From positions 1 to 64,000 of the forward strand of contig JAFLKN010000047.1 in the NCBI GenBank assembly GCA_019163175.1: a stretch of DNA of 64,000 nucleotides, written 5' to 3'. The stretch comes from Prolixibacteraceae bacterium (GTDB taxonomy: Bacteria > Bacteroidota > Bacteroidia > Bacteroidales > Prolixibacteraceae). The notes beneath the pieces were generated by a model. That model saw only the letters and a list, made by a program, of their open reading frames with translations. It had not been told where the DNA came from and did no database searches. Shown here piece after piece: positions 1 to 64,000 of the stretch. A program made the translations under genes and the position numbers. Each line of letters starts with the position of its first letter. Within the stretch, counting starts at the first letter, position 1.

Positions 1-479
1 TTGTAAATCTCGTACATCACGTTGTCGTGTTTTCCGTAACATTTTGCCATTTCAGTAAAAAATGTAACAGCCTGCGCGGTATAGTCCTCAGCCTTGAAGC
101 TGTGAAAATCGATGAGCACATATAAACCATTTGCGATGCCTGCTTCAACAACTTTCTTTACTCTTTCCATATTACCTACCGGATCATCAATATATCCACT
201 TGATTCCTCAACGCCAAGTGCAACACGAATGATAGTTGCCCTAAAATCCTTTTTCAGCCATTTGACTACATCTTCGTTGTAGTATTTCTGACCTTCCCAA
301 TTCGAATTCGAAGAATACATACTGTTCCCGAACAGGCTGATTTGCTGATTATTTTGATCGACTACATGATTCCCATATACCCGCAACATACCATGTTTTG
401 CCACGATATTTTCCTGTGCAAAAGCATTCATGGCAATCAGGATTAGAATTAAGATTCCGGTATTTTTAATCTGTTTCAT
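1..479 (-). CDS. GH5-like endoglucanase, N-terminal part (cut by left edge)
   Basis: The first 159 codons of a secreted glycoside hydrolase read on the minus strand from an ATG at 479 and run off the window. A hydrophobic signal peptide (about residues 1-21, ending AFAQ) is followed by HGMLRVYGNHVVDQNNQQ, then LFGNSMYSSNSNW and a segment ending in IIRVALGVEES, which is the N-terminal layout of GH5 cellulases of the bacterial endoglucanase type. The visible end, NVMYEIY, is where the family normally reads NEP with the acid/base Glu, so the catalytic residues lie outside. It is the last visible gene of a minus-strand series, 97 nt after the polysaccharide lyase. The GH5 assignment is confident; substrate (cellulose, other beta-1,4-glucan) is inference. 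Confidence 0.82.
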   Translation of the reverse strand, partial: MKQIKNTGILILILIAMNAFAQENIVAKHGMLRVYGNHVVDQNNQQISLFGNSMYSSNSNWEGQKYYNEDVVKWLKKDFRATIIRVALGVEESSGYIDDPVGNMERVKKVVEAGIANGLYVLIDFHSFKAEDYTAQAVTFFTEMAKCYGKHDNVMYEIY

Positions 480-576
480 TCTTCTCATTTTTCGTTTTTA
501 ATTTGACTTTTTCACTTTGGCTCTTTTCCTTAAACGTGATTTCAAAAACTGTTTTGGAATACCACAAAAATGCTGT

Positions 577-1932
577 TCAATAATTGAGAGCTATTTTCAC
601 AACTTTGTTTTCAGCCTTTAACAAGTACATACCACTGTTCTGATTTGATATATCGATTTTGTTCCCAAAGCCACAATTCAGCTTGCAGCCTGAAATGTTG
701 TATACATCCCATTTTACTTCTTTACTAATTTGGAAGAATCCGTCACAACTTGGATTTGGAAATACCCAAAATGCAGAACTTTGAATAGGATTTCCGGCAA
801 ATGTCGTTTGATAAACAATGTCGGCATGAGTCAGTGTTTCGTAGAAAATATTCAGGTATGACGAACCTTGAGATCTGATTTTATCTTTAATTAGCTTCTC
901 CGTATTTGGTAGGACAATTCCTTTGCGGTTGTGGTAATGGTTATATCCAATCTCCCAGGTATCGATATACTCTACTGTGGTTTTATTGTTTACACAGGTT
1001 CCCTGCATCAGTCCGGTCAGGATTTGAGTGGCAATCAATTCCATCGTTGCCGTGTACCGTTTTGTATTTTCGGTATAAACATCAACACCCTGATTCCACG
1101 CAACTTCTGATGCATGGAGCGCAGATGCCATTGCAAACTGGGTGTGGTGATTATTGTCGCGGCATGATTCCTGGGTAAGACCTTCAAGCAACTGGATAGG
1201 GCCAAACCAGTTGCCAGGGAAGCTGCTTCCCCCGTAGTTTCTGGAACTGGCTGCATCGCTAGCCAGATAAAAATAGGCCGGATTTCTTTTACGCAGTCTT
1301 GCAATGCCCAAATTAAATTCTGCTTCATCTTCACAGAACACAGCAATATTCATAAGGGCGTCAATTTGAGTCAGATCAACATTTCCATTCCAGGTACTTG
1401 CAGTCTTTAACTGGGGATAATATGCTTTTCTGAACATGTTCTGAACCGCCTTCATATCTTCCGGTTTCCAACCGGGATAGTCTCTCATAATTTCGGCAGC
1501 GGGGCCAAAAATGGCTCCCATCCATCCTGCCTGAAGTTTATCCTGATCGTTACCTCCCGTAAAACCTTCAAAAATGGCCCATGCATTGAGAATGGCTATT
1601 GCCTGTTCCGCATAAACTTCCTGATCCGTGAAATACCAGGTAAGAGCATTGCAATAAGCTTTCCATCCGTCATCACGTGCAGTGCCAGCTACCGTATTAT
1701 CGTTGGAATTTACCTGTTTCTTTGCATTTGATCCACTCTTCGCCCCAGCTTTCATCTGATTATAAAAACCATACCAGGGTTGCTGCTTTGCTGCAATTTT
1801 TGCTTTAACAAAGTCAAGTTCATTCTGCCCGTTTACACCACCCGGATGAATAAATTTCATCGGTGTCTGTGCCTGAACTGAAATGAAAAACAGGAGAGCG
1901 AACTGTATGGTAATCGTTTTTAGTGCTTTCAA
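577..1932 (-). CDS. Secreted polysaccharide lyase, alginate-lyase fold, T9SS sorting tail
   Basis: 451 residues with a signal peptide (about 1-21, ISVQAQ) and an all-alpha alginate-lyase-type domain over roughly residues 25-380. The signature DNNHHTQFAMAS (His262-His263) resembles the active-site Asn/His region of alginate/glucuronan lyases (PF05426-like, PL5/PL38 relatives). The last 65 residues, beginning FWVFPNPSCDGFF and ending in a GMYLL...VVKIALN pattern, match a type A Por/T9SS C-terminal sorting domain, so export through the type IX system is expected. It would cleave a uronic-acid polymer by beta-elimination; the unsaturated product would suit the GH105 enzyme encoded 15 nt upstream. 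Exact substrate (alginate, glucuronan, other) cannot be read from the sequence. Confidence 0.8.
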   Translation of the reverse strand: MKALKTITIQFALLFFISVQAQTPMKFIHPGGVNGQNELDFVKAKIAAKQQPWYGFYNQMKAGAKSGSNAKKQVNSNDNTVAGTARDDGWKAYCNALTWYFTDQEVYAEQAIAILNAWAIFEGFTGGNDQDKLQAGWMGAIFGPAAEIMRDYPGWKPEDMKAVQNMFRKAYYPQLKTASTWNGNVDLTQIDALMNIAVFCEDEAEFNLGIARLRKRNPAYFYLASDAASSRNYGGSSFPGNWFGPIQLLEGLTQESCRDNNHHTQFAMASALHASEVAWNQGVDVYTENTKRYTATMELIATQILTGLMQGTCVNNKTTVEYIDTWEIGYNHYHNRKGIVLPNTEKLIKDKIRSQGSSYLNIFYETLTHADIVYQTTFAGNPIQSSAFWVFPNPSCDGFFQISKEVKWDVYNISGCKLNCGFGNKIDISNQNSGMYLLKAENKVVKIALNY

Positions 1933-1947
1933 AGCCAGTAATTTATT

Positions 1948-3120
1948 CTATTTAGTATTTTCCAAAATATTTGTTGAAATGATAAAAGAGCCAAACGCCC
2001 CAAAGGGACTCACTTCCTTAGGTGAGTTAAAGTAATCTTCGGTGCTGTTCTGAATTCCGATGCTGCTGCAGTCAATCAGGTCAATGAATCCATGATCATT
2101 CACTTTTGCCTTTTTAACCATGCCTGTGTATGCTTTCAGGATAACAGGATTAAATTCTTCAGAAGGAATTAGGCCTTTGTCAATGGATCTTTTCATGAGA
2201 TAGATGTACATTCCGGTGCCTGAAGTTTCGTTCCAGTTTCTTGGATCATTCGGTTTATCGACCACCTGGCACCACATTCCGGTTTTCGGATCCTGATTTT
2301 CCTTAATTCCTTTGCAGAGCTTCTGATGTATTGCCAGAATCTGAGAATAACCGGAATGATCTTTGGGTAAGTAATCAAATACATCGGCCAGAAGCACAGC
2401 ATACCAACCCAATCCTTCACTCCACACCTCGGGCGCAAGGCCCGTTGTTTTATTTGCCCAACTTGCTTTTCTGCTTTCGTCCCAGCCATGCCACAACAAA
2501 CCATTCGGTTTCTGGCAAACACTGGCTACCATGGTGATTTGTTTTACCACTTCGTTAAAGGCATACTCGCTGTCGCCAATTGTTTTTCCGTAGCGTGCCA
2601 AAAAGATCTGACCCATAAACACACCATCGACCCAGGTTTGATTGGTTGCCCACACGCCATGCCAGAAAAGTCCGTTACTGTTTCGTGGATATTTATCGAA
2701 ACCGGCGCGGATTGTTGTGGCTGCGATCTTGTATTTTTCGAGATGGGTTTGTTCGTACATAAACAAAATGGCGTACCCGGGCAGAAAATTATCCAAAGCG
2801 GAGTCCTTAAAATCGGGAATATTTCCCTGTTCGTCAACCTGCTGATCGACATAGCGTTTGATGTAATTGTAATATGCAGGATCACCGGTTGATTTCCAGA
2901 TTTTTTCCATGGCGAACATCACATAACCCGCCTGCCAGCTGAAATGATTTGTATTTCCGCAGCAATACATCGTATCAGGATCTGGGAACCGGGCAATAAA
3001 ACTAGTTGCCACCTTTTCCGACCATTTGACCGGTTTGTCCTGCGAAATTCCTTTAACACCGATGAATGTTAAAAAGATGAATAATGCACATCGAAAAAAA
3101 TAAAAAATGGCTTTTTGCAT
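1948..3120 (-). CDS. GH105 unsaturated uronyl hydrolase
   Basis: 390 residues with an N-terminal signal sequence (about 1-26). The (alpha/alpha)6 pattern of GH88/GH105 is recognisable: HFSWQAGYVMFAMEK, TWVDGVFMGQIFLARYG with the likely catalytic Asp165, NGLLWHGWDESRKASW, and PEVWSEGLGWYAV followed by NETSGTGMYIYLMKR. Family members hydrate the double bond of 4,5-unsaturated uronic acid at the non-reducing end of oligosaccharides released by lyases. The gene sits 13 nt downstream of the CBM6-like lipoprotein gene and 15 nt upstream of the lyase gene, so the three are almost certainly co-transcribed. Family is secure; whether it prefers unsaturated glucuronyl or galacturonyl ends is unknown. 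Confidence 0.88.
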   Translation of the reverse strand: MQKAIFYFFRCALFIFLTFIGVKGISQDKPVKWSEKVATSFIARFPDPDTMYCCGNTNHFSWQAGYVMFAMEKIWKSTGDPAYYNYIKRYVDQQVDEQGNIPDFKDSALDNFLPGYAILFMYEQTHLEKYKIAATTIRAGFDKYPRNSNGLFWHGVWATNQTWVDGVFMGQIFLARYGKTIGDSEYAFNEVVKQITMVASVCQKPNGLLWHGWDESRKASWANKTTGLAPEVWSEGLGWYAVLLADVFDYLPKDHSGYSQILAIHQKLCKGIKENQDPKTGMWCQVVDKPNDPRNWNETSGTGMYIYLMKRSIDKGLIPSEEFNPVILKAYTGMVKKAKVNDHGFIDLIDCSSIGIQNSTEDYFNSPKEVSPFGAFGSFIISTNILENTK

Positions 3121-3133
3121 GTATTGGAACGAT

Positions 3134-3850
3134 TTATTTCAACGGTGCAGACACAAGTTCGAAGTTGATATAATCGTAGTTCATATCGCCAATGTCGGCT
3201 GTATGAAGTGTGATGGTTTGTAACCCTTTTTTCAGGTCAATGTTTGCGAGTCTATCAATGTAATTCCAATGATGCCATTGCCTCCAAGGAATAGTATCAG
3301 CAGCCACAAAAGTTGATGGTATTAAGAGTGGACCTGTAACATCGACATCATTTACGGCAACAGAAATTTTGCCATCTTTATTTGATGTGAACATTATTCC
3401 CAGTTGATAAGTTCCGGCCTCTGTAACATTTACCGTGTATTTGGTCCATTCACCGGGTTTGGTCCAGCCCACATATAGCTGGTCTTTTTCGGGTTGGACC
3501 AAATTAAAGGGTGTATTGTCGATTGCGGGATCCCGGAATTTTGTGTAAGAAATATCAACAGGTTCATCTATTCTGAATTCGTTCAGGTATGTTCCGTCGG
3601 CAGGATTTAATCTACCGCTACCCGAGTTGATGGAATCGGTATCATGGAATGCAATTCCTTCGCCACCCAAATCATAAAACTCGCACTGAAGCTTACCGGG
3701 AATGATCTGAGCACCGGCAGTATATTGCACATCGGCAAAGGGTGTTCCTTTATAATCCTTCAGTTTGTTTGACTGGCATGATTGCAGGTAACCAAAACTC
3801 AAAATAATAATCCCGAAGGATAAAATAGGAAGGCCGTTTTTTTTAATCAT
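3134..3850 (-). CDS. CBM6-like carbohydrate-binding lipoprotein
   Basis: 238 residues. The N-terminal hydrophobic segment ends in YLQSC, a lipobox with Cys25, so a lipid-anchored, probably outer-membrane protein is expected. The rest resembles a CBM6/CBM35 beta-sandwich: KLQCEFYDLGGEGIAFHD, then GWTKPGEWTKYTVNVTEAG (aromatic sugar-binding segment), TYQLGIMF and a C-terminal strand INFELV. No catalytic domain is present. It is the first gene of the minus-strand run toward GH105, the lyase and GH5, and may capture the polysaccharide at the cell surface in place of a SusD-like protein. A transcript start is expected about 60 nt upstream, where a TAnnTTTG box is present on this strand. Surface location is inference from the lipobox. 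Confidence 0.75.
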   Translation of the reverse strand: MIKKNGLPILSFGIIILSFGYLQSCQSNKLKDYKGTPFADVQYTAGAQIIPGKLQCEFYDLGGEGIAFHDTDSINSGSGRLNPADGTYLNEFRIDEPVDISYTKFRDPAIDNTPFNLVQPEKDQLYVGWTKPGEWTKYTVNVTEAGTYQLGIMFTSNKDGKISVAVNDVDVTGPLLIPSTFVAADTIPWRQWHHWNYIDRLANIDLKKGLQTITLHTADIGDMNYDYINFELVSAPLK

Positions 3851-3914
3851 TTATTTTTTATTACAAGTTTGAAACATGGTTTTCACTTAAAAAACACTTT
3901 ATTTCAATACTTTT

Positions 3915-3941
3915 CAAAAGTAATAATATTTTCATTCCAAA
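3915..3941 (-). promoter_or_regulatory. Candidate promoter for the CBM6-GH105-lyase-GH5 series
   Basis: On the minus strand 3922-3915 reads TACTTTTG, a perfect TAnnTTTG box of the Bacteroidota primary sigma factor. A TTTG lies upstream at 3941-3938, but the spacing is 15 nt rather than the usual 19-21, so the -33 match is imperfect. The box lies 65 nt before the ATG at 3850. Confidence 0.45.
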
Positions 3942-3974
3942 TTCACCTGTTTAAAACTAAATTTATTCCTCCAT

Positions 3975-4006
3975 TTTGATTTTGTGTTTTTTAATGTGTA
4001 CTTTAG
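3975..4006 (+). promoter_or_regulatory. Candidate promoter of the ROK regulator gene
   Basis: TTTG at 3975-3978, a 20-nt spacer and TACTTTAG at 3999-4006 (one mismatch to TAnnTTTG) give the standard Bacteroidota promoter layout. The expected start near 4013 leaves a leader of about 40 nt to the ATG at 4054. It is divergent from the CBM6-lipoprotein promoter about 55 nt away, so one operator could serve both. Confidence 0.55.
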
Positions 4007-4053
4007 CGCAAGTATAACGCCAAATAATAGTTTGGTAAAGTCGAGAAATAAAG

Positions 4054-5274
4054 ATGACAAAAGAGAAGATCCAAAGTGAGAACCACGATTTACAGGGTAA
4101 TCAGAATAAAATAAAAGTACTTCAGTTAATTCGAAATGCAAAGGAGATTACCCGGGCCGAAATTATCCGGTTATCGGGGTTAAGCGCACCTACTGTTACG
4201 CGAATTGTTGAAAGTCTGGTTCAGTTAAACTTGATTCAAAGTGAAGGATTGGGTTCTTCAATCGGTGGCAGACCGCCACAACTGATAAATTTTAAATCGA
4301 AAGAAAATTATGTGATTGGCATTGATTTGGGTGCCACTTTTATCAGGTCGGCACTTTCGAACCTCGATGGCGAATTTATTTTTGAAATTCATGTTCCTAC
4401 AAATTTGAAGAAAGGGTTTGACGGTGTGATGGAGCAGGTGAGCAGTTTGATTGAAAAACTCAGTGAGCGGGCATACCAGAAATCGCTGCCACTTTGGGGA
4501 ATTGGAATTGCAGTTTGCGGGATGGTCAATAAAAATACCGGCATTGTTGAATATTCGCCCATTTTTGGCTGGAAGAATGTTAACATTCAGGATGCACTTT
4601 CGAAACATACAAGTCTAAAAATTGCCCTTGGGAATGTAACTCACCTGATTGCTTTGGGCGAATTGCTTTATGGCGTGGGCAAGGATTACAGAAATTTTAT
4701 CTGTGTTAACCTGGGTTACGGAATCGGCTCAGGAATCATAATAGACGGAAAACTGTTTGGCGGGGCCGATGGGATTGCGGGCGAGGTTGGCCATATTGTA
4801 ATGGACCGGCACAACAGTAGAAAAGGACTTGAAGGAGTTTCGGGAACGCTGGAGGCTCTTGCTTCGGGTTATGGAATTGCCGACATTGCCCAGGAACTGG
4901 CAAAGACCGATGCAGCAAGCGTTTTATATTCGCATGGCACTGAAGATATTGATGCCCGAAAGGTTTTCGAAGCTGCCATAAATGGAGATCGTTTGGCCGG
5001 TGAAATCATCGAAAATGTTGCAGGATATTTGAGTGTAAGTATCGACACACTCATAAAATTATTCAATACCGAGTGTATTGTTTTATCGGGAGGCCTTGTT
5101 CAGAATGGCGATTTGCTCCTTGGTAAAATTCGCGAACAAGTTACCAAGTACGCATTGAGTGGCGTTTCGCGCACAGTGCCCATTGTACAATCGGGTTTTG
5201 GAGAGAATGCTGCACTGATGGGTTCGTTTTCACTGATTCTTGAGCGGATTTTATTATTGGAAAGTTTGGATTAA
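4054..5274 (+). CDS. ROK-family transcriptional regulator (NagC/XylR type)
   Basis: 406 residues with an N-terminal winged helix-turn-helix (about residues 18-75; EITRAEIIRLSGLSAPTVTR) and a ROK sugar-kinase-like domain from about residue 87 (VIGIDLGATFIRSAL; GYGIGSGIIIDGKLFGG; GEVGHIV). His247 of the GHI motif is kept, but the downstream stretch RHNSRKGLEGVSGTLEAL lacks the CxCGxxGC zinc cysteines of typical ROK proteins. The family acts as sugar-responsive repressors or activators. Divergent placement from the lipoprotein/GH105/lyase/GH5 series, and convergence with the GH9 pair, makes it the likely local regulator. Ligand unknown. The stop codon is built into the left arm of a strong terminator. 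Confidence 0.88.
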   Translation: MTKEKIQSENHDLQGNQNKIKVLQLIRNAKEITRAEIIRLSGLSAPTVTRIVESLVQLNLIQSEGLGSSIGGRPPQLINFKSKENYVIGIDLGATFIRSALSNLDGEFIFEIHVPTNLKKGFDGVMEQVSSLIEKLSERAYQKSLPLWGIGIAVCGMVNKNTGIVEYSPIFGWKNVNIQDALSKHTSLKIALGNVTHLIALGELLYGVGKDYRNFICVNLGYGIGSGIIIDGKLFGGADGIAGEVGHIVMDRHNSRKGLEGVSGTLEALASGYGIADIAQELAKTDAASVLYSHGTEDIDARKVFEAAINGDRLAGEIIENVAGYLSVSIDTLIKLFNTECIVLSGGLVQNGDLLLGKIREQVTKYALSGVSRTVPIVQSGFGENAALMGSFSLILERILLLESLD

Positions 5275-5315
5275 GGATTCCGTCCCGTTTTGAAGAACGG
5301 AATCCTTATTAATCC
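5272..5315 (+). terminator. Terminator after the ROK gene
   Basis: A 12-bp stem (5272-5283 with 5297-5308; arms contain GGATTCCGT and ACGGAATCC) starts at the stop codon of the ROK gene. It is followed by TTAATCCTTATTTTT. The gene on the other strand ends at 5316, so the hairpin separates convergent transcripts. Confidence 0.8.
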
Positions 5316-7241
5316 TTATTTTTCGAGCTGTAATACCAAATAGGAATGAGGTTTTAATTCCAGGTTCAGGATTGTTTTTACAATTGCAGGCTTGCGTCTC
5401 TGTGGGTACTCCTTTTTCTCTCCTGAAATTTCCATTCCTGAGACCAGATTTTTGGCTTTAGAAAAGCTATCGGCCAATCTAAGTTTTACTTGTTGTGCTT
5501 CGTTGGCAAACGACTCCACAATAACAGTGTTGTTATCGTAAACAAAAAGGCTGGTATACCCGGGAGCTTCAAGCAGGACGGGCATGTTCGGTGTAAGTAT
5601 TTCTTTTATTCTGGAAAGAACGTCAACCGGAAAGTGGTACAAATCAATCACATTATCAGGAATGGTAAGTACATACAATTTCCCTTTAGAATAGTCGGCC
5701 CGATGAAGAATAGGCCAGCCATTGGTACCGTCAAAAGCCGAAATAATTTCCCACGAATCGTTAGTCAGATAGTTGATTTGAGGTATGAGCATTTCGTGCT
5801 CGGATGTCATTCGTTGTCCCCAGCCAGCTACAAATTCTTTGACGCAAGCTTTTTTGTCGGTCATCCGAAGTTCCACAATGTCACCCAAGCCCTTGTCTTG
5901 CATAGCTTTCAGAAAGCCAGAGGTAACCATAATGTCTTTACCTGCCTGCAATTGCTTTTTTATTTTTGCTACAATTTCAGGATCCGCTTTGGCCTGTTCG
6001 GTCAGAAAAACAATCGGTTCGTTTTCCGGAAATTCAGAAACAATATCCATTGGCACACCAACCATCCCCATGTAGTTCTGAAGAAAATCTTCTCCAGTTG
6101 AGTGATACGGTTTATAACTTTTTACACCAATGGGGTTGCCTAACTGACCAAGAAACTTGTCGATGGTTTCAAAGGTATATCCGGCAGCGCGTGCAATAGT
6201 TGTGGGCTGCACCATTTGGCCGGTTTTATCTGGCACGGGTTTCATCATTTCATCATAGTTAAAACTACAGATTTCGTGATTTTGCCAATCAGCACGGTCG
6301 GTTTTTAAAAGCGGCCGTTGCAGTTGCCGAATATCAAAAAGAGTAATTTCAGGAGCTTTGGAAAACATCGTCAGCCACAACTGTTCGGCGTACCGATCCA
6401 TAAAGGTTAATCCTCCCGGGTCTACCCAGCCCCCACCGTTTTTGCCCGGTTTCAGGTTGTCAAAATAACGAAAGATAAGGTATCCAAGATAAGGTTGCAG
6501 GTGCTGGTTGCTCGATGGGTCGCGGGTTTCGGTGCCAGTGTATAACCCGTCAAACATTTTGGGTTCCGTTTCCAGATTAAATCCGCAACCCTGAAAATGA
6601 TCGTACCAGTTTGGGTATTTGATCACTACTTTTATCTTAGGATTAACCTTTTTTGCTGCGTCAATTACCAATTCTCTTGCAGCCTGCGTCATCAGATCGA
6701 GTCTATAGTCAGTCCAGCTTTTTGTACCCTTGGCTTTGATGCACAAGTCGCATTTGCAACTGGTAAAAAAGAAATCATCAAGAATCAGTTCATCGAAATG
6801 TTTGGCTGTAAATTCTACGATTTCCTTTACCTTTTTCCGATGTTCCGCATTTGTGTAGCAGAATGTTTCGAAATTATTGCTTTCGTTTACGGTCAGTGTA
6901 ATGCCACCGGCCGTTTTAATTCCTCGACTTTCGAAGAAACTTTTAGCTTTCAGAAGAGTTACTTCATCAACAACAAGTAGATCACGGTGCGTTTCCAGGT
7001 AAATTTTATCAACGTGTACCTTTCTGGAGACTTCGTCCCAAATGGGTTCGATGTAGTTAAGGTCGCCCATTTTAACCGTTTCGTATGCTCGGGAATATAC
7101 CGCTACTTTGAAATTCTTGTAAGGTTCACCTGCCAATACCGAGGTAGAAAATAGCATCAGGATAACTAAAATCCTCTGCCACCCATCCCCTATCCGATTG
7201 GGCTTTAAGAACCTGAGTTCGTATATTTTCTTATTTCTCAT
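5316..7241 (-). CDS. Secreted TIM-barrel glycosidase-like protein of unknown specificity
   Basis: 641 residues. A long charged N-terminus leads to a signal peptide (about residues 24-38, ILVILMLFSTSVLAG). Residues about 40-330 look like a beta/alpha barrel: KVHVDKIYLETHRDLLVV, FDELILDDFFF followed by a Cys cluster (CKCDLC) and a segment KVVIKYPNWYDHFQGCGF. The middle region (about 350-520, VPMDIVSEFPENEPIVFL, GKDIMVTSGFLKAM) resembles a class-I glutamine-amidotransferase-like domain as in GH42-type enzymes, and the C-terminus a beta-sandwich. I do not recognise a named family. It is 6 nt downstream of the GH9 gene and so probably translated from the same mRNA. A glycoside hydrolase role is inference from architecture and context. 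Confidence 0.5.
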   Translation of the reverse strand: MRNKKIYELRFLKPNRIGDGWQRILVILMLFSTSVLAGEPYKNFKVAVYSRAYETVKMGDLNYIEPIWDEVSRKVHVDKIYLETHRDLLVVDEVTLLKAKSFFESRGIKTAGGITLTVNESNNFETFCYTNAEHRKKVKEIVEFTAKHFDELILDDFFFTSCKCDLCIKAKGTKSWTDYRLDLMTQAARELVIDAAKKVNPKIKVVIKYPNWYDHFQGCGFNLETEPKMFDGLYTGTETRDPSSNQHLQPYLGYLIFRYFDNLKPGKNGGGWVDPGGLTFMDRYAEQLWLTMFSKAPEITLFDIRQLQRPLLKTDRADWQNHEICSFNYDEMMKPVPDKTGQMVQPTTIARAAGYTFETIDKFLGQLGNPIGVKSYKPYHSTGEDFLQNYMGMVGVPMDIVSEFPENEPIVFLTEQAKADPEIVAKIKKQLQAGKDIMVTSGFLKAMQDKGLGDIVELRMTDKKACVKEFVAGWGQRMTSEHEMLIPQINYLTNDSWEIISAFDGTNGWPILHRADYSKGKLYVLTIPDNVIDLYHFPVDVLSRIKEILTPNMPVLLEAPGYTSLFVYDNNTVIVESFANEAQQVKLRLADSFSKAKNLVSGMEISGEKKEYPQRRKPAIVKTILNLELKPHSYLVLQLEK

Positions 7242-7247
7242 TTCTTT

Positions 7248-8885
7248 TTATTTGCCTACAAATCCAGCCAACGCATAAACTAATGCAGCCTGCCAGTTAA
7301 TGGCAATTTCGTTGGTCCGGTAATCTTCTTCTTTATCATACCATCCTGTTGCCGAATGCCCGCCACCAACAATATAACCTGGCCAAGGCTGTACTTCTTT
7401 ATCCGATCCCGAACGACGGTCGTGAGGATTCATTGCAGGATTAATTCCCAAACCGGTCACATACGAACGGTTGTAAAAATTACGGCCAAAAATATGAGCA
7501 ATGGCATCGAGCGATGTTTGCACGTATGCTGGATTTGGCGCGATGCGATTGGCAATCTGCAAGTTCAGCACCTGCCGGGCAATGGTTCCGTTGCATCCCC
7601 AATAATAGCGAACCAAGGGGCGTCCATATACATCAGCCGCAGCATTTTTTACAATTGCATTGGCACCATCAACTATATTTTTCTGAATGGTTTTCAGAAT
7701 CTCCGGGTTCTTTCCAGATTTCTTCGACACGGCATATTGAAACATTCCGAGGTTTGAAACATCTCCCCAATCCCAGTCTTCATCAATTTTAAAACTCATT
7801 TTGGTCGCCTGATCTTCAAAATCTTTCAGAAAAGAAGCATCGCCGGTGGTTTCCCACATTTCAACAGCAGCCCAAAGACGGTCGTCGCTGTCGCCCGACT
7901 GATATCCTCCAGTTTTAAATTCACCCTGAACAAATCGTTTATCCTCTGGGTTTTCCTTCAGGCATTTATAGCTTAGCTGAGCAGCCTTCAGGCATTTTTC
8001 AGCGTAAGCTTTATCGTATGGTTCGAAGTAGCGGGCTGCCTGTGCCATCATAGCAACAAAATCGCCAACAGCATCGGTGCTCCAATCCGTAAAATAACGC
8101 TTTTGTTTATCGTCCTCGGGTTTGCAGAACGATTCAAAATTTTTGGAGGTCAGCTTGTGTGATACTTTTCCTGATCCATCAGTATATTGCATGGTAAACA
8201 ACCAATCGGTTTCCCATTTTAATTCCTTCAGAAAATCGGGGTAACCCTTAGCTGTTTCCGGTAAATCGAGCGAAAACTTATTCAGCTTGTCTTGAAACTG
8301 ATCCCAGGCCATAAACATCATACCAACAGTAATACCGGCATTTGTAACATATTTGCCATAGTCTCCGGCATCGTGCCAACCTCCGGTTCCATTTCGGCGT
8401 TCACCCGGTTTTCCCTGGTAATCTTCAAAACCATCTTCCATATGGCAGGCTTCGTGTGCAAAACGATGGCCGTTGTGGGTGCCTTCAACTGCTGTACCAC
8501 AACGCCACAAATAAAAGCCGCGCATACTGGTGTAAAATGCCTGATTATAGACTTTGGGCGAAATCTCGAACTCGATAGATTTTACTCCTTCTGCTGTTTC
8601 GAGGTAATATTTGCCATTTTTGATCAGGCCCGAAAAATCGGCAACAGCAACGTTTTGGTTCACATCTTTCTGAAAAACTGATTCTGCCAGTTTCCCCTGA
8701 AAAACAACCTTTTGGTTAGAAACCTGTTTGACCACAAATGTTTTGCTATCGCCCACCACCGAAGCTTTTTTTGATTGTTCAGGTAAAAATCCGAGTGAGT
8801 TTAACTGAATGCTTTGAGAATGTGCTTTAGAAGAACAATAGCCTAAAAAGAAGAAAATAACGGCAATTAAAAAAGCTGATTTCAT
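7248..8885 (-). CDS. GH9 family glycoside hydrolase
   Basis: 545 residues with a signal peptide (about 1-24), an N-terminal immunoglobulin-like domain (about 25-110, the CelD_N type) and a GH9 (alpha/alpha)6 catalytic domain. Diagnostic motifs are GGWHDAGDYGKYVTNAG (Asp172 and Asp175, nucleophilic-water base region), NPHDRRSGSD near residue 488 and DYRTNEIAINWQAALVYALAGF with the acid Glu526 at the C-terminus. GH9 enzymes are inverting and act on beta-1,4-glucans or related beta-linkages. First gene of a two-gene minus-strand unit with the 641-residue protein; no convincing promoter was seen in the 140 nt upstream. Family is secure, substrate is not. Confidence 0.9.
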   Translation of the reverse strand: MKSAFLIAVIFFFLGYCSSKAHSQSIQLNSLGFLPEQSKKASVVGDSKTFVVKQVSNQKVVFQGKLAESVFQKDVNQNVAVADFSGLIKNGKYYLETAEGVKSIEFEISPKVYNQAFYTSMRGFYLWRCGTAVEGTHNGHRFAHEACHMEDGFEDYQGKPGERRNGTGGWHDAGDYGKYVTNAGITVGMMFMAWDQFQDKLNKFSLDLPETAKGYPDFLKELKWETDWLFTMQYTDGSGKVSHKLTSKNFESFCKPEDDKQKRYFTDWSTDAVGDFVAMMAQAARYFEPYDKAYAEKCLKAAQLSYKCLKENPEDKRFVQGEFKTGGYQSGDSDDRLWAAVEMWETTGDASFLKDFEDQATKMSFKIDEDWDWGDVSNLGMFQYAVSKKSGKNPEILKTIQKNIVDGANAIVKNAAADVYGRPLVRYYWGCNGTIARQVLNLQIANRIAPNPAYVQTSLDAIAHIFGRNFYNRSYVTGLGINPAMNPHDRRSGSDKEVQPWPGYIVGGGHSATGWYDKEEDYRTNEIAINWQAALVYALAGFVGK

Positions 8886-9025
8886 ATCGTTTAGGATTTA
8901 GGTTTGTACTTTATTGTAACTGAGACAATATGAAGTAAAACTAATACAATTGTTTCAGGATACGATTGCTCAAATCTCCAAAAGATCGGGCATTTATACC
9001 ATAAATCAATCGGAAAGCAAAAGTT

Positions 9026-10207
9026 TTAAACCAATTCGAGTTTAACCTTTTTCAGGAAGCGTATTTCGAGTAAACGGACGATACGCTTTACCACGGATTT
9101 ACGTATTTCCAGTTCTACGGGCTGATCAGGATCCTGATGTGCCCAGTTGATGCGTGTTCCAACAATGATGTGAATAATATCGTGCTGAGTCAGCAGTTTC
9201 ACCACTTCTTCAGGCGGGCTATCCCCCAGACGCATGTCACTCGAATAGTTCTCCAGAATTTCCTCAACGCGTCCCAGTGTCAGGATTCCTTCGGTAACCA
9301 TTTCGAAACCTTCCATTTTAGCGGCAGGAGGCAATGTTTTTTCCGAAAAGCGATGCTGAATATCAATTTCCAAATCCAACTCGCGGGCAATAATTTCGGC
9401 AGTTGTGCCACCACAAATAATTTTCTTACCCGGAAATTCCTGAATCCGGTTTACAAAATCGGCATCTTTTATTTTGTAGAACGGCGGGCCGGTAATCAGC
9501 ATAAATTCGCGTGGTTGCCTGAAATAAACTACTCCGCAAGTGGCATCATCACGAATTTCGAAGGCATCGTTCATCGACGCCTGATTCAGAATTTTTCGGG
9601 CCAGTTTGGTTGCCGATATTTCATATTCACGGGCAATCTGGTTCTCGGCAAAGCGGGCAATGTAATCGAGTCCCCAACCAGTGGGGAAACGGGTGCTTCC
9701 CAAACCCGATTGATTAACGCCATCAGTCATAAAAATGATACGATCTTCGAGCATCGGAGTAAATTCCCGAATACGCAATATTTTACCTGCATTCTCTTCG
9801 CCCCTGATTGGAATCTGAAACTCTTTCGGCTCGAAAATCTGACCACGTCTGAAAATGACCGATCTGGGATTATCGTAATTGATAATCCTGACTAGTGCGT
9901 CTTCTTCAATCTCAATAATGGTGAAAGTGGCATAACTTTCTTTACCATCGAGGCTTTTAGGAAGTGCGCGCATAAAAATGTTTGCGGCAACCTCGGGCCG
10001 GGTATGAAATGAAGTGTAATTCAACGCCATTGATGCGGTCAGTGTGGCCAGCACATTCGCCTTAACACCATGCCCGATTCCATCCGAGAGCACGAGTATA
10101 GTTCTTCCTTCAGCTTTAATTTGCCGGGTATGAAAAACATCGCCACAAACAATCTGCCCGTGTCGTTTAAGTTGTTGCACATCTACTTCTATGTGATAAT
10201 CGGCCAT
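9026..10207 (-). CDS. SpoIIE-type PP2C phosphatase of the hydrogenase sensor cluster
   Basis: 393 residues. Residues 1-235 form a SpoIIE/PP2C-like Ser/Thr phosphatase domain with the metal-binding aspartates in CGDVF (Asp23), VLSDGIGHG (Asp42), FMTDGVNQSG and IRDDATCGVVYF. The remaining 160 residues (from about MLITGPPFYKIKDADF) form a separate alpha/beta domain I cannot name; it contains GKKIICGGTTAEIIARELDLE. No transmembrane segment or sensor domain is attached, so input must come from partners. It follows the double-PAS gene by 112 nt on the same strand and faces an RsbW-like kinase gene across a divergent promoter region, which suggests a phosphatase/kinase pair acting on a common protein target. 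The target (a SpoIIAA/RsbV-like STAS protein) is not in the cluster. Confidence 0.8.
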   Translation of the reverse strand: MADYHIEVDVQQLKRHGQIVCGDVFHTRQIKAEGRTILVLSDGIGHGVKANVLATLTASMALNYTSFHTRPEVAANIFMRALPKSLDGKESYATFTIIEIEEDALVRIINYDNPRSVIFRRGQIFEPKEFQIPIRGEENAGKILRIREFTPMLEDRIIFMTDGVNQSGLGSTRFPTGWGLDYIARFAENQIAREYEISATKLARKILNQASMNDAFEIRDDATCGVVYFRQPREFMLITGPPFYKIKDADFVNRIQEFPGKKIICGGTTAEIIARELDLEIDIQHRFSEKTLPPAAKMEGFEMVTEGILTLGRVEEILENYSSDMRLGDSPPEEVVKLLTQHDIIHIIVGTRINWAHQDPDQPVELEIRKSVVKRIVRLLEIRFLKKVKLELV

Positions 10208-10214
10208 CTTTCGG

Positions 10215-10248
10215 GTTCAAAGTTTCAGGTTTCAAGTTCAAAGTTTCA
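10215..10248. repeat. Decayed direct repeat between PAS and phosphatase genes
   Basis: The 13-mer GTTCAAAGTTTCA occurs at 10215-10227 and 10236-10248, with the related word GGTTTCAAG between. Similar GAAAC/TTTCA words occur in other gaps of this cluster (11936-11963, 14860-14890). Confidence 0.7.
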
Positions 10249-10319
10249 AATCAGTTTTTGTGGTTTTAAGATCACTGAAAACTGCGACTGAAAACTTTAT
10301 GTAGTAAATCGATCAATCC

Positions 10320-11246
10320 CTATTCATCCTCCCCGTACTTGTACGACTCGATGATAGAGTTCAGCAATTCCTCAGTCAGCGAAGCATTATCGCCCAACAG
10401 AAAAGCTATTTTCTGAACAGTTTCCAGATTTTGCCTGTTAACTCGCTGTGCCCTGCTTATAATTTCCTCACGAACAAGCGACGGTGCCGACATATCGCGC
10501 AGTAAAGCACCTACCACCCTATGCTTGTAAATGGTAATCACCGAAACGTGCAGTAACTTATTTTGGATTTTTAGATCGCGCTCAATCATATTTTCTCCTG
10601 ATACCAGTGTCGAAGAAAACATCTTATAAATTACATCTGGGACCAGTTCTTTGAGATCGGCACCATGAAGACCGGGTATAGTTTCGTACAGCTCTTCCAT
10701 TTCAGGCCCAAATAGCCTGGCAAAACCTTCGTTCGAATCAATTACTTTAAAATCACTGTCAATAATAATGATTCCCGCCCTGATTTTCTGCATCATCGCC
10801 GAAGCAATAACAGTTGCTTCCCGTGCTTTCTCCAATTTTCGCTCTGCCTTTTTCCGTTCGGTGATGTCGAAAATTGACCCAACAATTCCAGTAATTTCAT
10901 TCAGTTCGTTGCGAATTACAGCCTTGTTAAAAACCACATCGCGCAAAGTTCCGGCAGCATCGCGGAATTTGGCTTCATAACTCTGGTCACCAGGACTGTC
11001 CAGCAATTCCTGATCACGCTGGGCATATATCTCGGCAATTTCAAAAGGCTGAATATCGAAAACTGTTTTCCCGATAATTTGAGACTTGGGCAAACCTATC
11101 AATTTCTCCTGAGCCAGGTTGCAGGCTCGGTACACACCAGTCAAATCCCGATAAAAAATGGGTATTGGCAAGGCATCAATCACTTTTTGATGCAACTGAG
11201 GATCATCAATAAAATCCTGATTAAAAGATTTTTCTTCGTAAATCAT
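10320..11246 (-). CDS. Double-PAS signalling protein of the hydrogenase sensor cluster
   Basis: 308 residues with two PAS domains: residues about 15-130 (IDALPIPIFYRDLTGVYRACN; EITGIVGSIFDITERKKAER) and about 145-245 (MMQKIRAGIIIIDSDFKVIDSNEGFARLFG). No kinase, cyclase or DNA-binding output domain follows. The last 55 residues (EEIISRAQRVNRQNLETVQ and LLGDNASLTEELLNSIIESY) resemble the tail that follows the PAS domain in clostridial sensory [FeFe] hydrogenases as I remember it. Here the PAS part is a separate gene while the hydrogenase-like part is at 12383, which suggests the two proteins work as one split sensor. Divergent from the DRTGG gene and upstream of the SpoIIE-type phosphatase gene. 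Cytoplasmic; cofactor of the PAS domains unknown. Confidence 0.8.
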   Translation of the reverse strand: MIYEEKSFNQDFIDDPQLHQKVIDALPIPIFYRDLTGVYRACNLAQEKLIGLPKSQIIGKTVFDIQPFEIAEIYAQRDQELLDSPGDQSYEAKFRDAAGTLRDVVFNKAVIRNELNEITGIVGSIFDITERKKAERKLEKAREATVIASAMMQKIRAGIIIIDSDFKVIDSNEGFARLFGPEMEELYETIPGLHGADLKELVPDVIYKMFSSTLVSGENMIERDLKIQNKLLHVSVITIYKHRVVGALLRDMSAPSLVREEIISRAQRVNRQNLETVQKIAFLLGDNASLTEELLNSIIESYKYGEDE

Positions 11247-11542
11247 AGTGCTCGAATTTCGAACTTAAATTACGAAACCATTTGGGAATATTCAATTATA
11301 TTTTTCATCTGTTTACATTTTGCTTTTTGATCGTAAAATAGAACTCAATATCGGTAATCTCGCGTTTGAATGAGATCATCAATTCTGGCTGGTTTCTGGT
11401 TATTCAGTGAAGATCTCCTCTTCCAGATCATATCTAAAAACCTCTTAGTTATAACCAATCTAAATAAGAGACGATCTCAATTCTATTCACTACAATTCAG
11501 TAATTTTTCGGAAATTTGCCACAAACCCCTTTAAAAACAGGA
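11247..11542. other. Divergent control region of the sensor cluster
   Basis: About 296 nt without a gene between the PAS gene (minus) and the first DRTGG gene (plus). It holds a CTCTTA/TAAGAG inverted repeat at 11442-11470 and several GATCTC/GAGATC words (near 11369, 11414, 11473). No convincing paired TTTG/TAnnTTTG promoter was found on either strand. It must contain the start signals for both halves of the module. Confidence 0.5.
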
Positions 11543-11887
11543 ATGAAGTTAAAAGAGATCGCCGCAATTTTAGATGCAACGATATCGTGTGGAGCTGACA
11601 GATTGGATGATGAAGTGGAAATGGGTTACAGCTCCGACCTGATGAGTGATGTATTGACACTTGACACTGACAATTTAGTATTGATTTCTGGACTGGTAAA
11701 CCTTCAGGCTATTCGGACTGCCGAGATGGCTGACATACGAGCCATTGTTTTTGTCCGGAATAAGAAAGCTACTGCCCCAATGTTGGAACTGGCCATCGAA
11801 AACGGAATGTGCATACTCGAATCTCCCTATTCGCTTTTTAAATCGAGTGGGCTTTTGTTTCAGGCAGGGTTAAAACCGATTTATTGA
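11543..11887 (+). CDS. DRTGG-domain protein 1
   Basis: 114 residues from the ATG at 11543; a TTG at 11516 is in frame, but the ATG begins MKLKEIAAILDATIS, which aligns with the second copy (MKVSELVEKLDLKVY). The protein is a single DRTGG-type domain. Its diagnostic segment reads VEMGYSSDLMSDVL, so the TGG of the second copy is lost while SDLxSDV is kept. DRTGG domains are linked to nucleotide or regulatory binding in Pta and CBS proteins, but their job in hydrogenase clusters is not established. First gene of the plus-strand run; 85 nt before the RsbW-like gene. Cytoplasmic. Probably a small binding module for the sensory hydrogenase system. Confidence 0.75.
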   Translation: MKLKEIAAILDATISCGADRLDDEVEMGYSSDLMSDVLTLDTDNLVLISGLVNLQAIRTAEMADIRAIVFVRNKKATAPMLELAIENGMCILESPYSLFKSSGLLFQAGLKPIY

Positions 11888-11935
11888 TTAAAAAAATGTT
11901 ACGAGTTGCGGGATGCGAGTTTCAAGTGATTAACG

Positions 11936-11963
11936 CGCAACCCGAAACACGCAACCCGAAACA
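11936..11963. repeat. Tandem 14-bp repeat in sensor cluster
   Basis: CGCAACCCGAAACA is repeated head to tail at 11936-11949 and 11950-11963, preceded by a related inverted segment (GTTGCGGGATGCGAGTTTC, about 11905-11923). It fills the gap between the DRTGG and RsbW-like genes. Confidence 0.75.
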
Positions 11964-11972
11964 ACTTAAAAT

Positions 11973-12386
11973 TTGAAACTAACTTTTACCATACAAGGGG
12001 GCGATTTTACCCACGCCGGACATCCGTCGAGCGAGGTGAAAAAGATATTGAAGCAATTGGCTATCGACGGTAAAACGATTAAAAATATTGTAATTGCACT
12101 ATACGAAGCCGAGGTAAACGTTGTGGCACACGCCTGGAAAGGAACGGTGAATGTTGAAATCGACGAAAATAAAATCACGATTTGGGTGATTGATGAAGGT
12201 CCGGGTATTCCGGATGTTGAACTAGCCATGCAACCCGGATTTTCGACAGCCAGCAGTAAAGTTAGGGAGATGGGTTTTGGTGCCGGAATGGGTTTGCCAA
12301 ACATTAAAAAGAATACTGACAAATTACAAATTGAGACGGAAGTCGGAAAAGGAACCAAAGTAAAAATGGTTAACTATTTTTCATGA
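11973..12386 (+). CDS. RsbW-like anti-sigma-factor kinase (HATPase)
   Basis: 137 residues starting at a TTG (11973-11975): an in-frame TAA lies two codons upstream (11967-11969) and no ATG occurs before the conserved core, so the non-ATG start is forced. The fold is a GHKL ATPase of the RsbW/SpoIIAB kind: N-box ALYEAEVNVVAHAW, G1 box DEGPGIPD and G2 box GAGMGLPNI. Such proteins phosphorylate a STAS-domain antagonist and bind a sigma factor or other partner. It overlaps the next gene by 4 nt, so expression is coupled to the hydrogenase-like sensor. Together with the SpoIIE-type phosphatase at 9026 it forms the two enzymes of a partner switch. The antagonist is not encoded here. Confidence 0.82.
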   Translation: MKLTFTIQGGDFTHAGHPSSEVKKILKQLAIDGKTIKNIVIALYEAEVNVVAHAWKGTVNVEIDENKITIWVIDEGPGIPDVELAMQPGFSTASSKVREMGFGAGMGLPNIKKNTDKLQIETEVGKGTKVKMVNYFS

Positions 12387-13753
12387 ACGAATCAACAAAA
12401 TATCATGCTCTGGACGCCTCAAAATGTATCGGTTGCACGCATTGCATGAAATCGTGTCCAACCGAAGCAATTCGAGTTGTAAATGGCTTGGCCGTAATCG
12501 ACCACGAACGCTGTGTTTATTGTGGACAGTGCCATCGAGCTTGCCCCACCCATGCTTTCTATGTGGAACAGGACGATCTGGACCTGATTCGCTCATTCAA
12601 ATACCGAGTCATCCTGTTTCCTGCCATTATGATTGGTCAGTTTCCTGAAAGATATACTGAAGATCAGATTTACAATGGACTGAAAAAAGTAGGATTTACG
12701 CACGTATATGAAGTAGAACAGCCACAACAGGTGCTGATTGATTCAATCAATGAGGTAATCAATGATCAGGAAACACCCAAGCCTGCCATTTCAATTTATT
12801 GTCCTGCAATTGTCCGATTGATTCAGGGACGATACCCTTCGCTGACTGAGAATATGATTCTTCGAAAAGCGCCTCATAATCTTGCAGCCCATTTTGCTAT
12901 TGAAAGGTTGATGAAGGAAGGTGCTCAGCGCGAAGAAATAGGCTTATTTTATGCAACACCTTGTATTGCTAAAATCGCAGCAGTTAAAAGTCCGGTAGGT
13001 GAAAGCGAGTCGGTAGTGGATGGAATCGTCAATATGAATCAATTGTACAACGAGGTGATGAAAGTTATTTCGGATGTTGAAGTGGAAGACAATTCCGAAC
13101 AGCGTAAAAACCTTTCTTCAGAAGGTATCGTATGGAGCCTGACTCGCGGAGAATCTTGTCATTTCGGATCAAGAAGCATTGCCATTGACGGCATCCACAA
13201 TGCCGTACGTTTTCTGGAAAGGCTGGAAAACGATCAGGTTCATGGAATTGATTTTATTGAAATGAGGGCCTGTGACCAAAGTTGTGCCGGTGGAATTTTG
13301 CTTACGGGCAACCGGTTCATGACTGTTGAAAGGCTGGAACGGCGCGCAAAACGTTATCCGGCAGCTAAAGATATCTCTCAGGAAACGATTCGGGCAAATA
13401 GGATTGAGCTGAAAGAAAAACTCATTCTGGAGCCCATTCAGCCAAAACCACATTTTATTTTCGGGAAAGACCGGATGAAAGCCGTGGAAAAAATTGATCG
13501 CGCACAACGAATTGTGTGCTTTTTGCCGGGGATTGACTGCGGTGCCTGCGGTTCGCCCAATTGCCATGCACTGGCAGAAGATATGGTAAACAACAAAGCT
13601 AAAATGTCTGATTGCATATTCCTGCAGCAAATGTGGGTAGATGAGGGTAAGATAAAAGCTAAAAAAGCGTTCCTCAATGTTCAGAAGAAATGGGGAACCG
13701 ATAGATTTAAAGCAGATTGTAATAAAAGAGGACGACGAAATGAAGGTTTCTGA
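12383..13753 (+). CDS. Sensory [FeFe]-hydrogenase-like protein without PAS domain
   Basis: 456 residues. Residues 15-25 (CIGCTHCMKSCP) and 44-54 (CVYCGQCHRACP) bind two [4Fe-4S] clusters. A divergent H-cluster domain keeps all four ligand cysteines: Cys140 (SIYCPAI), Cys194 (ATPCIAK), Cys297 and Cys301 (RACDQSCAGG). The proton-relay cysteine of catalytic enzymes is Tyr139. A fourth Fe-S motif of the RnfB type follows: Cys387, Cys390, Cys395 (CGACGSPNC) and Cys412. The usual C-terminal PAS domain of sensory hydrogenases is absent; a double-PAS protein is encoded separately. Likely a cytoplasmic H2 or redox sensor rather than an efficient catalyst. It overlaps the kinase gene by 4 nt and DRTGG 2 by 14 nt. 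H-cluster occupancy is inference. Confidence 0.82.
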   Translation: MNESTKYHALDASKCIGCTHCMKSCPTEAIRVVNGLAVIDHERCVYCGQCHRACPTHAFYVEQDDLDLIRSFKYRVILFPAIMIGQFPERYTEDQIYNGLKKVGFTHVYEVEQPQQVLIDSINEVINDQETPKPAISIYCPAIVRLIQGRYPSLTENMILRKAPHNLAAHFAIERLMKEGAQREEIGLFYATPCIAKIAAVKSPVGESESVVDGIVNMNQLYNEVMKVISDVEVEDNSEQRKNLSSEGIVWSLTRGESCHFGSRSIAIDGIHNAVRFLERLENDQVHGIDFIEMRACDQSCAGGILLTGNRFMTVERLERRAKRYPAAKDISQETIRANRIELKEKLILEPIQPKPHFIFGKDRMKAVEKIDRAQRIVCFLPGIDCGACGSPNCHALAEDMVNNKAKMSDCIFLQQMWVDEGKIKAKKAFLNVQKKWGTDRFKADCNKRGRRNEGF

Positions 13754-14075
13754 ACTAGTAGAAAAACTCGATTTAAAAGTGTATTCGGGCCAAAAAGGTT
13801 TGGATCGCGAAATTACCGGTGGATATGTTTCCGATTTACTGAGCGATGTAATGGGAAATGCACAGGAAGGCCAACTATGGATTACCCTTCAGGTACACCA
13901 AAATGTTATAGCTATAGCTTCGTTGAAAGATATGGCTGCAGTAATTTTGGTCAATAATCTGGAACCACAGGAAAACACCATCAGTCACTCCAACGACGAA
14001 AATGTTCCTGTTCTGGGAACCAGCCTTCCTACATTCGAAATTGCAGGTAAGCTATTCCAAATTCTTAATTCCTAA
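13740..14075 (+). CDS. DRTGG-domain protein 2
   Basis: 111 residues from the ATG at 13740, which lies inside the end of the hydrogenase-like sensor gene (14-nt overlap) behind AGAGGACGACGAA. A single DRTGG-type domain with the better preserved motif LDREITGGYVSDLLSDVMGN. It is a paralogue of the gene at 11543 (MKxxEl...SDLxSDV) and the pair brackets the kinase and sensor genes. Two nt before the PHP gene. The tight overlaps suggest translational coupling and a stoichiometric complex. Function in signalling is inference. Confidence 0.8.
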   Translation: MKVSELVEKLDLKVYSGQKGLDREITGGYVSDLLSDVMGNAQEGQLWITLQVHQNVIAIASLKDMAAVILVNNLEPQENTISHSNDENVPVLGTSLPTFEIAGKLFQILNS

Positions 14076-14077
14076 GC

Positions 14078-14821
14078 ATGAAATTCTACAGGACTGATCT
14101 TCATATCCACACGGCTTTATCTCCATGCGGCGATTTGGACATGAGTCCTTCAACCATTGTAAATCTGGCGCTTAAGCGTGGTTTGGACATTATTGGGATT
14201 ACCGACCACAACAGCACGAAACAATGCAAAATGGTTTGGGAACTGGCAAAAAAAACTGGCTTAGTCGTCATTCCGGGATGCGAAATGACAAGTCGCGAAG
14301 AAGTTCACTGTCTGGGTCTATTCGAAGATTTTGAATCATTGGCAATTTTTCAGAATTTCTTAGACAATCATCTGACACTTATACCTAACAATATCAGCAT
14401 ATTTGGATTTCAGGTGGTGGTTGACGAAAATGAAAATGTATTGGAAGAAATAGACAATTATTTAGGTGCATCACTCGATGTGAGCATCGAAGAAATAGAA
14501 CAGAAAGTGCACGAACTCTCCGGGATTTTTATTCCGGCGCATGTTGACCGGCCCCGAAACAGCCTCTTTAGTCAGTTGGGGTTCATTCCGCCTGAATTAA
14601 AAATTGATGCTCTTCAGATTTCGAAGCTGGCCATTGAAAAAGCAGTTCGTCAACGATACGGAATTACGCCCGAAATAACTTTGGTTAAGTTTTCGGATTC
14701 GCACTACGCGGATGATTTGGGCAAAACATATACCTTGTTTGAAATGGAAGAACCTTCTTTTAAGGAATTGAGAAAGGCATTGTTGGGAGAAGCGGGAAGA
14801 AGTGTTCGGATTCCGGAGTAA
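14078..14821 (+). CDS. PHP-domain metal-dependent phosphoesterase
   Basis: 247 residues of a PHP domain with the metal ligands in TDLHIHTALSPCGD (residues about 5-18), DIIGITDHNS, PGCEMTSREEVH, FIPAHVDRP and VKFSDSHYADDL. PHP proteins hydrolyse phosphate mono- or diesters with two or three bound metals (histidinol phosphatase, oligonucleotide/nucleotide phosphatases). Two nt after DRTGG 2, so in the same operon. In this context a nucleotide or phosphosignal hydrolase is plausible but the substrate cannot be read from the sequence. Complete, with no obvious missing ligand. Confidence 0.85.
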   Translation: MKFYRTDLHIHTALSPCGDLDMSPSTIVNLALKRGLDIIGITDHNSTKQCKMVWELAKKTGLVVIPGCEMTSREEVHCLGLFEDFESLAIFQNFLDNHLTLIPNNISIFGFQVVVDENENVLEEIDNYLGASLDVSIEEIEQKVHELSGIFIPAHVDRPRNSLFSQLGFIPPELKIDALQISKLAIEKAVRQRYGITPEITLVKFSDSHYADDLGKTYTLFEMEEPSFKELRKALLGEAGRSVRIPE

Positions 14822-14834
14822 AAGTGATCAGTTA

Positions 14835-14848
14835 AAACAAATTTGTTT
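14835..14848. repeat. 14-bp palindrome before the HATPase gene
   Basis: AAACAAATTTGTTT is a perfect palindrome in the 74-nt gap between the PHP and HATPase genes; the rest of the gap holds GGAACT/GAAACT words like those in the other gaps of the cluster. Could be an operator or chance in AT-rich DNA. Confidence 0.5.
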
Positions 14849-14895
14849 AAAGAGCCAAGCTGGAATTTGGAACTAGAAATCTGAAACTTATTTGA

Positions 14896-15444
14896 ATGAA
14901 AGACCTTTCACTACATATTCTAGACATTGTTCAGAATTCAATTCGGGCAAAAGCGAGCCTGATCAGCATTGAAATCGAAGAACTGGTCACAGAGAATCAG
15001 CTAATCATTTCCATTACCGACGATGGCACAGGCATGAGCCCTGAACAACTGCAGCAAGCCACTGATCCGTTTTATACTTCAAGAACAACACGAAAAGTTG
15101 GACTAGGGTTATCTCTTTTCAAACAAAATGCAGAGATTGCTGGTGGAAGCTTTCGTATCGAATCAGAATTAGGTAAAGGCACAAAAGTGACCGCCACATT
15201 TGGACTGAACCACCTCGACCGACCTGTAATGGGCGATTTGGTTGGCACTCTGCTGCTGCTGATTTGTTCTTCAGACAAAACAGACTATGCATTTAAACAC
15301 CGAACCACTATGGGCGAATTTGTGCTGGATACCCGAGAAGTAAAGCAAATGCTGCTAGATGTACCTCTTTCACATCCTGATGTAAGAAAGTTTCTAAAAG
15401 AAATGCTTCAGGAGAATTTAGAACAAATACAAATAAGTGAATGA
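14896..15444 (+). CDS. Stand-alone HATPase (histidine-kinase-type ATP-binding) protein
   Basis: 182 residues. Residues 1-105 are a GHKL ATPase domain with N-box (HILDIVQNSIRAKAS), G1 box (DDGTGM), the FYTSR F-box and G2 box (GLGLSLFKQNAEIAGG). There is no dimerisation/phosphoacceptor His domain and no sensor part. The C-terminal 75 residues (VGTLLLLICSSDKTDYAF; TREVKQMLLDVPLSHPDVRKFL) are a conserved-looking extension I cannot name. It is distinct from the RsbW-like kinase at 11973, so the module carries two unrelated GHKL proteins. It may phosphorylate a partner in trans or act as a nucleotide-dependent switch. Last regulatory gene before the hydrogenase subunits. Confidence 0.75.
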   Translation: MKDLSLHILDIVQNSIRAKASLISIEIEELVTENQLIISITDDGTGMSPEQLQQATDPFYTSRTTRKVGLGLSLFKQNAEIAGGSFRIESELGKGTKVTATFGLNHLDRPVMGDLVGTLLLLICSSDKTDYAFKHRTTMGEFVLDTREVKQMLLDVPLSHPDVRKFLKEMLQENLEQIQISE

Positions 15445-15532
15445 TGACAAAACTTAGAGATTAAGTGATTTAAAGTGCTGATCTTTAACGAATAATGACA
15501 ATTATCATTAAAACCCCCATATCAACACAACT

Positions 15533-15928
15533 ATGAACAAGATAAAATCGCTGGCTGACTTAAAAAAATTGCAATCCGAAGTACAGTCGAAAATCAAATT
15601 ACGCGAAAAAGGCGACAATCCGGATAGTCTGATTCAGATCAAAGTTTCGATGGCTACCTGCGGCATTGCTTCAGGAGCAAAAGAGACCATGACCTACCTG
15701 ATTGAAGAACTGGATCACCAGGGAATAGATGCCATTGTTACCCAAACCGGCTGCATGGGCTATTGTTATGCCGAACCAACCATCGAAGTCACCATTCCGG
15801 GGCAAAAGCCTGTGGTATATGGCTTTGTAAACAAAACTAAAGCCCAGGAAATCATCGAAAAACACCTCAAATTCAACGAAATGGTTGACGGAATTATTCC
15901 GGCAGCTTATGCCACAATCAACAATTAA
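15533..15928 (+). CDS. Thioredoxin-like [2Fe-2S] ferredoxin
   Basis: 131 residues with a thioredoxin-like [2Fe-2S] ferredoxin fold. The ligands are Cys43 (MATCGIASGAKE) and the pair in TGCMGYC (about residues 81-85), with a second upstream ligand less clear than in typical members, which carry C-x4-C-type spacing; here Ala/Ser occupy part of that segment. The N-terminal 35 residues (SLADLKKLQSEVQSKIKLREKG) are helical. It precedes hydB by 19 nt and very likely shuttles or relays electrons for the hydrogenase. Related small proteins commonly precede HydB in bifurcating-hydrogenase operons. First gene of the structural part of the operon after an 88-nt gap. Confidence 0.8.
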   Translation: MNKIKSLADLKKLQSEVQSKIKLREKGDNPDSLIQIKVSMATCGIASGAKETMTYLIEELDHQGIDAIVTQTGCMGYCYAEPTIEVTIPGQKPVVYGFVNKTKAQEIIEKHLKFNEMVDGIIPAAYATINN

Positions 15929-15947
15929 TTCAAATACACGGACTATT

Positions 15948-17741
15948 ATGGCCGAATATAACATGCATATCCTTGTTTGCGGGGGAACCGGCTGCAAGGC
16001 ATCTCAAAGTGAACTGATAAAAACAAATTTTAAAACCAGGCTTAACGAGTTCGGACTTGCCGACGAAATTCAGGTAATTCTTACCGGATGTTTCGGATTT
16101 TGCGAAAAAGGACCTATCGTAAAAATTCTTCCCGACAATACTTTTTACACTCAGGTTACTCCCGAAGATGTTGATGAAATCGTGGAAGAACACATTATTA
16201 AAGGCCGAAAAGTAGAGCGTTTACTTTATAAAGATCCGGAAACCCACGAAATTGTTGGAGACTCAAAGGGAATGGACTTTTACAAAAAACAGATTCGTAT
16301 CGCACTTCGCAATTGTGGGTTCATCAATCCTGAAAACATTGAAGAATACATTGGACGCGATGGTTACGCTGCCTTGGGAACTTGTCTTTCAGAAAAGACT
16401 CCGGACGAAGTTATCCGAATGATTAAAGACTCCGGACTGCGCGGGCGAGGTGGCGGCGGTTTCCCAACGGGACTAAAATGGGAACTGACCCGAAAATCAG
16501 TCAGCGACCAAAAATATGTGGTTTGCAATGCCGACGAGGGTGATCCTGGCGCATTTATGGATCGTTCCATTCTGGAAGGTGATCCGCATTCAGTACTCGA
16601 ATCCATGGCCATCTGCGGTTATTGTATCGGAGCGGACAAAGGTTTAGTTTACATCCGTGCTGAATATCCGTTGGCCATCGAACGGCTGAAAATTGCCATT
16701 AATCAGGCACGTGAATACGGTCTTCTGGGTAATGACATTTTGGGAACCGGATTTAATTTTGATATCGAAATTCGATACGGAGCCGGAGCTTTTGTATGCG
16801 GCGAAGAAACTGCACTAATTCATTCGATGGAAGGCAAACGCGGAGAACCGGGTGTAAAACCACCATTTCCGGCCGAAAAAGGATACAATGGCAAACCCAC
16901 CAACGTGAACAATGTGGAAACTTTTGCCAACATTCCGGTCATCATTAACAAAGGTGCGGAATGGTTCGCGTCCATCGGGACGGCCAATTCGAAAGGAACT
17001 AAAGTATTTGCCCTTGCCGGAAAAATTAACAATGTGGGATTGATCGAAGTTCCAATGGGAATAACCCTACGCGAAATTATATACGACATCGGAGGCGGAA
17101 TAAAAGATGGTCGTGAATTTAAAGCTGTTCAAACCGGAGGACCTTCAGGAGGCTGCCTGACCAAATCGTTTCTGGATACTCCTATTGATTACGACAATCT
17201 GGTAGCAGCAGGTTCAATGATGGGTTCAGGCGGAATGATTGTACTTGACGATTCGGATTGTATGGTTGCCATCGCCAAATTCTACCTTGAATTTACGCTC
17301 GATGAATCGTGCGGGAAATGCACACCTTGTAGAATTGGAAATAAACGTTTGTATGAAATTCTGGAAAAAATAACCGAAGGAAACGGAAAACTGGAAGACC
17401 TTGATAGGTTAAGGATGCTGAGCACAGTTATCAAAGATACTTCGCTGTGTGGTTTGGGTCAGACATCTCCAAATCCGGTGCTTTCCACACTCGACCATTT
17501 TTACGACGAATACCTGGCCCATGTCACTACGCATAAATGTTTGGCAGGCCAATGTAAGGCATTAGTTAATTATGCAATCGATACCGATCGTTGCACCGGC
17601 TGTACACTTTGTTTCCGAAATTGCCCTGTTGGAGCTATTTCAGGCGAACGCCGTGCTCCTCATTATATCGATAAATCGCTTTGCATCAAATGCGGTGTAT
17701 GTTTTGAGAAATGCAAGTTTGATGCAGTATTAATCGCATAA
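15948..17741 (+). CDS. hydB: NADH-binding subunit HydB of electron-bifurcating [FeFe] hydrogenase
   Basis: 597 residues from ATG 15948 (MAEYNMHILVCGGTGCKAS); an upstream in-frame start would overlap the ferredoxin gene and lacks conservation. Domains: thioredoxin-like [2Fe-2S] (residues about 8-90; LTGCFGFCEKG), NuoF-type FMN/NADH-binding core (about 150-500; GRGGGGFPTGLKWE, CNADEGDPGAFMDR, GAYxCGEETAL as GAFVCGEETAL), [4Fe-4S] site CGKCTPCR, and a C-terminal double [4Fe-4S] ferredoxin domain (CTGCTLCFRNCP and CIKCGVCFEKC). This full set matches HydB of Thermotoga-type bifurcating enzymes, which couple H2, NAD(H) and ferredoxin. Followed by hydA after 12 nt. Confidence 0.93.
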   Translation: MAEYNMHILVCGGTGCKASQSELIKTNFKTRLNEFGLADEIQVILTGCFGFCEKGPIVKILPDNTFYTQVTPEDVDEIVEEHIIKGRKVERLLYKDPETHEIVGDSKGMDFYKKQIRIALRNCGFINPENIEEYIGRDGYAALGTCLSEKTPDEVIRMIKDSGLRGRGGGGFPTGLKWELTRKSVSDQKYVVCNADEGDPGAFMDRSILEGDPHSVLESMAICGYCIGADKGLVYIRAEYPLAIERLKIAINQAREYGLLGNDILGTGFNFDIEIRYGAGAFVCGEETALIHSMEGKRGEPGVKPPFPAEKGYNGKPTNVNNVETFANIPVIINKGAEWFASIGTANSKGTKVFALAGKINNVGLIEVPMGITLREIIYDIGGGIKDGREFKAVQTGGPSGGCLTKSFLDTPIDYDNLVAAGSMMGSGGMIVLDDSDCMVAIAKFYLEFTLDESCGKCTPCRIGNKRLYEILEKITEGNGKLEDLDRLRMLSTVIKDTSLCGLGQTSPNPVLSTLDHFYDEYLAHVTTHKCLAGQCKALVNYAIDTDRCTGCTLCFRNCPVGAISGERRAPHYIDKSLCIKCGVCFEKCKFDAVLIA

Positions 17742-17753
17742 AATAACCCAATT

Positions 17754-19505
17754 ATGGAAATGATAAATCTCACTATAGATCATAAACCGGTAGTTGTCCG
17801 CAAAGGAACTACTGTTTTAAAAGCGGCTTCGAGCATCGGAATTGATATTCCATCGCTTTGCTACATGAAGCTCGATGATATGAATATCGAAAATAAACCT
17901 GGTGGCTGTCGCGTTTGTGTGGTCGAGATCAAAGGCCGGAGAAATCTGGCACCGGCCTGTTGCACCGAAGCGGCAGAAGGAATGGAAGTAAATACACATT
18001 CAATAAGGGTAGTAAATGCCCGCCGTACGGTTGTTGAACTGATTTTATCAGACCATCCGGCCGACTGTTTGATTTGTGCCAAATCGGGCAATTGCGAACT
18101 TCAGAATATGGCGACTCATTTGGGAATACGGCAGATTCACTATCAAGGTGAGCAGTCCATGTATCGCGAAGATACCTCACCAGCCATCATTCGTGAAATA
18201 AACAAATGTATCATGTGTCGCCGTTGCGAAACGATGTGCAACGAGGTACAAACAGTTGGTGTCCTTTCCGCTGTAAACCGCGGATTTCAGGCCGTAGTGG
18301 CTCCTGCATTCGAGATGAACCTCGACCATTCTGTATGCACATATTGCGGTCAGTGTGTGGCAGTTTGCCCAACTGGCGCCTTAACTGAAGTTGACGAAAC
18401 CGGCGCCGTTATCCGTGCATTATCCGATCCAACCAAAACCGTTGTAGTACAGACTGCTCCCGCCGTTCGTGCTGCCTTGGGCGAAGAATTCGGAATGCCG
18501 GCAGGAACATTGGTTACCGGTAAAATGGTTGCTGCACTGCGCCGTTTAGGTTTCGATTATGTTTTCGATACCGATTTTGCTGCCGACCTTACCATCTTGG
18601 AAGAAGGAACCGAATTACTGAACCGTTTATCAGCTTTTATGGAAGGAGATAAAAATGTAAAACTTCCAATCCTGACTTCCTGCTGCCCGGCCTGGGTCAA
18701 ATTCTTTGAGCATTCTTTCCCCGAATTGAAAGATATTCCTTCAACAGCACGATCGCCTCAGCAAATGTTCGGCTCCATTGCCAAAACCTATTTTGCTGAT
18801 AAAATTGGAGTGAAACGCGAAAATTTGGTGGTAGTTTCCATCATGCCATGTCTGGCTAAAAAATACGAAAGTAGCCGCCCCGAGTTTTCAGTCAATGGTA
18901 ATCCTGATGTAGACTTTGCTTTGTCAACGCGCGAGCTGGCCCATCTGATTAATCTGGGAAACATCGAATTCAAAACTTTGCCCAATGAAGAATTTGACAA
19001 GCCTTTGGGAGAATCAACTGGTGCTGCTGTGATTTTTGGAACAACCGGCGGAGTTATTGAAGCTGCTGTGCGAACAGCTTACGAGATATTCACAGGAAAA
19101 CCACTCCCGCGTGTTGATTTCGAAGAACTGCGTGGAATGGATGGTTTGCGAAAAGCAACTATAGATTTCAACGGAACACCTATCAATATCGGTATTGCGC
19201 ATGGATTGGGAAATGCCCGCAAATTGCTGGAAGATATTCAGGCAGGAAACAGTGAATTTCACGCTATTGAAATTATGTCGTGTCCAGGAGGTTGTATTGG
19301 TGGTGGTGGTCAACCATATCACCATGGCGATGCTGAAATATTGAAGAAACGGCAACGTGCTATTTATTCTGAAGACAAAAATAAAACACTTCGGAAATCG
19401 CACGAAAATCCATACATCACAAAGCTTTATGAAGAATTCTTGGGCGCTCCGATGAGTGAAAAGGCGCATCATCTGCTGCATACCAAATATTTTGACCGGA
19501 GTTAA
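17754..19505 (+). CDS. hydA: Catalytic subunit HydA of [FeFe] hydrogenase, group A
   Basis: 583 residues. N-terminal [2Fe-2S] ferredoxin domain (Cys36, Cys51-type ligands in SLCY, GGCRVCVV), a His/Cys [4Fe-4S] region (DHPADCLICAKSGNCELQ), two [4Fe-4S] clusters (CIMCRRCETMC, CTYCGQCVAVCP) and an H-cluster domain with L1 TSCCPAW (308-314), L2 MPCLAKKYE (Met364-Cys366) and L3 IMSCPGGCIGGGG (Met508-Cys514). All ligands and the proton-relay Cys310 are present; Ser509 replaces the common Ala. C-terminal small-subunit-like tail ends KAHHLLHTKYF. It lacks the extra C-terminal [2Fe-2S] domain of Thermotoga HydA. Catalyses H2 oxidation or evolution in the cytoplasm with HydB and HydC. A perfect 28-bp palindrome lies between it and hydC. 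Confidence 0.95.
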   Translation: MEMINLTIDHKPVVVRKGTTVLKAASSIGIDIPSLCYMKLDDMNIENKPGGCRVCVVEIKGRRNLAPACCTEAAEGMEVNTHSIRVVNARRTVVELILSDHPADCLICAKSGNCELQNMATHLGIRQIHYQGEQSMYREDTSPAIIREINKCIMCRRCETMCNEVQTVGVLSAVNRGFQAVVAPAFEMNLDHSVCTYCGQCVAVCPTGALTEVDETGAVIRALSDPTKTVVVQTAPAVRAALGEEFGMPAGTLVTGKMVAALRRLGFDYVFDTDFAADLTILEEGTELLNRLSAFMEGDKNVKLPILTSCCPAWVKFFEHSFPELKDIPSTARSPQQMFGSIAKTYFADKIGVKRENLVVVSIMPCLAKKYESSRPEFSVNGNPDVDFALSTRELAHLINLGNIEFKTLPNEEFDKPLGESTGAAVIFGTTGGVIEAAVRTAYEIFTGKPLPRVDFEELRGMDGLRKATIDFNGTPINIGIAHGLGNARKLLEDIQAGNSEFHAIEIMSCPGGCIGGGGQPYHHGDAEILKKRQRAIYSEDKNKTLRKSHENPYITKLYEEFLGAPMSEKAHHLLHTKYFDRS

Positions 19506-19508
19506 AAG

Positions 19509-19536
19509 GTACAAACGTTGCATGCAACGTTTGTAC
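19509..19536. repeat. Perfect 28-bp palindrome between hydA and hydC
   Basis: Arm GTACAAACGTTGCA (19509-19522) is followed directly by its exact reverse complement (19523-19536) with no spacer, 3 nt after the hydA stop codon. There is no U-run, so it is not an intrinsic terminator. The core GTTGCATGCAAC resembles palindromic repeats I remember as dispersed in Bacteroidota and Cyanobacteria. Confidence 0.85.
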
Positions 19537-19583
19537 AGTTCTGATTTATAAATGATATTGCAATTTCAAAAGAAACCCAGGTT

Positions 19584-20090
19584 ATGTCAAAAATAAAACT
19601 TTCAGAAAAAACCATCGGAATCATTCAGCAAGTCTGTTCTGATTTCAGGAATGAAGGCAGTGAATTGATTAATGTTTTGCACCAGGTTCAGGGAAAACTT
19701 GGCTATTTACCTGCTGAAGTTCAGGAAGTAATAGCTAAAGAACTCAATATTTCGGTCGCTAAAGTTTACGGAGTAGTAACTTTCTATTCCTTCTTTACCA
19801 TGATTCCGATGGGCGAACATCCCATTTCCATTTGCATGGGAACTGCTTGCTATGTGCGTGGTTCAGAACAGGTACTGGCCGAATTTAAACGTCAGCTAAG
19901 TATCGAAGTCGGTCAAAGTACTGCAGACAATAAATTCTCGCTCAACTGTTTGCGCTGCGTTGGTGCATGTGGACTGGCTCCTGTAGTTATGGTAGGCGAA
20001 AAAGTTTACGGACGCGTATCGCCTCAGCAAGTCAAAAACATTATTGCAGAATATAAGGAAGGTGGTGCTTCGGAGGCCAAAACAGCTTAA
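19584..20090 (+). CDS. hydC: NuoE-like subunit HydC of [FeFe] hydrogenase
   Basis: 168 residues of the NuoE/24-kDa family: helical N-terminus (SELINVLHQVQGKLGYLPAEV), VAKVYGVVTFYSFF signature and a thioredoxin-like [2Fe-2S] site with Cys84 and Cys89 (CMGTAC) and Cys125 and Cys129 (CVGAC). It completes the HydABC trimer by passing electrons between the flavin site of HydB and the rest of the enzyme. Gene order is HydB-HydA-HydC, unlike the HydC-first order of the second set at 23750. The 78-nt gap from hydA carries a palindrome, so relative expression could be set there. Ends at a strong terminator. Confidence 0.92.
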   Translation: MSKIKLSEKTIGIIQQVCSDFRNEGSELINVLHQVQGKLGYLPAEVQEVIAKELNISVAKVYGVVTFYSFFTMIPMGEHPISICMGTACYVRGSEQVLAEFKRQLSIEVGQSTADNKFSLNCLRCVGACGLAPVVMVGEKVYGRVSPQQVKNIIAEYKEGGASEAKTA

Positions 20091-20093
20091 ATT

Positions 20094-20136
20094 AAAAGAA
20101 GGGAACCTATCATCCTATTGGTTCCCTTCTTTTTTA
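20094..20136 (+). terminator. Terminator of the sensor/hydrogenase operon
   Basis: A stem of about 13 bp (20095-20107 with 20120-20132; arms GAAGGGAACC and GGTTCCCTTC) with a 12-nt loop and a T-run. A-rich on the left, so it may also stop transcription of the convergent peptidase gene ending at 20139. Confidence 0.9.
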
Positions 20137-20138
20137 CC

Positions 20139-22316
20139 TTATTTCACCTGAAATTTGGGATGTCCGGTTTGCCACAAAGCAAAACCGTAAATATCGGCAA
20201 GGCTTTGAAATGCCTTGGTCTTGGTATCACCGATACCATGTCCGGCTTCATAATCTGCCAGAAAAAGAATTGGTTTATCCGATGAATTAGTTGCCTGCAA
20301 TTGCGCAGCAAATTTTGCAGGCTGCCATGCAATTACGCGAGGGTCGTTCATACCCGCAGTTACTAGTGTTGCCGGATATTTTTCTCCTTTTCGCAAATGC
20401 AAATAGGCATCCATTTCCAACAATGCTATACATTCAACAGAATCTTTTACGGTTCCAAATTCAGGTGCATTGATTGGTCCGTTAGGCGATTCTTCCATCC
20501 TTACAGCATTCAGGCAACCCACTTCAGGAATGGCTGCAGCAAATAAATCGGGACGCTCTGTTATGGCGCGACCTATTAAGATACCTCCTGCACTAGCAGA
20601 ATTTATGGCTATTTTCAGAGGTGAGGTGTATTTTTCATTCACCAGATATTCGGCACAGGCAATCAAATCTTTCCAGGTATTTGGTTTTGTGGATTTAAAG
20701 CCAGATTTATACCATTGGTCGCCCAGTTCGCCACCACCACGTACATGTGGAACTGCAAAAATTCCACCTTCGTAAGCAGGCAGTAAATAATTCGGGCTAA
20801 AAAACGGAGTCATAGAACTTCCGTAAGCGCCATATCCCAACATCAGAACAGGATTATTACCATCCCTTTTTAATCCCTTCTTGTAGATTAAAGACAAGGG
20901 TACTTTTACTCCATCGTGCGATGGGACCATTACTTCCTCAACAACCAAATCAGCATATTCAGGATATTCAGCCACCGATGATAAATTTTCGGGCTTAAAA
21001 CTATTTTCAGGAGCTACAAATCGATACCGTTTGCCATCGTTTGTCCAACCAGTTAATCCAACCCAAACATCAGGAAATCTGAACCCTTTTGAACTCCAGT
21101 CTGCCGATCCGGCTGGGAATGGTGAAGTAAGTTCTTCGATCTGCTTTGTGCCGTTTGGAACCCTAAATAATTTTGCCTGAACACCGTTAACCGAAACATT
21201 AAAATACAATGCTTCGCTGGTCAGAGTAAATGAGGTAATAGGTCCTTCCGGATTTTCAGGGACAACAACTTCAGCCTTACTGAGATCAGGATTTCTTAGA
21301 GAGATTTTTAAAATAGTGAAATTTGGAGCACCCTTGGGTGTGTAGACATAAATGTCCTTATCGGTAGTGGCAATATTGTAAACCTGATCTTCACGACTAA
21401 ACAATTTCTTCCAGTTAATTTTTTCTTTAATCAGCTCTGATGCTGGTGCGAAATAGAGTTTCATCCGGCTGTCAACACTTGCAGCCAAACCAAAAATAGT
21501 CTGACAATCTTTGTCGTACCAAACAATTGGTATCTCTTCTGATTTAATATCCAGTTCTGGATATTTGGCTCTTGAGAATATTTCTCTGTCGGAAGTGGGA
21601 TCAGAGTTAACCTGATGCAAATAAATTTTGCTGTCCTTCTCGCGGTTAATGTCATGAACATCATCTGAATTTAAGCGATTAAACAAGAAACTCTTTCCAT
21701 CGGGTAACCACGAGGGCGAAGCAAACCAACAGCGGTCGATCCGTTCAGGATATATCGATTTGTTTTGTACATCCATAAGTAACAGAACCGTACTTTCCGA
21801 ACCGTTTGCAGCCACTTCAAGGGCAATATTGCTTCCATCATCGTTTGGGGAAAATGAGCTAATAACGAATTTCTTCGTAGTATCATTACTAAACGTTAAG
21901 GGATCAAACAGCAGTGATTCGGTGCCTTCAAATCCATCACGGTAAAATAACTTACCGGTTTCGTCTTCCGGAGTTGTTTTCAAATAAAAGTACCTGTCGG
22001 TTTCTGTAATTTCAACTTGTGTAACCCTACTCGATTTGCGTTTGTCGAATTCAACCATTTTATCAATCAATTCCTGTCTCCCTGGAATACCATCCAGAAT
22101 ATTGCGGGAATAATCAGTCTGCGCTTTTATCCAGTTTTGAACGGTGGTATCTTTCAGGTTTTCCATGTACCTGTACGGATCGGTAACCTTATTCCCGAAA
22201 TAAGTATCTATTACAGGTCTGGCTTCTGCCAATGCCGGTTTAGCTTTTTGTTTTTCCGAGTTGCAACTGATCAGTGTAAGAATGATCAGAACAAACAATA
22301 AACGTTGTGTCTTCAT
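20139..22316 (-). CDS. Prolyl oligopeptidase family lipoprotein (S9A)
   Basis: 725 residues. N-terminal lipobox LISC (Cys19) predicts a lipid-anchored exported enzyme. Residues about 35-90 match the S9A N-terminal segment (VTDPYRYMENLKDTTVQNWIKAQ), about 90-440 a seven-bladed propeller and about 470-725 an alpha/beta hydrolase. Catalytic residues: Ser575 in INSASAGGILIG (the family usually has GGSNGG, so the first glycines are replaced by Asn-Ser), Asp in AGMNDPRV and His in ADYEAGHGIGD. Cleaves proline-containing peptides. Not part of a hydrogenase function; it separates the two hydrogenase sets together with the divergent esterase gene. Substitution before the nucleophile is the only oddity. 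Confidence 0.88.
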   Translation of the reverse strand: MKTQRLLFVLIILTLISCNSEKQKAKPALAEARPVIDTYFGNKVTDPYRYMENLKDTTVQNWIKAQTDYSRNILDGIPGRQELIDKMVEFDKRKSSRVTQVEITETDRYFYLKTTPEDETGKLFYRDGFEGTESLLFDPLTFSNDTTKKFVISSFSPNDDGSNIALEVAANGSESTVLLLMDVQNKSIYPERIDRCWFASPSWLPDGKSFLFNRLNSDDVHDINREKDSKIYLHQVNSDPTSDREIFSRAKYPELDIKSEEIPIVWYDKDCQTIFGLAASVDSRMKLYFAPASELIKEKINWKKLFSREDQVYNIATTDKDIYVYTPKGAPNFTILKISLRNPDLSKAEVVVPENPEGPITSFTLTSEALYFNVSVNGVQAKLFRVPNGTKQIEELTSPFPAGSADWSSKGFRFPDVWVGLTGWTNDGKRYRFVAPENSFKPENLSSVAEYPEYADLVVEEVMVPSHDGVKVPLSLIYKKGLKRDGNNPVLMLGYGAYGSSMTPFFSPNYLLPAYEGGIFAVPHVRGGGELGDQWYKSGFKSTKPNTWKDLIACAEYLVNEKYTSPLKIAINSASAGGILIGRAITERPDLFAAAIPEVGCLNAVRMEESPNGPINAPEFGTVKDSVECIALLEMDAYLHLRKGEKYPATLVTAGMNDPRVIAWQPAKFAAQLQATNSSDKPILFLADYEAGHGIGDTKTKAFQSLADIYGFALWQTGHPKFQVK

Positions 22317-22371
22317 TTTTGAATATTTGTTAGGTGAAAAATCGAATGTTATTATAATTCATCGAGTTACC

Positions 22372-22379
22372 CAAAGCTA
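22372..22379 (-). promoter_or_regulatory. Candidate -7 box of the peptidase gene
   Basis: Minus-strand 22379-22372 reads TAGCTTTG, a perfect TAnnTTTG, 56 nt before the ATG at 22316. The expected -33 site falls inside the large palindrome at 22386-22425. Confidence 0.4.
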
Positions 22380-22385
22380 CAAAAT

Positions 22386-22425
22386 ATGTTTTAATAAAAG
22401 ACATAAATGTCTTTTATTAAAACAT
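22386..22425. repeat. 19+2+19 palindrome between divergent peptidase and esterase genes
   Basis: Arm ATGTTTTAATAAAAGACAT (22386-22404), spacer AA, and the exact reverse complement (22407-22425). Every one of the 19 positions pairs. Low GC, no adjacent T-run beyond the arms. It sits 70 nt from the minus-strand start and 86 nt from the plus-strand start and overlaps the expected -33 region of the peptidase promoter. Confidence 0.85.
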
Positions 22426-22510
22426 CAAAGCCAAACATCAATTTCTGCAAGGCTTCTATCCGATTTTTTTTACCTTTAGCCTATTCATCAGTCACCTAAA
22501 CTTCCTAACT

Positions 22511-23326
22511 ATGAATCGCAGAATAGTTCTGTTCGCCTTGTTCTTTGCTTTCAATCTACTGGTTCAGGCACAATCCAAGTCCGCTTCAATTTCTTATAAA
22601 ACCGAGAACAATATTTCATACCGTGCAGGAGATAAGCTCGACGATTACATGAAAGAGCGCTGCAAGCTGGACATTTACTTTCCTGAAAATGTAGATAGTT
22701 TTACTACAGTAGTTTGGTTTCATGGAGGTGGTTTAACGGCTGGTGAGAAATCAATTCCTGAACGACTAAAAAATCGCAAATTAGCTATTGTTACAGTGAA
22801 TTACCGATTGAGTCCCAAAGTGAAAAGCCCGGCATTTATTGACGATGCCGCAGCAGCAGTTGCCTGGACATTTAAAAACATCAGCAAATATGGTGGTAAT
22901 CCAAAAAAGATTGTGGTTTCAGGTCACTCTGCCGGCGGTTACCTGGCCTGTATGGTCGGACTTGACAAACATTATCTGGCAGCCTACGGAATCGACGCCA
23001 ACAACATTCAAAAGCTGGTTCCTTTCAGCGGACAGATGATTACTCACTTTATAATCCGAAAGGAACGCGGAATGCCGGATACGCAGCCAGTAGTCGATGA
23101 ATTTGCACCCCAATTTCATGTTCGGGAAGATGCCCCTCCTTTGTATTTAATTACCGGTGATCGTGAACTGGAATTGCTGGGTCGCTACGAAGAGAATGCC
23201 TACATGTGGCGTATGATGAAACTTTCAGGCCACAAACAAACAACTCTTTACGAAATGGATGGATTTAATCATGGCGGTATGGCCGAACCTGGTTTTGATT
23301 TGTTGTTGAAAATCCTAAAAAAGTAA
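22511..23326 (+). CDS. Secreted alpha/beta-hydrolase esterase
   Basis: 271 residues with a signal peptide (about 1-20, LLVQAQ). Alpha/beta-hydrolase of the acetyl-esterase/HSL group: oxyanion motif WFHGGGLTAGE, nucleophile Ser140 in VSGHSAGGYLA, Asp in LITGDRELE and His in FNHGGM. The strand order and length agree with carbohydrate or acyl esterases commonly exported by Bacteroidota. Stands alone on the plus strand, divergent from the prolyl oligopeptidase gene across the 40-bp palindrome, and is followed by a 9-bp stem (23350-23371). Substrate unknown. Confidence 0.82.
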   Translation: MNRRIVLFALFFAFNLLVQAQSKSASISYKTENNISYRAGDKLDDYMKERCKLDIYFPENVDSFTTVVWFHGGGLTAGEKSIPERLKNRKLAIVTVNYRLSPKVKSPAFIDDAAAAVAWTFKNISKYGGNPKKIVVSGHSAGGYLACMVGLDKHYLAAYGIDANNIQKLVPFSGQMITHFIIRKERGMPDTQPVVDEFAPQFHVREDAPPLYLITGDRELELLGRYEENAYMWRMMKLSGHKQTTLYEMDGFNHGGMAEPGFDLLLKILKK

Positions 23327-23749
23327 CACTGTTTTTCCTTAATTCTTTTGAATTTATTGGTGAATAAATTCTGTTTCTGAATGCGAAATATTTTGTTCGA
23401 TGCAAATAATTCGCACATTTGAATACGCTTGTCAATCCTCTAGATTTAGTGTTTATTTTTTCAACATATTTTACATGTCGAAGAACAGGTGTTTGTTATA
23501 TTTTAATGATGGATATCAATAGTTTATCTGTTCCGACTTCCTTAAATTTATACGAATCGATCTGCTTCCTGAATCTGCTTTCCATTTTGGAAAATTTACT
23601 GATGAACGAAATGATCTGGCTGCTTTTGCGGCTCTCTAAAACTTTAATTACCCAAACATTTTAGCATAAATAAAAAAAATCCTCTTTCTTAACCATTAGA
23701 GGGCTCAAGAGAACCAAAGCTATTCATCAACTAACTAATTACTTTTCTT
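23327..23749. other. Non-coding gap before the second hydrogenase set
   Basis: About 423 nt. It holds a 9-bp hairpin GAATTTATT/AATAAATTC with a 4-nt loop (23350-23371) just after the esterase gene, and an inverted repeat TGCGAA/TTCGCA at 23382-23415 enclosing partly symmetric AT-rich sequence. An 81-codon reading frame (23419-23664) has no start context or recognisable content and is not called. Near 23677-23705 a short CCTCT/AGAGG repeat follows an A-run. No clear TTTG/TAnnTTTG promoter for hydC2 was found. Confidence 0.55.
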
Positions 23750-24235
23750 ATGAACCCAGTTACTGAACTGATCAAAAATCTGGCCGACCAACATGGGAGA
23801 AGCAGGCATAATTTACTTCCGATTCTTCAGGGAGTTGTTGAGCAGGAAAAATACCTTTCAGAATTTTCTATGACTGAAATTGCTCGTGAATTGGACTTGC
23901 CCGCAGCCGAAGTTTATGGCACTGCAACCTTCTATTCTTTTCTCGAGCACAAAAAAATGGGTAAATACATTATTCGGGTTTGTAAAACCATTACCTGCTC
24001 CATGAAAGGAAAGAACCAAATTATATTGGCCATCGAAGACATGCTTAAAATTAATGCAGGCGAAACAACTCCCGATGGAAATTTCTCATTGCTTCAAACC
24101 AACTGCCTCGGATTTTGCCACAAAGCTCCGGCAATGCTTATTAATAACGAAATTTATACAGAGTTGACTCCTGAAAAAGTAAGGGAAATTCTAAGTACTT
24201 ATTTGAAAAAGAAAGGAGAATCGAATGACAACTAA
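23750..24235 (+). CDS. NuoE-like subunit of second NADH-linked [FeFe] hydrogenase
   Basis: 161 residues of the NuoE family: LLPILQGVVEQEKYLSEFSM, LPAAEVYGTATFYSFLEHK and the [2Fe-2S] ligands Cys78, Cys83 (CKTITC) and Cys119, Cys123 (CLGFC). First gene of a compact three-gene set; it overlaps the NuoF-like gene by 11 nt. About 35-40% alike to HydC at 19584 by eye, so the two sets are not a recent duplication. Transfers electrons between flavin and Fe-S chain in a soluble HydABC-type complex. Confidence 0.9.
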   Translation: MNPVTELIKNLADQHGRSRHNLLPILQGVVEQEKYLSEFSMTEIARELDLPAAEVYGTATFYSFLEHKKMGKYIIRVCKTITCSMKGKNQIILAIEDMLKINAGETTPDGNFSLLQTNCLGFCHKAPAMLINNEIYTELTPEKVREILSTYLKKKGESNDN

Positions 24236-25409
24236 TTATCAGTTAAAACGCGTTGATTTTATTTTTAAGAATGAGAACGACTGGGAAGAAGTGCTAAGCA
24301 AAAACATCGAGCGACCTTCTCAGGAGTTGATTAACGAGTTGATTAGTTCAGAATTAAAGGGAAGAGGTGGTGCCGGATTTCCTACAGGTTTAAAATGGAA
24401 ACTATCGGCTGAAGCTGTTGATGAAATCAAATATGTAATTTGCAATGCCGATGAAGGTGAACCCGGAACTTTCAAAGATCGGGAAATTCTGTCGAGGGTT
24501 CCTTTTAAAGTTCTGACGGCAATGGCTGTTTGCGGTCATGTGATCGGAGCTAAAGAAGGATACATTTACCTGCGCGGCGAATACTTTTTTCTTCAACCGG
24601 AGTTGAATAAGGCCATTAGTGAATTCGAATATTATTGCAAAGAAATTAATCTCGATTTTAAAATCAAGATATTTATGGGCAGCGGTGCTTACATCTGCGG
24701 CGAAGAAACTGCCCTTTTTGAGTCGATGGAAGGCAAACGAGGTGAACCACGAAACAAACCCCCCTACCCTTCTTCGTATGGATACATGGGCAAGCCAACC
24801 GTTATCAATAATGTGGAAACACTGGCACATACCTTCACCATTTTTAAATATGGCGCCAAGCGGTTTTACGATTTGGGCGTACAATATTCAAGAGGTTCAA
24901 AGCTGTTTTCGGTTTCAGGAGATACACCCAAACCCGGAATTTATGAACTCGAATTGGGCATGAGTCTGGCCGATTTTGTCGATGAGTTTGGTGACGGCGA
25001 TACCAAAGCCGTTCAGGTTGGAGGTGCTTCCGGATTTCTGGTTCCGCGCAAACGATTTAGTGAAACAGCAATCGGGTTTCAGGGGAAACTTACTGGGATT
25101 TCCCTGCCAACCGGAGGTTCAATGATGCTATTCAATAGCTCGCGTTCCATGTTCAATGTACTCGATAATTACCTTGAATTTTTCCGCGAAGAATCCTGCG
25201 GGCAATGTACTCCGTGTCGTGTAGGTTGTCAGCAATTGCTTAAAGGGATTAAGGCTGTTAAGCGTGGCGAAAAAAATGCTCAGTATCTCGACAAGCTGAT
25301 GCGTCTGGCAGAAACTATGCAATACACCGCGAAATGTGGGTTGGGCCAGTCGGTGGCAAATTCATTTTCGTCCATTGTCGAAAATTTCAGGGAAGAAATG
25401 ATTTACTAA
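24225..25409 (+). CDS. Short NuoF-like NADH-binding subunit of second [FeFe] hydrogenase
   Basis: 394 residues consisting only of the NuoF core: GRGGAGFPTGLKWK, CNADEGEPGTFKDRE (FMN site), GSGAYICGEETALFESMEGKRGEPR, NNVETLAH and a [4Fe-4S] site CGQCTPCRVGC with a distal Cys near residue 373 (KCGLGQS). It lacks both the N-terminal [2Fe-2S] domain and the C-terminal double [4Fe-4S] ferredoxin domain found in HydB at 15948. Short HydB forms are known from trimeric NADH-dependent hydrogenases that do not need ferredoxin, so this enzyme may be a plain NAD(H)-linked hydrogenase. That functional reading is inference. 12 nt before the catalytic subunit gene. Confidence 0.9.
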   Translation: MTTNYQLKRVDFIFKNENDWEEVLSKNIERPSQELINELISSELKGRGGAGFPTGLKWKLSAEAVDEIKYVICNADEGEPGTFKDREILSRVPFKVLTAMAVCGHVIGAKEGYIYLRGEYFFLQPELNKAISEFEYYCKEINLDFKIKIFMGSGAYICGEETALFESMEGKRGEPRNKPPYPSSYGYMGKPTVINNVETLAHTFTIFKYGAKRFYDLGVQYSRGSKLFSVSGDTPKPGIYELELGMSLADFVDEFGDGDTKAVQVGGASGFLVPRKRFSETAIGFQGKLTGISLPTGGSMMLFNSSRSMFNVLDNYLEFFREESCGQCTPCRVGCQQLLKGIKAVKRGEKNAQYLDKLMRLAETMQYTAKCGLGQSVANSFSSIVENFREEMIY

Positions 25410-25421
25410 AACTGAATTAAA

Positions 25422-27212
25422 ATGACTAAAAACATTAAAATAAGTATCAACGGAGTTGTGGTTGAAATAGAACCAGGAACAACAATTCTTGATGCTGCGA
25501 GTAAGGTTGGGGTTATTATACCAACCTTGTGTTACCATAAAGATTTGTGTGTGGCCGGAAATTGCCGGGTTTGTATTACTGAAATTGTTGGCCAAAAGCG
25601 GTTAACTGCAGCCTGCGCTACTCCCTGCGAAGAAGGAATGGAAATCCTTACCAACTCGCTGAGAGTAAGAAATTCCAGAAAGCATATTATCGAACTGTTG
25701 CTATCCGAACACAATGCCGACTGTACCCGTTGCTACAAAAACGGAAATTGTGAATTGCAGTTTCTCGCTTCGGAGTACAAAATTATGACTCAGGATTTTA
25801 TTCGTCTTGCACCTCTGAAGAAGTATTCTATTGATATGTATTCTCCATCAATCGTAAAAGACGATAGCAAATGTATCCGTTGCCAGCGTTGCGTGAGAAC
25901 CTGTGTTGAACTGCAGGGCGTAAATGCTTTGACTGTGGCTCACAAAGGCGATCAAATGAAAATCACTACGTTCTTTGAGAAATCGATGAACGATGTGGTT
26001 TGCACCAATTGCGGACAATGCATCAACCACTGCCCAACCGGAGCCTTGGTCGAAAAAAACTACATCGAAGAAGTCTGGGATGCCATTGCCGATAAGACCA
26101 AGCATGTTGTGGTTCAAACGGCTCCGGCAGTTCGGGTAGGATTGGGCGAAGAATTGGGTTTTGAAGCCGGAACGCGTGTAACCGGAAAAATGGTTGCGGC
26201 CCTAAAACGTTTAGGCTTTGATGCGGTAATGGATACCGATTTTACAGCCGATCTCACCATTATGGAAGAGGGTACTGAATTGCTTACCCGCCTGAAAAAA
26301 GTGTTGGTTGATCACGATGAGGAAGTGAAACTTCCGATGGCTACATCTTGCTCTCCGGGCTGGATCAAATACATCGAACACATGTTTCCCGATTACCTCA
26401 ATCACCTGTCAACCTGCAAATCGCCGCAGCAAATGTTTGGTGCGCTTGCCAAAACGTATTATGCCAAAGCCCGCAACCTCGATCCTGAAAAAATTATATC
26501 CGTTTCGATTATGCCTTGCACCGCCAAAAAGTTCGAAGCTGCACGACCCGAAATGCATGATAGCGGATACCGTGATGTAGATTACGTGCTGACTACACGC
26601 GAATTGGCCATCATGATTAAACAAGCTGGTATCGATTTCATGAAACTGGACGACATGCATTACGATCGTTTGATGGGTGAATCTACAGGAGCCGGAGTAA
26701 TTTTTGGAGCAACCGGTGGAGTTATGGAAGCTGCATTGCGCACGGCTTACGAATTAGTTACAGGACGTGAAGTTCCTTTCGAAAACCTAAATATTGCTCC
26801 GGTTCGTGGTATGGAAGGAGTAAAAGAGGCTTCCGTAAAAATTGAAAATCCACTAAAAGAATGGGCATTTTTGGATGGTGTCGAATTAAAATGTGCTGTT
26901 GCACATGGTTTAGTGAATGCCGGGAAAGTGATGGAATCTATTCGGTCGGGCAGTGCAAGCTACCATTTCATTGAGTTTATGGCTTGTCCGGGCGGATGTT
27001 TGGGCGGCGGGGGCCAGCCAATTCCAACCAGTCCTGAAATTCGTCAAAAGCGTGCCGAAGCTATTTATGCCGAAGACGAAGGAATGCAGCTAAGAAAATC
27101 ACATCAGAATCCGGAAATCATTAAGATTTACAAGGATTTTCTCGATCATCCGCTGAGCGAAAAATCGCATCATCTTTTGCATACACATTATAAAACCAGA
27201 GAAAGATTTTAG
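25422..27212 (+). CDS. Catalytic subunit of second NADH-linked [FeFe] hydrogenase
   Basis: 596 residues with the same domain order as HydA at 17754: [2Fe-2S] domain (TLCYHKDLCVAGNCRVC), HNADCTRCYKNGNCELQ, two [4Fe-4S] clusters (CIRCQRCVRTC, CTNCGQCINHCP) and an H-cluster domain. L1 reads TSCSPGW (308-314), so position 311 is Ser where the first HydA has Cys; L2 is MPCTAKKFE (Cys366) and L3 FMACPGGCLGGGG (Cys522, Cys526). The bases at 26343-26363 leave no doubt about the Ser codon. Ser variants of L1 exist in my memory of related trimeric enzymes, so activity is not ruled out. Ends at a hairpin terminator 9 nt downstream. Confidence 0.92.
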   Translation: MTKNIKISINGVVVEIEPGTTILDAASKVGVIIPTLCYHKDLCVAGNCRVCITEIVGQKRLTAACATPCEEGMEILTNSLRVRNSRKHIIELLLSEHNADCTRCYKNGNCELQFLASEYKIMTQDFIRLAPLKKYSIDMYSPSIVKDDSKCIRCQRCVRTCVELQGVNALTVAHKGDQMKITTFFEKSMNDVVCTNCGQCINHCPTGALVEKNYIEEVWDAIADKTKHVVVQTAPAVRVGLGEELGFEAGTRVTGKMVAALKRLGFDAVMDTDFTADLTIMEEGTELLTRLKKVLVDHDEEVKLPMATSCSPGWIKYIEHMFPDYLNHLSTCKSPQQMFGALAKTYYAKARNLDPEKIISVSIMPCTAKKFEAARPEMHDSGYRDVDYVLTTRELAIMIKQAGIDFMKLDDMHYDRLMGESTGAGVIFGATGGVMEAALRTAYELVTGREVPFENLNIAPVRGMEGVKEASVKIENPLKEWAFLDGVELKCAVAHGLVNAGKVMESIRSGSASYHFIEFMACPGGCLGGGGQPIPTSPEIRQKRAEAIYAEDEGMQLRKSHQNPEIIKIYKDFLDHPLSEKSHHLLHTHYKTRERF

Positions 27213-27220
27213 CAAGATAG

Positions 27221-27250
27221 GTCCGGTGAAAGCCGGACTTTCTTATTTTT
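27221..27250 (+). terminator. Terminator after the second hydrogenase set
   Basis: GTCCGG (27221-27226) pairs with CCGGAC (27233-27238), 6-nt loop, followed by TTTCTTATTTTT. The next gene begins directly after it. Confidence 0.7.
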
Positions 27251-27255
27251 GGGGC

Positions 27256-27735
27256 ATGCAATATCAAATCTCATTCAACAGTCCGCTGGGGTTCCTGATT
27301 CTGAAATCAGATGGACAGTCAGTTACTGCTATTTCCTTTTCTGAAAACGATATTCAGGAGCAAAATCCGTGTAATATTTTGGAATCCTGTAAAGCACAGT
27401 TGGATGATTATTTCTCCGGAAAATCATTAACATTTGATTTGCCACTTTCTCCGGAAGGCACCGAATTTCAGCAAAGAGTTTGGGCAGAATTGTTGAAAAT
27501 ACCGTATGGCGAAAACATTACCTACATGGATATGGCTGTCCGTCTTGGCGACCCTAAATGTATACGGGCAGCAGGTACAGCAAACGGTAAAAATCCGATT
27601 GCTATTATTATTCCATGCCACCGGGTGATTGGCGCAGGAAACAAACTTACCGGTTATGCGGGCGGAATCTGGCGGAAAAAACTGTTGCTCGAACTGGAGA
27701 TGAAGCACAATCCTACCAAACGAACACTTTTCTAA
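27256..27735 (+). CDS. ogt: Methylated-DNA--protein-cysteine methyltransferase
   Basis: 159 residues from ATG 27256 (MQYQISFNSPLGFLIL); an in-frame codon at 27226 is unlikely because it lies in the terminator stem of the preceding operon. The alkyl-acceptor motif is IIPCHRVIG with Cys121, preceded by the DNA-binding helix-turn-helix (GENITYMDMAVRLGDPKCIRAAG) and followed by LTGYAGGIWRKKLLLELE. Repairs O6-alkylguanine in one suicidal transfer. 2 nt before cutC, so co-transcribed. Normal family length. Confidence 0.92.
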   Translation: MQYQISFNSPLGFLILKSDGQSVTAISFSENDIQEQNPCNILESCKAQLDDYFSGKSLTFDLPLSPEGTEFQQRVWAELLKIPYGENITYMDMAVRLGDPKCIRAAGTANGKNPIAIIIPCHRVIGAGNKLTGYAGGIWRKKLLLELEMKHNPTKRTLF

Positions 27736-27737
27736 AA

Positions 27738-28361
27738 ATGGATACTACTTTGACTTTTGAAGCATGCGTTGAAACACTGGAAGAAGCATTGGTAGCTCAA
27801 AATCGCGGAGCCAACCGCATAGAACTTTGTTCTGATCTGGCACAGGATGGCTTAACCCCATCTCAGGAATTGACCAAACAATGTACAGAAAACCTCTCAA
27901 TTCCAATTATGGCAATGGTTCGTCCACGCGGAGGAAACTTTATTTATTCTGAAGATGAACTCCTGCAAATGGAATCGGAGATTGCGTACTTCAAGCAATC
28001 GGGAGTTGCCGGTGTCGTATTTGGATTGCTTACCGATGACGGTGCTGTTGATGTTGAAAATACCCGACGATTGGCCAAACTGGCGTCTCCACTTCAAGTT
28101 ACTTTCCACAAAGCCATTGACTATTCCAACGATATTTTGAAATCATTTCAGGAATTAAATGCCATTGAAGGAATTACACGGGTACTGACCTCGGGAGGAA
28201 TGGACACTGCGTGGAATGGGCGCGAGATATTAAAACAAATGCAGGAGCTACCCGATCGACAAATCAAAATTATTGCTGCAGGCAAAGTACTTCCTGATAA
28301 CAGAATTCAGATTTCGGAATTTACCGGAATAACTGAACTTCATGGTAAACGAATCGTTTAG
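27738..28361 (+). CDS. cutC: CutC-family protein
   Basis: 207 residues from ATG 27738, 2 nt after the ogt stop. TIM-barrel of the CutC family: FEACVETLEEALVAQNRGANRIELCSDL is cut into two motifs (ACVETLEEA and GANRIELC), then PIMAMVRPRGGNFIYSEDEL, GVVFGLLTDDG, VTFHKAID and RVLTSGG. Slightly shorter than the usual 240-250 residues, missing C-terminal strands beyond TELHGKRIV. Historically called copper homeostasis protein; direct copper binding is doubtful for many members, so the role is open. A weak hairpin follows at 28391-28428. Confidence 0.85.
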   Translation: MDTTLTFEACVETLEEALVAQNRGANRIELCSDLAQDGLTPSQELTKQCTENLSIPIMAMVRPRGGNFIYSEDELLQMESEIAYFKQSGVAGVVFGLLTDDGAVDVENTRRLAKLASPLQVTFHKAIDYSNDILKSFQELNAIEGITRVLTSGGMDTAWNGREILKQMQELPDRQIKIIAAGKVLPDNRIQISEFTGITELHGKRIV

Positions 28362-28390
28362 AAACTCTCCTGTATTTTCTTTCCCTTTTA

Positions 28391-28428
28391 AAAGTAGAAT
28401 CTCATCGAATTTTGAGATCTTCTGCTTT
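28391..28428 (+). terminator. Weak terminator-like hairpin after cutC
   Basis: AAAGTAGAATCTC pairs imperfectly with GAGATCTTCTGCTTT (one G-T pair and a bulge), followed by AATAATTTCTAACTTTTT. Position fits the end of the ogt-cutC unit. Confidence 0.4.
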
Positions 28429-28620
28429 AATAATTTCTAACTTTTTACGGTTACAAGATGCCATTTCCAGGTAAATCTTATTCCAATGTTAATTTATTTG
28501 AATATTTTAGTCTTATGGTCGAATAAATCAATAATATCAACTTCAGTCTTTCTGAAAATACCTAACATTGTTTCGTCAAATAAAAATTAAAGTTTTTCAA
28601 AAACATAAAATTTAAAACAG

Positions 28621-29178
28621 ATGAAAACAATTAAACAAATTTCAGTTCTAATGCTCACCTTAATATTAACTACTACCAGTTGGGCACAAACATCAACAGA
28701 ATCAAACAAGAGCCTGTACAAGGCATTCGAAATGTCGGTAAGCGATGGCTTAAACCTGCAGGCAACAGCCAAAGTTGGGATTAAACCCATTTATGGAATG
28801 TTCAGCGTCGGAACTCAGTTTCTTGCGGAGAATTACAAATGGGCATTTGGCGCAGGAGTTGGTACTCATCTTCTCAAAACTGAAGATCACTCAATGAATC
28901 TCGAATACATGATATTTCATGTCAACGAGAATGAAATCTGGACCGACAACTTCAATAATTTGCAACAATTGAGATTGTTGTACAGCAAGCGGTTAGGCGA
29001 AAAAGTAAATATTTTCGGTGGACCAAGCTTAAACATTAACATTGCCGAAAACAAACAGAGTTTCGGCCATACATTTGAAAGTTCCTTCCCTCCTTACGAC
29101 ATTTACTCCAATATTGGAGACAACCACACTGCTAAAGGTTGGATTGGCTTTACTTTAGGTATCCGCTTCGACAAATAA
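28621..29178 (+). CDS. Exported beta-strand-rich hypothetical protein
   Basis: 185 residues with a clear signal peptide (residues 1-22, TTTSWAQ). The mature part alternates hydrophobic and polar residues in short strands (FEMSVSDGLNLQAT, YGMFSVGTQFLAEN, WAFGAGVGTHLL, LRLLYSKRLGEKVNIFGGP) and ends in IGFTLGIRF with a C-terminal Phe region, which is typical of small outer-membrane barrels. No recognised domain. It stands alone between the ogt-cutC unit and a strong terminator at 29200-29238. A small OmpW/PorT-like barrel is a possible reading, not an assignment. Confidence 0.65.
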   Translation: MKTIKQISVLMLTLILTTTSWAQTSTESNKSLYKAFEMSVSDGLNLQATAKVGIKPIYGMFSVGTQFLAENYKWAFGAGVGTHLLKTEDHSMNLEYMIFHVNENEIWTDNFNNLQQLRLLYSKRLGEKVNIFGGPSLNINIAENKQSFGHTFESSFPPYDIYSNIGDNHTAKGWIGFTLGIRFDK

Positions 29179-29199
29179 TTCAGCTAAAAACAAAAAACC

Positions 29200-29239
29200 A
29201 GCCCCGCCAGATACAAAACCTGACGGGGCTATTTTTTTA
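29200..29239 (+). terminator. Strong terminator after the small barrel gene
   Basis: AGCCCCGCCAG (29200-29210) pairs with CTGACGGGGCT (29220-29230) with one mismatch, 9-nt loop, followed by ATTTTTTT. Lies between convergent genes. Confidence 0.9.
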
Positions 29240-29276
29240 TCGAACGCTAATCTAAAAGTTTATCGCTAATTTATTT

Positions 29277-30644
29277 TCAAAGATTCTCTCCATAGGAAAA
29301 ACCTTCGCGCATCGGTTCTTTGATGTAGGCATCCAACTCAGGATGGTTGGTTACTTTCATATTGGCAGCATCATATTCAATCCGTGTATTAAATCGCTGG
29401 GCTAAAACTCCGGTAAGCGACATCTCTACCAATTTTGTTGCATAATCGAAATTTGAGCCGGGCATTGTCCCGTTTTTAATGGCTTCGAGCCATTCGCGCT
29501 GCGGGTTTTCTTCAAATGTTCTTGGAATTGTTTGTGCCGGAAGGTTGTTCTGAAATGCTTTCCATTCTTCATCGGGCATCAATAGCCTTGGCTGATTTGG
29601 CCGACCTCCGGTCATCAGGCATTGTTTGTCGCCAACCATAATCATTCCACTTCCGGGTAATTTATCCAAGTTCCATTCCTGACGGATTTCAGGCTTCAAT
29701 CCACCTTCATGCCAGCGCATCGTAACCGGAGTTTTGGTACCACGTGCAGGAAAATCCCACCGGATTATTGCCTGATCAGATACAAAGCCTGTATCTGGAA
29801 CAGGTGATTTAAACTCAGCTTCAACCACATTAGGCATTCCCAAATCAAGCGACCAGAAGGGGGCATCCAATGTATGGCAACACCAGTCTCCCAGCTCACC
29901 GTTACCAAAATCGAACCAACTACGCCATGTTTTAGGCACATATATTTCGTTGTATGGCCGAAAAGCAGCCGGACCAACCCACAAATTCCAGTCTAAATAT
30001 GCCGGAACAGGCTGTTCTGCTGGCGGGAAACTCTCTGGTTTATTGAAATATTTTCCGGGACCAAAAGTTGGGCCATCAAACCAGGCAATCACTTCTGTAA
30101 CATTTCCAAGCAAACCGGCTTCATACCATTCTTTTACCTGACGAATTCCGTTGGTTGCATGCCCCTGATTGGCCATTTGACTAACAACACCATAGTGTTT
30201 GGCTGCTTTTTGAAGGGTACGTAATTGCCAGATGTTGTGTGCCAGAGGTTTTTCAACAATTACGTGTTTGCCTAATTCCATTGCTGCCATCGCTGCCGGG
30301 AAATGCGTATGGTCGGGAGTACAAACCATCACTGCATCAATTTCTTTGTGCATTTCATCAAACATGACGCGAAAATCTTTGTAGCGTTTGGCGTTTGGCA
30401 TCGCTTTGAATCCTTCGGCTGCACGATTATCATCCACATCGCAGAGAGCAACAATATTTTCATTCCATTTCGGATCTTTTTGATTTATCAATTTACTCCA
30501 GTTCGATTTTCCCTGTCCGCCAACACCAATAACGGCAATGTTTAAGCGATTGGATGGTGAACAACTCATAAAGTTTGGAATAAATAAGGCACCTGCAGAA
30601 AGCATTGATGCCGATTTAAGGAAATCTCTTCTTGTTGGTTTCAT
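29277..30644 (-). CDS. Gfo/Idh/MocA oxidoreductase with Tat signal
   Basis: 455 residues. N-terminal twin-arginine signal TRRDFLKSASMLSAGALF, ending near FMSCSPS, which may also act as a lipobox. Rossmann motif VIGVGGQGKSNW for NAD(P), then VMVCTPDHTHFPAAMAAMELGKHVIVEKPLAHN (typical EKP motif, Lys in the active site) and a C-terminal alpha/beta substrate domain (YDAANMKVTNHPELDAYI). Members oxidise or reduce sugars or their derivatives in the periplasm of Bacteroidota. It lies 45 nt downstream of hydE on the same strand and may share its transcript, though no functional link is known. Confidence 0.88.
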   Translation of the reverse strand: MKPTRRDFLKSASMLSAGALFIPNFMSCSPSNRLNIAVIGVGGQGKSNWSKLINQKDPKWNENIVALCDVDDNRAAEGFKAMPNAKRYKDFRVMFDEMHKEIDAVMVCTPDHTHFPAAMAAMELGKHVIVEKPLAHNIWQLRTLQKAAKHYGVVSQMANQGHATNGIRQVKEWYEAGLLGNVTEVIAWFDGPTFGPGKYFNKPESFPPAEQPVPAYLDWNLWVGPAAFRPYNEIYVPKTWRSWFDFGNGELGDWCCHTLDAPFWSLDLGMPNVVEAEFKSPVPDTGFVSDQAIIRWDFPARGTKTPVTMRWHEGGLKPEIRQEWNLDKLPGSGMIMVGDKQCLMTGGRPNQPRLLMPDEEWKAFQNNLPAQTIPRTFEENPQREWLEAIKNGTMPGSNFDYATKLVEMSLTGVLAQRFNTRIEYDAANMKVTNHPELDAYIKEPMREGFSYGENL

Positions 30645-30689
30645 TATTGGTTTAGGGTTAAAATTTATAAATGTTAAAAGTAGAAATAT

Positions 30690-31763
30690 TTATTTCAAAA
30701 AATGTTTCGAATCACCCCATTCTCCGTAACCTATTTCGCAGCCCGAGAGTTCTATTCTTGCTTCAAGGCAATTCCTGCACAGTTCGGCATCTTCATCCAA
30801 ACAAGGTTTGTCTTCGTACAATTGGTATTCCTTTCGATAATCGCAGGGAGTCAGGTTGGGCATCAGAATATTGGCACCAATGGTTAGTGCCTTTTCGCGA
30901 CCAGCCGGATCAATGGCCTGAAGGGCTGTTGCTGCGGCTATGTTGATGTCGGGCATCAGTAGTCGCAGAGTTGCCACCATTTTTAGGGCAAGATCAAAGC
31001 GCTCTTGTTTGGTTTTTATGGTTTTCCTGAATTTATAAAGCGGCGTATCTTCGTGTTCAATATAAGGTCCCATCCCGACCATATCCACATCAATCTGTTT
31101 GAAAAAGAGCAGATCGTCAGCTAAATCTTCTATTGCTTGAAATGGAAGGCCAATCATTACACCAGTCCCAAGCTGATAGCCAGTAGCTTTTAAATCTTTT
31201 AATGCCTGAAGTCGTCGGTCGAAACTATGAAAATCATTTTTTGGATGAATTTTGCGATACACTTCAGGATTGGAACTTTCGATCCGCAGCAAATACCTAT
31301 GTGCTCCATTTTCCCGCCATTGGCGATATGTTTCAATTGTTTGTTCACCACATGAAAGAGTAATACCAAGCTCTCCGTTCGAGATTTCCTTAATTTTTCG
31401 GAGAAGCAAGTCAACGCGCTTAACAAAAGCCGGCGATGAGATTTCTCCTGACTGAAGTACGACCGAACCAAAGCGATTTTTCCAGGCAAACTGGCAGGCT
31501 TCAAGAATTTCCTCATCTGTGGCTTCATAGCGAATTACTTTCTCGTTACTTTTCCGTATTCCGCAATAGAGACAATCCTTAGTACAAATATTCGAGAATT
31601 CAACCAAGCCACGGAAATATACTTTGTTACCAATTGTTGACAGTTTTACTGACTGTGCTTTTTGAAAAAGCAACTGTCTATCATTACCCTCAGCATTTAA
31701 CAAACTAACCAGTTCGTCGTGAGAATATTCGGTGTTTTGTAGTATATCTGTAAACGGTTTCAT
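30690..31763 (-). CDS. hydE: [FeFe] hydrogenase H-cluster maturase HydE
   Basis: 357 residues from ATG 31763 (MKPFTDILQNTEYSHDEL). A longer frame would need a TTG at 31805 inside an inverted repeat, so the ATG is preferred. Radical-SAM motif CTKDCLYC with Cys60, Cys64 and Cys67; ESSNPEVYRKIHP, GTGVMIGLPFQ, GPYIEHEDTPLYKF and NLTPCDYRKEYQLYEDKPC are HydE landmarks. C-terminal cysteines in PCLDEDAELCRNC have the C-x7-C-x2-C spacing of the accessory cluster site of Thermotoga HydE. Makes part of the diiron subcluster with HydF and HydG, which are not in this window. Serves both hydrogenases and possibly the sensor protein. Only one H-cluster maturase is seen here. Confidence 0.93.
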   Translation of the reverse strand: MKPFTDILQNTEYSHDELVSLLNAEGNDRQLLFQKAQSVKLSTIGNKVYFRGLVEFSNICTKDCLYCGIRKSNEKVIRYEATDEEILEACQFAWKNRFGSVVLQSGEISSPAFVKRVDLLLRKIKEISNGELGITLSCGEQTIETYRQWRENGAHRYLLRIESSNPEVYRKIHPKNDFHSFDRRLQALKDLKATGYQLGTGVMIGLPFQAIEDLADDLLFFKQIDVDMVGMGPYIEHEDTPLYKFRKTIKTKQERFDLALKMVATLRLLMPDINIAAATALQAIDPAGREKALTIGANILMPNLTPCDYRKEYQLYEDKPCLDEDAELCRNCLEARIELSGCEIGYGEWGDSKHFLK

Positions 31764-31781
31764 CTTTTGCGAAGATACAAA

Positions 31782-31807
31782 TTTTGGAATGAGTGTGGAT
31801 TCCAAAA
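31782..31807. promoter_or_regulatory. Inverted repeat upstream of hydE, candidate operator
   Basis: TTTTGGAAT (31782-31790), 8-nt spacer, and ATTCCAAAA (31799-31807) form a perfect 9-bp inverted repeat 18 nt before the hydE ATG. On the minus strand a weak -7 box (TATCTTCG, 31777-31770) lies between it and the start. Confidence 0.5.
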
Positions 31808-31875
31808 CAGATAAGGTCTCTAATGCTTTTCACCAGATACAGGGAATAAAAGATATGATTTTTTTGGTCTTTCTC

Positions 31876-31905
31876 ATTGTAGTTAGAGTATACTAACTAT
31901 ATTTG
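31876..31905 (+). promoter_or_regulatory. Promoter of the MarR gene
   Basis: TATATTTG at 31898-31905 is a perfect -7 box, with ATTG (one mismatch to TTTG) at 31876-31879 and an 18-nt spacer. The MarR-type operator at 31880-31899 fills the spacer, so binding would block the promoter. The predicted start is close to the ATG at 31910, giving a very short leader. Confidence 0.6.
31880..31899. promoter_or_regulatory. MarR-type operator, copy 1
   Basis: TAGTTAG, 6-nt spacer (AGTATA), CTAACTA: a perfect 7-bp inverted repeat between the promoter boxes of the MarR gene. A matching copy lies at 32340-32359 in front of the ATPase gene. Confidence 0.7.
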
Positions 31906-31909
31906 TGCT

Positions 31910-32326
31910 ATGGAAAACCTGGTAAAAATAATCGCAATATTTTCACACAAGATTGGTCAGATGGAAGAAGCTGCCAAGGAGCAGTTCAGTTTTAGTGATT
32001 TGACTCTTACTCAAATGAATTATCTGGAAACAATATATCAGCTTCATAATCCAAACCTGACCGAATTGGCTTCTGAATTAAACCTGACGAAGCCAACGGT
32101 TAAAGTAGCTATTGATAAACTGATCGAAAAGGATTACATCTACCGCGTTCAGTCTGATGAAGATCGTCGCAGTGCGCATCTGCATTTAACTGAAAAAGGC
32201 AAATTAATTAATCAAATGCACGACGAAGCTCATCGTCGAATGGCCGAAATGATTGAGAATAATCTGGATTTGGCCGGACAGGAGGAATTGGTTATGTTGC
32301 TTGAAAGAGTTTTCCGAAAACAATAA
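31910..32326 (+). CDS. MarR-family transcriptional regulator
   Basis: 138 residues with a winged-helix MarR fold: TLTQMNYLETIYQL, NLTELASELNLTKPTVKVAIDKLIEKDYI (recognition helix), wing RVQSDEDRRSAHLHLTEKG, then two dimerisation helices. Small ligand- or metal-responsive dimers of this family bind 16-20 bp inverted repeats. The gene is preceded by such a repeat within its own promoter and followed by a near-identical copy before the P-type ATPase gene, so autoregulation and control of the ATPase are likely. Effector unknown; a metal ion is a natural guess from the neighbour. Confidence 0.88.
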   Translation: MENLVKIIAIFSHKIGQMEEAAKEQFSFSDLTLTQMNYLETIYQLHNPNLTELASELNLTKPTVKVAIDKLIEKDYIYRVQSDEDRRSAHLHLTEKGKLINQMHDEAHRRMAEMIENNLDLAGQEELVMLLERVFRKQ

Positions 32327-32339
32327 AAATTTATTTATT

Positions 32340-32359
32340 TAGTTAGAATAATCTAATCA
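32340..32359. promoter_or_regulatory. MarR-type operator, copy 2, before the ATPase gene
   Basis: TAGTTAG, spacer AATAAT, CTAATCA: left arm identical to copy 1 and right arm 5 of 7 identical. It lies 30 nt before the ATPase ATG in a 63-nt gap. Same spacer length as copy 1. Confidence 0.65.
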
Positions 32360-32389
32360 ATATCCCCCAAAATTATAGGAGATTACAGC

Positions 32390-34963
32390 ATGGCATTGGA
32401 TTTAAAATCATCAAAATTTCAAGGATTGAGTGAAGAGGCCGTAAAAGCTAAAATTGCAAAAGAAGGCTACAACGAATTGCCCTCCTCGAAACCAAAAAAC
32501 TTTTTGGCTCTGGCTTGGGGTGTAGCCAAAGAACCCATGTTTTTACTTTTGGTTGCCTGCGGTACTTTGTACCTGATTTTAGGTGATGTTCAGGAAGGAT
32601 TGATGTTGCTCGGTTTTGTTTTCGTGATCATGGGTATAGAATTTTATCAGGAAAAGAAAACGGAAAAAGCGCTGGATGCATTGAAAGATCTGGCTAGTCC
32701 ACGTGCGTTGGTGATACGGGAAGGTATTGAAAAACGAATTGCAGGCCGGGAAGTGGTAACCGACGACCTTATTGTACTTCAGGAAGGCGATCGTGTACCG
32801 GCAGATGCTACGGTTCTGTTTAGCGTTAACCTAATGGCTGACGAATCAATGTTAACAGGTGAATCGGTTTCAGTGCGTAAATCGGAATGGAATGGTACCG
32901 ATAAAAATATTATACCTGGAGGCGATGATCTTCCATTTGTGTATTCCGGATCGATGATTGTGCAAGGAAACGGGATTGTGAAAGTTACTGCCATAGGACC
33001 GAATACTGAAATCGGGAAAATTGGGAAAGCACTGGATTCGGTGGTCGAAGAGCCAACCAAATTGAAAACAGAAATGGCGACTTTGGTTAAACGGCTGGCG
33101 ATTATTGGAATTTCGCTTTGTGTTTTAGTTATTATAGTCTTCACGCTCACTCGCGGCGATTTACTTAAGGGTTTTCTGGCAGGAATTACGTTGGCAATGG
33201 CCATGTTGCCCGAAGAATTTCCGGTAGTCCTGACTGTTTTTATGGCACTTGGAGCATGGCGAATGTCGAAGAAAAACGTACTGACTCGAAAACCATCGGC
33301 TGTTGAAACACTCGGATCTGCAACTGTTTTGTGTACGGATAAAACAGGTACACTGACGCAGAATAAAATGACAGTTACCCAACTTTTCAACGGGAAAAAC
33401 TTTCATACAGTCAGCAAATTGAATGGATTTCACGATGGATTTCACGAAATAATTGAATACGGAATTTTGTCAAGCCAAACCAATCCGTTCGACCCAATGG
33501 AACGCGCCATCACCAACATGGGAGAAGCATTCCTGAAAAATACTGAGCACATTCATACCGACTGGCAAATGGTAAAAGAATATCCATTGTCGAAAGATTT
33601 ACTGGCCATGTCGCGTGTTTTCACTGATGTGCCCAATAAGCTCCAAACCATTGCTGCCAAGGGTGCTCCTGAAGCGATTTTTGAACTCTGTCACCTTTCG
33701 GCAGATAAAAATACTGAAATGGCTAAAGCTGTTGGTGAAATGGCTTCGCAAGGATTACGTGTACTGGGCGTTGCAAAAGGTACTGTTGCGCAAGGTAACC
33801 TTCCTGAAATTCAGCACGATTTTGATTTCGAACTGATTGGACTCATCGGGCTTTCCGATCCAATTCGCGAAACTGTTCCAAAGGCAGTAAGTGAATGTTA
33901 CCACGCCGGAATTCGGGTGATCATGATTACTGGCGACTATCCGGTAACTGCCATGAATATTGCGCGCGAAATTGGGTTGAAAAATTACGAAGTTTCAATT
34001 AGTGGTACCGAACTTCAGGCAATGACCGAAGATGAACTCTGCGAACGTATCAAAGATGTGAATGTATTTGCACGGGTTGTTCCGGAGCAAAAACTAAAAA
34101 TTGTAAATGCACTGAAACGTAACGGCGAAATTGTGGCAATGACCGGCGATGGAGTAAATGACGCTCCAGCACTGAAGGCAGCCAACATCGGAATTGCCAT
34201 GGGCGAAAAAGGCACCGATGTGGCCCGCGAAGCTTCTTCGCTGGTTTTGATGGACGATAATTTTGCTTCAATAGTTGGAGCCGTAAAAATGGGACGGCGC
34301 ATATTCGACAATCTGCAAAAAGCTTTGGGTTACATTTTTGCTATCCATGTGCCCATTGCAGGGCTTTCATTAATTCCTGTATTTTTTAAAGACTTACCAC
34401 TTTTACTTTGGCCTGTGCACATTGTATTTCTTGAACTGATTATCGATCCGGCTTGCTCTGTTATTTTTGAAGCCGAGAAAGAAGAGAAAAATGTAATGAA
34501 CCGTCCACCAAAAGATATTAACGAGCCCTTTTTTGGTGCAAGCAAAATTTGGCTAAGCTGCACGCAGGGAATTGGAATACTGGCTATCGTATTTGCGGTA
34601 TATTTCTTTGGATTAAGAATGGAATATTCCGAAAAAGAAGTTCGGGCGTTAGCCTTTACCACCCTGATTGCAGCCAATATCGCGGTTATTCTTTCTAACC
34701 GCTCGTGGACACGCAACATTTTTCAGATCCTTCGAACCTCAAATAAAACCGTAAAATATGTAGTTGGCGGCGCTACTTTTTTCCTGATTCTGATTCTGAA
34801 TGTACCTTTCCTTCTGGAGCTGTTTCAGTTTGAAAAAATCAGTCTAAATGAAACATTAGTCTGCATCCTGGCTGGATTTTCCTGTATTGTATGGTTTGAA
34901 CTCTATAAAGTATTTACAAATAGGAAAAAGCTTATTCAAATATTTCCCAGAGCGCTGAATTAA
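32390..34963 (+). CDS. P-type cation-transporting ATPase (P2-like)
   Basis: 857 residues. Cytoplasmic actuator motif MLTGES, phosphorylation site Asp317 in CTDKTGTLTQNKM, ITGDYPVTAMNIAREIGL and hinge MTGDGVNDAPALKAANIGIAMG. The M4 motif is LPEEFPVVLTVF instead of PEGL of SERCA-type calcium pumps; the N-terminus (LSEEAVKAKIAKEGYNELP) and C-terminal six-helix membrane region are of P2 type. The N domain is short. Exports or exchanges a cation, possibly Ca2+ or Mn2+, but the changed M4 motif makes the ion uncertain. Preceded by AGGAGATTACAGC before the ATG. Control by the upstream MarR protein is supported by a shared operator. Confidence 0.88.
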   Translation: MALDLKSSKFQGLSEEAVKAKIAKEGYNELPSSKPKNFLALAWGVAKEPMFLLLVACGTLYLILGDVQEGLMLLGFVFVIMGIEFYQEKKTEKALDALKDLASPRALVIREGIEKRIAGREVVTDDLIVLQEGDRVPADATVLFSVNLMADESMLTGESVSVRKSEWNGTDKNIIPGGDDLPFVYSGSMIVQGNGIVKVTAIGPNTEIGKIGKALDSVVEEPTKLKTEMATLVKRLAIIGISLCVLVIIVFTLTRGDLLKGFLAGITLAMAMLPEEFPVVLTVFMALGAWRMSKKNVLTRKPSAVETLGSATVLCTDKTGTLTQNKMTVTQLFNGKNFHTVSKLNGFHDGFHEIIEYGILSSQTNPFDPMERAITNMGEAFLKNTEHIHTDWQMVKEYPLSKDLLAMSRVFTDVPNKLQTIAAKGAPEAIFELCHLSADKNTEMAKAVGEMASQGLRVLGVAKGTVAQGNLPEIQHDFDFELIGLIGLSDPIRETVPKAVSECYHAGIRVIMITGDYPVTAMNIAREIGLKNYEVSISGTELQAMTEDELCERIKDVNVFARVVPEQKLKIVNALKRNGEIVAMTGDGVNDAPALKAANIGIAMGEKGTDVAREASSLVLMDDNFASIVGAVKMGRRIFDNLQKALGYIFAIHVPIAGLSLIPVFFKDLPLLLWPVHIVFLELIIDPACSVIFEAEKEEKNVMNRPPKDINEPFFGASKIWLSCTQGIGILAIVFAVYFFGLRMEYSEKEVRALAFTTLIAANIAVILSNRSWTRNIFQILRTSNKTVKYVVGGATFFLILILNVPFLLELFQFEKISLNETLVCILAGFSCIVWFELYKVFTNRKKLIQIFPRALN

Positions 34964-35054
34964 ATAATATCTTCAGAAAATCGACTTAGCCATAAAGCCA
35001 CAAAAGCTATAAATGCGAGCGTAAGTATATTGTGCCCCACAGCAGTAAAATGGT

Positions 35055-35086
35055 TCTGAAACATTCGAAAAAAATAAATATATTTG
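35055..35086 (+). promoter_or_regulatory. Candidate promoter of the 135-residue protein
   Basis: TCTG (35055-35058, one mismatch to TTTG), 20-nt spacer and TATATTTG (35079-35086) upstream of the ATG at 35106. Confidence 0.5.
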
Positions 35087-35105
35087 GCGGCTGAAAAAGA
35101 AATAC

Positions 35106-35513
35106 ATGAGTTTTAAAAAATACATATCAAAAAGCTTTATCCTGCGACTGAGCCTGCTACTTGCATTGGTTGGTGCAGCAGCTCTATTCGATATGTATCA
35201 GGCAGCCAACCAAAAGTTATCTGAAAAAATCAGTAATATACCGACTCCTGATGATGCCGAAGCCAACAAAATGTTCTTCTGCAATCAGGTTCCAACTTAT
35301 AATTTAAAAACTGCCGGAACTGAATTTTCTGTTCGTTTTCGTTTTGCTTGTACCCAAGATAAATTTTTATTGAAATACTATAATCTACGAACATTCCAGC
35401 TGATGAAAGCGGAACGCTTTCATTCAACTTTTTCAGAATTTTACTCGTTTCATTCCCTTCCATTTAACCGGGTTCTCTACGCAAGTCCCGACGACACGCC
35501 TCCTTTAGTTTAA
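35106..35513 (+). CDS. Hypothetical membrane-anchored protein
   Basis: 135 residues with one N-terminal hydrophobic helix (residues about 12-30, LRLSLLLALVGAAALFDMY) that could be an anchor or uncleaved signal. The rest is polar with two cysteines (FFCNQVP, FACTQDKF) and no domain I recognise. It has its own TAnnTTTG promoter and is followed by an 11-bp direct repeat before secDF. Base composition is like the neighbours. Possibly a small periplasmic protein; no function can be assigned. Confidence 0.55.
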   Translation: MSFKKYISKSFILRLSLLLALVGAAALFDMYQAANQKLSEKISNIPTPDDAEANKMFFCNQVPTYNLKTAGTEFSVRFRFACTQDKFLLKYYNLRTFQLMKAERFHSTFSEFYSFHSLPFNRVLYASPDDTPPLV

Positions 35514-35515
35514 TT

Positions 35516-35539
35516 CAAATTGATCAGACAAATTGATCA
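35516..35539. repeat. 11-bp direct repeat upstream of secDF
   Basis: CAAATTGATCA at 35516-35526 and 35529-35539, a 13-nt period, just after the stop codon of the preceding gene and about 110 nt before the secDF start. Each unit contains the TGATCA palindrome. Candidate regulator-binding site. Confidence 0.5.
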
Positions 35540-35649
35540 TTGCGCCAAAACGAAATGCGTTTGGAGGATCTTAGAGATGGATTAAGCATCACATCTAAAG
35601 TGAAAAATAAATATAAATAACTAATAATAAACAATTTAAATTTTACAAC

Positions 35650-38625
35650 ATGCAGAACAAAGGTGCAATTAGACTTTTTGCAATACTCCTTGGTTTGATT
35701 TGTGTTTATCAGCTGATGTTTACCTTCAAGGCAAGCCAGGTTGAAAAAGCAGCCAAAGAATTTGCGAAGGGCGACAAACAAAAAGAACTGATGTATCTTG
35801 ACTCAATGTCAAGCGAAGTAGTTTACAATTTATTAGGTCTTCGTAAATACACATTCAAAGAAGTAAAAGAACTTGAACTTGGTCTTGGACTTGACTTACA
35901 GGGTGGTATGAACGTTACTCTTGAAGTTTCAGTTGTTGATCTGGTTAAATCATTGTCAAATTTCAGTAAGGATTCAACCTTTAACAGCGCCATCAAACTA
36001 GCTCTTGAGAAACAGAAAAACAGTCAGGAAGATTTTGTAACTCTTTTTGGAAAGGCTTTCGAAGAAGTATCTCCAAGCGGAAAACTGGCTTCAATCTTCA
36101 ATACACTTGAATTAAAAGATCAGATTAAATACAACTCCACCAACGGTGAAGTATTGGATGTGTTGCGCAAAGAAACAAAAGTTGCTATCGACAATTCATT
36201 CAATATTATTCGTACCCGTATCGACCGTTTTGGTGTAGCTCAGCCAAATATTCAGCCACTGCAAACTGCAGGCCGCATCCTGGTTGAACTTCCAGGTATT
36301 GACGATCCGAAACGTGTTCGGAAACTGCTGCAGGGAACTGCAAACCTTGAATTCTGGGAAACTTACGACAACAGTGAAGTTTACCAGTATCTGGCTCAGG
36401 CCAATCAGAAAATTGCAGAAATTCAGGCGATTAAAACTCAGACTTCAGTAACATCTACTGATACTACGGCACAAGCTGCAACAAAACCAGCAAACAGTTT
36501 GCTTAACGAATTAGATAATAAAGCAAAAACTGATACCAGTGCTACTGCCCAAACCGCGGATATGAAGAAACAGTTTCCACTGTTTTCAATCTTACAACCT
36601 AGAGCAACCCCACAGGGTCAATTGTATCCCGGAGCTGCAGTAGGTACATCTCACTTTAAAGATACTGCTACCGTAAACAGCTATTTGAAATTAGACCAGG
36701 TTAAGGCGGTATTGCCACGCAACCTGACTTTCAAATGGACTGCAAAAGCCGAAGATAAAGCTGAAAATTTCTTCACTTTAGTTGCGATTAAAGTTACAAG
36801 CCGCGATGGCCGAGCTCCACTTGAAGGGGATGTAATAACTGACGCACGTCAGGATTACGCTGACATGGGTAGCCGTCCGGAAGTTAGTATGAGTATGAAT
36901 AGTGAAGGGGCCAAAATCTGGGCTCGTTTGACTAAAGACAATGTGGGCAAATCAATCGCTATCGTTCTCGATGGTTATGTACGCTCGTATCCAAATGTAA
37001 ACGGTGAAATTACCGGAGGTCGTTCATCAATTACAGGTTTGGAAAGTATTGAAGAGGCAAAGGATTTGGCAAACATTCTGAAATCAGGTAAAATGCCTGC
37101 ACCTGCAATTATCATTGATGAATACGTTGTTGGTCCGTCATTAGGTCGCGAAGCCATTAGCAGTGGTATGTGGTCCTTCCTGATTGCATTCCTTTTGGTA
37201 TTGGGTTACATGCTGTTCTTCTACAGTAAAAAAGCGGGTTTAGCTGCCAACATTGCTCTTGTGGTAAATGTATTCTTCCTGATTGGTGTTTTGGCTTCTA
37301 TTGGAGCCGTATTAACATTGCCTGGTATCGCAGGTATTGTGCTTACTATGGGTATGGCGGTGGATGCCAACGTGCTAATTTACGAACGTGTTCAGGAGGA
37401 AATGATTGCTGGAAAGTCTTTGCGGCTCGCTATAACCGATGGATACAATGCAGCCTACTCGGCAATTATCGACGGACAGGTAACGACTCTTTTAACAGGT
37501 ATCGTACTTTATATCTTTGGATCAGGTCCAATCAAAGGTTTCGCAACAACATTGATTATTGGTATTCTTACTTCATTATTCACTGCAATCTTCATCTCCC
37601 GTTTGATTTTCGAACGTCAGTTAAGCAAAAACAAGGATATCACTTTTACCACCAAAGCTACAAGCCATTGGTTACGTAAAGCAAAAATTCCATTCCTCGA
37701 AAAACGCAAATTATTCTATGGTATTTCTGGAGTATTAATCGTTATTTCTCTGATCTCATTCGTTGTACGTGGATTCCATTCAGGTATTGATTTCAAAGGA
37801 GGTCGTACTTATGTAGTGCGTTTTGATAAGGACGTAAAAGTAGCAGAGGTTCAAAATGCCTTAACTGCTGCTTTCAATCAGGCTCCTGAAGTTAAAACAT
37901 ATGGTAATGCCAATCAGGTTCGCATTACTACAACGTATAAGATTGAAGACATGAGTATAACTGTTGACAATGAAGTCGAAAATCTTATGTACGAAGGGCT
38001 TAAGAAGGCAGGTTATATTGGCGATGTTTCGATTGACACATTTATCAAGGTTAACCGGATGAGTTCTCAGAAAGTAGGTCCAACGATTTCCGATGACATT
38101 AAGAAAGATGCTGCATTGGCTATTTTCTTTTCATTGCTTATGATCTTCCTTTACATTTTGGTTCGTTTCAGCAACTGGCAATATGGTTTGGGTGGTGTAC
38201 TTGCACTTGCACACGACTCCATTATCACCATGGGGGCATTCTCGCTGTTCTACGGAATTTTGCCTTTCAATTTGGAAATTGACCAGGCATTTATTGCGGC
38301 AATTCTAACGATTATCGGGTATTCGATTAACGATACTGTAATCGTTTACGACCGTATCCGTGAATACCTGCACCTGTATCCAAAACGCTCGCTAGCTGAG
38401 AATATGGATAAAGCAATGAACTCAACTCTTCGTCGTACTTTCAGTACTTCATTAACCGTATTAATCGTGTTATTTGCTATCTTCCTTTTTGGAGGAACTT
38501 CAATTCAGGGCTTTACCTTTGCTCTTTTAATTGGTGTTGGTGTTGGAACTTATTCTTCGGTATTTGTTGCTGCTCCATTGGTTTATGACACAATCAGAAA
38601 AGTAAAAAAAGTGGATAAATTGTAA
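35650..38625 (+). CDS. secDF: Fused protein translocase subunit SecDF
   Basis: 991 residues with SecD and SecF fused in one chain, the usual arrangement in Bacteroidota. SecD part: first helix (IRLFAILLGLICVYQLMF), LGLDLQGGMNVTLEV, large periplasmic domain with a low-complexity insert (about residues 255-300, TSVTSTDTTAQAATKPANS), then DVITDARQDYADMG and the RND helices (AGIVLTMGMAVDANVLIYERVQEE). SecF part from about residue 690: GIDFKGGRTYVVRF, VGPTISDDIKKDAALAI, and IGYSINDTVIVYDRIRE. Uses the proton motive force to complete protein export through SecYEG in the inner membrane. A terminator follows. Confidence 0.95.
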   Translation: MQNKGAIRLFAILLGLICVYQLMFTFKASQVEKAAKEFAKGDKQKELMYLDSMSSEVVYNLLGLRKYTFKEVKELELGLGLDLQGGMNVTLEVSVVDLVKSLSNFSKDSTFNSAIKLALEKQKNSQEDFVTLFGKAFEEVSPSGKLASIFNTLELKDQIKYNSTNGEVLDVLRKETKVAIDNSFNIIRTRIDRFGVAQPNIQPLQTAGRILVELPGIDDPKRVRKLLQGTANLEFWETYDNSEVYQYLAQANQKIAEIQAIKTQTSVTSTDTTAQAATKPANSLLNELDNKAKTDTSATAQTADMKKQFPLFSILQPRATPQGQLYPGAAVGTSHFKDTATVNSYLKLDQVKAVLPRNLTFKWTAKAEDKAENFFTLVAIKVTSRDGRAPLEGDVITDARQDYADMGSRPEVSMSMNSEGAKIWARLTKDNVGKSIAIVLDGYVRSYPNVNGEITGGRSSITGLESIEEAKDLANILKSGKMPAPAIIIDEYVVGPSLGREAISSGMWSFLIAFLLVLGYMLFFYSKKAGLAANIALVVNVFFLIGVLASIGAVLTLPGIAGIVLTMGMAVDANVLIYERVQEEMIAGKSLRLAITDGYNAAYSAIIDGQVTTLLTGIVLYIFGSGPIKGFATTLIIGILTSLFTAIFISRLIFERQLSKNKDITFTTKATSHWLRKAKIPFLEKRKLFYGISGVLIVISLISFVVRGFHSGIDFKGGRTYVVRFDKDVKVAEVQNALTAAFNQAPEVKTYGNANQVRITTTYKIEDMSITVDNEVENLMYEGLKKAGYIGDVSIDTFIKVNRMSSQKVGPTISDDIKKDAALAIFFSLLMIFLYILVRFSNWQYGLGGVLALAHDSIITMGAFSLFYGILPFNLEIDQAFIAAILTIIGYSINDTVIVYDRIREYLHLYPKRSLAENMDKAMNSTLRRTFSTSLTVLIVLFAIFLFGGTSIQGFTFALLIGVGVGTYSSVFVAAPLVYDTIRKVKKVDKL

Positions 38626-38645
38626 AAATCCGCTTAAAATAATTC

Positions 38646-38697
38646 GAAGCAGGGGTTTCATTCTTCACATGATGAATGGGGCTCCTGCTTCTTTTTA
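38646..38697 (+). terminator. Terminator after secDF
   Basis: GAAGCAGG (38646-38653) pairs with CCTGCTTC (38684-38691), with a second inner pairing CATTC/GAATG, followed by TTTTTATG. Confidence 0.75.
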
Positions 38698-38724
38698 TGA
38701 TGATCCAAACTTCTTAACGGTTCT

Positions 38725-38757
38725 GTTGCCGTTGTGGTGAACAAGTTTGTATATTTG
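38725..38757 (+). promoter_or_regulatory. Promoter of tatA
   Basis: GTTG (38725-38728, one mismatch to TTTG), 21-nt spacer and TATATTTG (38750-38757). The expected start near 38764 lies after an upstream in-frame start and so supports the ATG at 38797. Confidence 0.6.
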
Positions 38758-38796
38758 CTGAGTTTTTTTTCAGACCAACTAATTAATTTAAAAGTT

Positions 38797-39132
38797 ATGG
38801 GTGGAGGTGAGATAGTATTAATCATTTTTGTAGCCTTGCTGTTCTTTGGATCGAAGGCTATTCCTGATATTGCCAAAACGCTGGGCAAGGCCATGCGCGA
38901 ATTTCAAAAAGCAACGAACGAGATAAAACGTGAGATTAACGAAAGTGGCGGCATTGGCGATGAAATCAAAGATCTCAAATCAACAATTCAGGGAGCGAAA
39001 AGTGATATTCAGGATGGTGTTCGTACACATACCAGCGATATTGAAAAAGATATTCAGGAAATTAAAAGCGATGTTACAACCGGTACTCAAAACATTTCCA
39101 GTACCATTACCAACGAGGCCAAAATGGATTAA
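38797..39132 (+). CDS. tatA: Twin-arginine translocase subunit TatA/TatB
   Basis: 111 residues from ATG 38797 (MGGGEIVLIIFVALLFFGSKAIPDIAKTLG split here as MGGGEIVLII and FFGSKAIPDIAKTLGKAM). One N-terminal helix, the FG hinge, an amphipathic helix (KAMREFQKATNEIKREI) and a polar C-terminal tail rich in DI repeats. Forms the channel or TatB-like part of the Tat system at the inner membrane; it would export the Tat-signal oxidoreductase at 29277 among others. TatC is not in view. Whether it is TatA or TatB cannot be settled by sequence alone. Confidence 0.88.
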   Translation: MGGGEIVLIIFVALLFFGSKAIPDIAKTLGKAMREFQKATNEIKREINESGGIGDEIKDLKSTIQGAKSDIQDGVRTHTSDIEKDIQEIKSDVTTGTQNISSTITNEAKMD

Positions 39133-39205
39133 GTGGTTATAAATCCTTTTTTACCTAAACCAAGCTACCTACCCCAACGACCAAACACGCAAAAAATCTC
39201 AACGA

Positions 39206-39859
39206 TTGATTAAAGTTGAAAAAATAACAAAGTCATTTGGCGAACTTCAGGTTTTGAAGGGAATTGATCTAAACGTCCCCAAAGGAAAACTTTATTCGAT
39301 TGTTGGACCAAGCGGAGCTGGAAAAACAACCCTGCTACAGATTATTGGCACATTGAGCCAGCCTGCTTCCGGAAAAATATTCATCAACGGACAAAATATT
39401 TCGGCCATGAACGAGCGGCAACTGTCCGACTTCAGAAACCGACAAATTGGTTTTGTATTCCAGTTTCATTATTTACTTCCCGAATTCTCTGCCCTCGAAA
39501 ATGTGTGCATTCCTGCTTTTATTGCAAAAACCCCAAAGAAGGAAGCCGAACAAAAGGCACGCGAATACCTCGATTTTTTGGGTTTATCGCATCGTCTCAA
39601 TCACAAACCAGGCGAACTTTCGGGAGGGGAACGCCAACGTGTTGCCGTGGCTCGTGCGCTAATAAATAATCCGGCAGTTATCCTGGCCGACGAACCTTCA
39701 GGAAACCTCGACACGAAAAATCGTCAGGATTTGCACGACCTGTTTTTTACCTTGCGCGATCAGTTCAACCAGACACTCGTTATAGTCACACACGACGAGA
39801 GTTTTGCAGCCCAAAGCGATTCCATTATCCGAATGAAAGATGGACTTATCGAATCGTGA
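39206..39859 (+). CDS. lolD: Lipoprotein-releasing ABC transporter ATPase, LolD type
   Basis: 217 residues starting at TTG 39206 ([18 protein letters not shown] follows); there is no in-frame ATG before the conserved core. Walker [10 protein letters not shown] (34-42), Q-loop and the LolD-like segment [18 protein letters not shown], signature [15 protein letters not shown], Walker [13 protein letters not shown] and H-loop VTHD. Pairs with LolC/E permeases to free lipoproteins from the inner membrane; none is adjacent. A MacB-like permease without ATPase lies at 46506, so a partnership is conceivable but unproven. 49 nt before the TIGR02757 gene. Confidence 0.85.
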
Positions 39860-39908
39860 AAGAGTCCAATCGTAGCATTCAGCATTCAAAAAAATCTAAT
39901 CTGTACAA

Positions 39909-40682
39909 ATGATTGACTTACCTGAAAACATCCAATCATTTCTTGACCAGAAAGTTCTCACATTCAATCATTCTACATTTATAGAAACTGACCCGATTCA
40001 GGTTCCGGCACTTTTTGCCAGCAAAGAAAACATTGAAATAGCAGGCTTTTTAGCGGCAACTTTGGCATGGGGACAAAGGCCAACCATCATAAAGAATGCA
40101 CTTAGGCTTATTGCCTGTATGAATAACAATCCCCATGAATACCTTCTAAATACACCGGAAGATGAATGGGATGTATTTCTCGATTTTAAGCATCGCACAT
40201 TTAACGGCATCGATTGTATTTATTTTCTGAAGGCCTTGAAAAATATTTACCTGAATCACGACGGACTGGAGCAGGTTTTCACTCACGGATACCAGAAAGA
40301 CCAAACGATTTCCAGTGCACTGGTGTATTTCCGGAAAGTATTTTTTGAGTTAGAACATGAGCACCGAACGGAGAAGCACGTATCGGATGTTGAGAAAGGC
40401 GCCGCAGCAAAGAGACTCAATATGTATTTGAGATGGCTCGTAAGAACCGATAAGTCAGAAGTCGATTTTGGATTATGGAAGCAAATTCCAGCCTCAGCAT
40501 TGATGTTGCCCCTGGATGTACATACCGGAAATGTGGCCCGCAAATTAGGTCTGCTTACACGTGCCCAAAACGACTGGCGTGCAGTAGAAGAAATTACAGC
40601 GAAACTTAGAGAGTTTGATCCTGAAGACCCTATTAAATATGATTTTGCGCTGTTCGGACTGGGAGTTTTTGAAAAGTTTTAG
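39909..40682 (+). CDS. TIGR02757/DUF2400 family protein
   Basis: 257 residues, cytoplasmic, with family landmarks LAATLAWGQRPTIIKNALR, FNGIDCIYFLKALKNIY, and LPLDVHTGNVARKLGLLTRAQNDW near residue 200. Members are found widely in Bacteroidota and spirochaetes and are distantly reminiscent of helix-hairpin-helix DNA glycosylases; function is not established. Ends near a 40709-40753 hairpin in the convergent gap with the 148-residue gene. Confidence 0.85.
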   Translation: MIDLPENIQSFLDQKVLTFNHSTFIETDPIQVPALFASKENIEIAGFLAATLAWGQRPTIIKNALRLIACMNNNPHEYLLNTPEDEWDVFLDFKHRTFNGIDCIYFLKALKNIYLNHDGLEQVFTHGYQKDQTISSALVYFRKVFFELEHEHRTEKHVSDVEKGAAAKRLNMYLRWLVRTDKSEVDFGLWKQIPASALMLPLDVHTGNVARKLGLLTRAQNDWRAVEEITAKLREFDPEDPIKYDFALFGLGVFEKF

Positions 40683-40708
40683 GAAGTACCATCCTAATTA
40701 TCATTTTT

Positions 40709-40753
40709 GTTTCGTTGGTTCTAAGCTCAATCTCAAATATTCTTAGAAGAAAC
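40709..40753. terminator. Hairpin between convergent genes
   Basis: TTCTAAG pairs with CTTAGAA, with GTTTC/GAAAC outside (a 5-nt bulge on the left). No U-run on the plus strand, so it may act weakly or not at all. Confidence 0.35.
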
Positions 40754-40767
40754 TTCAATTAGGCATA

Positions 40768-41214
40768 CTAAATTAGATTGTCTGAACCGGATTTTATAGA
40801 ATCCAAAACTTGCATAATAAAGAAAGCTTCGCTTTCGGAAAAATGCAACCAAACGAGACAGGGTTCAATTTGTTTAAAATTTTCAATTTCGAGATTCATA
40901 AATTTTCCAAAACCCCTATAAATTTTCAGTAGAAACTCTTGATTTGGAGTACTATATGTGATACCAACCTGAACTTTATTTTTTAACGCAACATTATTCT
41001 TAATGAAGTTCACATAATCGGTTATATCTAAGCGGAATCCTATTGCCGAAGAATGCCTGAAATCAATCAAAACATTAAAATCCGGATTGAACTGCTCCTC
41101 TTTAACAAATGCCAAAGTAAGGTTCATAACATCCGTTATACTGATCTCACCCTGATAATTACAAACAATGAGATTCAGTTCTGGTAAAATTTTGTAAGAA
41201 GTGTACTTTTCCAT
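40768..41214 (-). CDS. Hypothetical STAS-like protein
   Basis: 148 residues, no signal or membrane segment. The pattern NLIVCNYQGEISITDVMNLTLAF, FNVLIDFRHSSAIGF, QVGITYSTPNQEFLLKIY and SEAFFIMQVL looks like the beta-alpha alternation of SpoIIAA/STAS-like folds, with no Ser/Thr phosphorylation motif that I can identify with certainty (DFRHSSA is the nearest). It is a single gene, convergent with TIGR02757. Could be a partner of the phosphatase/kinase pair of the sensor cluster, which lacks an antagonist, but this is speculation. Confidence 0.5.
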   Translation of the reverse strand: MEKYTSYKILPELNLIVCNYQGEISITDVMNLTLAFVKEEQFNPDFNVLIDFRHSSAIGFRLDITDYVNFIKNNVALKNKVQVGITYSTPNQEFLLKIYRGFGKFMNLEIENFKQIEPCLVWLHFSESEAFFIMQVLDSIKSGSDNLI

Positions 41215-41315
41215 TTTTCACATCCCCATCTGCAAATTACGAATTTCATTTTTCAAAAGAAAATATTCGTTATTTTATTTGTCAGATCCTCAACAAATTC
41301 CTGATCGCTAATTAA

Positions 41316-43499
41316 CTAATTGAACCAATAAGACAATTTAAGAACCAATGCCCGGTTGCGTGGGCTCCAGTCACCCGTATAGTAATTGTCGGTATAAACT
41401 ACAAACAAATCGGAAACCGGTTTATAGCGCCACTGAAATCTTAAGTTGATGTTCATGTTGTCAATCTGCTCATTGTATTGAACGAAAGAGGAAAAGAAAA
41501 CCTTGTCACTCAAAGTCAGATCGAGTTTAGGGCCCAACAGCCAAAACCGGGCACGTTCAAATGGGGCGGGAAGATTGATATCGTTGTATGAAAAGTTGAC
41601 CGACATATTTAAATAGGGCTGATAACGGTAAGTTAATTTACCTTGTACGACTCCAATTTTTCCGCTGTAGAAACCACCGGTTGCAACAGTAGCAGAATAA
41701 TTAAACAAGGTTCGCATGTCAGAGATATAGTCGATAAAACCAATGTTGGTTGAATATTCCGTTCCCTTTCTTAAAACAGTACTGCTGATGTGCGTAGGAT
41801 CAAAATCCTTGTCCAATCGCGTGTAAATATCCTTTATACCGGCGTCAAGTGTAGCCCGGTTGTTAAATTCAAACTTATACAACAGGTCAACTTCATGATC
41901 AATCTGATTGTATTCAGCATCGAAAAAATAGTCTGAGTCCATTACAATTCCATGGCTGACAATCCTTTTATTGGGAACCCACAACAAACTAAATTCAGGA
42001 TTTAAAAGGTTATAACCTGTTCGCCGAACATATCCTGCTTCAGCACTGTAATTCTCGCCAACACTTGCTTGAGCCATTAAGGCATGAATGCGGCGGGTAT
42101 TGTATGATAGCGACGCCCCCTGCGCGTATTGCTTCTCCGGATTCGCCGGACTAAATGAACGGTGATAAAACAATTTTCCGCTCCAGGCATTGTCTCTGCT
42201 GGCCAAATTGTAATCGATACCGGCTATTCTGTTAAAATTTTGCGTGCCAGGTTCGTCCATATATTCCTTGTTCACGAGGATCATTCCAATATTTGATCTC
42301 GAAAATAATTTGCGTTGCAGCGATACCACCATAAAATTGCGTGATAGCTGATTGTTGGTTTTTTCTGTCTGCATATCCAGAAGTCCCAAACGCCAATTGT
42401 TCCCGATCTTGCCACTCAACCGTGTACCTGCTAAAACTGGTGCATCCAAACCAATCCGGCGTGAGAAAAAAGGTGTTACAGAGCCAAAACCATAGTTGGA
42501 AAAGAGGTCACTATTTTCGAGAAAAAACTGGCGTTTCTCCGGAAAAAACAATTCAAACCGGTCGAGATTTGTCACCTGCTGATCGACTTCTGCCTGCGAA
42601 AAATCAGGATTGTACGTCAAATCAAGATTCATAGAAGTCGTGATTCCTAATTTGGCATCAAAGCCGAAATCGCGCCGGTATGTTGAATTTGTTCCCGCCT
42701 CAAAATTTCGAGCTGCACTGCCGAAAACATAAGGAATGACCGAAAACATCATTTTTGATTTGGGAAGCGGCTCTTCCCATTGCAGCACTCCGGTGTAAGC
42801 CAGACTGGCCGTTGCAAACTGACGAGGTACCGGCGCCCATGCCGACTTCTCATTCGTTTTCAGATCGAGGCGACTGAAATTCACATACCATTTGTCAGTC
42901 CCCGACTTAAACCTAACCGAGCGAAAAGGAATACGCATCTCGGTTACCCAGCGGTCGTTGTATTGAATTGTTTTGGAATCCCATTTGCAATCCCAGTTTA
43001 GATTTACAGCACCACCATTCGATTGGGTTCCGTCCCACTTTGCTCCCGAAACCGATGCTCCAAAAGAAAAACCGTTGGTCTGATCTAAAAAAGTATCGAA
43101 GAAAACCAGGAAGTTGTCGTTGTTGCCAAATACAAAATCGCGTCGGAATGATTCCATAATTCGTTTTCCGGGGATGGTATCGAAAAAGGTAACTCCCAGA
43201 TAGAAGGCTTTATCATCATAGGTCATAACAACTTCAGAAGGAGATTTGGCCAAACCCGAATCAACCGGAAGAACAACATGAAAATCGGTTGCCTTTTCAG
43301 CCTTCTCCCAGTCAGTCTCGCCAATCAAACCGTCGAGTTTAATGGTTCCGGTGGCTCTTTTAACACGAAGCACAACGTTCTCGTTGTTTTTGTGAGCAAC
43401 AGGATCACTTTTTAAGCTTTTTTTTGAAGGTTTATCTTTATCGGATGAATAGGAAAATAAATGGATTGTCAGTAATAAGCCAACAAGAAAAAATTTCAT
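41316..43499 (-). CDS. DUF5916-type outer-membrane protein with CBM9-like domain
   Basis: 727 residues with a signal peptide (about 1-19). An N-terminal CBM9-like domain (residues about 45-220; IKLDGLIGETDWEKAEKATDFHVV cut as LDGLIGETDWEKAE, and MTYDDKAFYLGVTFFD) precedes a long series of beta strands (LDLTYNPDFSQAEVDQQVTN, FFPEKRQFFLENSDLF) with the DUF5916 layout and a C-terminal strand VLKLSYWFN. An outer-membrane barrel with an extracytoplasmic binding domain is expected. Role in Bacteroidota is unknown. It is separated from the export operon by 244 nt with no obvious terminator, so co-expression cannot be judged. Confidence 0.82.
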   Translation of the reverse strand: MKFFLVGLLLTIHLFSYSSDKDKPSKKSLKSDPVAHKNNENVVLRVKRATGTIKLDGLIGETDWEKAEKATDFHVVLPVDSGLAKSPSEVVMTYDDKAFYLGVTFFDTIPGKRIMESFRRDFVFGNNDNFLVFFDTFLDQTNGFSFGASVSGAKWDGTQSNGGAVNLNWDCKWDSKTIQYNDRWVTEMRIPFRSVRFKSGTDKWYVNFSRLDLKTNEKSAWAPVPRQFATASLAYTGVLQWEEPLPKSKMMFSVIPYVFGSAARNFEAGTNSTYRRDFGFDAKLGITTSMNLDLTYNPDFSQAEVDQQVTNLDRFELFFPEKRQFFLENSDLFSNYGFGSVTPFFSRRIGLDAPVLAGTRLSGKIGNNWRLGLLDMQTEKTNNQLSRNFMVVSLQRKLFSRSNIGMILVNKEYMDEPGTQNFNRIAGIDYNLASRDNAWSGKLFYHRSFSPANPEKQYAQGASLSYNTRRIHALMAQASVGENYSAEAGYVRRTGYNLLNPEFSLLWVPNKRIVSHGIVMDSDYFFDAEYNQIDHEVDLLYKFEFNNRATLDAGIKDIYTRLDKDFDPTHISSTVLRKGTEYSTNIGFIDYISDMRTLFNYSATVATGGFYSGKIGVVQGKLTYRYQPYLNMSVNFSYNDINLPAPFERARFWLLGPKLDLTLSDKVFFSSFVQYNEQIDNMNINLRFQWRYKPVSDLFVVYTDNYYTGDWSPRNRALVLKLSYWFN

Positions 43500-43743
43500 A
43501 TAGCAAGGTTAGGATAGAATTGGTTTAAAGACTGTCAAAAATATAAAAACCCCTATTGAAACCAAGATATTCCTTTCAAACAATTGTTAATAGGAAATAC
43601 TGAAGTATTAAAGTGCCAAGAATAAAAACAGTGAAAAGAAATCAGGGAATATTCAGTTTGAATTTTCCTTAATCTCTTTTCACTTTACTGAAAGATTGTA
43701 GGTTTCAATATTTTATTTTGAAGCAATCATTTAAACCATTCAA

Positions 43744-45000
43744 CTACTTAGCAGCAGCAACTTTTTCGATTTCACGTTTAAATTCCTCGGGTTGATACAA
43801 CAACACAACATTCCCTTCCTGTATATTTTGTTCGACCACTCCGTATTGATCGTTTTCGGCAACCACTTCAATCTCATGTTCAATAATGCTCCCACCTTTC
43901 TTCAAATAAACAATCTGTTTGCCGTCTTTCGAGAAAATGGCTTTCAACGGAACCAACAACTTATCCTGATAAGAGGCAATTACGATATCACTATTGGCGT
44001 TCATTCCGGGTTTCATTTCCTTGTCAGATCGTTCGAACCGGATAACAACCCTGAAAACTTTCATATCAAAATCCTTGTGATCTTCACCAACATTGGCAAT
44101 CTTGATCACTTTTCCCCAGAATATTTTATCAGGAAGGGCATCAATTGTGATGCGAACACTGTCGTTAACTTCAATTTTCGAAATATCAATTTCCCGAATA
44201 AAAGTTTCAGTAATGGCAATGGACATGTCGGGCAAAGTTGCTACCGATGGTCTCCAGATATCAATTTGTGAATCTTTTCCATAAGCTTTTCCATTGCGGT
44301 CTTTTGCAAACATTACAATTCCGTCTTCAGGAGTGGTAATGGTCGTTGAGTTCAATGCAGCCTGATATTTACTGATTTTAACCTGATATTCAGCCACGCG
44401 ATCTTTATGACGGGTTACCCTAAGTTTCTGACGGTTTTTTTCAAGCAAATAATTCCGGGTGATTTTATCTACTTCAATTTCGGCTTTCTGATAATTCATC
44501 TGAGTTTTTCGCTGATAGGCTTCCGACTCATATTTCGATTGTTCGAGGTCTATTTTCAGGTACTCCAGATCGAGCTTGGCATTGTTGATGGACTCCCTTC
44601 GCTGAGAAAGATTGACAGCACTGTCGAGCACTGCATCGCGCAGGTCGGAATCTACCTTTTCTTTCTCCTGCATGAAGTTTCTCATGTTCGTCATTATCTG
44701 ACTATCATCAAGTTTGGCAATATAGTCACCTTTCTTAACAGCTTTCCCTTCGACAATAACATCTGCAAGTTTATACTGGTAAATGTGCAACTCCTCATCG
44801 CAAATTATATCAGGCAAATTAATATCAGTATATTTTTCGCCCCGAACTTCGCCTTTACAATTGACAACAACCTCTAAATTACCTTTTCTGATTTTATAGG
44901 ATTTTTCACTTACAGGCTTTACCTGAAAGTATACCAAAGCAGCTATTCCTATGACGCCTATAGCTAATCCCGGAATCAGATATTTATTTTTCTTTACCAT
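43744..45000 (-). CDS. HlyD/MacA-like periplasmic adaptor, distal copy
   Basis: 418 residues with one N-terminal membrane helix (LIPGLAIGVIGIAALVYFQV), a lipoyl/barrel-sandwich part (AVKKGDYIAKLDD), a long alpha-hairpin (about residues 105-215, heavy in KAEIEVDKI and LDLEYLKIDLEQSK), and a beta-barrel segment (ISKIEVNDSVRITIDALPDKIFWGKV). Adaptors of this kind link an inner-membrane transporter to a TolC-like channel. Last gene of the operon (TolC gene 6 nt upstream). It resembles the adaptor at 47877 (DISKxxVxxxVxIxIDA), so the two are paralogues. Confidence 0.85.
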   Translation of the reverse strand: MVKKNKYLIPGLAIGVIGIAALVYFQVKPVSEKSYKIRKGNLEVVVNCKGEVRGEKYTDINLPDIICDEELHIYQYKLADVIVEGKAVKKGDYIAKLDDSQIMTNMRNFMQEKEKVDSDLRDAVLDSAVNLSQRRESINNAKLDLEYLKIDLEQSKYESEAYQRKTQMNYQKAEIEVDKITRNYLLEKNRQKLRVTRHKDRVAEYQVKISKYQAALNSTTITTPEDGIVMFAKDRNGKAYGKDSQIDIWRPSVATLPDMSIAITETFIREIDISKIEVNDSVRITIDALPDKIFWGKVIKIANVGEDHKDFDMKVFRVVIRFERSDKEMKPGMNANSDIVIASYQDKLLVPLKAIFSKDGKQIVYLKKGGSIIEHEIEVVAENDQYGVVEQNIQEGNVVLLYQPEEFKREIEKVAAAK

Positions 45001-45006
45001 GTCGGA

Positions 45007-46494
45007 TTAGTTTTTAATGATTTTATCGTACTCGGCAGTCAGTGTTTCTTTCTTTACAAAATCGTAAAGTGTCAGCATACGTAAACGATAAAAATAATTC
45101 CAGTAGGTTTTTACGGCATTGATGTATGCCTTACGGGCTGATTCACGATCGTTTCGGGCAACATTCAATTTAATAACATCAACCTTTCCGATCAGGAAAC
45201 GCTGAAAAGTAACCTCAAATCCCTTTTGTGCCACAGTATCAGCTTTTGCAGCATTTTTCACCTGTTCGGCCTGAAGATTAAACTCCATTACCGACTGAAA
45301 AATATTCTGTTCGAAGTCGATTCGGGCCTGTTTGATGCGCGCATTGGCAACCTCACGAGTCGATTCGGCCATCATCAAACGTCCTTTTCGTCTACCCCAA
45401 TCGACCAAAGGAACGTTAACACCAACACGCAATCGCTGACTTTGATCGGGCTGATCGTAAACCATGTCAAAATTTTCGGCAGATTGATTAAGGCCAAACA
45501 CAGCATACAAACTGGTATTTAGTCCAGATTGGGAGCGGGCTTGTGCAACCGCCCGGTTTTGTTCAAGCATTTGCTGTGACTGATCAAGTATGTCGGGATT
45601 ATTTCTTAAAGCAAGATCCAAAGCTTCATCAGCACTGACCTGTAAAGTCGGAATTTCAGAGGGAACCTGGCAATTGACCAGTGTCGCTTTATCCAAAACA
45701 AGATATGAATTAAGACCCGATTGTGCCCGTATCACTTCCAGATTGGCGCTGCTTAAAGCCTGCTGCGCATTTAATTGGCCCAGTTCAAGGTTTAAAAGTT
45801 CATCCTGAGTAACAGTTCCAACCTGAAAACGTCCCTTCCCAATCTTGTAAAGTGTGTCAGCATTGGCCATATTGTTTTGTGCAATTTTCAGCTGAATTTG
45901 TGCATCGACCAACTCAAAAAACATCGAAGTACTTTTCATGGCCAGGTTTTCCTGCGACTGAACAAATTCCTTTTTAGCCTTTTCAAATTTGATTGGTTCA
46001 ATTTTCGATTCCCATCGTAATGAATTATAGCCGTTAAGTGACTGCGAATAACCAATACTCACAGGTGTTGCCTGATATGAAGTAGTTGGATCGTCACCCA
46101 GATTCTTCACCATCCCTAGCTCAGAACTCAGAAAAAAACTACCTCCAGTCAATCCGATTTTTTGGTTTAACTGAAGTGACATGTCCGAATTCAAATAATC
46201 GCGCAAAACGTATTCTTCTTCGTTGGTCTGAAAGTTATACTCACGCTTCCGGTAATGGTTGAAATCTAAGGGAGTCGCTGCCAAACTCAGGCTAGGCAGT
46301 TTATCAGCTTTATAATAGCGAAACTCCCAATAGCTGGCCAAATACATATTCTTATACCTGAATGCATCGAGCGATTTCTGAGATGCAATTTTAACAACCT
46401 CATCAAGACTTAAAACATAGGAGTCTTTTTGGGCATTCACATTCTGAAGCAATAACACAAACAGGGCAATTAGTAACAATATAGATTTTTTCAT
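45007..46494 (-). CDS. TolC-family outer-membrane efflux protein
   Basis: 495 residues with a signal peptide (1-21, LLLQNVNAQ) and the two repeated outer-membrane-factor modules: helices around QENLAMKSTSMFFELVDAQIQLKIAQNN and ALRNNPDILDQSQQMLEQNRAVAQARS, each followed by short strands (STELGMVKNLG; LYAVFGLNQS). Forms a trimeric trans-periplasmic channel for the adaptor/permease proteins of this operon. 11 nt after the permease gene, 6 nt before the second adaptor gene. Confidence 0.88.
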   Translation of the reverse strand: MKKSILLLIALFVLLLQNVNAQKDSYVLSLDEVVKIASQKSLDAFRYKNMYLASYWEFRYYKADKLPSLSLAATPLDFNHYRKREYNFQTNEEEYVLRDYLNSDMSLQLNQKIGLTGGSFFLSSELGMVKNLGDDPTTSYQATPVSIGYSQSLNGYNSLRWESKIEPIKFEKAKKEFVQSQENLAMKSTSMFFELVDAQIQLKIAQNNMANADTLYKIGKGRFQVGTVTQDELLNLELGQLNAQQALSSANLEVIRAQSGLNSYLVLDKATLVNCQVPSEIPTLQVSADEALDLALRNNPDILDQSQQMLEQNRAVAQARSQSGLNTSLYAVFGLNQSAENFDMVYDQPDQSQRLRVGVNVPLVDWGRRKGRLMMAESTREVANARIKQARIDFEQNIFQSVMEFNLQAEQVKNAAKADTVAQKGFEVTFQRFLIGKVDVIKLNVARNDRESARKAYINAVKTYWNYFYRLRMLTLYDFVKKETLTAEYDKIIKN

Positions 46495-46505
46495 TTTTCT
46501 TGATT

Positions 46506-47852
46506 TTAAGCACGTAACGATTCAACAGGATCTTTTTCAGCAGCTCTTTTGGCCGGCATGTATCCAAACATGATTCCAACAAGAGCCGAAACCCCAAACG
46601 CAATAACAATGCTGAACAGTGAAACAATAGTCTTGATATCAAAAACAGCAGTAATTATTTTGGAAAGTGCAACTCCCAGAATAATTCCGATGATTCCTCC
46701 TGAAATACTAATTAATGTAGATTCAGCAAGAAATTGAGCAACAATGTCTTTCCTCGAGGCGCCAATAGCCTGCCGCGTTCCGATTTCACGAATACGTTCC
46801 ATAACCGAGGCAAGCATAATATTCATGATGCCGATACCTCCTACGATGAGCGAGATACCTGCAATTGCACCCAATACAATATTGAAAATCTTTTTGGTAC
46901 GTTGTTGTTGTTTCAATAACAATTCGGGAATTGTAACTTCAAAATCGTACAACCCAGAGTGGCGGCGCAATAAGATGCGCTTTACAATATTTGCAGTTGC
47001 CCCAAGTTGTTCGGTTTCTTTTACCTGAAGAATAATTTTATCGAGCTGATTTAGGTTTTTATCATCGGCTGAATTGGTGCTTGTTGTAGTAACCATTCTG
47101 CGACGAGCTGTTGACCGTTCAACTTCGTCGGCACGAACTAAAGCCCTGTTTTTGAAGCGCATCAAGATGGTTTGTGCAGGGATAAAAATCTTATTATCCG
47201 AACTGCTGATTCCCATTTCATCAGAGGCCGAAGCCGTAAAATCGCGCCGCTCGACTACTCCTATAATTTTCAACCATATCTGTCCACATTTAATGTATTT
47301 GCCAATTGGGTTCTCCTGATTAAAAAAGACGCTTTTAATGTTGTCGCCAATTACGCAAACCGGCAAACCGGCATCCGATTGCAATTGATTAAAAACTTCG
47401 CCAAGCTGAAGTGTGATATTGAATAATTTGAAATAATTGGTATTGACTCCTTCAAGCACCACAGGCTTACTTTTACCGTCAATTATTGCTGAGTAGTTGT
47501 AAGATATAACCGGACTTAACATGTTTACAGTAGGAACAACTTCTTCAATCGCTTTTAAGTCGAGCATCGTCAAGCCTTTTGAAAACTTTTTTGCGCCTGC
47601 TTTCTCCTCCTGATTTTCAGTAGAATTTTCGTTTCCCGTCGCTTCAATAGGAGTGATAATGATGTTATTCACACCCACCATTTTTATCTGTTCCAGAATT
47701 TCCTGCTCTGCACCATTCCCAATGGCCAGCATGCTAATTACAGCAGCCACCCCAAAAATGATACCCAGTGCAGTTAAAATAGACTTGAGTTTATTGTCGA
47801 TAATAGCCTCAAAACCAATAATTATATCGTGAAAATATTTTTTAAAAATCAT
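46506..47852 (-). CDS. MacB-like ABC permease without ATPase domain
   Basis: 448 residues starting directly with the permease: first membrane helix about residues 22-44 (LKSILTALGIIFGVAAVISML), a large periplasmic MacB_PCD region (about 45-310), then three helices at about 335-365, 380-405 and 415-440 (GAIAGISLIVGGIGIMNIMLASVMERIREIGTRQAIGAS is split here as GGIGIMNIMLASVMERIREI) with the ExGIxxAxGAxxxD-type coupling loop. It lacks the fused N-terminal ATPase of Escherichia-type MacB, and no separate ATPase gene is in the operon. LolD at 39206 is the only ABC ATPase in the window. Confidence 0.88.
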   Translation of the reverse strand: MIFKKYFHDIIIGFEAIIDNKLKSILTALGIIFGVAAVISMLAIGNGAEQEILEQIKMVGVNNIIITPIEATGNENSTENQEEKAGAKKFSKGLTMLDLKAIEEVVPTVNMLSPVISYNYSAIIDGKSKPVVLEGVNTNYFKLFNITLQLGEVFNQLQSDAGLPVCVIGDNIKSVFFNQENPIGKYIKCGQIWLKIIGVVERRDFTASASDEMGISSSDNKIFIPAQTILMRFKNRALVRADEVERSTARRRMVTTTSTNSADDKNLNQLDKIILQVKETEQLGATANIVKRILLRRHSGLYDFEVTIPELLLKQQQRTKKIFNIVLGAIAGISLIVGGIGIMNIMLASVMERIREIGTRQAIGASRKDIVAQFLAESTLISISGGIIGIILGVALSKIITAVFDIKTIVSLFSIVIAFGVSALVGIMFGYMPAKRAAEKDPVESLRA

Positions 47853-47876
47853 CGCTGTTGTTTTAGGTTTTGAGAA

Positions 47877-49265
47877 TTACTTCACTTGAATTACTTTGGA
47901 CATCATCGGAGCTTGCCCGGGAACTGGCATCGGTTCAGGTTTCTTTTTAAGCATTTCTTCACGTTCCTTCTCAGCCTGAAGGCGCGTATTTTCTTTCTCT
48001 TTTTTAATTTCCTCGAATATATCAGAACCTACAAGTTTCAAATCAGCAGCATTTTCGGGTTCGGTGAGCCAAACCATATCGCCCTCTTTTAAACCCTTTT
48101 TTACCACAACATTATTTTCGTTTTCGTCACCCAACCAAACGACTTGCTTTACCGGATGTTCTGTGCCAACATAAACAAATTTCATGCTGTCGTTTTCGAA
48201 TACAACATCGGTTGCAACCATCAAAGTATCGGCAAAAGTACCGGCCTCAATAGCATTGCTGGTTGTCATTGCTGGTTTTAAATCCTTATCCTTCCCAAAT
48301 ATCTTAATCTTCACTTCGAATACCTTGGCATCGCTATTTGGCATCGCCTGCCCAATGTTCGCAACAGCAATTACCTGTCCTGACAGCTGTTTTTCAGGAA
48401 AAGCATCTATCCCGATCTTTACATTCTGACCTACTTTTACTTTCGAAATATCAATTTCATTAATATAGGTTCTTGAAATTAAATTTGTCATTTCAGGAAT
48501 AGTAGCAATAACCGAATTGTATGGACCAACCTTCGATCCTGTTTTGATAATCTCTCCCCAGGGGAACTTAAAGTATGTAAGGATGCCGGCTTTTGGAGCA
48601 GTGATTTCAAGTGAATTGAACAATTTTTGAAGTTCCTGTGAACGTTCCAGAATTTGGCGGTAGTTGATGTATTTCCGATCAACCTTATTTTCCTCTTGTT
48701 TTTTCTTCAGCACATAGGCTTTCTGTTCCTGATCAAGTCTTCGTTTGGCTTTATCCAAATCCATACTGGCCTTTTTCTGGATAGATGGAGACTCGTAAAC
48801 TGATTCTTCCATAATAATTTTCTTCTCAGCCTGATCGAGTCGTGCATTTACAATTACATCGCGTTGATTACTAAGGTTCAGGTTCGAGTCAATTTTACTG
48901 TCTTCGTATTCCGACAGCATTTTATCCATATCATCCTGTGCAAGTTTAATCTGTTCTTCAACTGCAGTGTGATCAAGTGTGGCCACATAGTCACCTGAAT
49001 CAACCAGCGTTCCTTCGTCAACCATGTGAGTAATGGTCAACTCCCAGATGCGTAAATTACGATCTTTCAACTTTTCAGGAATATTAATACTCTCGGATTT
49101 CTCGGATTCCAATTGACCCGATGAAAAAACAAAAGCGGTAAAAGTGCCTCGTTTTACATCAACAGTAATCTGGCTAAAATCCTTTTCTCCTTTGCGCAGA
49201 AAAAAATACAAAACAATAAAAAGCAATGCAGCAATAGTAATTACAATGATCTTTTTGGTATTCAT
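47877..49265 (-). CDS. HlyD/MacA-like periplasmic adaptor, first gene of export operon
   Basis: 462 residues with an N-terminal membrane helix (IIVITIAALLFIVLYFFL), barrel-sandwich parts (DEGTLVDSGDYVATLDH), a long alpha-hairpin with many charged residues (residues about 120-225), a beta-barrel with SKVKVGQNVKIGIDAFPE and a Glu/Lys- and Pro-rich C-terminal extension (EEIKKEKENTRLQAEKER; KKPEPMPVPGQAP). The tail is absent from the paralogue at 43744. Operon order is adaptor, permease, TolC, adaptor. Likely exports a small molecule or peptide; substrate unknown. Confidence 0.87.
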   Translation of the reverse strand: MNTKKIIVITIAALLFIVLYFFLRKGEKDFSQITVDVKRGTFTAFVFSSGQLESEKSESINIPEKLKDRNLRIWELTITHMVDEGTLVDSGDYVATLDHTAVEEQIKLAQDDMDKMLSEYEDSKIDSNLNLSNQRDVIVNARLDQAEKKIIMEESVYESPSIQKKASMDLDKAKRRLDQEQKAYVLKKKQEENKVDRKYINYRQILERSQELQKLFNSLEITAPKAGILTYFKFPWGEIIKTGSKVGPYNSVIATIPEMTNLISRTYINEIDISKVKVGQNVKIGIDAFPEKQLSGQVIAVANIGQAMPNSDAKVFEVKIKIFGKDKDLKPAMTTSNAIEAGTFADTLMVATDVVFENDSMKFVYVGTEHPVKQVVWLGDENENNVVVKKGLKEGDMVWLTEPENAADLKLVGSDIFEEIKKEKENTRLQAEKEREEMLKKKPEPMPVPGQAPMMSKVIQVK

Positions 49266-49581
49266 GGTTTCTAGTTAATTGGTATTTTGTGTTGGTTTAT
49301 ATCTAAACGGCGAATGTGCAATAAATTATATTGAATCTCAAATTCAAAGCGATTTCAAGTGAAATAGAACCTATCTAAATTTTAAAGGTGAGATTGCTCA
49401 ACATTTATGCCAAATTTGTAATCAAATTATATGTTCTATTACATTTTGATGGTTCAAATGGCAAACATTTTATACTTTGATTAGAAAACTGGGAACTGGT
49501 TTAAACCTTTGTTATAAATATTTATAATTTATTAAGAGAGAAAGTCAGTAAATTAGGACAATAAACGCCAAACAAAGTTTT
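49266..49581. other. Divergent gap before the export operon and secreted pair
   Basis: About 316 nt between the export operon (minus) and the plus-strand pair at 49582. AT-rich with several TTTG words but no clean TTTG/TAnnTTTG pair on either strand, and no hairpin of note. Confidence 0.5.
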
Positions 49582-50175
49582 ATGCGAATTCTATTGCTGT
49601 TCCTTGCATTGCTCGCGGTATGTTCCGGGTTCTCGCAACCTGCAAAGAAAATTCTACTGTCAGGAATTGTGTTAAACCCAGATTCAGTTCCTATTCCTGA
49701 TGTTGCAATTATTAATGCACGAACAGGAAAAACAGTACGAACCAATACCGCAGGCTTTTTTCAAGCTGAAATGGCAGAAGGTGATTCACTAATGGCCTAC
49801 CATATTGCTTTTAAAAAGCGATTTATCCGCGAAACAGACAATATCCAATTCCTGGTTCTTGAACCTGAAATTCAAGAGCTATTGCAAATTGATATAACAG
49901 ATCACGAACAGGAAAAGAAGAATCTGGAACAAACCGTTGATGACATCAAACGCCTTGCACCATTAGAAGAACTATCGGGTTATGATCTCAAATCGAGACA
50001 AACCCAATTTATTGAAGATCATGGATCGCACAATAAAGGTTTCAGTCCATTTTTCGGACCAACGGTTCATGTTCCATTCGGAAAGATCGGAGAGATTGTC
50101 TCGAATTTGACGAAACGGCACCAACTAAAAAAGCTAAGTTCACACTATCATTTAGTCAAAACAAAAAAGAAATAA
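49582..50175 (+). CDS. Secreted protein with carboxypeptidase-regulatory-like domain
   Basis: 197 residues with a signal peptide (residues 1-19, LLAVCSGFSQ). Residues about 26-100 form a CarboxypepD_reg-like Ig fold (ILLSGIVLNPDSVPIPDVAIINARTGKTVRTN cut as GIVLNPDSVPIPDVAIIN, then TNTAGFFQAEMAEGD), as in TonB-linked receptors, but no barrel or plug follows. The C-terminal part is helical and Lys/Glu-rich. 78 nt before a coiled-coil secreted protein gene; the two may be one unit. A periplasmic scaffold role is a guess. Confidence 0.7.
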   Translation: MRILLLFLALLAVCSGFSQPAKKILLSGIVLNPDSVPIPDVAIINARTGKTVRTNTAGFFQAEMAEGDSLMAYHIAFKKRFIRETDNIQFLVLEPEIQELLQIDITDHEQEKKNLEQTVDDIKRLAPLEELSGYDLKSRQTQFIEDHGSHNKGFSPFFGPTVHVPFGKIGEIVSNLTKRHQLKKLSSHYHLVKTKKK

Positions 50176-50253
50176 CTCAGCGATTAATATTGAACAGATT
50201 TTTAAATCAAATCGGAAACAAAAGGAAATCCTAAATCGTTTAATAACGAAAAA

Positions 50254-51225
50254 ATGAAACGTTTAATAATACTTTCCGCATTCCTTTCATTCAGTTTAGT
50301 TGTTAGCTCACAACAAAGAATTGAAGTTGAAACTGGAGAAAAAAACATGTCGAAAGGCCAGCAAATGGCTATAACAGTAGTCGTTCCTGAATCAAAGTCA
50401 AAAGATATTGATCCGCTTTGGAAAAAGTATATCAATAATCGCGGCTTTGGTGAACGAGTAGGCAATTTGGCCACACAGATTGGCAATATTTTTAAAAGTG
50501 AGGAAAACCAGGCACAACGCGACAAACTCAAAGTTGAAAAAAATGGTGATGAATGGTATGTTCGTTCCATCGAAGAAGCTACTATCACCAAACACTCTAT
50601 GGATGTTTATGCCCGAATGACCGATTTGCCAAATGGCTGCCAGATAAGCGCGTTTTTTCAATATACTGATTCGGTATTTATTAACGAATCGAACGTTGAT
50701 CAGGAACGTATTCAGACCATGAAAAACTACATTCGTGAATTTGGAGTGGAAGCCTATAAAAATGTTGTGGACGACCAAATTAAGGAAGCGAAAAAAGAAG
50801 TTTCGAGACAGGAGTCGGTTTTAAAAGACATCGAATCGGATTCGAGAAAGGAAGAAAAAGCAATTTCGCGATTCGAAGCTGACATTCAGGAATACAATGC
50901 CGGAATATTTGAGGTAGAAAGCGACATAGTCAGACTTGATGATATTATTTCAGCCAAAAAAGTTTCCGCCTCAACTTTGACGAAAAAAACTCCTGAATAT
51001 GATGCAGCAAAAAAGGAATTGAAAGATTTGGCAAAAGAAAAATCCAAATATTTTAGCAAGATCAAATCATTGAAAGGAAAGATCAAATCCAAGGAACAAG
51101 ATATTAAGTCGGCTCAGGGTAAAATTGGAGAGAATGAACTGAAACTTGTTCGTCAAAGAGCAGTTATACAAGAAAAAGAACTGATTGTTGAGCAATTAAT
51201 AGCTAAAAAGGATGGAATTCAATAG
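50254..51225 (+). CDS. Secreted coiled-coil hypothetical protein
   Basis: 323 residues with a signal peptide (1-19, FSLVVSSQ). Residues about 25-160 are globular (GQQMAITVVVPESKSKDIDP; GDEWYVRSIEEATITKHSMD), and 165-320 form a long, highly charged coiled coil (AKKEVSRQESVLKDIESDSRK and KEKSKYFSKIKSLKGKIKSK). No known domain. Ends just before a bidirectional-looking terminator shared with glmM. It could span the periplasm or bind the envelope, but no function can be named. Confidence 0.7.
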   Translation: MKRLIILSAFLSFSLVVSSQQRIEVETGEKNMSKGQQMAITVVVPESKSKDIDPLWKKYINNRGFGERVGNLATQIGNIFKSEENQAQRDKLKVEKNGDEWYVRSIEEATITKHSMDVYARMTDLPNGCQISAFFQYTDSVFINESNVDQERIQTMKNYIREFGVEAYKNVVDDQIKEAKKEVSRQESVLKDIESDSRKEEKAISRFEADIQEYNAGIFEVESDIVRLDDIISAKKVSASTLTKKTPEYDAAKKELKDLAKEKSKYFSKIKSLKGKIKSKEQDIKSAQGKIGENELKLVRQRAVIQEKELIVEQLIAKKDGIQ

Positions 51226-51247
51226 TGAATAGTTTCGAGCAAAAAGA

Positions 51248-51285
51248 ATGGTCAGCCTTTTGAATAGCTGACCATCCTTTTTTTT
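51248..51285. terminator. Terminator between coiled-coil gene and glmM
   Basis: ATGGTCAGC (51248-51256) pairs with GCTGACCAT (51267-51275), 10-nt loop, T-run on the right and A-run on the left, so it can work for both convergent genes. Confidence 0.88.
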
Positions 51286-51288
51286 GCC

Positions 51289-52674
51289 TCAGGAAATAAG
51301 CGAACGAATATCCTGAATAATTGTTTGAGCCAATTTGTCGGCTTCATCCATCGAAGGAGCTTCAGCATAAATTCGAATGATGGGCTCGGTATTCGATTTG
51401 CGCAAATGTACCCACCGGTCAGCAAAATCAATTTTCACCCCATCAATATCGGTAACTTGCTCGTGCTGATATTTGTCTTTCATCTGTACCAAAATTCCAT
51501 CCACATTAATTTCGGGTGTAAGTTCGATCTTATTCTTTGAAATGAAATAATCGGGATAGGTTTTTCTTAACTCCGAACACTTCATACCTGATTTGGCCAA
51601 CAAGCTTAAAAACAAGCCCACTCCAACCAGAGAGTCGCGTCCGTAATGCGAAGCAGGATAAATAATTCCTCCATTTCCTTCACCGCCAATTACAGCATTG
51701 GTTTCTTTCATTTTGGCAACCACATTTACTTCACCTACAGCTGCTGCCGAATAAGTTCCCTTGTGCTTTTCAGTAATATCGCGCAAAGCACGCGATGATG
51801 ACAAGTTGGAAACCGTATTGCCGGGAGTCTGACTCAAAACGTAATCGGCGATTGAAACCAGCGAATACTCTTCATTAAACATCGATCCATCTTCGCTTAT
51901 AATAGCCAGTCGGTCAACATCCGGATCAACCACAAAACCTACATCAACGCCCGATTCACGAATAATGGCAGATGTTTCAACCAGATTTTCAGGAAGTGGC
52001 TCAGGTGTATGAGCAAAGTGCCCGGTTGCCTCACAATTGATTTCAACAATTTCTTTCACACCCAATGCACTAAGCAAGGCTGGGATAACAATTCCACCGA
52101 CCGAATTCACAGCATCAATGGCAACTTTAAACTCGGCTCTCCGGATGGCTTCAACATCAACCAAATCCAAGTCTAAAACCTGCTGAATATGAATATCAGT
52201 ATAATCTTTGGCAAATACTTCGCCCAAATCATCGACCTCAGCAAAACTGTACGATTCGTATTCAGCGATTTCCAAAACCAGTGCTCCTTCGGCGGCATTT
52301 AAAAATTCGCCATTGTGGTTAAGCAATTTCAGCGCATTCCACTGTTTCGGATTGTGACTGGCAGTGAGGATTATTCCCCCCTGAGCCTGCTCCTCTTTCA
52401 CCGCAATTTCGGTAGTTGGCGTAGTTGCCATCCCCAAATCAACAACCATACAGCCCATTCCTGAAAGTGTTGCCACCACCAAGGATTGAACCATTGGTCC
52501 CGAAATGCGCGCATCGCGGCCAACCACAATAGTTATAGTTTGCCCGGGATGTTGTTGTTTCGCCCATTCGGCATAGGCTGCTGTATATTTAACTACATCA
52601 AGCGGACTCAAACCCTCGCCCGGTTTACCGCCGATTGTTCCGCGAATTCCTGATATCGATTTAATTAAAGTCAT
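51289..52674 (-). CDS. glmM: Phosphoglucosamine mutase
   Basis: 461 residues of the alpha-D-phosphohexomutase family: KSISGIRGTIGG at the N-terminus, phosphoserine Ser106 in TASHNPKQWNALK, metal loop DPDVDRLAI, sugar-binding GGEGNGGIIYP and phosphate-binding KSNTEPIIRIYAEAP at the C-terminus. GlmM makes glucosamine-1-phosphate from glucosamine-6-phosphate for peptidoglycan; the GEGNGG loop and Bacteroidota length favour GlmM over phosphomannomutase. Single-gene unit on the minus strand with a TAnnTTTG box upstream. Confidence 0.88.
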   Translation of the reverse strand: MTLIKSISGIRGTIGGKPGEGLSPLDVVKYTAAYAEWAKQQHPGQTITIVVGRDARISGPMVQSLVVATLSGMGCMVVDLGMATTPTTEIAVKEEQAQGGIILTASHNPKQWNALKLLNHNGEFLNAAEGALVLEIAEYESYSFAEVDDLGEVFAKDYTDIHIQQVLDLDLVDVEAIRRAEFKVAIDAVNSVGGIVIPALLSALGVKEIVEINCEATGHFAHTPEPLPENLVETSAIIRESGVDVGFVVDPDVDRLAIISEDGSMFNEEYSLVSIADYVLSQTPGNTVSNLSSSRALRDITEKHKGTYSAAAVGEVNVVAKMKETNAVIGGEGNGGIIYPASHYGRDSLVGVGLFLSLLAKSGMKCSELRKTYPDYFISKNKIELTPEINVDGILVQMKDKYQHEQVTDIDGVKIDFADRWVHLRKSNTEPIIRIYAEAPSMDEADKLAQTIIQDIRSLIS

Positions 52675-52732
52675 ATGATTTGTATTTTTGATTTAATATT
52701 CCGATGCGCTTACATTTTAGTAAACTGCAACA

Positions 52733-52740
52733 CAAAGATA
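52733..52740 (-). promoter_or_regulatory. Candidate -7 box of glmM
   Basis: Minus strand reads TATCTTTG, a perfect TAnnTTTG, 59 nt before the glmM ATG. No good -33 TTTG at the expected distance. Confidence 0.45.
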
Positions 52741-52796
52741 AGGAGTTCGGTTCCTAAAATTGAAGCCGAAGCAAAAAGATTGACGAAAAAACAAAA

Positions 52797-52839
52797 AGGG
52801 CATCGGATCTCACCCCATGCCCTCTGAGTTTTTTGTCAA
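52797..52839 (+). terminator. Orphan terminator-like hairpin
   Basis: AGGGCAT pairs with ATGCCCT (7 bp, 13-nt loop), followed by CTGAGTTTTTTG. No plus-strand gene ends here, so it may close a small RNA or form part of a leader for the sugar porter. Confidence 0.5.
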
Positions 52840-53082
52840 GACCGAAAGTCTATGTCAAAAACCACAACAAACTTATGAAAAAAAATTCCGCAATACGATT
52901 ATATAACAGTTCATAAAACTTTTACCCCTATCCCGATTGCAAGCTGTATATAGCTTTTAACTTATTTTAACAAAAACGATGATTTTGACTTGAAGCATGA
53001 ACGAAATTTCCGCACTACTTCCAACATGGCCGCATTATTTATTTAAATTTGAAAATTATCCACAGTGAGAAAATAAGAATAA

Positions 53083-54408
53083 ATGAAACTAAACAAGCGA
53101 TTAATTTTCATTACGCTAACTGCTGCACTGGGAGGGTTTCTATTTGGATTCGATACTGCAGTTATTGCAGGAGCAACTTCTGCACTCGAACAACTATTTA
53201 ATCTGGATAAATTCTGGCTCGGATTTACCGTTTCAATTGCCCTTATCGGAACAATCATCGGAACAATGGTCGTTGGAAAGCCTGCCGATCTCTATGGACG
53301 AAGAAAAGTTTTATTTTATTTGGCTGTGTTTTACGCCTTGTCGGCTTTCGGATGTGCTTTTTCGTTTAACTGGTATTCGTTGCTCTTTTTCCGTTTTCTG
53401 GGTGGAATAGCTGTTGGTGGTGTTTCTGTAGTTGGACCGATGTATATTGCAGAAATTGCTCCGGCCAAATACCGTGGGCGCTTGGTTGGTATGTTTCAGT
53501 TTAATGTTGTACTCGGAATACTTATAGCCTATTTCTCAAATTACCTGGTTGGCTTATTTGGATTAGGAGACATGGAATGGCGCTGGAAATTAGGCGTAAT
53601 GGCTATTCCATCAATTCTGTTTTTTATCACACTGTTCTTCATTCCACGAAGCCCACGCTGGTTGGTTAAAATGGGATGGATTGACGAAGCCCGCTCTGTA
53701 CTAATTTTAACCGGCGAAGAATTTGTCGAGAAGGAAATTGACGAAATACTTGAATCCATTGAGTCAGAAAAGAAAAATGGCAAAGAAGTACTGTTCAGCA
53801 AAAAATTTAGTTACCCGATTTTTCTGGCCGTTTCAATTGCCATGTTTAACCAATTTTCAGGAATAAATGGATTGTTATATTACCTGAATGACATTTTCAC
53901 GCAAGCCGGATTCAGCAAAGTTTCGGGCGATCTGCAAAGTGTGGCCATTGGCGCTACCAACCTGCTTTTTACCATGCTGGCCATGACCATTATCGACAAA
54001 GTTGGGCGAAAACTTTTACTGCTCATTGGATCAATCGGAACGGCTGTTTCGTTGGCTGGAGTGGCATTTATCTTTTTCACCAACAGCCATCAGAATTTAT
54101 TGGTTTGGCTGCTTGTTAGCTACATCGCTTTCTTTGGTTTTTCGCAGGGTGCTGTTATTTGGGTGTACATTAGCGAGGTATTTCCCAACAGTGTTCGATC
54201 AAAAGGGCAGGCACTAGGTAGTTTTACACACTGGATAATGGCTGCTGTTGTATCCTGGGTTTTCCCTGTCATGGCCGAAAAATCGGGTGGTTATCCATTC
54301 CTTTTCTTCTCAGCTATGATGCTTCTCCAGTTTTTCGTAGTGAAATTCATGTATGTCGAAACGAAAGGAAAATCATTGGAAGCCCTTCAAAAAGAAATCT
54401 TAAAATAA
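53083..54408 (+). CDS. MFS sugar porter
   Basis: 441 residues with 12 predicted membrane helices. Sugar-porter signatures: GFLFGFDTAVIAG in helix 1, GRRKVL between helices 2 and 3, the loop between helices 4 and 5 (IAEIAPAKYRGRLVGMFQ), PRSPRWLV after helix 6, FNQFSGINGLLYYL in helix 7 and VETKGKSLEAL at the C-terminus. Couples sugar uptake to H+ at the inner membrane. Followed by a sulfatase gene after 16 nt, so the pair likely handles a sugar freed from a sulfated glycan. Substrate not readable from the sequence. Confidence 0.9.
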   Translation: MKLNKRLIFITLTAALGGFLFGFDTAVIAGATSALEQLFNLDKFWLGFTVSIALIGTIIGTMVVGKPADLYGRRKVLFYLAVFYALSAFGCAFSFNWYSLLFFRFLGGIAVGGVSVVGPMYIAEIAPAKYRGRLVGMFQFNVVLGILIAYFSNYLVGLFGLGDMEWRWKLGVMAIPSILFFITLFFIPRSPRWLVKMGWIDEARSVLILTGEEFVEKEIDEILESIESEKKNGKEVLFSKKFSYPIFLAVSIAMFNQFSGINGLLYYLNDIFTQAGFSKVSGDLQSVAIGATNLLFTMLAMTIIDKVGRKLLLLIGSIGTAVSLAGVAFIFFTNSHQNLLVWLLVSYIAFFGFSQGAVIWVYISEVFPNSVRSKGQALGSFTHWIMAAVVSWVFPVMAEKSGGYPFLFFSAMMLLQFFVVKFMYVETKGKSLEALQKEILK

Positions 54409-54424
54409 CTGACCAATTCATACC

Positions 54425-55879
54425 ATGAATTCATCCAAACCCATTTTATCAGGAATAGCATTGCTTTCAGCATTTGTAGCCGGAAGTGCAACCATTGGCA
54501 CAACACAAACCATTCAGAAACCCAATATCGTTTATATTCTGGCTGACGATCTGGGCTATGGCGATTTAAGCTGTTACGGACAGAAAAAATTTAAAACTCC
54601 GAATATTGACCGTTTAGCAAGCAATGGAATGCTTTTTACCCAGCATTATGCCGGATGCACCGTTTGTGCGCCTTCCCGATCATCGCTCATGACCGGATTA
54701 AACACGGGCCATACTCCCATTCGCGGAAACAAAGGTTGGGACCCTGAGGGACAATATCCAATTCCGGCCAGTACTTTTACGCTGGCCGAAATGCTAAAAC
54801 AAGCCGGATACCATACCGGGGCTTTCGGAAAATGGGGACTCGGATTTATTGGCACCGAAGGCGATCCAAACAGGCAGGGCTTTGATGAATTTTTCGGATA
54901 CAATTGCCAGAGTCTGGCGCACAATTATTACCCCGAATATTTATGGGACAATGATCAAAAGATAATCCTGAAGGGAAATTCGGGGAGTCAACTGAAAGAA
55001 TATGCACCAAAACTAATTCACGATCGGGCGCTCCAATTTTTAGTGAAGAATAACCCAAATCAGACAGGAAAACCATTTTTCTTGTTCTATCCCAACATCA
55101 TTCCACATGCTGAATTGCTTTTGCCTGAAGAGAACCTCAGTGAATTCAGGGGGAAATTGCTACCCGAAAAGAATTATAAAGGCGCCGAACCCGGAATGTC
55201 AGGCTTCAGGAAAGGCGGATACGGTTCTCAACCCGAAACGCATGCAGCATTTGCGGCCATGGTTACCTTACTCGACAAGCAGGTGGGTGAAGTGGTTGCC
55301 AAACTTAAAGAACTTGGACTCGATCAAAATACGATTATTATTTTCTCATCCGACAATGGACCTCATCTTGAAGGTGGCGCCGATCCTGATTATTTTGACA
55401 GCAATGGTCCTTTAAAAGGCTACAAACGCGATATGTATGAAGGAGGAATCCGAGAACCTATGATTGCCAGCTGGCCAGAAAAGATCAAGGCCGGATCCAA
55501 AACCGATCATATTTCAGCTTTCTGGGATGTGATGCCAACACTGGCCGAAATTGCCGGAGTTAAAGTACCAAAAAATCTGGATGGAATTTCATTTCTGCCA
55601 ACCCTTACTGGGAAGGGGGCACAGGAACAGCACAAAACTATGTATTGGGAATTCCACGAAATGAATGGCAGGCAAGCTCTGCGAATGGGTGAATGGAAAT
55701 TGGTGCGGTACAATGTCTTCATCCCTGATAAGACAACAACCGACCTTTACAATCTGAAAACCGACCTTGGCGAAGAAAAGAATGTGGCTCCAGATCACCC
55801 GAAACTGGTTGAAGAAATGCTTGAAATTCTAAGTAAATCAAGAATTGATTCTGAAGTTTTCCCTTTTAAAAATAAATAG
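54425..55879 (+). CDS. Exported sulfatase, S1 type
   Basis: 484 residues with an N-terminal signal (about 1-25). Sulfatase signature CAPSRSSLMTG with Cys81 as the formylglycine precursor (C-x-P-S-R), metal ligands in LADDLGYGDLSCYG and FSSDNGPH, and GKWGLG with the family lysine. A C-x-P-S-R enzyme needs maturation by an anaerobic sulfatase-maturating enzyme or FGE, not encoded here. Removes sulfate esters from sugars, matching the sugar porter 16 nt upstream. Normal length and no lost key residue. Confidence 0.92.
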   Translation: MNSSKPILSGIALLSAFVAGSATIGTTQTIQKPNIVYILADDLGYGDLSCYGQKKFKTPNIDRLASNGMLFTQHYAGCTVCAPSRSSLMTGLNTGHTPIRGNKGWDPEGQYPIPASTFTLAEMLKQAGYHTGAFGKWGLGFIGTEGDPNRQGFDEFFGYNCQSLAHNYYPEYLWDNDQKIILKGNSGSQLKEYAPKLIHDRALQFLVKNNPNQTGKPFFLFYPNIIPHAELLLPEENLSEFRGKLLPEKNYKGAEPGMSGFRKGGYGSQPETHAAFAAMVTLLDKQVGEVVAKLKELGLDQNTIIIFSSDNGPHLEGGADPDYFDSNGPLKGYKRDMYEGGIREPMIASWPEKIKAGSKTDHISAFWDVMPTLAEIAGVKVPKNLDGISFLPTLTGKGAQEQHKTMYWEFHEMNGRQALRMGEWKLVRYNVFIPDKTTTDLYNLKTDLGEEKNVAPDHPKLVEEMLEILSKSRIDSEVFPFKNK

Positions 55880-56071
55880 ATTTTCTAGAGAATAAGGTTT
55901 AGTCAGAGATTTCCAATTACTTCAGCAAAATTGCCTTAGCCTGAAAATTATAATGCAAGTTAATTAAGACTCTATCATTTTCTATCTTCAATTTTAATTT
56001 AAAAGTAATTTTCTGTGCTTGTTTATAAAAAACTATTGTCGAAATTTAAAACTTAAACTTATATAAAAAAA

Positions 56072-56079
56072 AAGGAGGT
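56072..56079 (+). promoter_or_regulatory. Strong Shine-Dalgarno sequence before the YncE-phosphoesterase gene
   Basis: AAGGAGGT lies 4 nt before the ATG at 56084. Such full complementarity to the 16S 3' end is unusual in this window, where most starts lack one. Confidence 0.7.
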
Positions 56080-56083
56080 CAAT

Positions 56084-58525
56084 ATGCTTTCTCACGGACT
56101 AAAAACCTTGATCTTTCTGATCAGTCTAAATTTCATAGCAGCAGTATTTCCGGCAAATGGGCAGAGTCTGAAAGAGATAGAAGCCAATCGCGTTTCGTTG
56201 CCTAACGGATGGAAACTTTCGCCAGTTGGTAAAATGCTGCCTGTTGGCGATTTACCCTTAAATATAGCAGTTTCGCCTTCAGGAAAAATGCTGGCGGTTA
56301 CCAATAACGGGCAAAGCGACCAGAGTATCCACCTGATTGATCCTGAAAAAATGCAACTTCTCGACTCTACCGTTATTGCCAAAGGATGGTTGGGTCTTAC
56401 ATTTTCAAAAGATGGGAAACAATTGTATGCTTCAGGAGGCAACGACAACTGGATTATGAGGTATCAAATCAAAGACAAGAAACTGGTTGCTTCCGACACC
56501 CTGATTTTTGGTAAGCGCTGGCCTGAAAAGATTTCGATTGCAGGTATTGCTGTTGATGATGACAAACAAATGCTCTACACGGTTACCAAAGAAAACAATT
56601 CGCTTTATGTTTATGACCTGAAGGCCAAGAAGGTAAAATCACAATTCCCGTTGGGAGGCGAAGGTTACACCTGTTTGTTGGCGAACAATGGCAAAATGTT
56701 GTATATAACCTGTTGGGGATGCGATAAAGTTCTTTTATTCGATACCCAGCAACAGGCCATAAGCGGATGGATTCCTGTTGGCGACAACCCGAATGATATG
56801 TGCATCACCAAAAACGATAAATATTTGTTTGTGAGCAATGCCAATGACAATTCGGTTTCGGTTATTTCATTGGAACAAAAACGAGTGATTGAGATTTTGA
56901 ATTCGGCCATTTATCCGGATTCTCCTTCAGGATCGACTACCAACAGTTTAGCTTTGAGTGATGACGAAAAAACATTATACATCGCCAATGCAGACAACAA
57001 TTGTCTGGCAGTTTTTGACGTAAACAATCCGGGCAAAAGTTTCAGCAAAGGATTTATCCCAACAGCCTGGTATCCAACATGTGTTCGTGTGGTAAAGAAT
57101 ACAATCTTTGTTACCAATGGTAAAGGCAGCAGCTCAAAAGCCAATCCGTTTGGCCCAAGTCCAAAAAAAGAAGATGTTGCCCACCATGCTGACTTAAATA
57201 AGAAAGCCAAAGTGCAATATATTGGAGGCTTGTTAAAAGGAAATCTGCAGTCCATTGCAAAACCAAACGACAATCAATTAAGTATTTATTCGCAGTCGGT
57301 TTACAACAACACTCCCTATCACAAAGAAAAAGAAATGGTGGCCTCAGGAGAAGAAGGAAACCCGATTCCATCGAAAGTCGGTGAATCTTCGCCAATAAAA
57401 TATGTATTCTATGTAATCAAAGAAAACCGCACTTACGATCAGGTTTTGGGTGATATACCTGAAGGCAATGGTGATCCCAGTTTGGTATTGTTTGGCGAAA
57501 AAATAACACCAAATCAACATGCTATTGCCAAACAGTTTGTTTTACTCGACAACTTTTATGTAGACGGAGAAGTTAGCGCTGATGGTCATAACTGGACAAT
57601 GGGAGCTTATGCCACAGATTACCTCGAAAAGAACTGGCCATCGAGCTATGGCGGACGAGGTGGAACCTATCCCGGTGAAGCTGAACGCGAAATAGCAAAC
57701 AGCAAAGTGTTTCTGTGGGATAACTGCAAAAAATACGGTGTTTCTTACCGGAGTTACGGGGAGTTCGTTTCCGATCCTTTCAAGGCCAACATTCCGTCAT
57801 TGGAAAATCACTTTTTACCTGGCTATACCGGATTTGATTTGAGCATACGCGACACCTCCCGGTTCACCTTGTGGAAACACGATTTTGAGACAATGCTTGC
57901 TGCCGGAAAGGTTCCACAGTTTAATACGGTTCGTTTTGGGAATGACCACACCGAAGGATTAAGGATTGGGAAACCTACTCCATTGGCTCATGTCGCCGAT
58001 AATGATCTAGCCGTTGGGCTTTTCGTTGAATACCTCAGCAATTCACCAATCTGGAATGAAACTGTGATAATAATTTTAGAAGACGATGCTCAAAACGGAC
58101 CTGACCATGTGGATGCACACCGCTCAACAACCTATCTGGCTGGAGGATTTGTAAAACAAGGATTTGTTGACCACACTATGTATTCAACTTCATCAGCACT
58201 TCGTACCATCGAATTAATTCTGGGATTACCTCCAATGAGTCAGTACGATGCTGCGGCAGAACCAATGTGGCGTTGCTTCAACAAAGTGGCCAACCACCCA
58301 CCGTTTAAATCAACACCAAATCTGGTTGACTTAAACCTAAAAAATACGGCTGACAATAAAATGTCGAGATTAAGCGAAACATTCGATTTCAGCAAGGAAG
58401 ACCGGATTCCGGATGCAAAATTCAATGAAGTAATCTGGGCTGCCATACATGGACTAAACAGCGTTTGTCCGGCACCAGTTCATGCAGCATTCTTCACTGT
58501 TGAGAAGGAAGATGATGATGATTAA
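56084..58525 (+). CDS. YncE-type propeller fused to phosphoesterase
   Basis: 813 residues with a signal peptide (1-24, FPANGQ). Residues about 40-380 form a seven-bladed YncE-like beta-propeller (GKMLAVTNNGQSDQSIHLID, GKMLYITCWGCDKVLLFD, KYLFVSNANDNSVSVISL). Residues about 435-770 match a phosphoesterase/alkaline-phosphatase fold of the PF04185 kind: VFYVIKENRTYDQVLGDIP, NFYVDGEVSADGHNW, and LEDDAQNGPDHVDAHRS with metal ligands. Exported, perhaps acting on phospholipid or phosphate esters. Followed by a 12-bp terminator. Preceded by an unusually strong ribosome-binding site. Confidence 0.85.
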   Translation: MLSHGLKTLIFLISLNFIAAVFPANGQSLKEIEANRVSLPNGWKLSPVGKMLPVGDLPLNIAVSPSGKMLAVTNNGQSDQSIHLIDPEKMQLLDSTVIAKGWLGLTFSKDGKQLYASGGNDNWIMRYQIKDKKLVASDTLIFGKRWPEKISIAGIAVDDDKQMLYTVTKENNSLYVYDLKAKKVKSQFPLGGEGYTCLLANNGKMLYITCWGCDKVLLFDTQQQAISGWIPVGDNPNDMCITKNDKYLFVSNANDNSVSVISLEQKRVIEILNSAIYPDSPSGSTTNSLALSDDEKTLYIANADNNCLAVFDVNNPGKSFSKGFIPTAWYPTCVRVVKNTIFVTNGKGSSSKANPFGPSPKKEDVAHHADLNKKAKVQYIGGLLKGNLQSIAKPNDNQLSIYSQSVYNNTPYHKEKEMVASGEEGNPIPSKVGESSPIKYVFYVIKENRTYDQVLGDIPEGNGDPSLVLFGEKITPNQHAIAKQFVLLDNFYVDGEVSADGHNWTMGAYATDYLEKNWPSSYGGRGGTYPGEAEREIANSKVFLWDNCKKYGVSYRSYGEFVSDPFKANIPSLENHFLPGYTGFDLSIRDTSRFTLWKHDFETMLAAGKVPQFNTVRFGNDHTEGLRIGKPTPLAHVADNDLAVGLFVEYLSNSPIWNETVIIILEDDAQNGPDHVDAHRSTTYLAGGFVKQGFVDHTMYSTSSALRTIELILGLPPMSQYDAAAEPMWRCFNKVANHPPFKSTPNLVDLNLKNTADNKMSRLSETFDFSKEDRIPDAKFNEVIWAAIHGLNSVCPAPVHAAFFTVEKEDDDD

Positions 58526-58556
58526 ACTTTAAACGAATTTATCGCTATAAGAACAG

Positions 58557-58596
58557 AGAGGCTGTCCAAAATATACTGGACAGCCTCTTTTGTATT
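58557..58596 (+). terminator. Terminator after the phosphoesterase gene
   Basis: AGAGGCTGTCCA (58557-58568) pairs with TGGACAGCCTCT (58577-58588), 8-nt loop, followed by TTTGTATTTTTT. Convergent with valS. Confidence 0.9.
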
Positions 58597-58646
58597 TTTT
58601 GCCGATGAAAACTTGAAATCATCTACTTACTAATCTTATGAAAAGT

Positions 58647-61382
58647 CTATTTCAAGCTCGCAATCTGCTCTTCCAGAACCTTAATTTTGGCTTCGGCATC
58701 TGCTTGTTTGGCGCGTTCGATGGCCACAACAGCTTCAGGAGCACTGCTTACAAAACGTTCGTTGCATAGTTTTTTAAGTACCGAATTCAGGAAGCCCTTG
58801 GTGTAATCTAGTTCGGCCTGAAGCTTTTTCAGTTCTTCTTCCACATTTCGTGAAACTGTAACTATTGGTGCAAAAGAAGTAATATTCAATTCTCCTGTAC
58901 CAGGGGTAATGATAATATTTGTAGCTGTAATGTAGAAAGTAGAAGATCCTACAATAAACGAAGGTGCATCAATACCTTCAGATAATTCTTTTATTGTAGA
59001 AATATTTCCCATCTTAGTAATAATACTATTAAATACACTATTGTAACCCTTTTCTCCTTCTTTTATAGCAATTTCAATCTGAACGATATTTTTGATACTA
59101 CATTTTATCCGAAGATTGCGTAATCCGGCAATGGCTTCTTTCACATCTTCAAACTGAGCGATCAGAGTTTCGTCGTACCCGGTAGATTTTGGCCATGAGC
59201 AGATGGTGATGCTATCGCCCTGCTTGCGTTCTTTCAGCAACTGCCAAACCTCTTCGCTCACGAAAGGCATAAACGGATGCATGAACCTTAGTACTTCGTC
59301 AAAAATATCAATCAGTTCCTCGTATGTTTTTCCGTCAATAGGTTGCTGGTAGGCTGGTTTCACCATTTCGAGCAACCAACCGGAGAACTCGTCGCGAACG
59401 GTTGTGTACACATTCATCAACGCATCCGAAATGCGGAATTTATCGAAATGATCATCAGTCTGCTCAACAATCTGGCTGAACTTTTCGTGGAACCAGCTGA
59501 TCGCTAATTTTGAATGTTCAGGCTGCGGAATCGTTGAATCTACTTCCCAGCCATTCACCAATCGGAAAGAATTCCAGATTTTGGTCACAAAACCGGCTCC
59601 TTGCTGTGGTAAACTTTCGTCGAACATCAAATCGCCACCGGCAGGTGAACAAAGCAACATTCCCACGCGTACGCCATCGGCTCCATAAGTATCAATCAGG
59701 TCGAGCGGATCGGGCGAATTGCCCAGCGATTTCGACATTTTGCGGCGCTGTTTGTCGCGCACCATTCCGGTAAAATATACATTTTTGAACGGAAACTGAT
59801 CGCGGTATTCGTATCCGGAAATGATCATGCGGGCCACCCAGAAGAAAATAATATCCGGACCCGTTACCAAATCGTTGGTTGGATAATAGTAATTGATTTC
59901 CTTGTTATCAGGATTACTGATTCCGTCGAAAACCGAAATCGGCCACAACCAACTGGAGAACCAGGTGTCGAGTACGTCTTCATCCTGATGCAGAGAAAAG
60001 GAGCCTCCCCTAACCCCTCCCAAGGAGGGGAACTTTTGGATTACCAATTTCCGAGCCTCTTCTTCAGTTGCAGCAACTACAAATCCGTAGTTCGTTGCTC
60101 CCTCCCCTTCGGGGAGGGCCGGGGTGGGGCTTTTAATATACCACACCGGTATCCGGTGTCCCCACCACAACTGACGGCTGATGCACCAGTCTTTGATGTT
60201 TTCCATCCAGTGGCGGTAGGTATTTTTAAATTTCGGCGGATAAAACTGAATGGTATCGTCCAATACATTGTCAATGGCGGGTTGAATGATCGATCCCATT
60301 TTCAGGAACCACTGAGCCGATAATTTGGGTTCGATTGGAACATGTGTACGTTCTGAGAAACCAACTTTATTGGTATAATCTTCTACTTTGGCAACATTTC
60401 CGGCGGCTTCCAGATCAATCATGATCTTCTCGCGAACGGCAAAACGATCTTCGCCGACAAACATTCCGGCAGCTTCGCTCATGGTGCCATCTTCGTTGAA
60501 AATATCGATGCTTGGCAAATTGAAGCGCAGACCAATTTCATAGTCGTTCACATCGTGCGATGGTGTAATTTTCAGGCAGCCTGTACCGAATTCCATATCC
60601 ACATATTCATCTTCAATTATTGGAATCGAACGGTTAATCAGTGGAACCAAAACTCTTTTTCCCTTTAACTTCAAAAATCGCTCATCTAAAGGATTTACGC
60701 ATACTGCAGTGTCTCCTAAAATAGTTTCAGGCCTTGTGGTTGCTATCGTTACAAAACCTTCCTCTCCTTCTATTTTATATTTCAGGTAATACAATTTCGA
60801 TTGCATTTCGCGGAAAATCACTTCCTCGTCAGACAAAGCGGTTTTCGCGGCCGGATCCCAGTTTACCATTCGAACACCGCGATAGATCAGGCCTTTGTCG
60901 TATAAGTCAACGAAGGTTTTAATGACTGATTCGCTGCGGATTTCGTCCATGGTAAAAGCGGTGCGATCCCAGTCGAACGAAGCGCCCAGTTTTTTCAACT
61001 GCTCCAGAATGATTCCACCATGTTTGTGCGTCCATTCCCATGCATGTTCCAGAAATTCTTCCCGACTCAAATCGAATTTAGATATTCCTTCGCTTTTCAG
61101 TTTGTTCACCACACGAGCTTCGGTAGCAATCGATGCGTGGTCGGTTCCCGGAACCCAACAGGCATTTTTGCCCAACATTCGGGCGCGACGGGTTAAAATA
61201 TCCTGAATGGTATTGTTGAGCATGTGTCCCATGTGCAACACGCCGGTGACATTTGGTGGCGGAATGACAATGGTGTATGATTCACGTTCGTCGGGTTCGG
61301 AATGGAAGAATTTGTTCTCCATCCAGTATTTATACCATTTGTCTTCTACTTCGGCGGGGTTGTATTTACTTGGGATTTCCAT
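58647..61382 (-). CDS. valS: Valyl-tRNA synthetase with two repeat-derived insertions
   Basis: 911 residues. Class-I signature HMGH (His50-His53) in [20 protein letters not shown] at about 548-552, [10 protein letters not shown] and [15 protein letters not shown], anticodon-binding domain and a C-terminal coiled coil ([18 protein letters not shown]). Compared with the ~875-residue Bacteroidota type, it has about 30 extra residues as two peptides: [13 protein letters not shown] (418-430) and [13 protein letters not shown] (451-463), both encoded by palindromic repeats (60097-60130 and 60001-60032 on the plus strand) in the linker before the KMSKS region. The frame is open throughout, so the enzyme is likely active. 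Essential for translation. Confidence 0.93.
60001..60032. repeat. Palindromic repeat inserted in valS, copy A
   Basis: CCCCTCC-CAA-GGAGGGG (7-bp arms) preceded by GAGCCTCCCCTAA. On the minus strand it encodes [11 protein letters not shown] (residues 451-461 of ValS). Same word type as a repeat I remember as dispersed in Bacteroidota genomes. Confidence 0.8.
60097..60130. repeat. Palindromic repeat inserted in valS, copy B
   Basis: CCCTCCCC-TTC-GGGGAGGG (8-bp arms) followed by CCGGGGTGGGG. On the minus strand it encodes [12 protein letters not shown] (residues 418-429 of ValS). Different sequence from copy A but the same style of element. Confidence 0.8.
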
Positions 61383-61416
61383 TTTTGGTATTTTATTGAC
61401 TGTTTTAATGAATTTG

Positions 61417-61446
61417 CAAAAATAGAAAAATTACTTCGTTGACAGA
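61417..61446 (-). promoter_or_regulatory. Candidate promoter of valS
   Basis: Minus strand 61424-61417 reads TATTTTTG (perfect TAnnTTTG); TCTG at 61446-61443 is one mismatch from TTTG with an 18-nt spacer. 35 nt before the ATG. Confidence 0.5.
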
Positions 61447-61470
61447 ATAAAACCTTAAGGGGAAAATGAA

Positions 61471-61502
61471 AAAAGGCCGAAACTGATTGTTCCGACCTTT
61501 TC
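61471..61502 (-). terminator. Second hairpin downstream of ald
   Basis: AAAAGGCCGAAAC pairs with GTTCCGACCTTTT, with two mismatches or G-U pairs. Lies between ald and valS, downstream of the main ald terminator; could back it up. Confidence 0.5.
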
Positions 61503-61521
61503 GATGAATTGAAAGATTTTT

Positions 61522-61555
61522 ATAAAAAAGCAAAACCCCGTTTTACCGGGGTTTT
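61522..61555 (-). terminator. Terminator after ald
   Basis: AAAACCCCG (61532-61540) pairs with CGGGGTTTT (61547-61555), 6-nt loop. On the minus strand the following bases read GCTTTTTTATAAAAATC, giving the U-run. Only 6 nt after the ald stop codon. Confidence 0.88.
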
Positions 61556-61560
61556 CAGGA

Positions 61561-62673
61561 TTATAGTACTGTTTGAACGTCTTGATAGGCAAGTCCGAAG
61601 GCTTCAGCAACTCCTTCGTAAACGACTTTCCCTTTAACAACATTCAACCCTTTTCTTAAAGGTTCACTGTCAATACAGGCTTTCTTCCATCCCTTGTTAG
61701 CAATCTGTATGGCATATGGCAGTGTCGCATTGGTCAATGCCAAAGTTGATGTGCGTGGCACAGCTCCCGGCATATTGGCAACACAGTAGTGAATAACATG
61801 ATCAATTACAAATGTTGGATGATCGTGAGTTGTTGCAACGGTTGTTTCAAAACAACCACCCTGATCAACAGCAACGTCAACCAAAACAGTTCCCGGTTTC
61901 ATAGTTGGAATCATGTCGCGGGTAACCAGTTTTGGAGCAACAGCTCCCGGAATTAAAACCGCACCAATAATCACATCAGCATTACGAACCATCTCACGGA
62001 TGTTGTATTCGTTGCTCATTAACGTTTTAACATTGGCTGGCATAATATCGTCGAGGTAACGCAGGCGTTTCAGGCTAACATCGATGATGGTTACATCAGC
62101 GCCCAAACCACCGGCCATTTTAGCCGCTTCGGTTCCAACAATTCCGCCACCAATAATCAGCACTTTTGCAGGTGGAACTCCGGGAACACCGCCCAGCAAT
62201 ACACCATAACCACCATAAGTTTTTTCCAGATATTTGGCACCTTCTTGAACTGACATGCGACCCGCAACTTCCGACATTGGAACCAGCAACGGCAACGAAC
62301 GGTCAGGCATTTCAACAGTTTCGTAGGCCAAACAGATTGATCCGCTTTCGATCATGGCCATGGTTAATGGCTCTCCTGATGCAAAATGGAAATAGGTAAA
62401 TAAGATCTGATCCTTTTTAATCAGCTTGTATTCTGATGCAATCGGTTCTTTCACCTTCATGATCATTTCAGCAATAGCATACACTTCTTCGATGGTTGGA
62501 AGAATTTTTGCACCTGCATGAATGTAATCTTCATCACTAAATCCACTTCCCATTCCGGCAGTAGCCTGCATATAAACGGTATGACCACTTTTCACCATTT
62601 CAGCTGCTCCAGCTGGTGTTAAAGCAACGCGGTTTTCGTTGTTTTTAATTTCTTTTGGAACTCCAATTATCAT
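61561..62673 (-). CDS. ald: Alanine dehydrogenase
   Basis: 370 residues, the usual size. N-terminal IIGVPKEIKNNENRVALTPAG, catalytic segment MIMKVKEPIASEYKLIKKDQILFTYFHFASG cut as VKEPIASEY and ILFTYFHFAS, NAD-binding VLIIGGGIVGTEAAKMAGGLGADVTIID cut as IIGGGIVGTEAAK, and C-terminal VDVAVDQGGCFETTVATTHD cut as AVDQGGCFET. Interconverts pyruvate plus ammonia and L-alanine with NAD(H); hexameric in the cytoplasm. Divergent from an aminotransferase gene, which fits amino-acid metabolism and disposal of NADH during fermentation. Confidence 0.94.
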   Translation of the reverse strand: MIIGVPKEIKNNENRVALTPAGAAEMVKSGHTVYMQATAGMGSGFSDEDYIHAGAKILPTIEEVYAIAEMIMKVKEPIASEYKLIKKDQILFTYFHFASGEPLTMAMIESGSICLAYETVEMPDRSLPLLVPMSEVAGRMSVQEGAKYLEKTYGGYGVLLGGVPGVPPAKVLIIGGGIVGTEAAKMAGGLGADVTIIDVSLKRLRYLDDIMPANVKTLMSNEYNIREMVRNADVIIGAVLIPGAVAPKLVTRDMIPTMKPGTVLVDVAVDQGGCFETTVATTHDHPTFVIDHVIHYCVANMPGAVPRTSTLALTNATLPYAIQIANKGWKKACIDSEPLRKGLNVVKGKVVYEGVAEAFGLAYQDVQTVL

Positions 62674-62704
62674 CGTCGTAGTATTTTATTGTTTTCTAAG
62701 GCAC

Positions 62705-62712
62705 CAAAATTA
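62705..62712 (-). promoter_or_regulatory. Candidate -7 box of ald
   Basis: Minus strand reads TAATTTTG, a perfect TAnnTTTG, 32 nt before the ald ATG. No clear -33 TTTG. Confidence 0.45.
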
Positions 62713-62873
62713 GACTATTCGACCCGCTGAAAACATGATAAAATGCAATGAATTGAATTCAGGGCAAAACTTGTCATACAAATTTTATACGACCCACGAC
62801 AAATGAGGCTTTTAATCTTTTAAATTGAAAGTTATTGTCCTGTTAAGATTTCACATTAATCCAAAACCGAAAA

Positions 62874-62904
62874 TTTTAATTTAAGATTGATAATCGTATA
62901 TTTG
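62874..62904 (+). promoter_or_regulatory. Promoter of the aminotransferase gene
   Basis: TATATTTG at 62897-62904 with TTTT (one mismatch to TTTG) at 62874-62877 and a 19-nt spacer; the ATG is at 62934. Confidence 0.6.
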
Positions 62905-62933
62905 CGCCCTTTACAGATAATATTTTCTACAAC

Positions 62934-64000
62934 ATGCCAAATACATCGGAACGTGGTAATTTGATGCCGGATTCGCCCATCCGGAAGCTGGTTCCTTTGG
63001 CTGACAAAGCCAAAGAAATGGGAAGAAAGGTGTTTCACCTTAACATTGGGCAGCCGGATTTGCCAACGCCTCAAAACGCGATTGACGCCATCCGCAACAT
63101 CGACCGGAAAATTCTGGAGTATTCTCCCAGTGAAGGAATCAAGTCATTCCGTGAAAAGCTGGCGGCGTACTATCACACGTTCAACATTGATGTTACTGCC
63201 GAGGATATTATTATTACGTCCGGAGGTTCGGAAGCGGTTACCTTTGCCTTTTTGGCTTGTCTCGATCCGGGTGACGAAATCATAGTTCCTGAGCCAGCTT
63301 ATGCCAACTATACTGCATTTGCGATTTTGGCCGGAGCTGTAATCAAGTCCATTCCTTCAAAAATTGACGAAGGATTTGCGCTGCCACCAATGGAAGAATT
63401 CGAAAAGCTGATCACTCCGCGAACCAAAGGAATTCTGATTTGCAACCCGAATAACCCAACCGGATATTTGTACAACCGCACAGAAATGAGCCAAATTCGG
63501 GATATGGTGAAAAAATACGATCTGTATTTGTTCTCTGACGAAGTGTATCGCGAGTTTTGTTACACAGGCGCTCCTTACATTTCGGCTTTTCACCTCGAAG
63601 GGATTGAACAGAACGTGGTATTGATCGACTCGGTTTCGAAACGATACAGCGAATGTGGGTTGCGCATTGGCGCTTTGATTACCAAAAACAAAGCCCTTAA
63701 AAAGAATGTGATGAAATTTTGCCAGGCACGTTTAAGTCCACCACTAATCGGACAAATTGCCGCAGAAGCTTCGCTCGAAAATAACAAGGAATACATGCAC
63801 GACACCTACGACGAATACGTGGAACGTCGCAAATTCCTAATCGACGGACTGAACCGCATTAACGGCGTTTATTCGCCAATTCCGATGGGCGCATTTTACA
63901 CCGTTGCCCGCATTCCGGTTGACGATGCCGATAAGTTCTGCGCCTGGTTACTGAGCGATTTCGAATACGAAAATCAAACGATTTTCATGGCTCCGGCTTC
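62934..64000 (+). CDS. Pyridoxal-phosphate aminotransferase, class I (cut by right edge)
   Basis: 355 codons from ATG 62934 to the window end. Fold-type I signatures: RKVFHLNIGQPDLPTPQ, ITSGGSEAVTFAF (PLP phosphate region), CNPNNPTGYLYN, YLFSDEVYREF (Asp that pairs the pyridine N) and the Schiff-base lysine in SVSKRYSECGLRIG. Similar to aspartate/aromatic or alanine-type aminotransferases of the AAT-I class. The last ~40 residues of the family, including the substrate-carboxylate Arg, are probably off the edge. Divergent from ald across a 260-nt region. Substrate not decided. Confidence 0.9.
   Translation, partial: MPNTSERGNLMPDSPIRKLVPLADKAKEMGRKVFHLNIGQPDLPTPQNAIDAIRNIDRKILEYSPSEGIKSFREKLAAYYHTFNIDVTAEDIIITSGGSEAVTFAFLACLDPGDEIIVPEPAYANYTAFAILAGAVIKSIPSKIDEGFALPPMEEFEKLITPRTKGILICNPNNPTGYLYNRTEMSQIRDMVKKYDLYLFSDEVYREFCYTGAPYISAFHLEGIEQNVVLIDSVSKRYSECGLRIGALITKNKALKKNVMKFCQARLSPPLIGQIAAEASLENNKEYMHDTYDEYVERRKFLIDGLNRINGVYSPIPMGAFYTVARIPVDDADKFCAWLLSDFEYENQTIFMAPA

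Follow-up and report, generated by a model that had tools for sequence, protein, structure and literature searches.

The signalling genes beside the electron-bifurcating [FeFe]-hydrogenase HydB-HydA-HydC in the window, a stretch of 64,000 nucleotides from a Prolixibacteraceae bacterium (Bacteroidales; contig JAFLKN010000047.1), probably form a redox control device for the bifurcating Bfu enzyme family and not simply an H2 sensor. Judged from sequence comparisons, there is about an even chance that a conserved kinase module with redox input would control the electron-bifurcating Bfu enzyme (HydBC core) that accompanies it. The genes are listed in Table 1.

Table 1. Genes of the signalling set and of the adjoining bifurcating hydrogenase
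Feature	Position	Strand	Remarks
SpoIIE/PP2C-type phosphatase	9026..10207	-	393 aa; PF07228 E 4e-14
SpoIIE C-terminal domain	residues ~229-393		no Pfam name
Double-PAS protein	10320..11246	-	308 aa; two PAS domains, PF08448 2e-15
DRTGG-a, stand-alone DRTGG-type domain	11543..11887	+	SDLMSDV motif
SpoIIAB/RsbW-like serine-kinase-type GHKL protein	11973..12386	+	137 aa, TTG start; PF13581 9e-13
HydS, group D (M2e) putative sensory [FeFe]-hydrogenase	12383..13753	+	456 aa; PF02906 4e-23 + Fer4 + PF04060
DRTGG-b	13740..14075	+	PF07085 2.7e-6; SDLLSDV motif
PHP-family phosphoesterase	14078..14821	+	PF02811 7e-9; metal-ligand motifs kept
GHKL ATPase ("HisK" of the literature)	14896..15444	+	182 aa; PF02518 2e-19
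Small thioredoxin-like [2Fe-2S]-type protein, HydD-like	15533..15928	+	position and weak matches
HydB/BfuB, FMN, NADH- and ferredoxin-type subunit	15948..17741	+	PF01512, PF10589, Fer4
HydA, catalytic [FeFe]-hydrogenase subunit of bifurcating enzyme	17754..19505	+	NF040763 (NCBIfam group A6) E 2e-270, above its cut-off
HydC/BfuC, NuoE-like	19584..20090	+	PF01257 E 7e-50

A sequence-only reading of this DNA had described eight genes between 9026 and 15444, and all of them were recovered by ORF and Pfam evidence, two on the minus and six on the plus strand, the latter followed on their 3' side by the small protein, absent from that reading, and by HydB-HydA-HydC. DRTGG-a scores below the Pfam cut-off (16.2 versus 25.2 bits) and nevertheless shares the invariant motif. 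Its ORF opens at a TTG at 11516 and the conserved Met lies at 11543; the longest ORF of DRTGG-b begins at 13677, its conserved start being Met 22 (13740). The overlaps of 4 and 14 nt in the same reading hold at the nucleotide level, with the kinase stop at 12386 against the HydS ATG at 12383, and the HydS stop at 13753 against the DRTGG-b Met at 13740. HydB with its FMN domain and FeS clusters, a NuoE-like HydC and a HydA with an H domain identify the adjoining enzyme as a member of the Bfu/HydABC type. A promoter consensus scan was uninformative in number (22 matches observed, 22.1 expected).

The conserved core follows the order DRTGG, SpoIIAB/RsbW-like kinase, group D HydS, DRTGG, PHP, GHKL ATPase, small FeS-type protein and HydB-HydA-HydC. 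Neighbourhoods were fetched for 50 of the 57 other genomes of the order with a group-D-like HydS; genomes with stops inside the match (G335, G391, G329, G333, G413) or with a split or partial match (G300, G470) were left out of the neighbourhood counts, and all 57 are included in the co-occurrence counts. A GTDB-wide set comprised the best 80 of 569 confirmed loci, nearly all with Bacteroidota titles, and overlaps in part with the 52 fetched loci. In all 52 fetched loci, and in 78 of these best 80, the gene immediately 5' of HydS is the kinase, on the same strand and with a gap of -250 to 400 nt, which bears out the earlier proposal of a conserved sensory-hydrogenase and kinase set tied to bifurcating HydABC. 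Just two loci from outside Bacteroidota were seen: L225, from a plasmid-database record of Clostridia, and L186, with changed gene order, from a bin that carries the label Desulfoluna.

Among 198 genomes drawn from the order, a group-D-like HydS occurs in 58 and the kinase in 62, and all 58 HydS genomes have the kinase. HydB (E<=1e-150) is present in all 62 kinase genomes, and the HydB clade of the window in 59 of these 62 compared to 9 of the 136 kinase-less genomes, counts that ignore shared ancestry. The kinase is thus absent from 9 of 68 genomes with window-clade HydB, including G303 and G373 (both 100% complete) and G230 (99%), which speaks against its being an obligatory subunit; another of the nine, G365, carries PHP and HATPase genes at a contig end. 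In some genomes (e.g. L072, L077, L085) the module lies away from HydABC, which fits an action in trans and also a transcriptional output.

HydS is by its sequence features a group D (M2e) putative sensory [FeFe]-hydrogenase. It contains two N-terminal [4Fe-4S] motifs (Cys 15/18/21/25 and 44/47/50/54), an H domain (PF02906) and a C-terminal Cx2Cx4Cx16C motif (Cys 386-389-394-411), with no PAS domain fused. The H-cluster cysteines (Cys140/194/297/301) and Lys197 are kept, and C299 and M353 are substituted by Tyr139 and Thr192, the group D pattern. Across 137 homologues, the [NiFe] setting described below included, the four cysteines are retained in 135-137 and Lys197 in 134. The window genome encodes three PF02906 proteins, with no group C hydrogenase among them, as well as HydG, whose match reads through one TAA; a radical SAM protein in the window was taken for HydE. 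The same architecture, loss of C299 and change of M353 to Thr/Ser appear in the passages of PMC8163306 and PMC13104023 that describe TamHydS, the group D enzyme of Thermoanaerobacter mathranii, which likewise adjoins HydABC with a GHKL ATPase nearby. In contrast to that system, a partner set could be defined here (kinase, two DRTGG proteins, PHP and a second GHKL protein), and homologues stand also beside non-FeFe Bfu enzymes, mostly in genomes in which no HydG was found.

The sequence-only reading had placed the kinase among those of partner switches, and the assignment holds: besides its PF13581 match, its closest PDB sequence matches are SpoIIAB structures (E 3e-8), G boxes are present and the N-box residues Glu45, Glu47 and Asn49 are invariant (135/135). 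Its TIGR01925 score of 69 bits lies under the cut-off of 135 for SpoIIAB itself. Both DRTGG proteins carry an invariant Ser-Asp, the second Ser of the motif being kept in 130/130 aligned DRTGG-a and 120/120 DRTGG-b sequences. This Ser-Asp could be structural. Four genomes contain a DRTGG-kinase gene fusion, whose DRTGG half gives E values of 2e-7 to 3e-4 and passes the Pfam cut-off in one of the four. The model of one fusion (L091), a relative of the window kinase, matches SpoIIAB best (1til, 1l0o; rmsd 1.8-1.9) and matches the DRTGG structures 2ioj and 3l31 too. A PDB sequence search with DRTGG-b returned HPr kinase as sole match (E 0.16). Passages found in the openly licensed PMC literature gave no account of DRTGG proteins with hydrogenases, a single listed paper concerning an AAA-DRTGG gene of Desulfovibrio.

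The PHP protein keeps the motifs DLHIHT, TDHN, AH and SDxH; it was not found in 8 of 52 loci, some of which are cut by contig ends. The GHKL ATPase model (pLDDT 91) begins its GHKL fold at residue 4, and its nearest folds are the ATP domains of histidine kinases and MutL/PMS2, the latter as a weak whole-length match (TM about 0.5, rmsd about 8). A two-component histidine kinase was rejected for this protein, which has no DHp/phosphoacceptor-His domain and yields HATPase families only in Pfam. The small protein at 15533-15928 gives weak 2Fe-2S/DUF1636 matches, every one below cut-off, and holds its place in the conserved order in 33 of 52 fetched and 59 of the best 80 loci.

The phosphatase and the PAS protein are an accessory. 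As a pair they occur in 4 of 52 fetched and 19 of the best 80 loci (SpoIIE itself in 5 and 19, and not found in 47 of the 52), so that the eight genes of the sequence-only reading do not form one conserved unit. The C-terminal domain of the SpoIIE protein is shared with SpoIIE proteins of L232 and L227 (51-52%) and of L008, L009, L011 and L021 (35-40%). Residues 132-303 of the PAS protein match, at 42% over 172 aa, the PAS tail of a group C HydS of 628 aa in L232, which adjoins the SpoIIE homologue. Judged from these alignments, the two genes are an optional pair, homologous to the SpoIIE and sensor genes of group C sensory hydrogenases and with a PAS here in place of the H domain. Passages of PMC11837493 on HfsB/HfsC of Thermoanaerobacterium and HydS of Ruminococcus albus likewise place a SpoIIE-type phosphatase beside a PAS sensor; unlike those sensors, the window PAS protein (10320-11246) has no H domain and has a second PAS where the hydrogenase domain would be.

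The sequence-only reading had itself counted an occurrence of these genes without hydrogenases against its proposal, and the core does occur without an adjoining FeFe hydrogenase: with [NiFe] Bfu enzymes in seven genomes (NiFe subunits seen in five of the seven) and with molybdopterin/GltD-type Bfu enzymes in four, there without PHP and HATPase. HydG was found in none of the former; of the latter, G363 and G439 have it and the other two gave no match, which leaves 9 of the 11 with no HydG found. Five [NiFe]-type genomes encode no H-domain protein other than HydS. HydS itself is missing from 4 of the 62 genomes with the kinase, all of which retain the kinase set; in L227, a molybdopterin (formate-dehydrogenase-type) BfuA takes the place of HydA, HydS is lost and the rest is kept. 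L218 has a DRTGG-b gene and L228 a DRTGG-a gene. Equating no HydG with no H-cluster is weakened because HydA-bearing genomes also occur without detected HydG: no HydG was found in G526, G491, G542 and G180 despite their group A HydA, and G366, G298, G399 and G390 have HydA with neither HydG nor HydF above the cut-offs, for which incomplete bins may account. A HydF search gave none of 13 above the cut-off and only one of 14 controls, among which was no known HydF-bearing Bacteroidota genome, so that it carries little weight. G296, in which HydS is seemingly the sole H-domain protein, was discarded as a counter-example, its HydB being cut at a contig end. As far as gene neighbourhoods indicate, the core is not tied to an FeFe hydrogenase.

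Partner-switch modules such as SpoIIAA-SpoIIAB-sigF and RsbV-RsbW-sigB offer the closest parallel, and spoIIAA-spoIIAB-sigF has the gene order antagonist-kinase-sigma. The module resembles them in its SpoIIAB-like kinase with catalytic residues, in the SpoIIE phosphatase of the window and in the order DRTGG-kinase-HydS, which mirrors antagonist-kinase-sigma. It differs in that a DRTGG and an FeS protein hold the gene positions of antagonist and sigma, and in that the phosphatase is usually absent. No STAS match was obtained among the eight genes, the two STAS proteins of the genome being encoded on other contigs, in agreement with the antagonist-free locus described earlier; no sigma factor or other known target was recognised between 9026 and 20090.

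If the module controls the Bfu enzyme, HydS, or something else where HydS is absent, would report the redox or H2 state. The kinase would phosphorylate a DRTGG protein on its invariant Ser, as SpoIIAB does to its STAS protein. Dephosphorylation would fall to PHP and, in the window, also to SpoIIE, which the PAS protein would drive. The state of the DRTGG protein would then act on the shared HydBC core by changing its activity or, with less probability, its amount. More tentatively, the module may be a new kind of partner switch, a possibility we rate well below even: DRTGG would replace STAS as phosphorylated antagonist, an FeS/H-domain protein would replace sigma, and the output would act directly on the HydBC core of bifurcating enzymes whatever their third substrate (H2 by FeFe or NiFe, formate, NADPH-type).

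The original proposal, that HydS is an H2 sensor and, via the kinase and a SpoIIE partner switch, sets hydABC transcription through an antagonist, sigma or transcription factor, appears rather unlikely. It draws on the retained H-cluster residues of HydS, also in the [NiFe] setting, on HydG in two of the four molybdopterin/GltD-type genomes, on the homology of the optional pair to group C sensors and on TamHydS, which passages of PMC8163306 describe as H2-active and located upstream of HydABC, with an HK-like ATPase and an AraC regulator as flanking neighbours. However, a passage of PMC13104023 reports no response of the TamHydS C-terminal cluster to H2, no STAS, sigma or DNA-binding gene was recognised in the conserved set, and the module accompanies non-FeFe enzymes mostly without detected HydG. 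What stands of that proposal is the conserved set with HydABC; since SpoIIE and PAS are optional, Bfu partners may be non-FeFe and HydS can be missing, control of hydrogenase expression by H2 sensing can be no more than one of the module's uses.

An assembly or maturation aid, in which the two GHKL ATPases and their partners would be chaperones for the insertion of FeS/FMN cofactors into the HydBC core, seems more doubtful still. GHKL ATPases include MutL/Hsp90-type machines, which the weak MutL/PMS2 match recalls, the module tracks the shared core and not the catalytic subunit, and a passage of PMC8880783 allows for "maturation and/or regulation". Against this speak the near-complete genomes with window-clade HydB and no kinase, the invariant kinase-type Glu/Asn residues and the PHP phosphoesterase, which is better suited to signalling. 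That HydS is merely an extra redox/H2 enzyme or subunit among hitch-hiking housekeeping genes is highly improbable: existing annotation (L226) gives each gene a generic name, but the kinase co-occurs in 58 of 58 genomes, the order is fixed, DRTGG and kinase can be fused and the kinase set outlasts HydS.

A further parallel is the NiFe-HydABCSL operon of A. mobile, which, in passages of PMC9304861 and PMC8880783, shares with this locus a Bfu-family HydB-HydA-HydC, a HydD-like protein and a GHKL "HisK" and also includes HydP. The window GHKL protein differs from that HisK in having no histidine-phosphoacceptor domain, and six conserved genes seen here, the GHKL protein included, are not described in those passages. 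To judge by the [NiFe] and molybdopterin contexts, control would be exerted on the HydBC core that these enzymes share.

The redox economy of anaerobes in the gut, the rumen and digesters is governed by electron-bifurcating enzymes, about whose control little is known. Arguments for a sensory role of group D hydrogenases have so far drawn on enzyme properties and on the proximity of genes, and the conserved partner set supplies named, testable proteins. Redox sensing could be told apart from H2 sensing with the genomes that have no HydS, or no detected HydG, as natural controls. If the module is indeed a new partner switch, the group D "sensory hydrogenases" would be its redox arms, in some lineages without an H-cluster.

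The eight genes at 9026-15444 had been read from the sequence alone as one H2- or redox-sensing module that could set hydrogenase expression. That reading gained partial support. The locus itself was confirmed: all eight open reading frames were recovered at the proposed positions with the proposed domains, DRTGG-a being below the Pfam cut-off, and both overlaps (4 and 14 nt) are correct provided that DRTGG-b starts at the conserved Met, 13740. A ninth gene, encoding a small [2Fe-2S]-type protein, separates this set from HydB-HydA-HydC and is likewise part of the conserved gene order. The window genome contains HydG, with one TAA inside the match, and three H-domain proteins, every one on this contig; the closest relatives of HydS are in Prolixibacteraceae bins (84-88%), which suggests that the source is a Prolixibacteraceae-like member of the Bacteroidales. 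The HydB of a second hydrogenase set is shorter and has no N-terminal [2Fe-2S] domain, and a similar set adjoins the module in many relatives. The short intergenic runs listed in the table are possibly small repeats separating module genes.

Features of the window beside and between the module and hydrogenase genes
Feature	Position	Remark
SpoIIE	9026-10207 (-)	
Intergenic runs	10208-10300 and 11888-11972	short repeated runs (caacccgaaac-like; ttcaaagtttcaggtttcaa-like), noted by eye
Double-PAS protein	10320-11246 (-)	
Small [2Fe-2S]-type protein, ninth gene	15533-15928	weak matches only
Inverted repeat	19509-19536	between HydA and HydC; 12 bp, perfect, loop 4 nt
Second hydC-hydB-hydA set	23750-27212	order C, B, A; 3.7 kb downstream

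Among 198 genomes drawn from the order, 69 had a HydS match at E<=1e-20, of which 58 were taken as group-D-like (E<=1e-50); the remaining 11, with far lower scores, look like group C proteins by size. A separate kinase search of the 198 returned 62 genomes, namely all 58 with group-D-like HydS plus four, and all 62 are among the 141 with HydB at E<=1e-150. The kinase was found in 59 of 68 genomes carrying the window's own HydB clade (at least 70% identity) and in three outside it, a comparison not corrected for common descent. Across the 52 neighbourhoods that were fetched (50 from the order, two from other lineages, many ending at contig ends), the kinase was present in 52, DRTGG-a in 48, DRTGG-b in 46, PHP in 44 and HATPase in 40, together with HydB (37), HydA (35), HydC (35) and the small FeS-type protein (33). 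SpoIIE and PAS are an optional pair (five each, both together in 4/52). The best 80 of 569 GTDB loci gave DRTGG-a 80, kinase 80, DRTGG-b 68, PHP 67, HATPase 63, HydB 60, SpoIIE 19 and PAS 20, the last two together in 19/80. A plasmid-database record of Subdoligranulum variabile (Clostridia; L225) has kinase-HydS-DRTGG-PHP adjoining a divergent HydC, small FeS-type protein, HydB and HydA.

The module is also found with other members of the electron-bifurcating Bfu family, in which BfuA occupies the HydA position. Elsewhere in the phylum, [NiFe] Bfu operons contain its six genes in unchanged order. The fullest examples (L093, L219, L222) start with HdrC, a CCG protein, HdrA-like, DRTGG, kinase, HydS, DRTGG, PHP and HATPase, followed by NuoE, a small FeS-type protein, NuoF, BfuA and the NiFe small and large subunits; Pfam testing of a small MvhD-type protein covered L219 only, and in L093 a dehydrogenase gene separates CCG from HdrA-like. 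Pfam confirmed the large subunit in G172, G180, G577 and G542, as did 88% identity in G558, and the contigs of G494 and G525 stop before its position. BfuA of G172, G180 and G577 lacks an H domain, and HydS is the sole H-domain protein in G172, G494, G577, G558 and G525. Its four H-cluster Cys and the Lys are kept in 7/7 [NiFe]-group sequences (L093, L094, L217-L220, L222).

In G363, G439, G526 and G491, the genes for NuoE, NuoF, a BfuA carrying a molybdopterin-type domain (PF00384 in 4/4) and a GltD-like protein come after DRTGG, a DRTGG-kinase fusion and HydS; a DHODB-like protein was recognised in three of these loci, PHP and HATPase in none. In HydS of G526 (L221 9184-10536) and G491 (L223 9168-10430), one H-cluster ligand, Cys297 in window numbering, is His, and HydG was not found in either genome. 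HydS is missing from its place between kinase and DRTGG-b in G383, G440, G327 and G443, where the run DRTGG-a, kinase, DRTGG-b, PHP, HATPase is otherwise unbroken. The small FeS-type protein, HydB, BfuA/HydA and HydC come next in three of them; the G327 contig stops after HATPase. In G383 the HydA position is taken by a molybdopterin BfuA of the formate-dehydrogenase type (905 aa; PF00384, E 5e-86) beside a 75% identical HydB, and SpoIIE and a sensor tail of group C type are located downstream. The proposed tie to [FeFe]-hydrogenase did not hold, and the HydBC core is the factor common to all contexts observed.

Over residues 132-303 the PAS protein shares 42% identity with the tail of a group C sensory hydrogenase of 628 aa, in which Pfam detects an H domain, FeS and PAS; this hydrogenase adjoins a SpoIIE homologue in G430 (L232). 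Residues 229-393 of the window SpoIIE form a conserved C-terminal domain without a Pfam name; homologues with this domain are also neighbours of group C hydrogenases in L008, L009, L011 and L021. The window thus has, next to a group D-type module, a signalling pair of group C type in which an extra PAS takes the place of the H domain.

A sensory role has been proposed for group D HydS on the grounds of its kinship with group C, its affinity for H2, its tolerance of CO and its gene position, which is upstream of HydABC and shared with an HK-like ATPase and an AraC gene (PMC8163306). A transcriptional response to H2 would fit that proposal and is an unlikely, though not negligible, explanation of the module; the C-terminal cluster of group D HydS was unresponsive to H2 (PMC13104023). 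Somewhat less likely still is an assembly aid, HisK and HydD outside the Bfu enzyme being 'assumed' maturation or regulation genes in PMC9304861 and PMC8880783. The passages searched in PMC6288185, PMC11406978, PMC4374699 and PMC10055695 hold no account of such a module, and no description of a DRTGG-kinase-HydS module was found in the main-text passages of the openly licensed papers searched.

HydG was detected in 0/9 of G172, G494, G577, G558, G525, G180, G542, G526 and G491, and above cut-off in 10/11 other genomes of the same search; it is present in G363 and G439. Missing HydG does not prove a missing H-cluster, because G180, G542, G526 and G491 carry group A HydA. These four and G366, G298, G399 and G390 have group A HydA with HydG and HydF both below cut-offs; several are estimated 97-100% complete, and either gaps in the bins or an unrecognised maturation pathway could account for them.

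The kinase keeps its N box (Glu45, Glu47, Asn49 in 135/135) and G boxes, and its nearest solved relatives by sequence search are SpoIIAB structures. An AlphaFold model of the L091 DRTGG-kinase fusion (pLDDT 90.3, pTM 0.80) matches SpoIIAB 1til (TM 0.87 of target, rmsd 1.8), the SpoIIAB-sigma F complex 1l0o and the DRTGG structures 2ioj and 3l31. PHP metal-ligand motifs are retained; the HATPase model (pLDDT 91.4) shows a GHKL fold with a short second part and no DHp. Both DRTGG families share SDL(M/L)SDV, its second Ser kept in 130/130 and 120/120. Since the STAS partner of SpoIIAB-type kinases is phosphorylated on a conserved Ser, the second Ser of the DRTGG motif would be the natural candidate site. 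The order DRTGG-kinase-HydS parallels spoIIAA-spoIIAB-sigF by analogy only. The most likely reading, to which we give about an even chance, is that a kinase/DRTGG switch, fed by redox, would act on the HydBC core.
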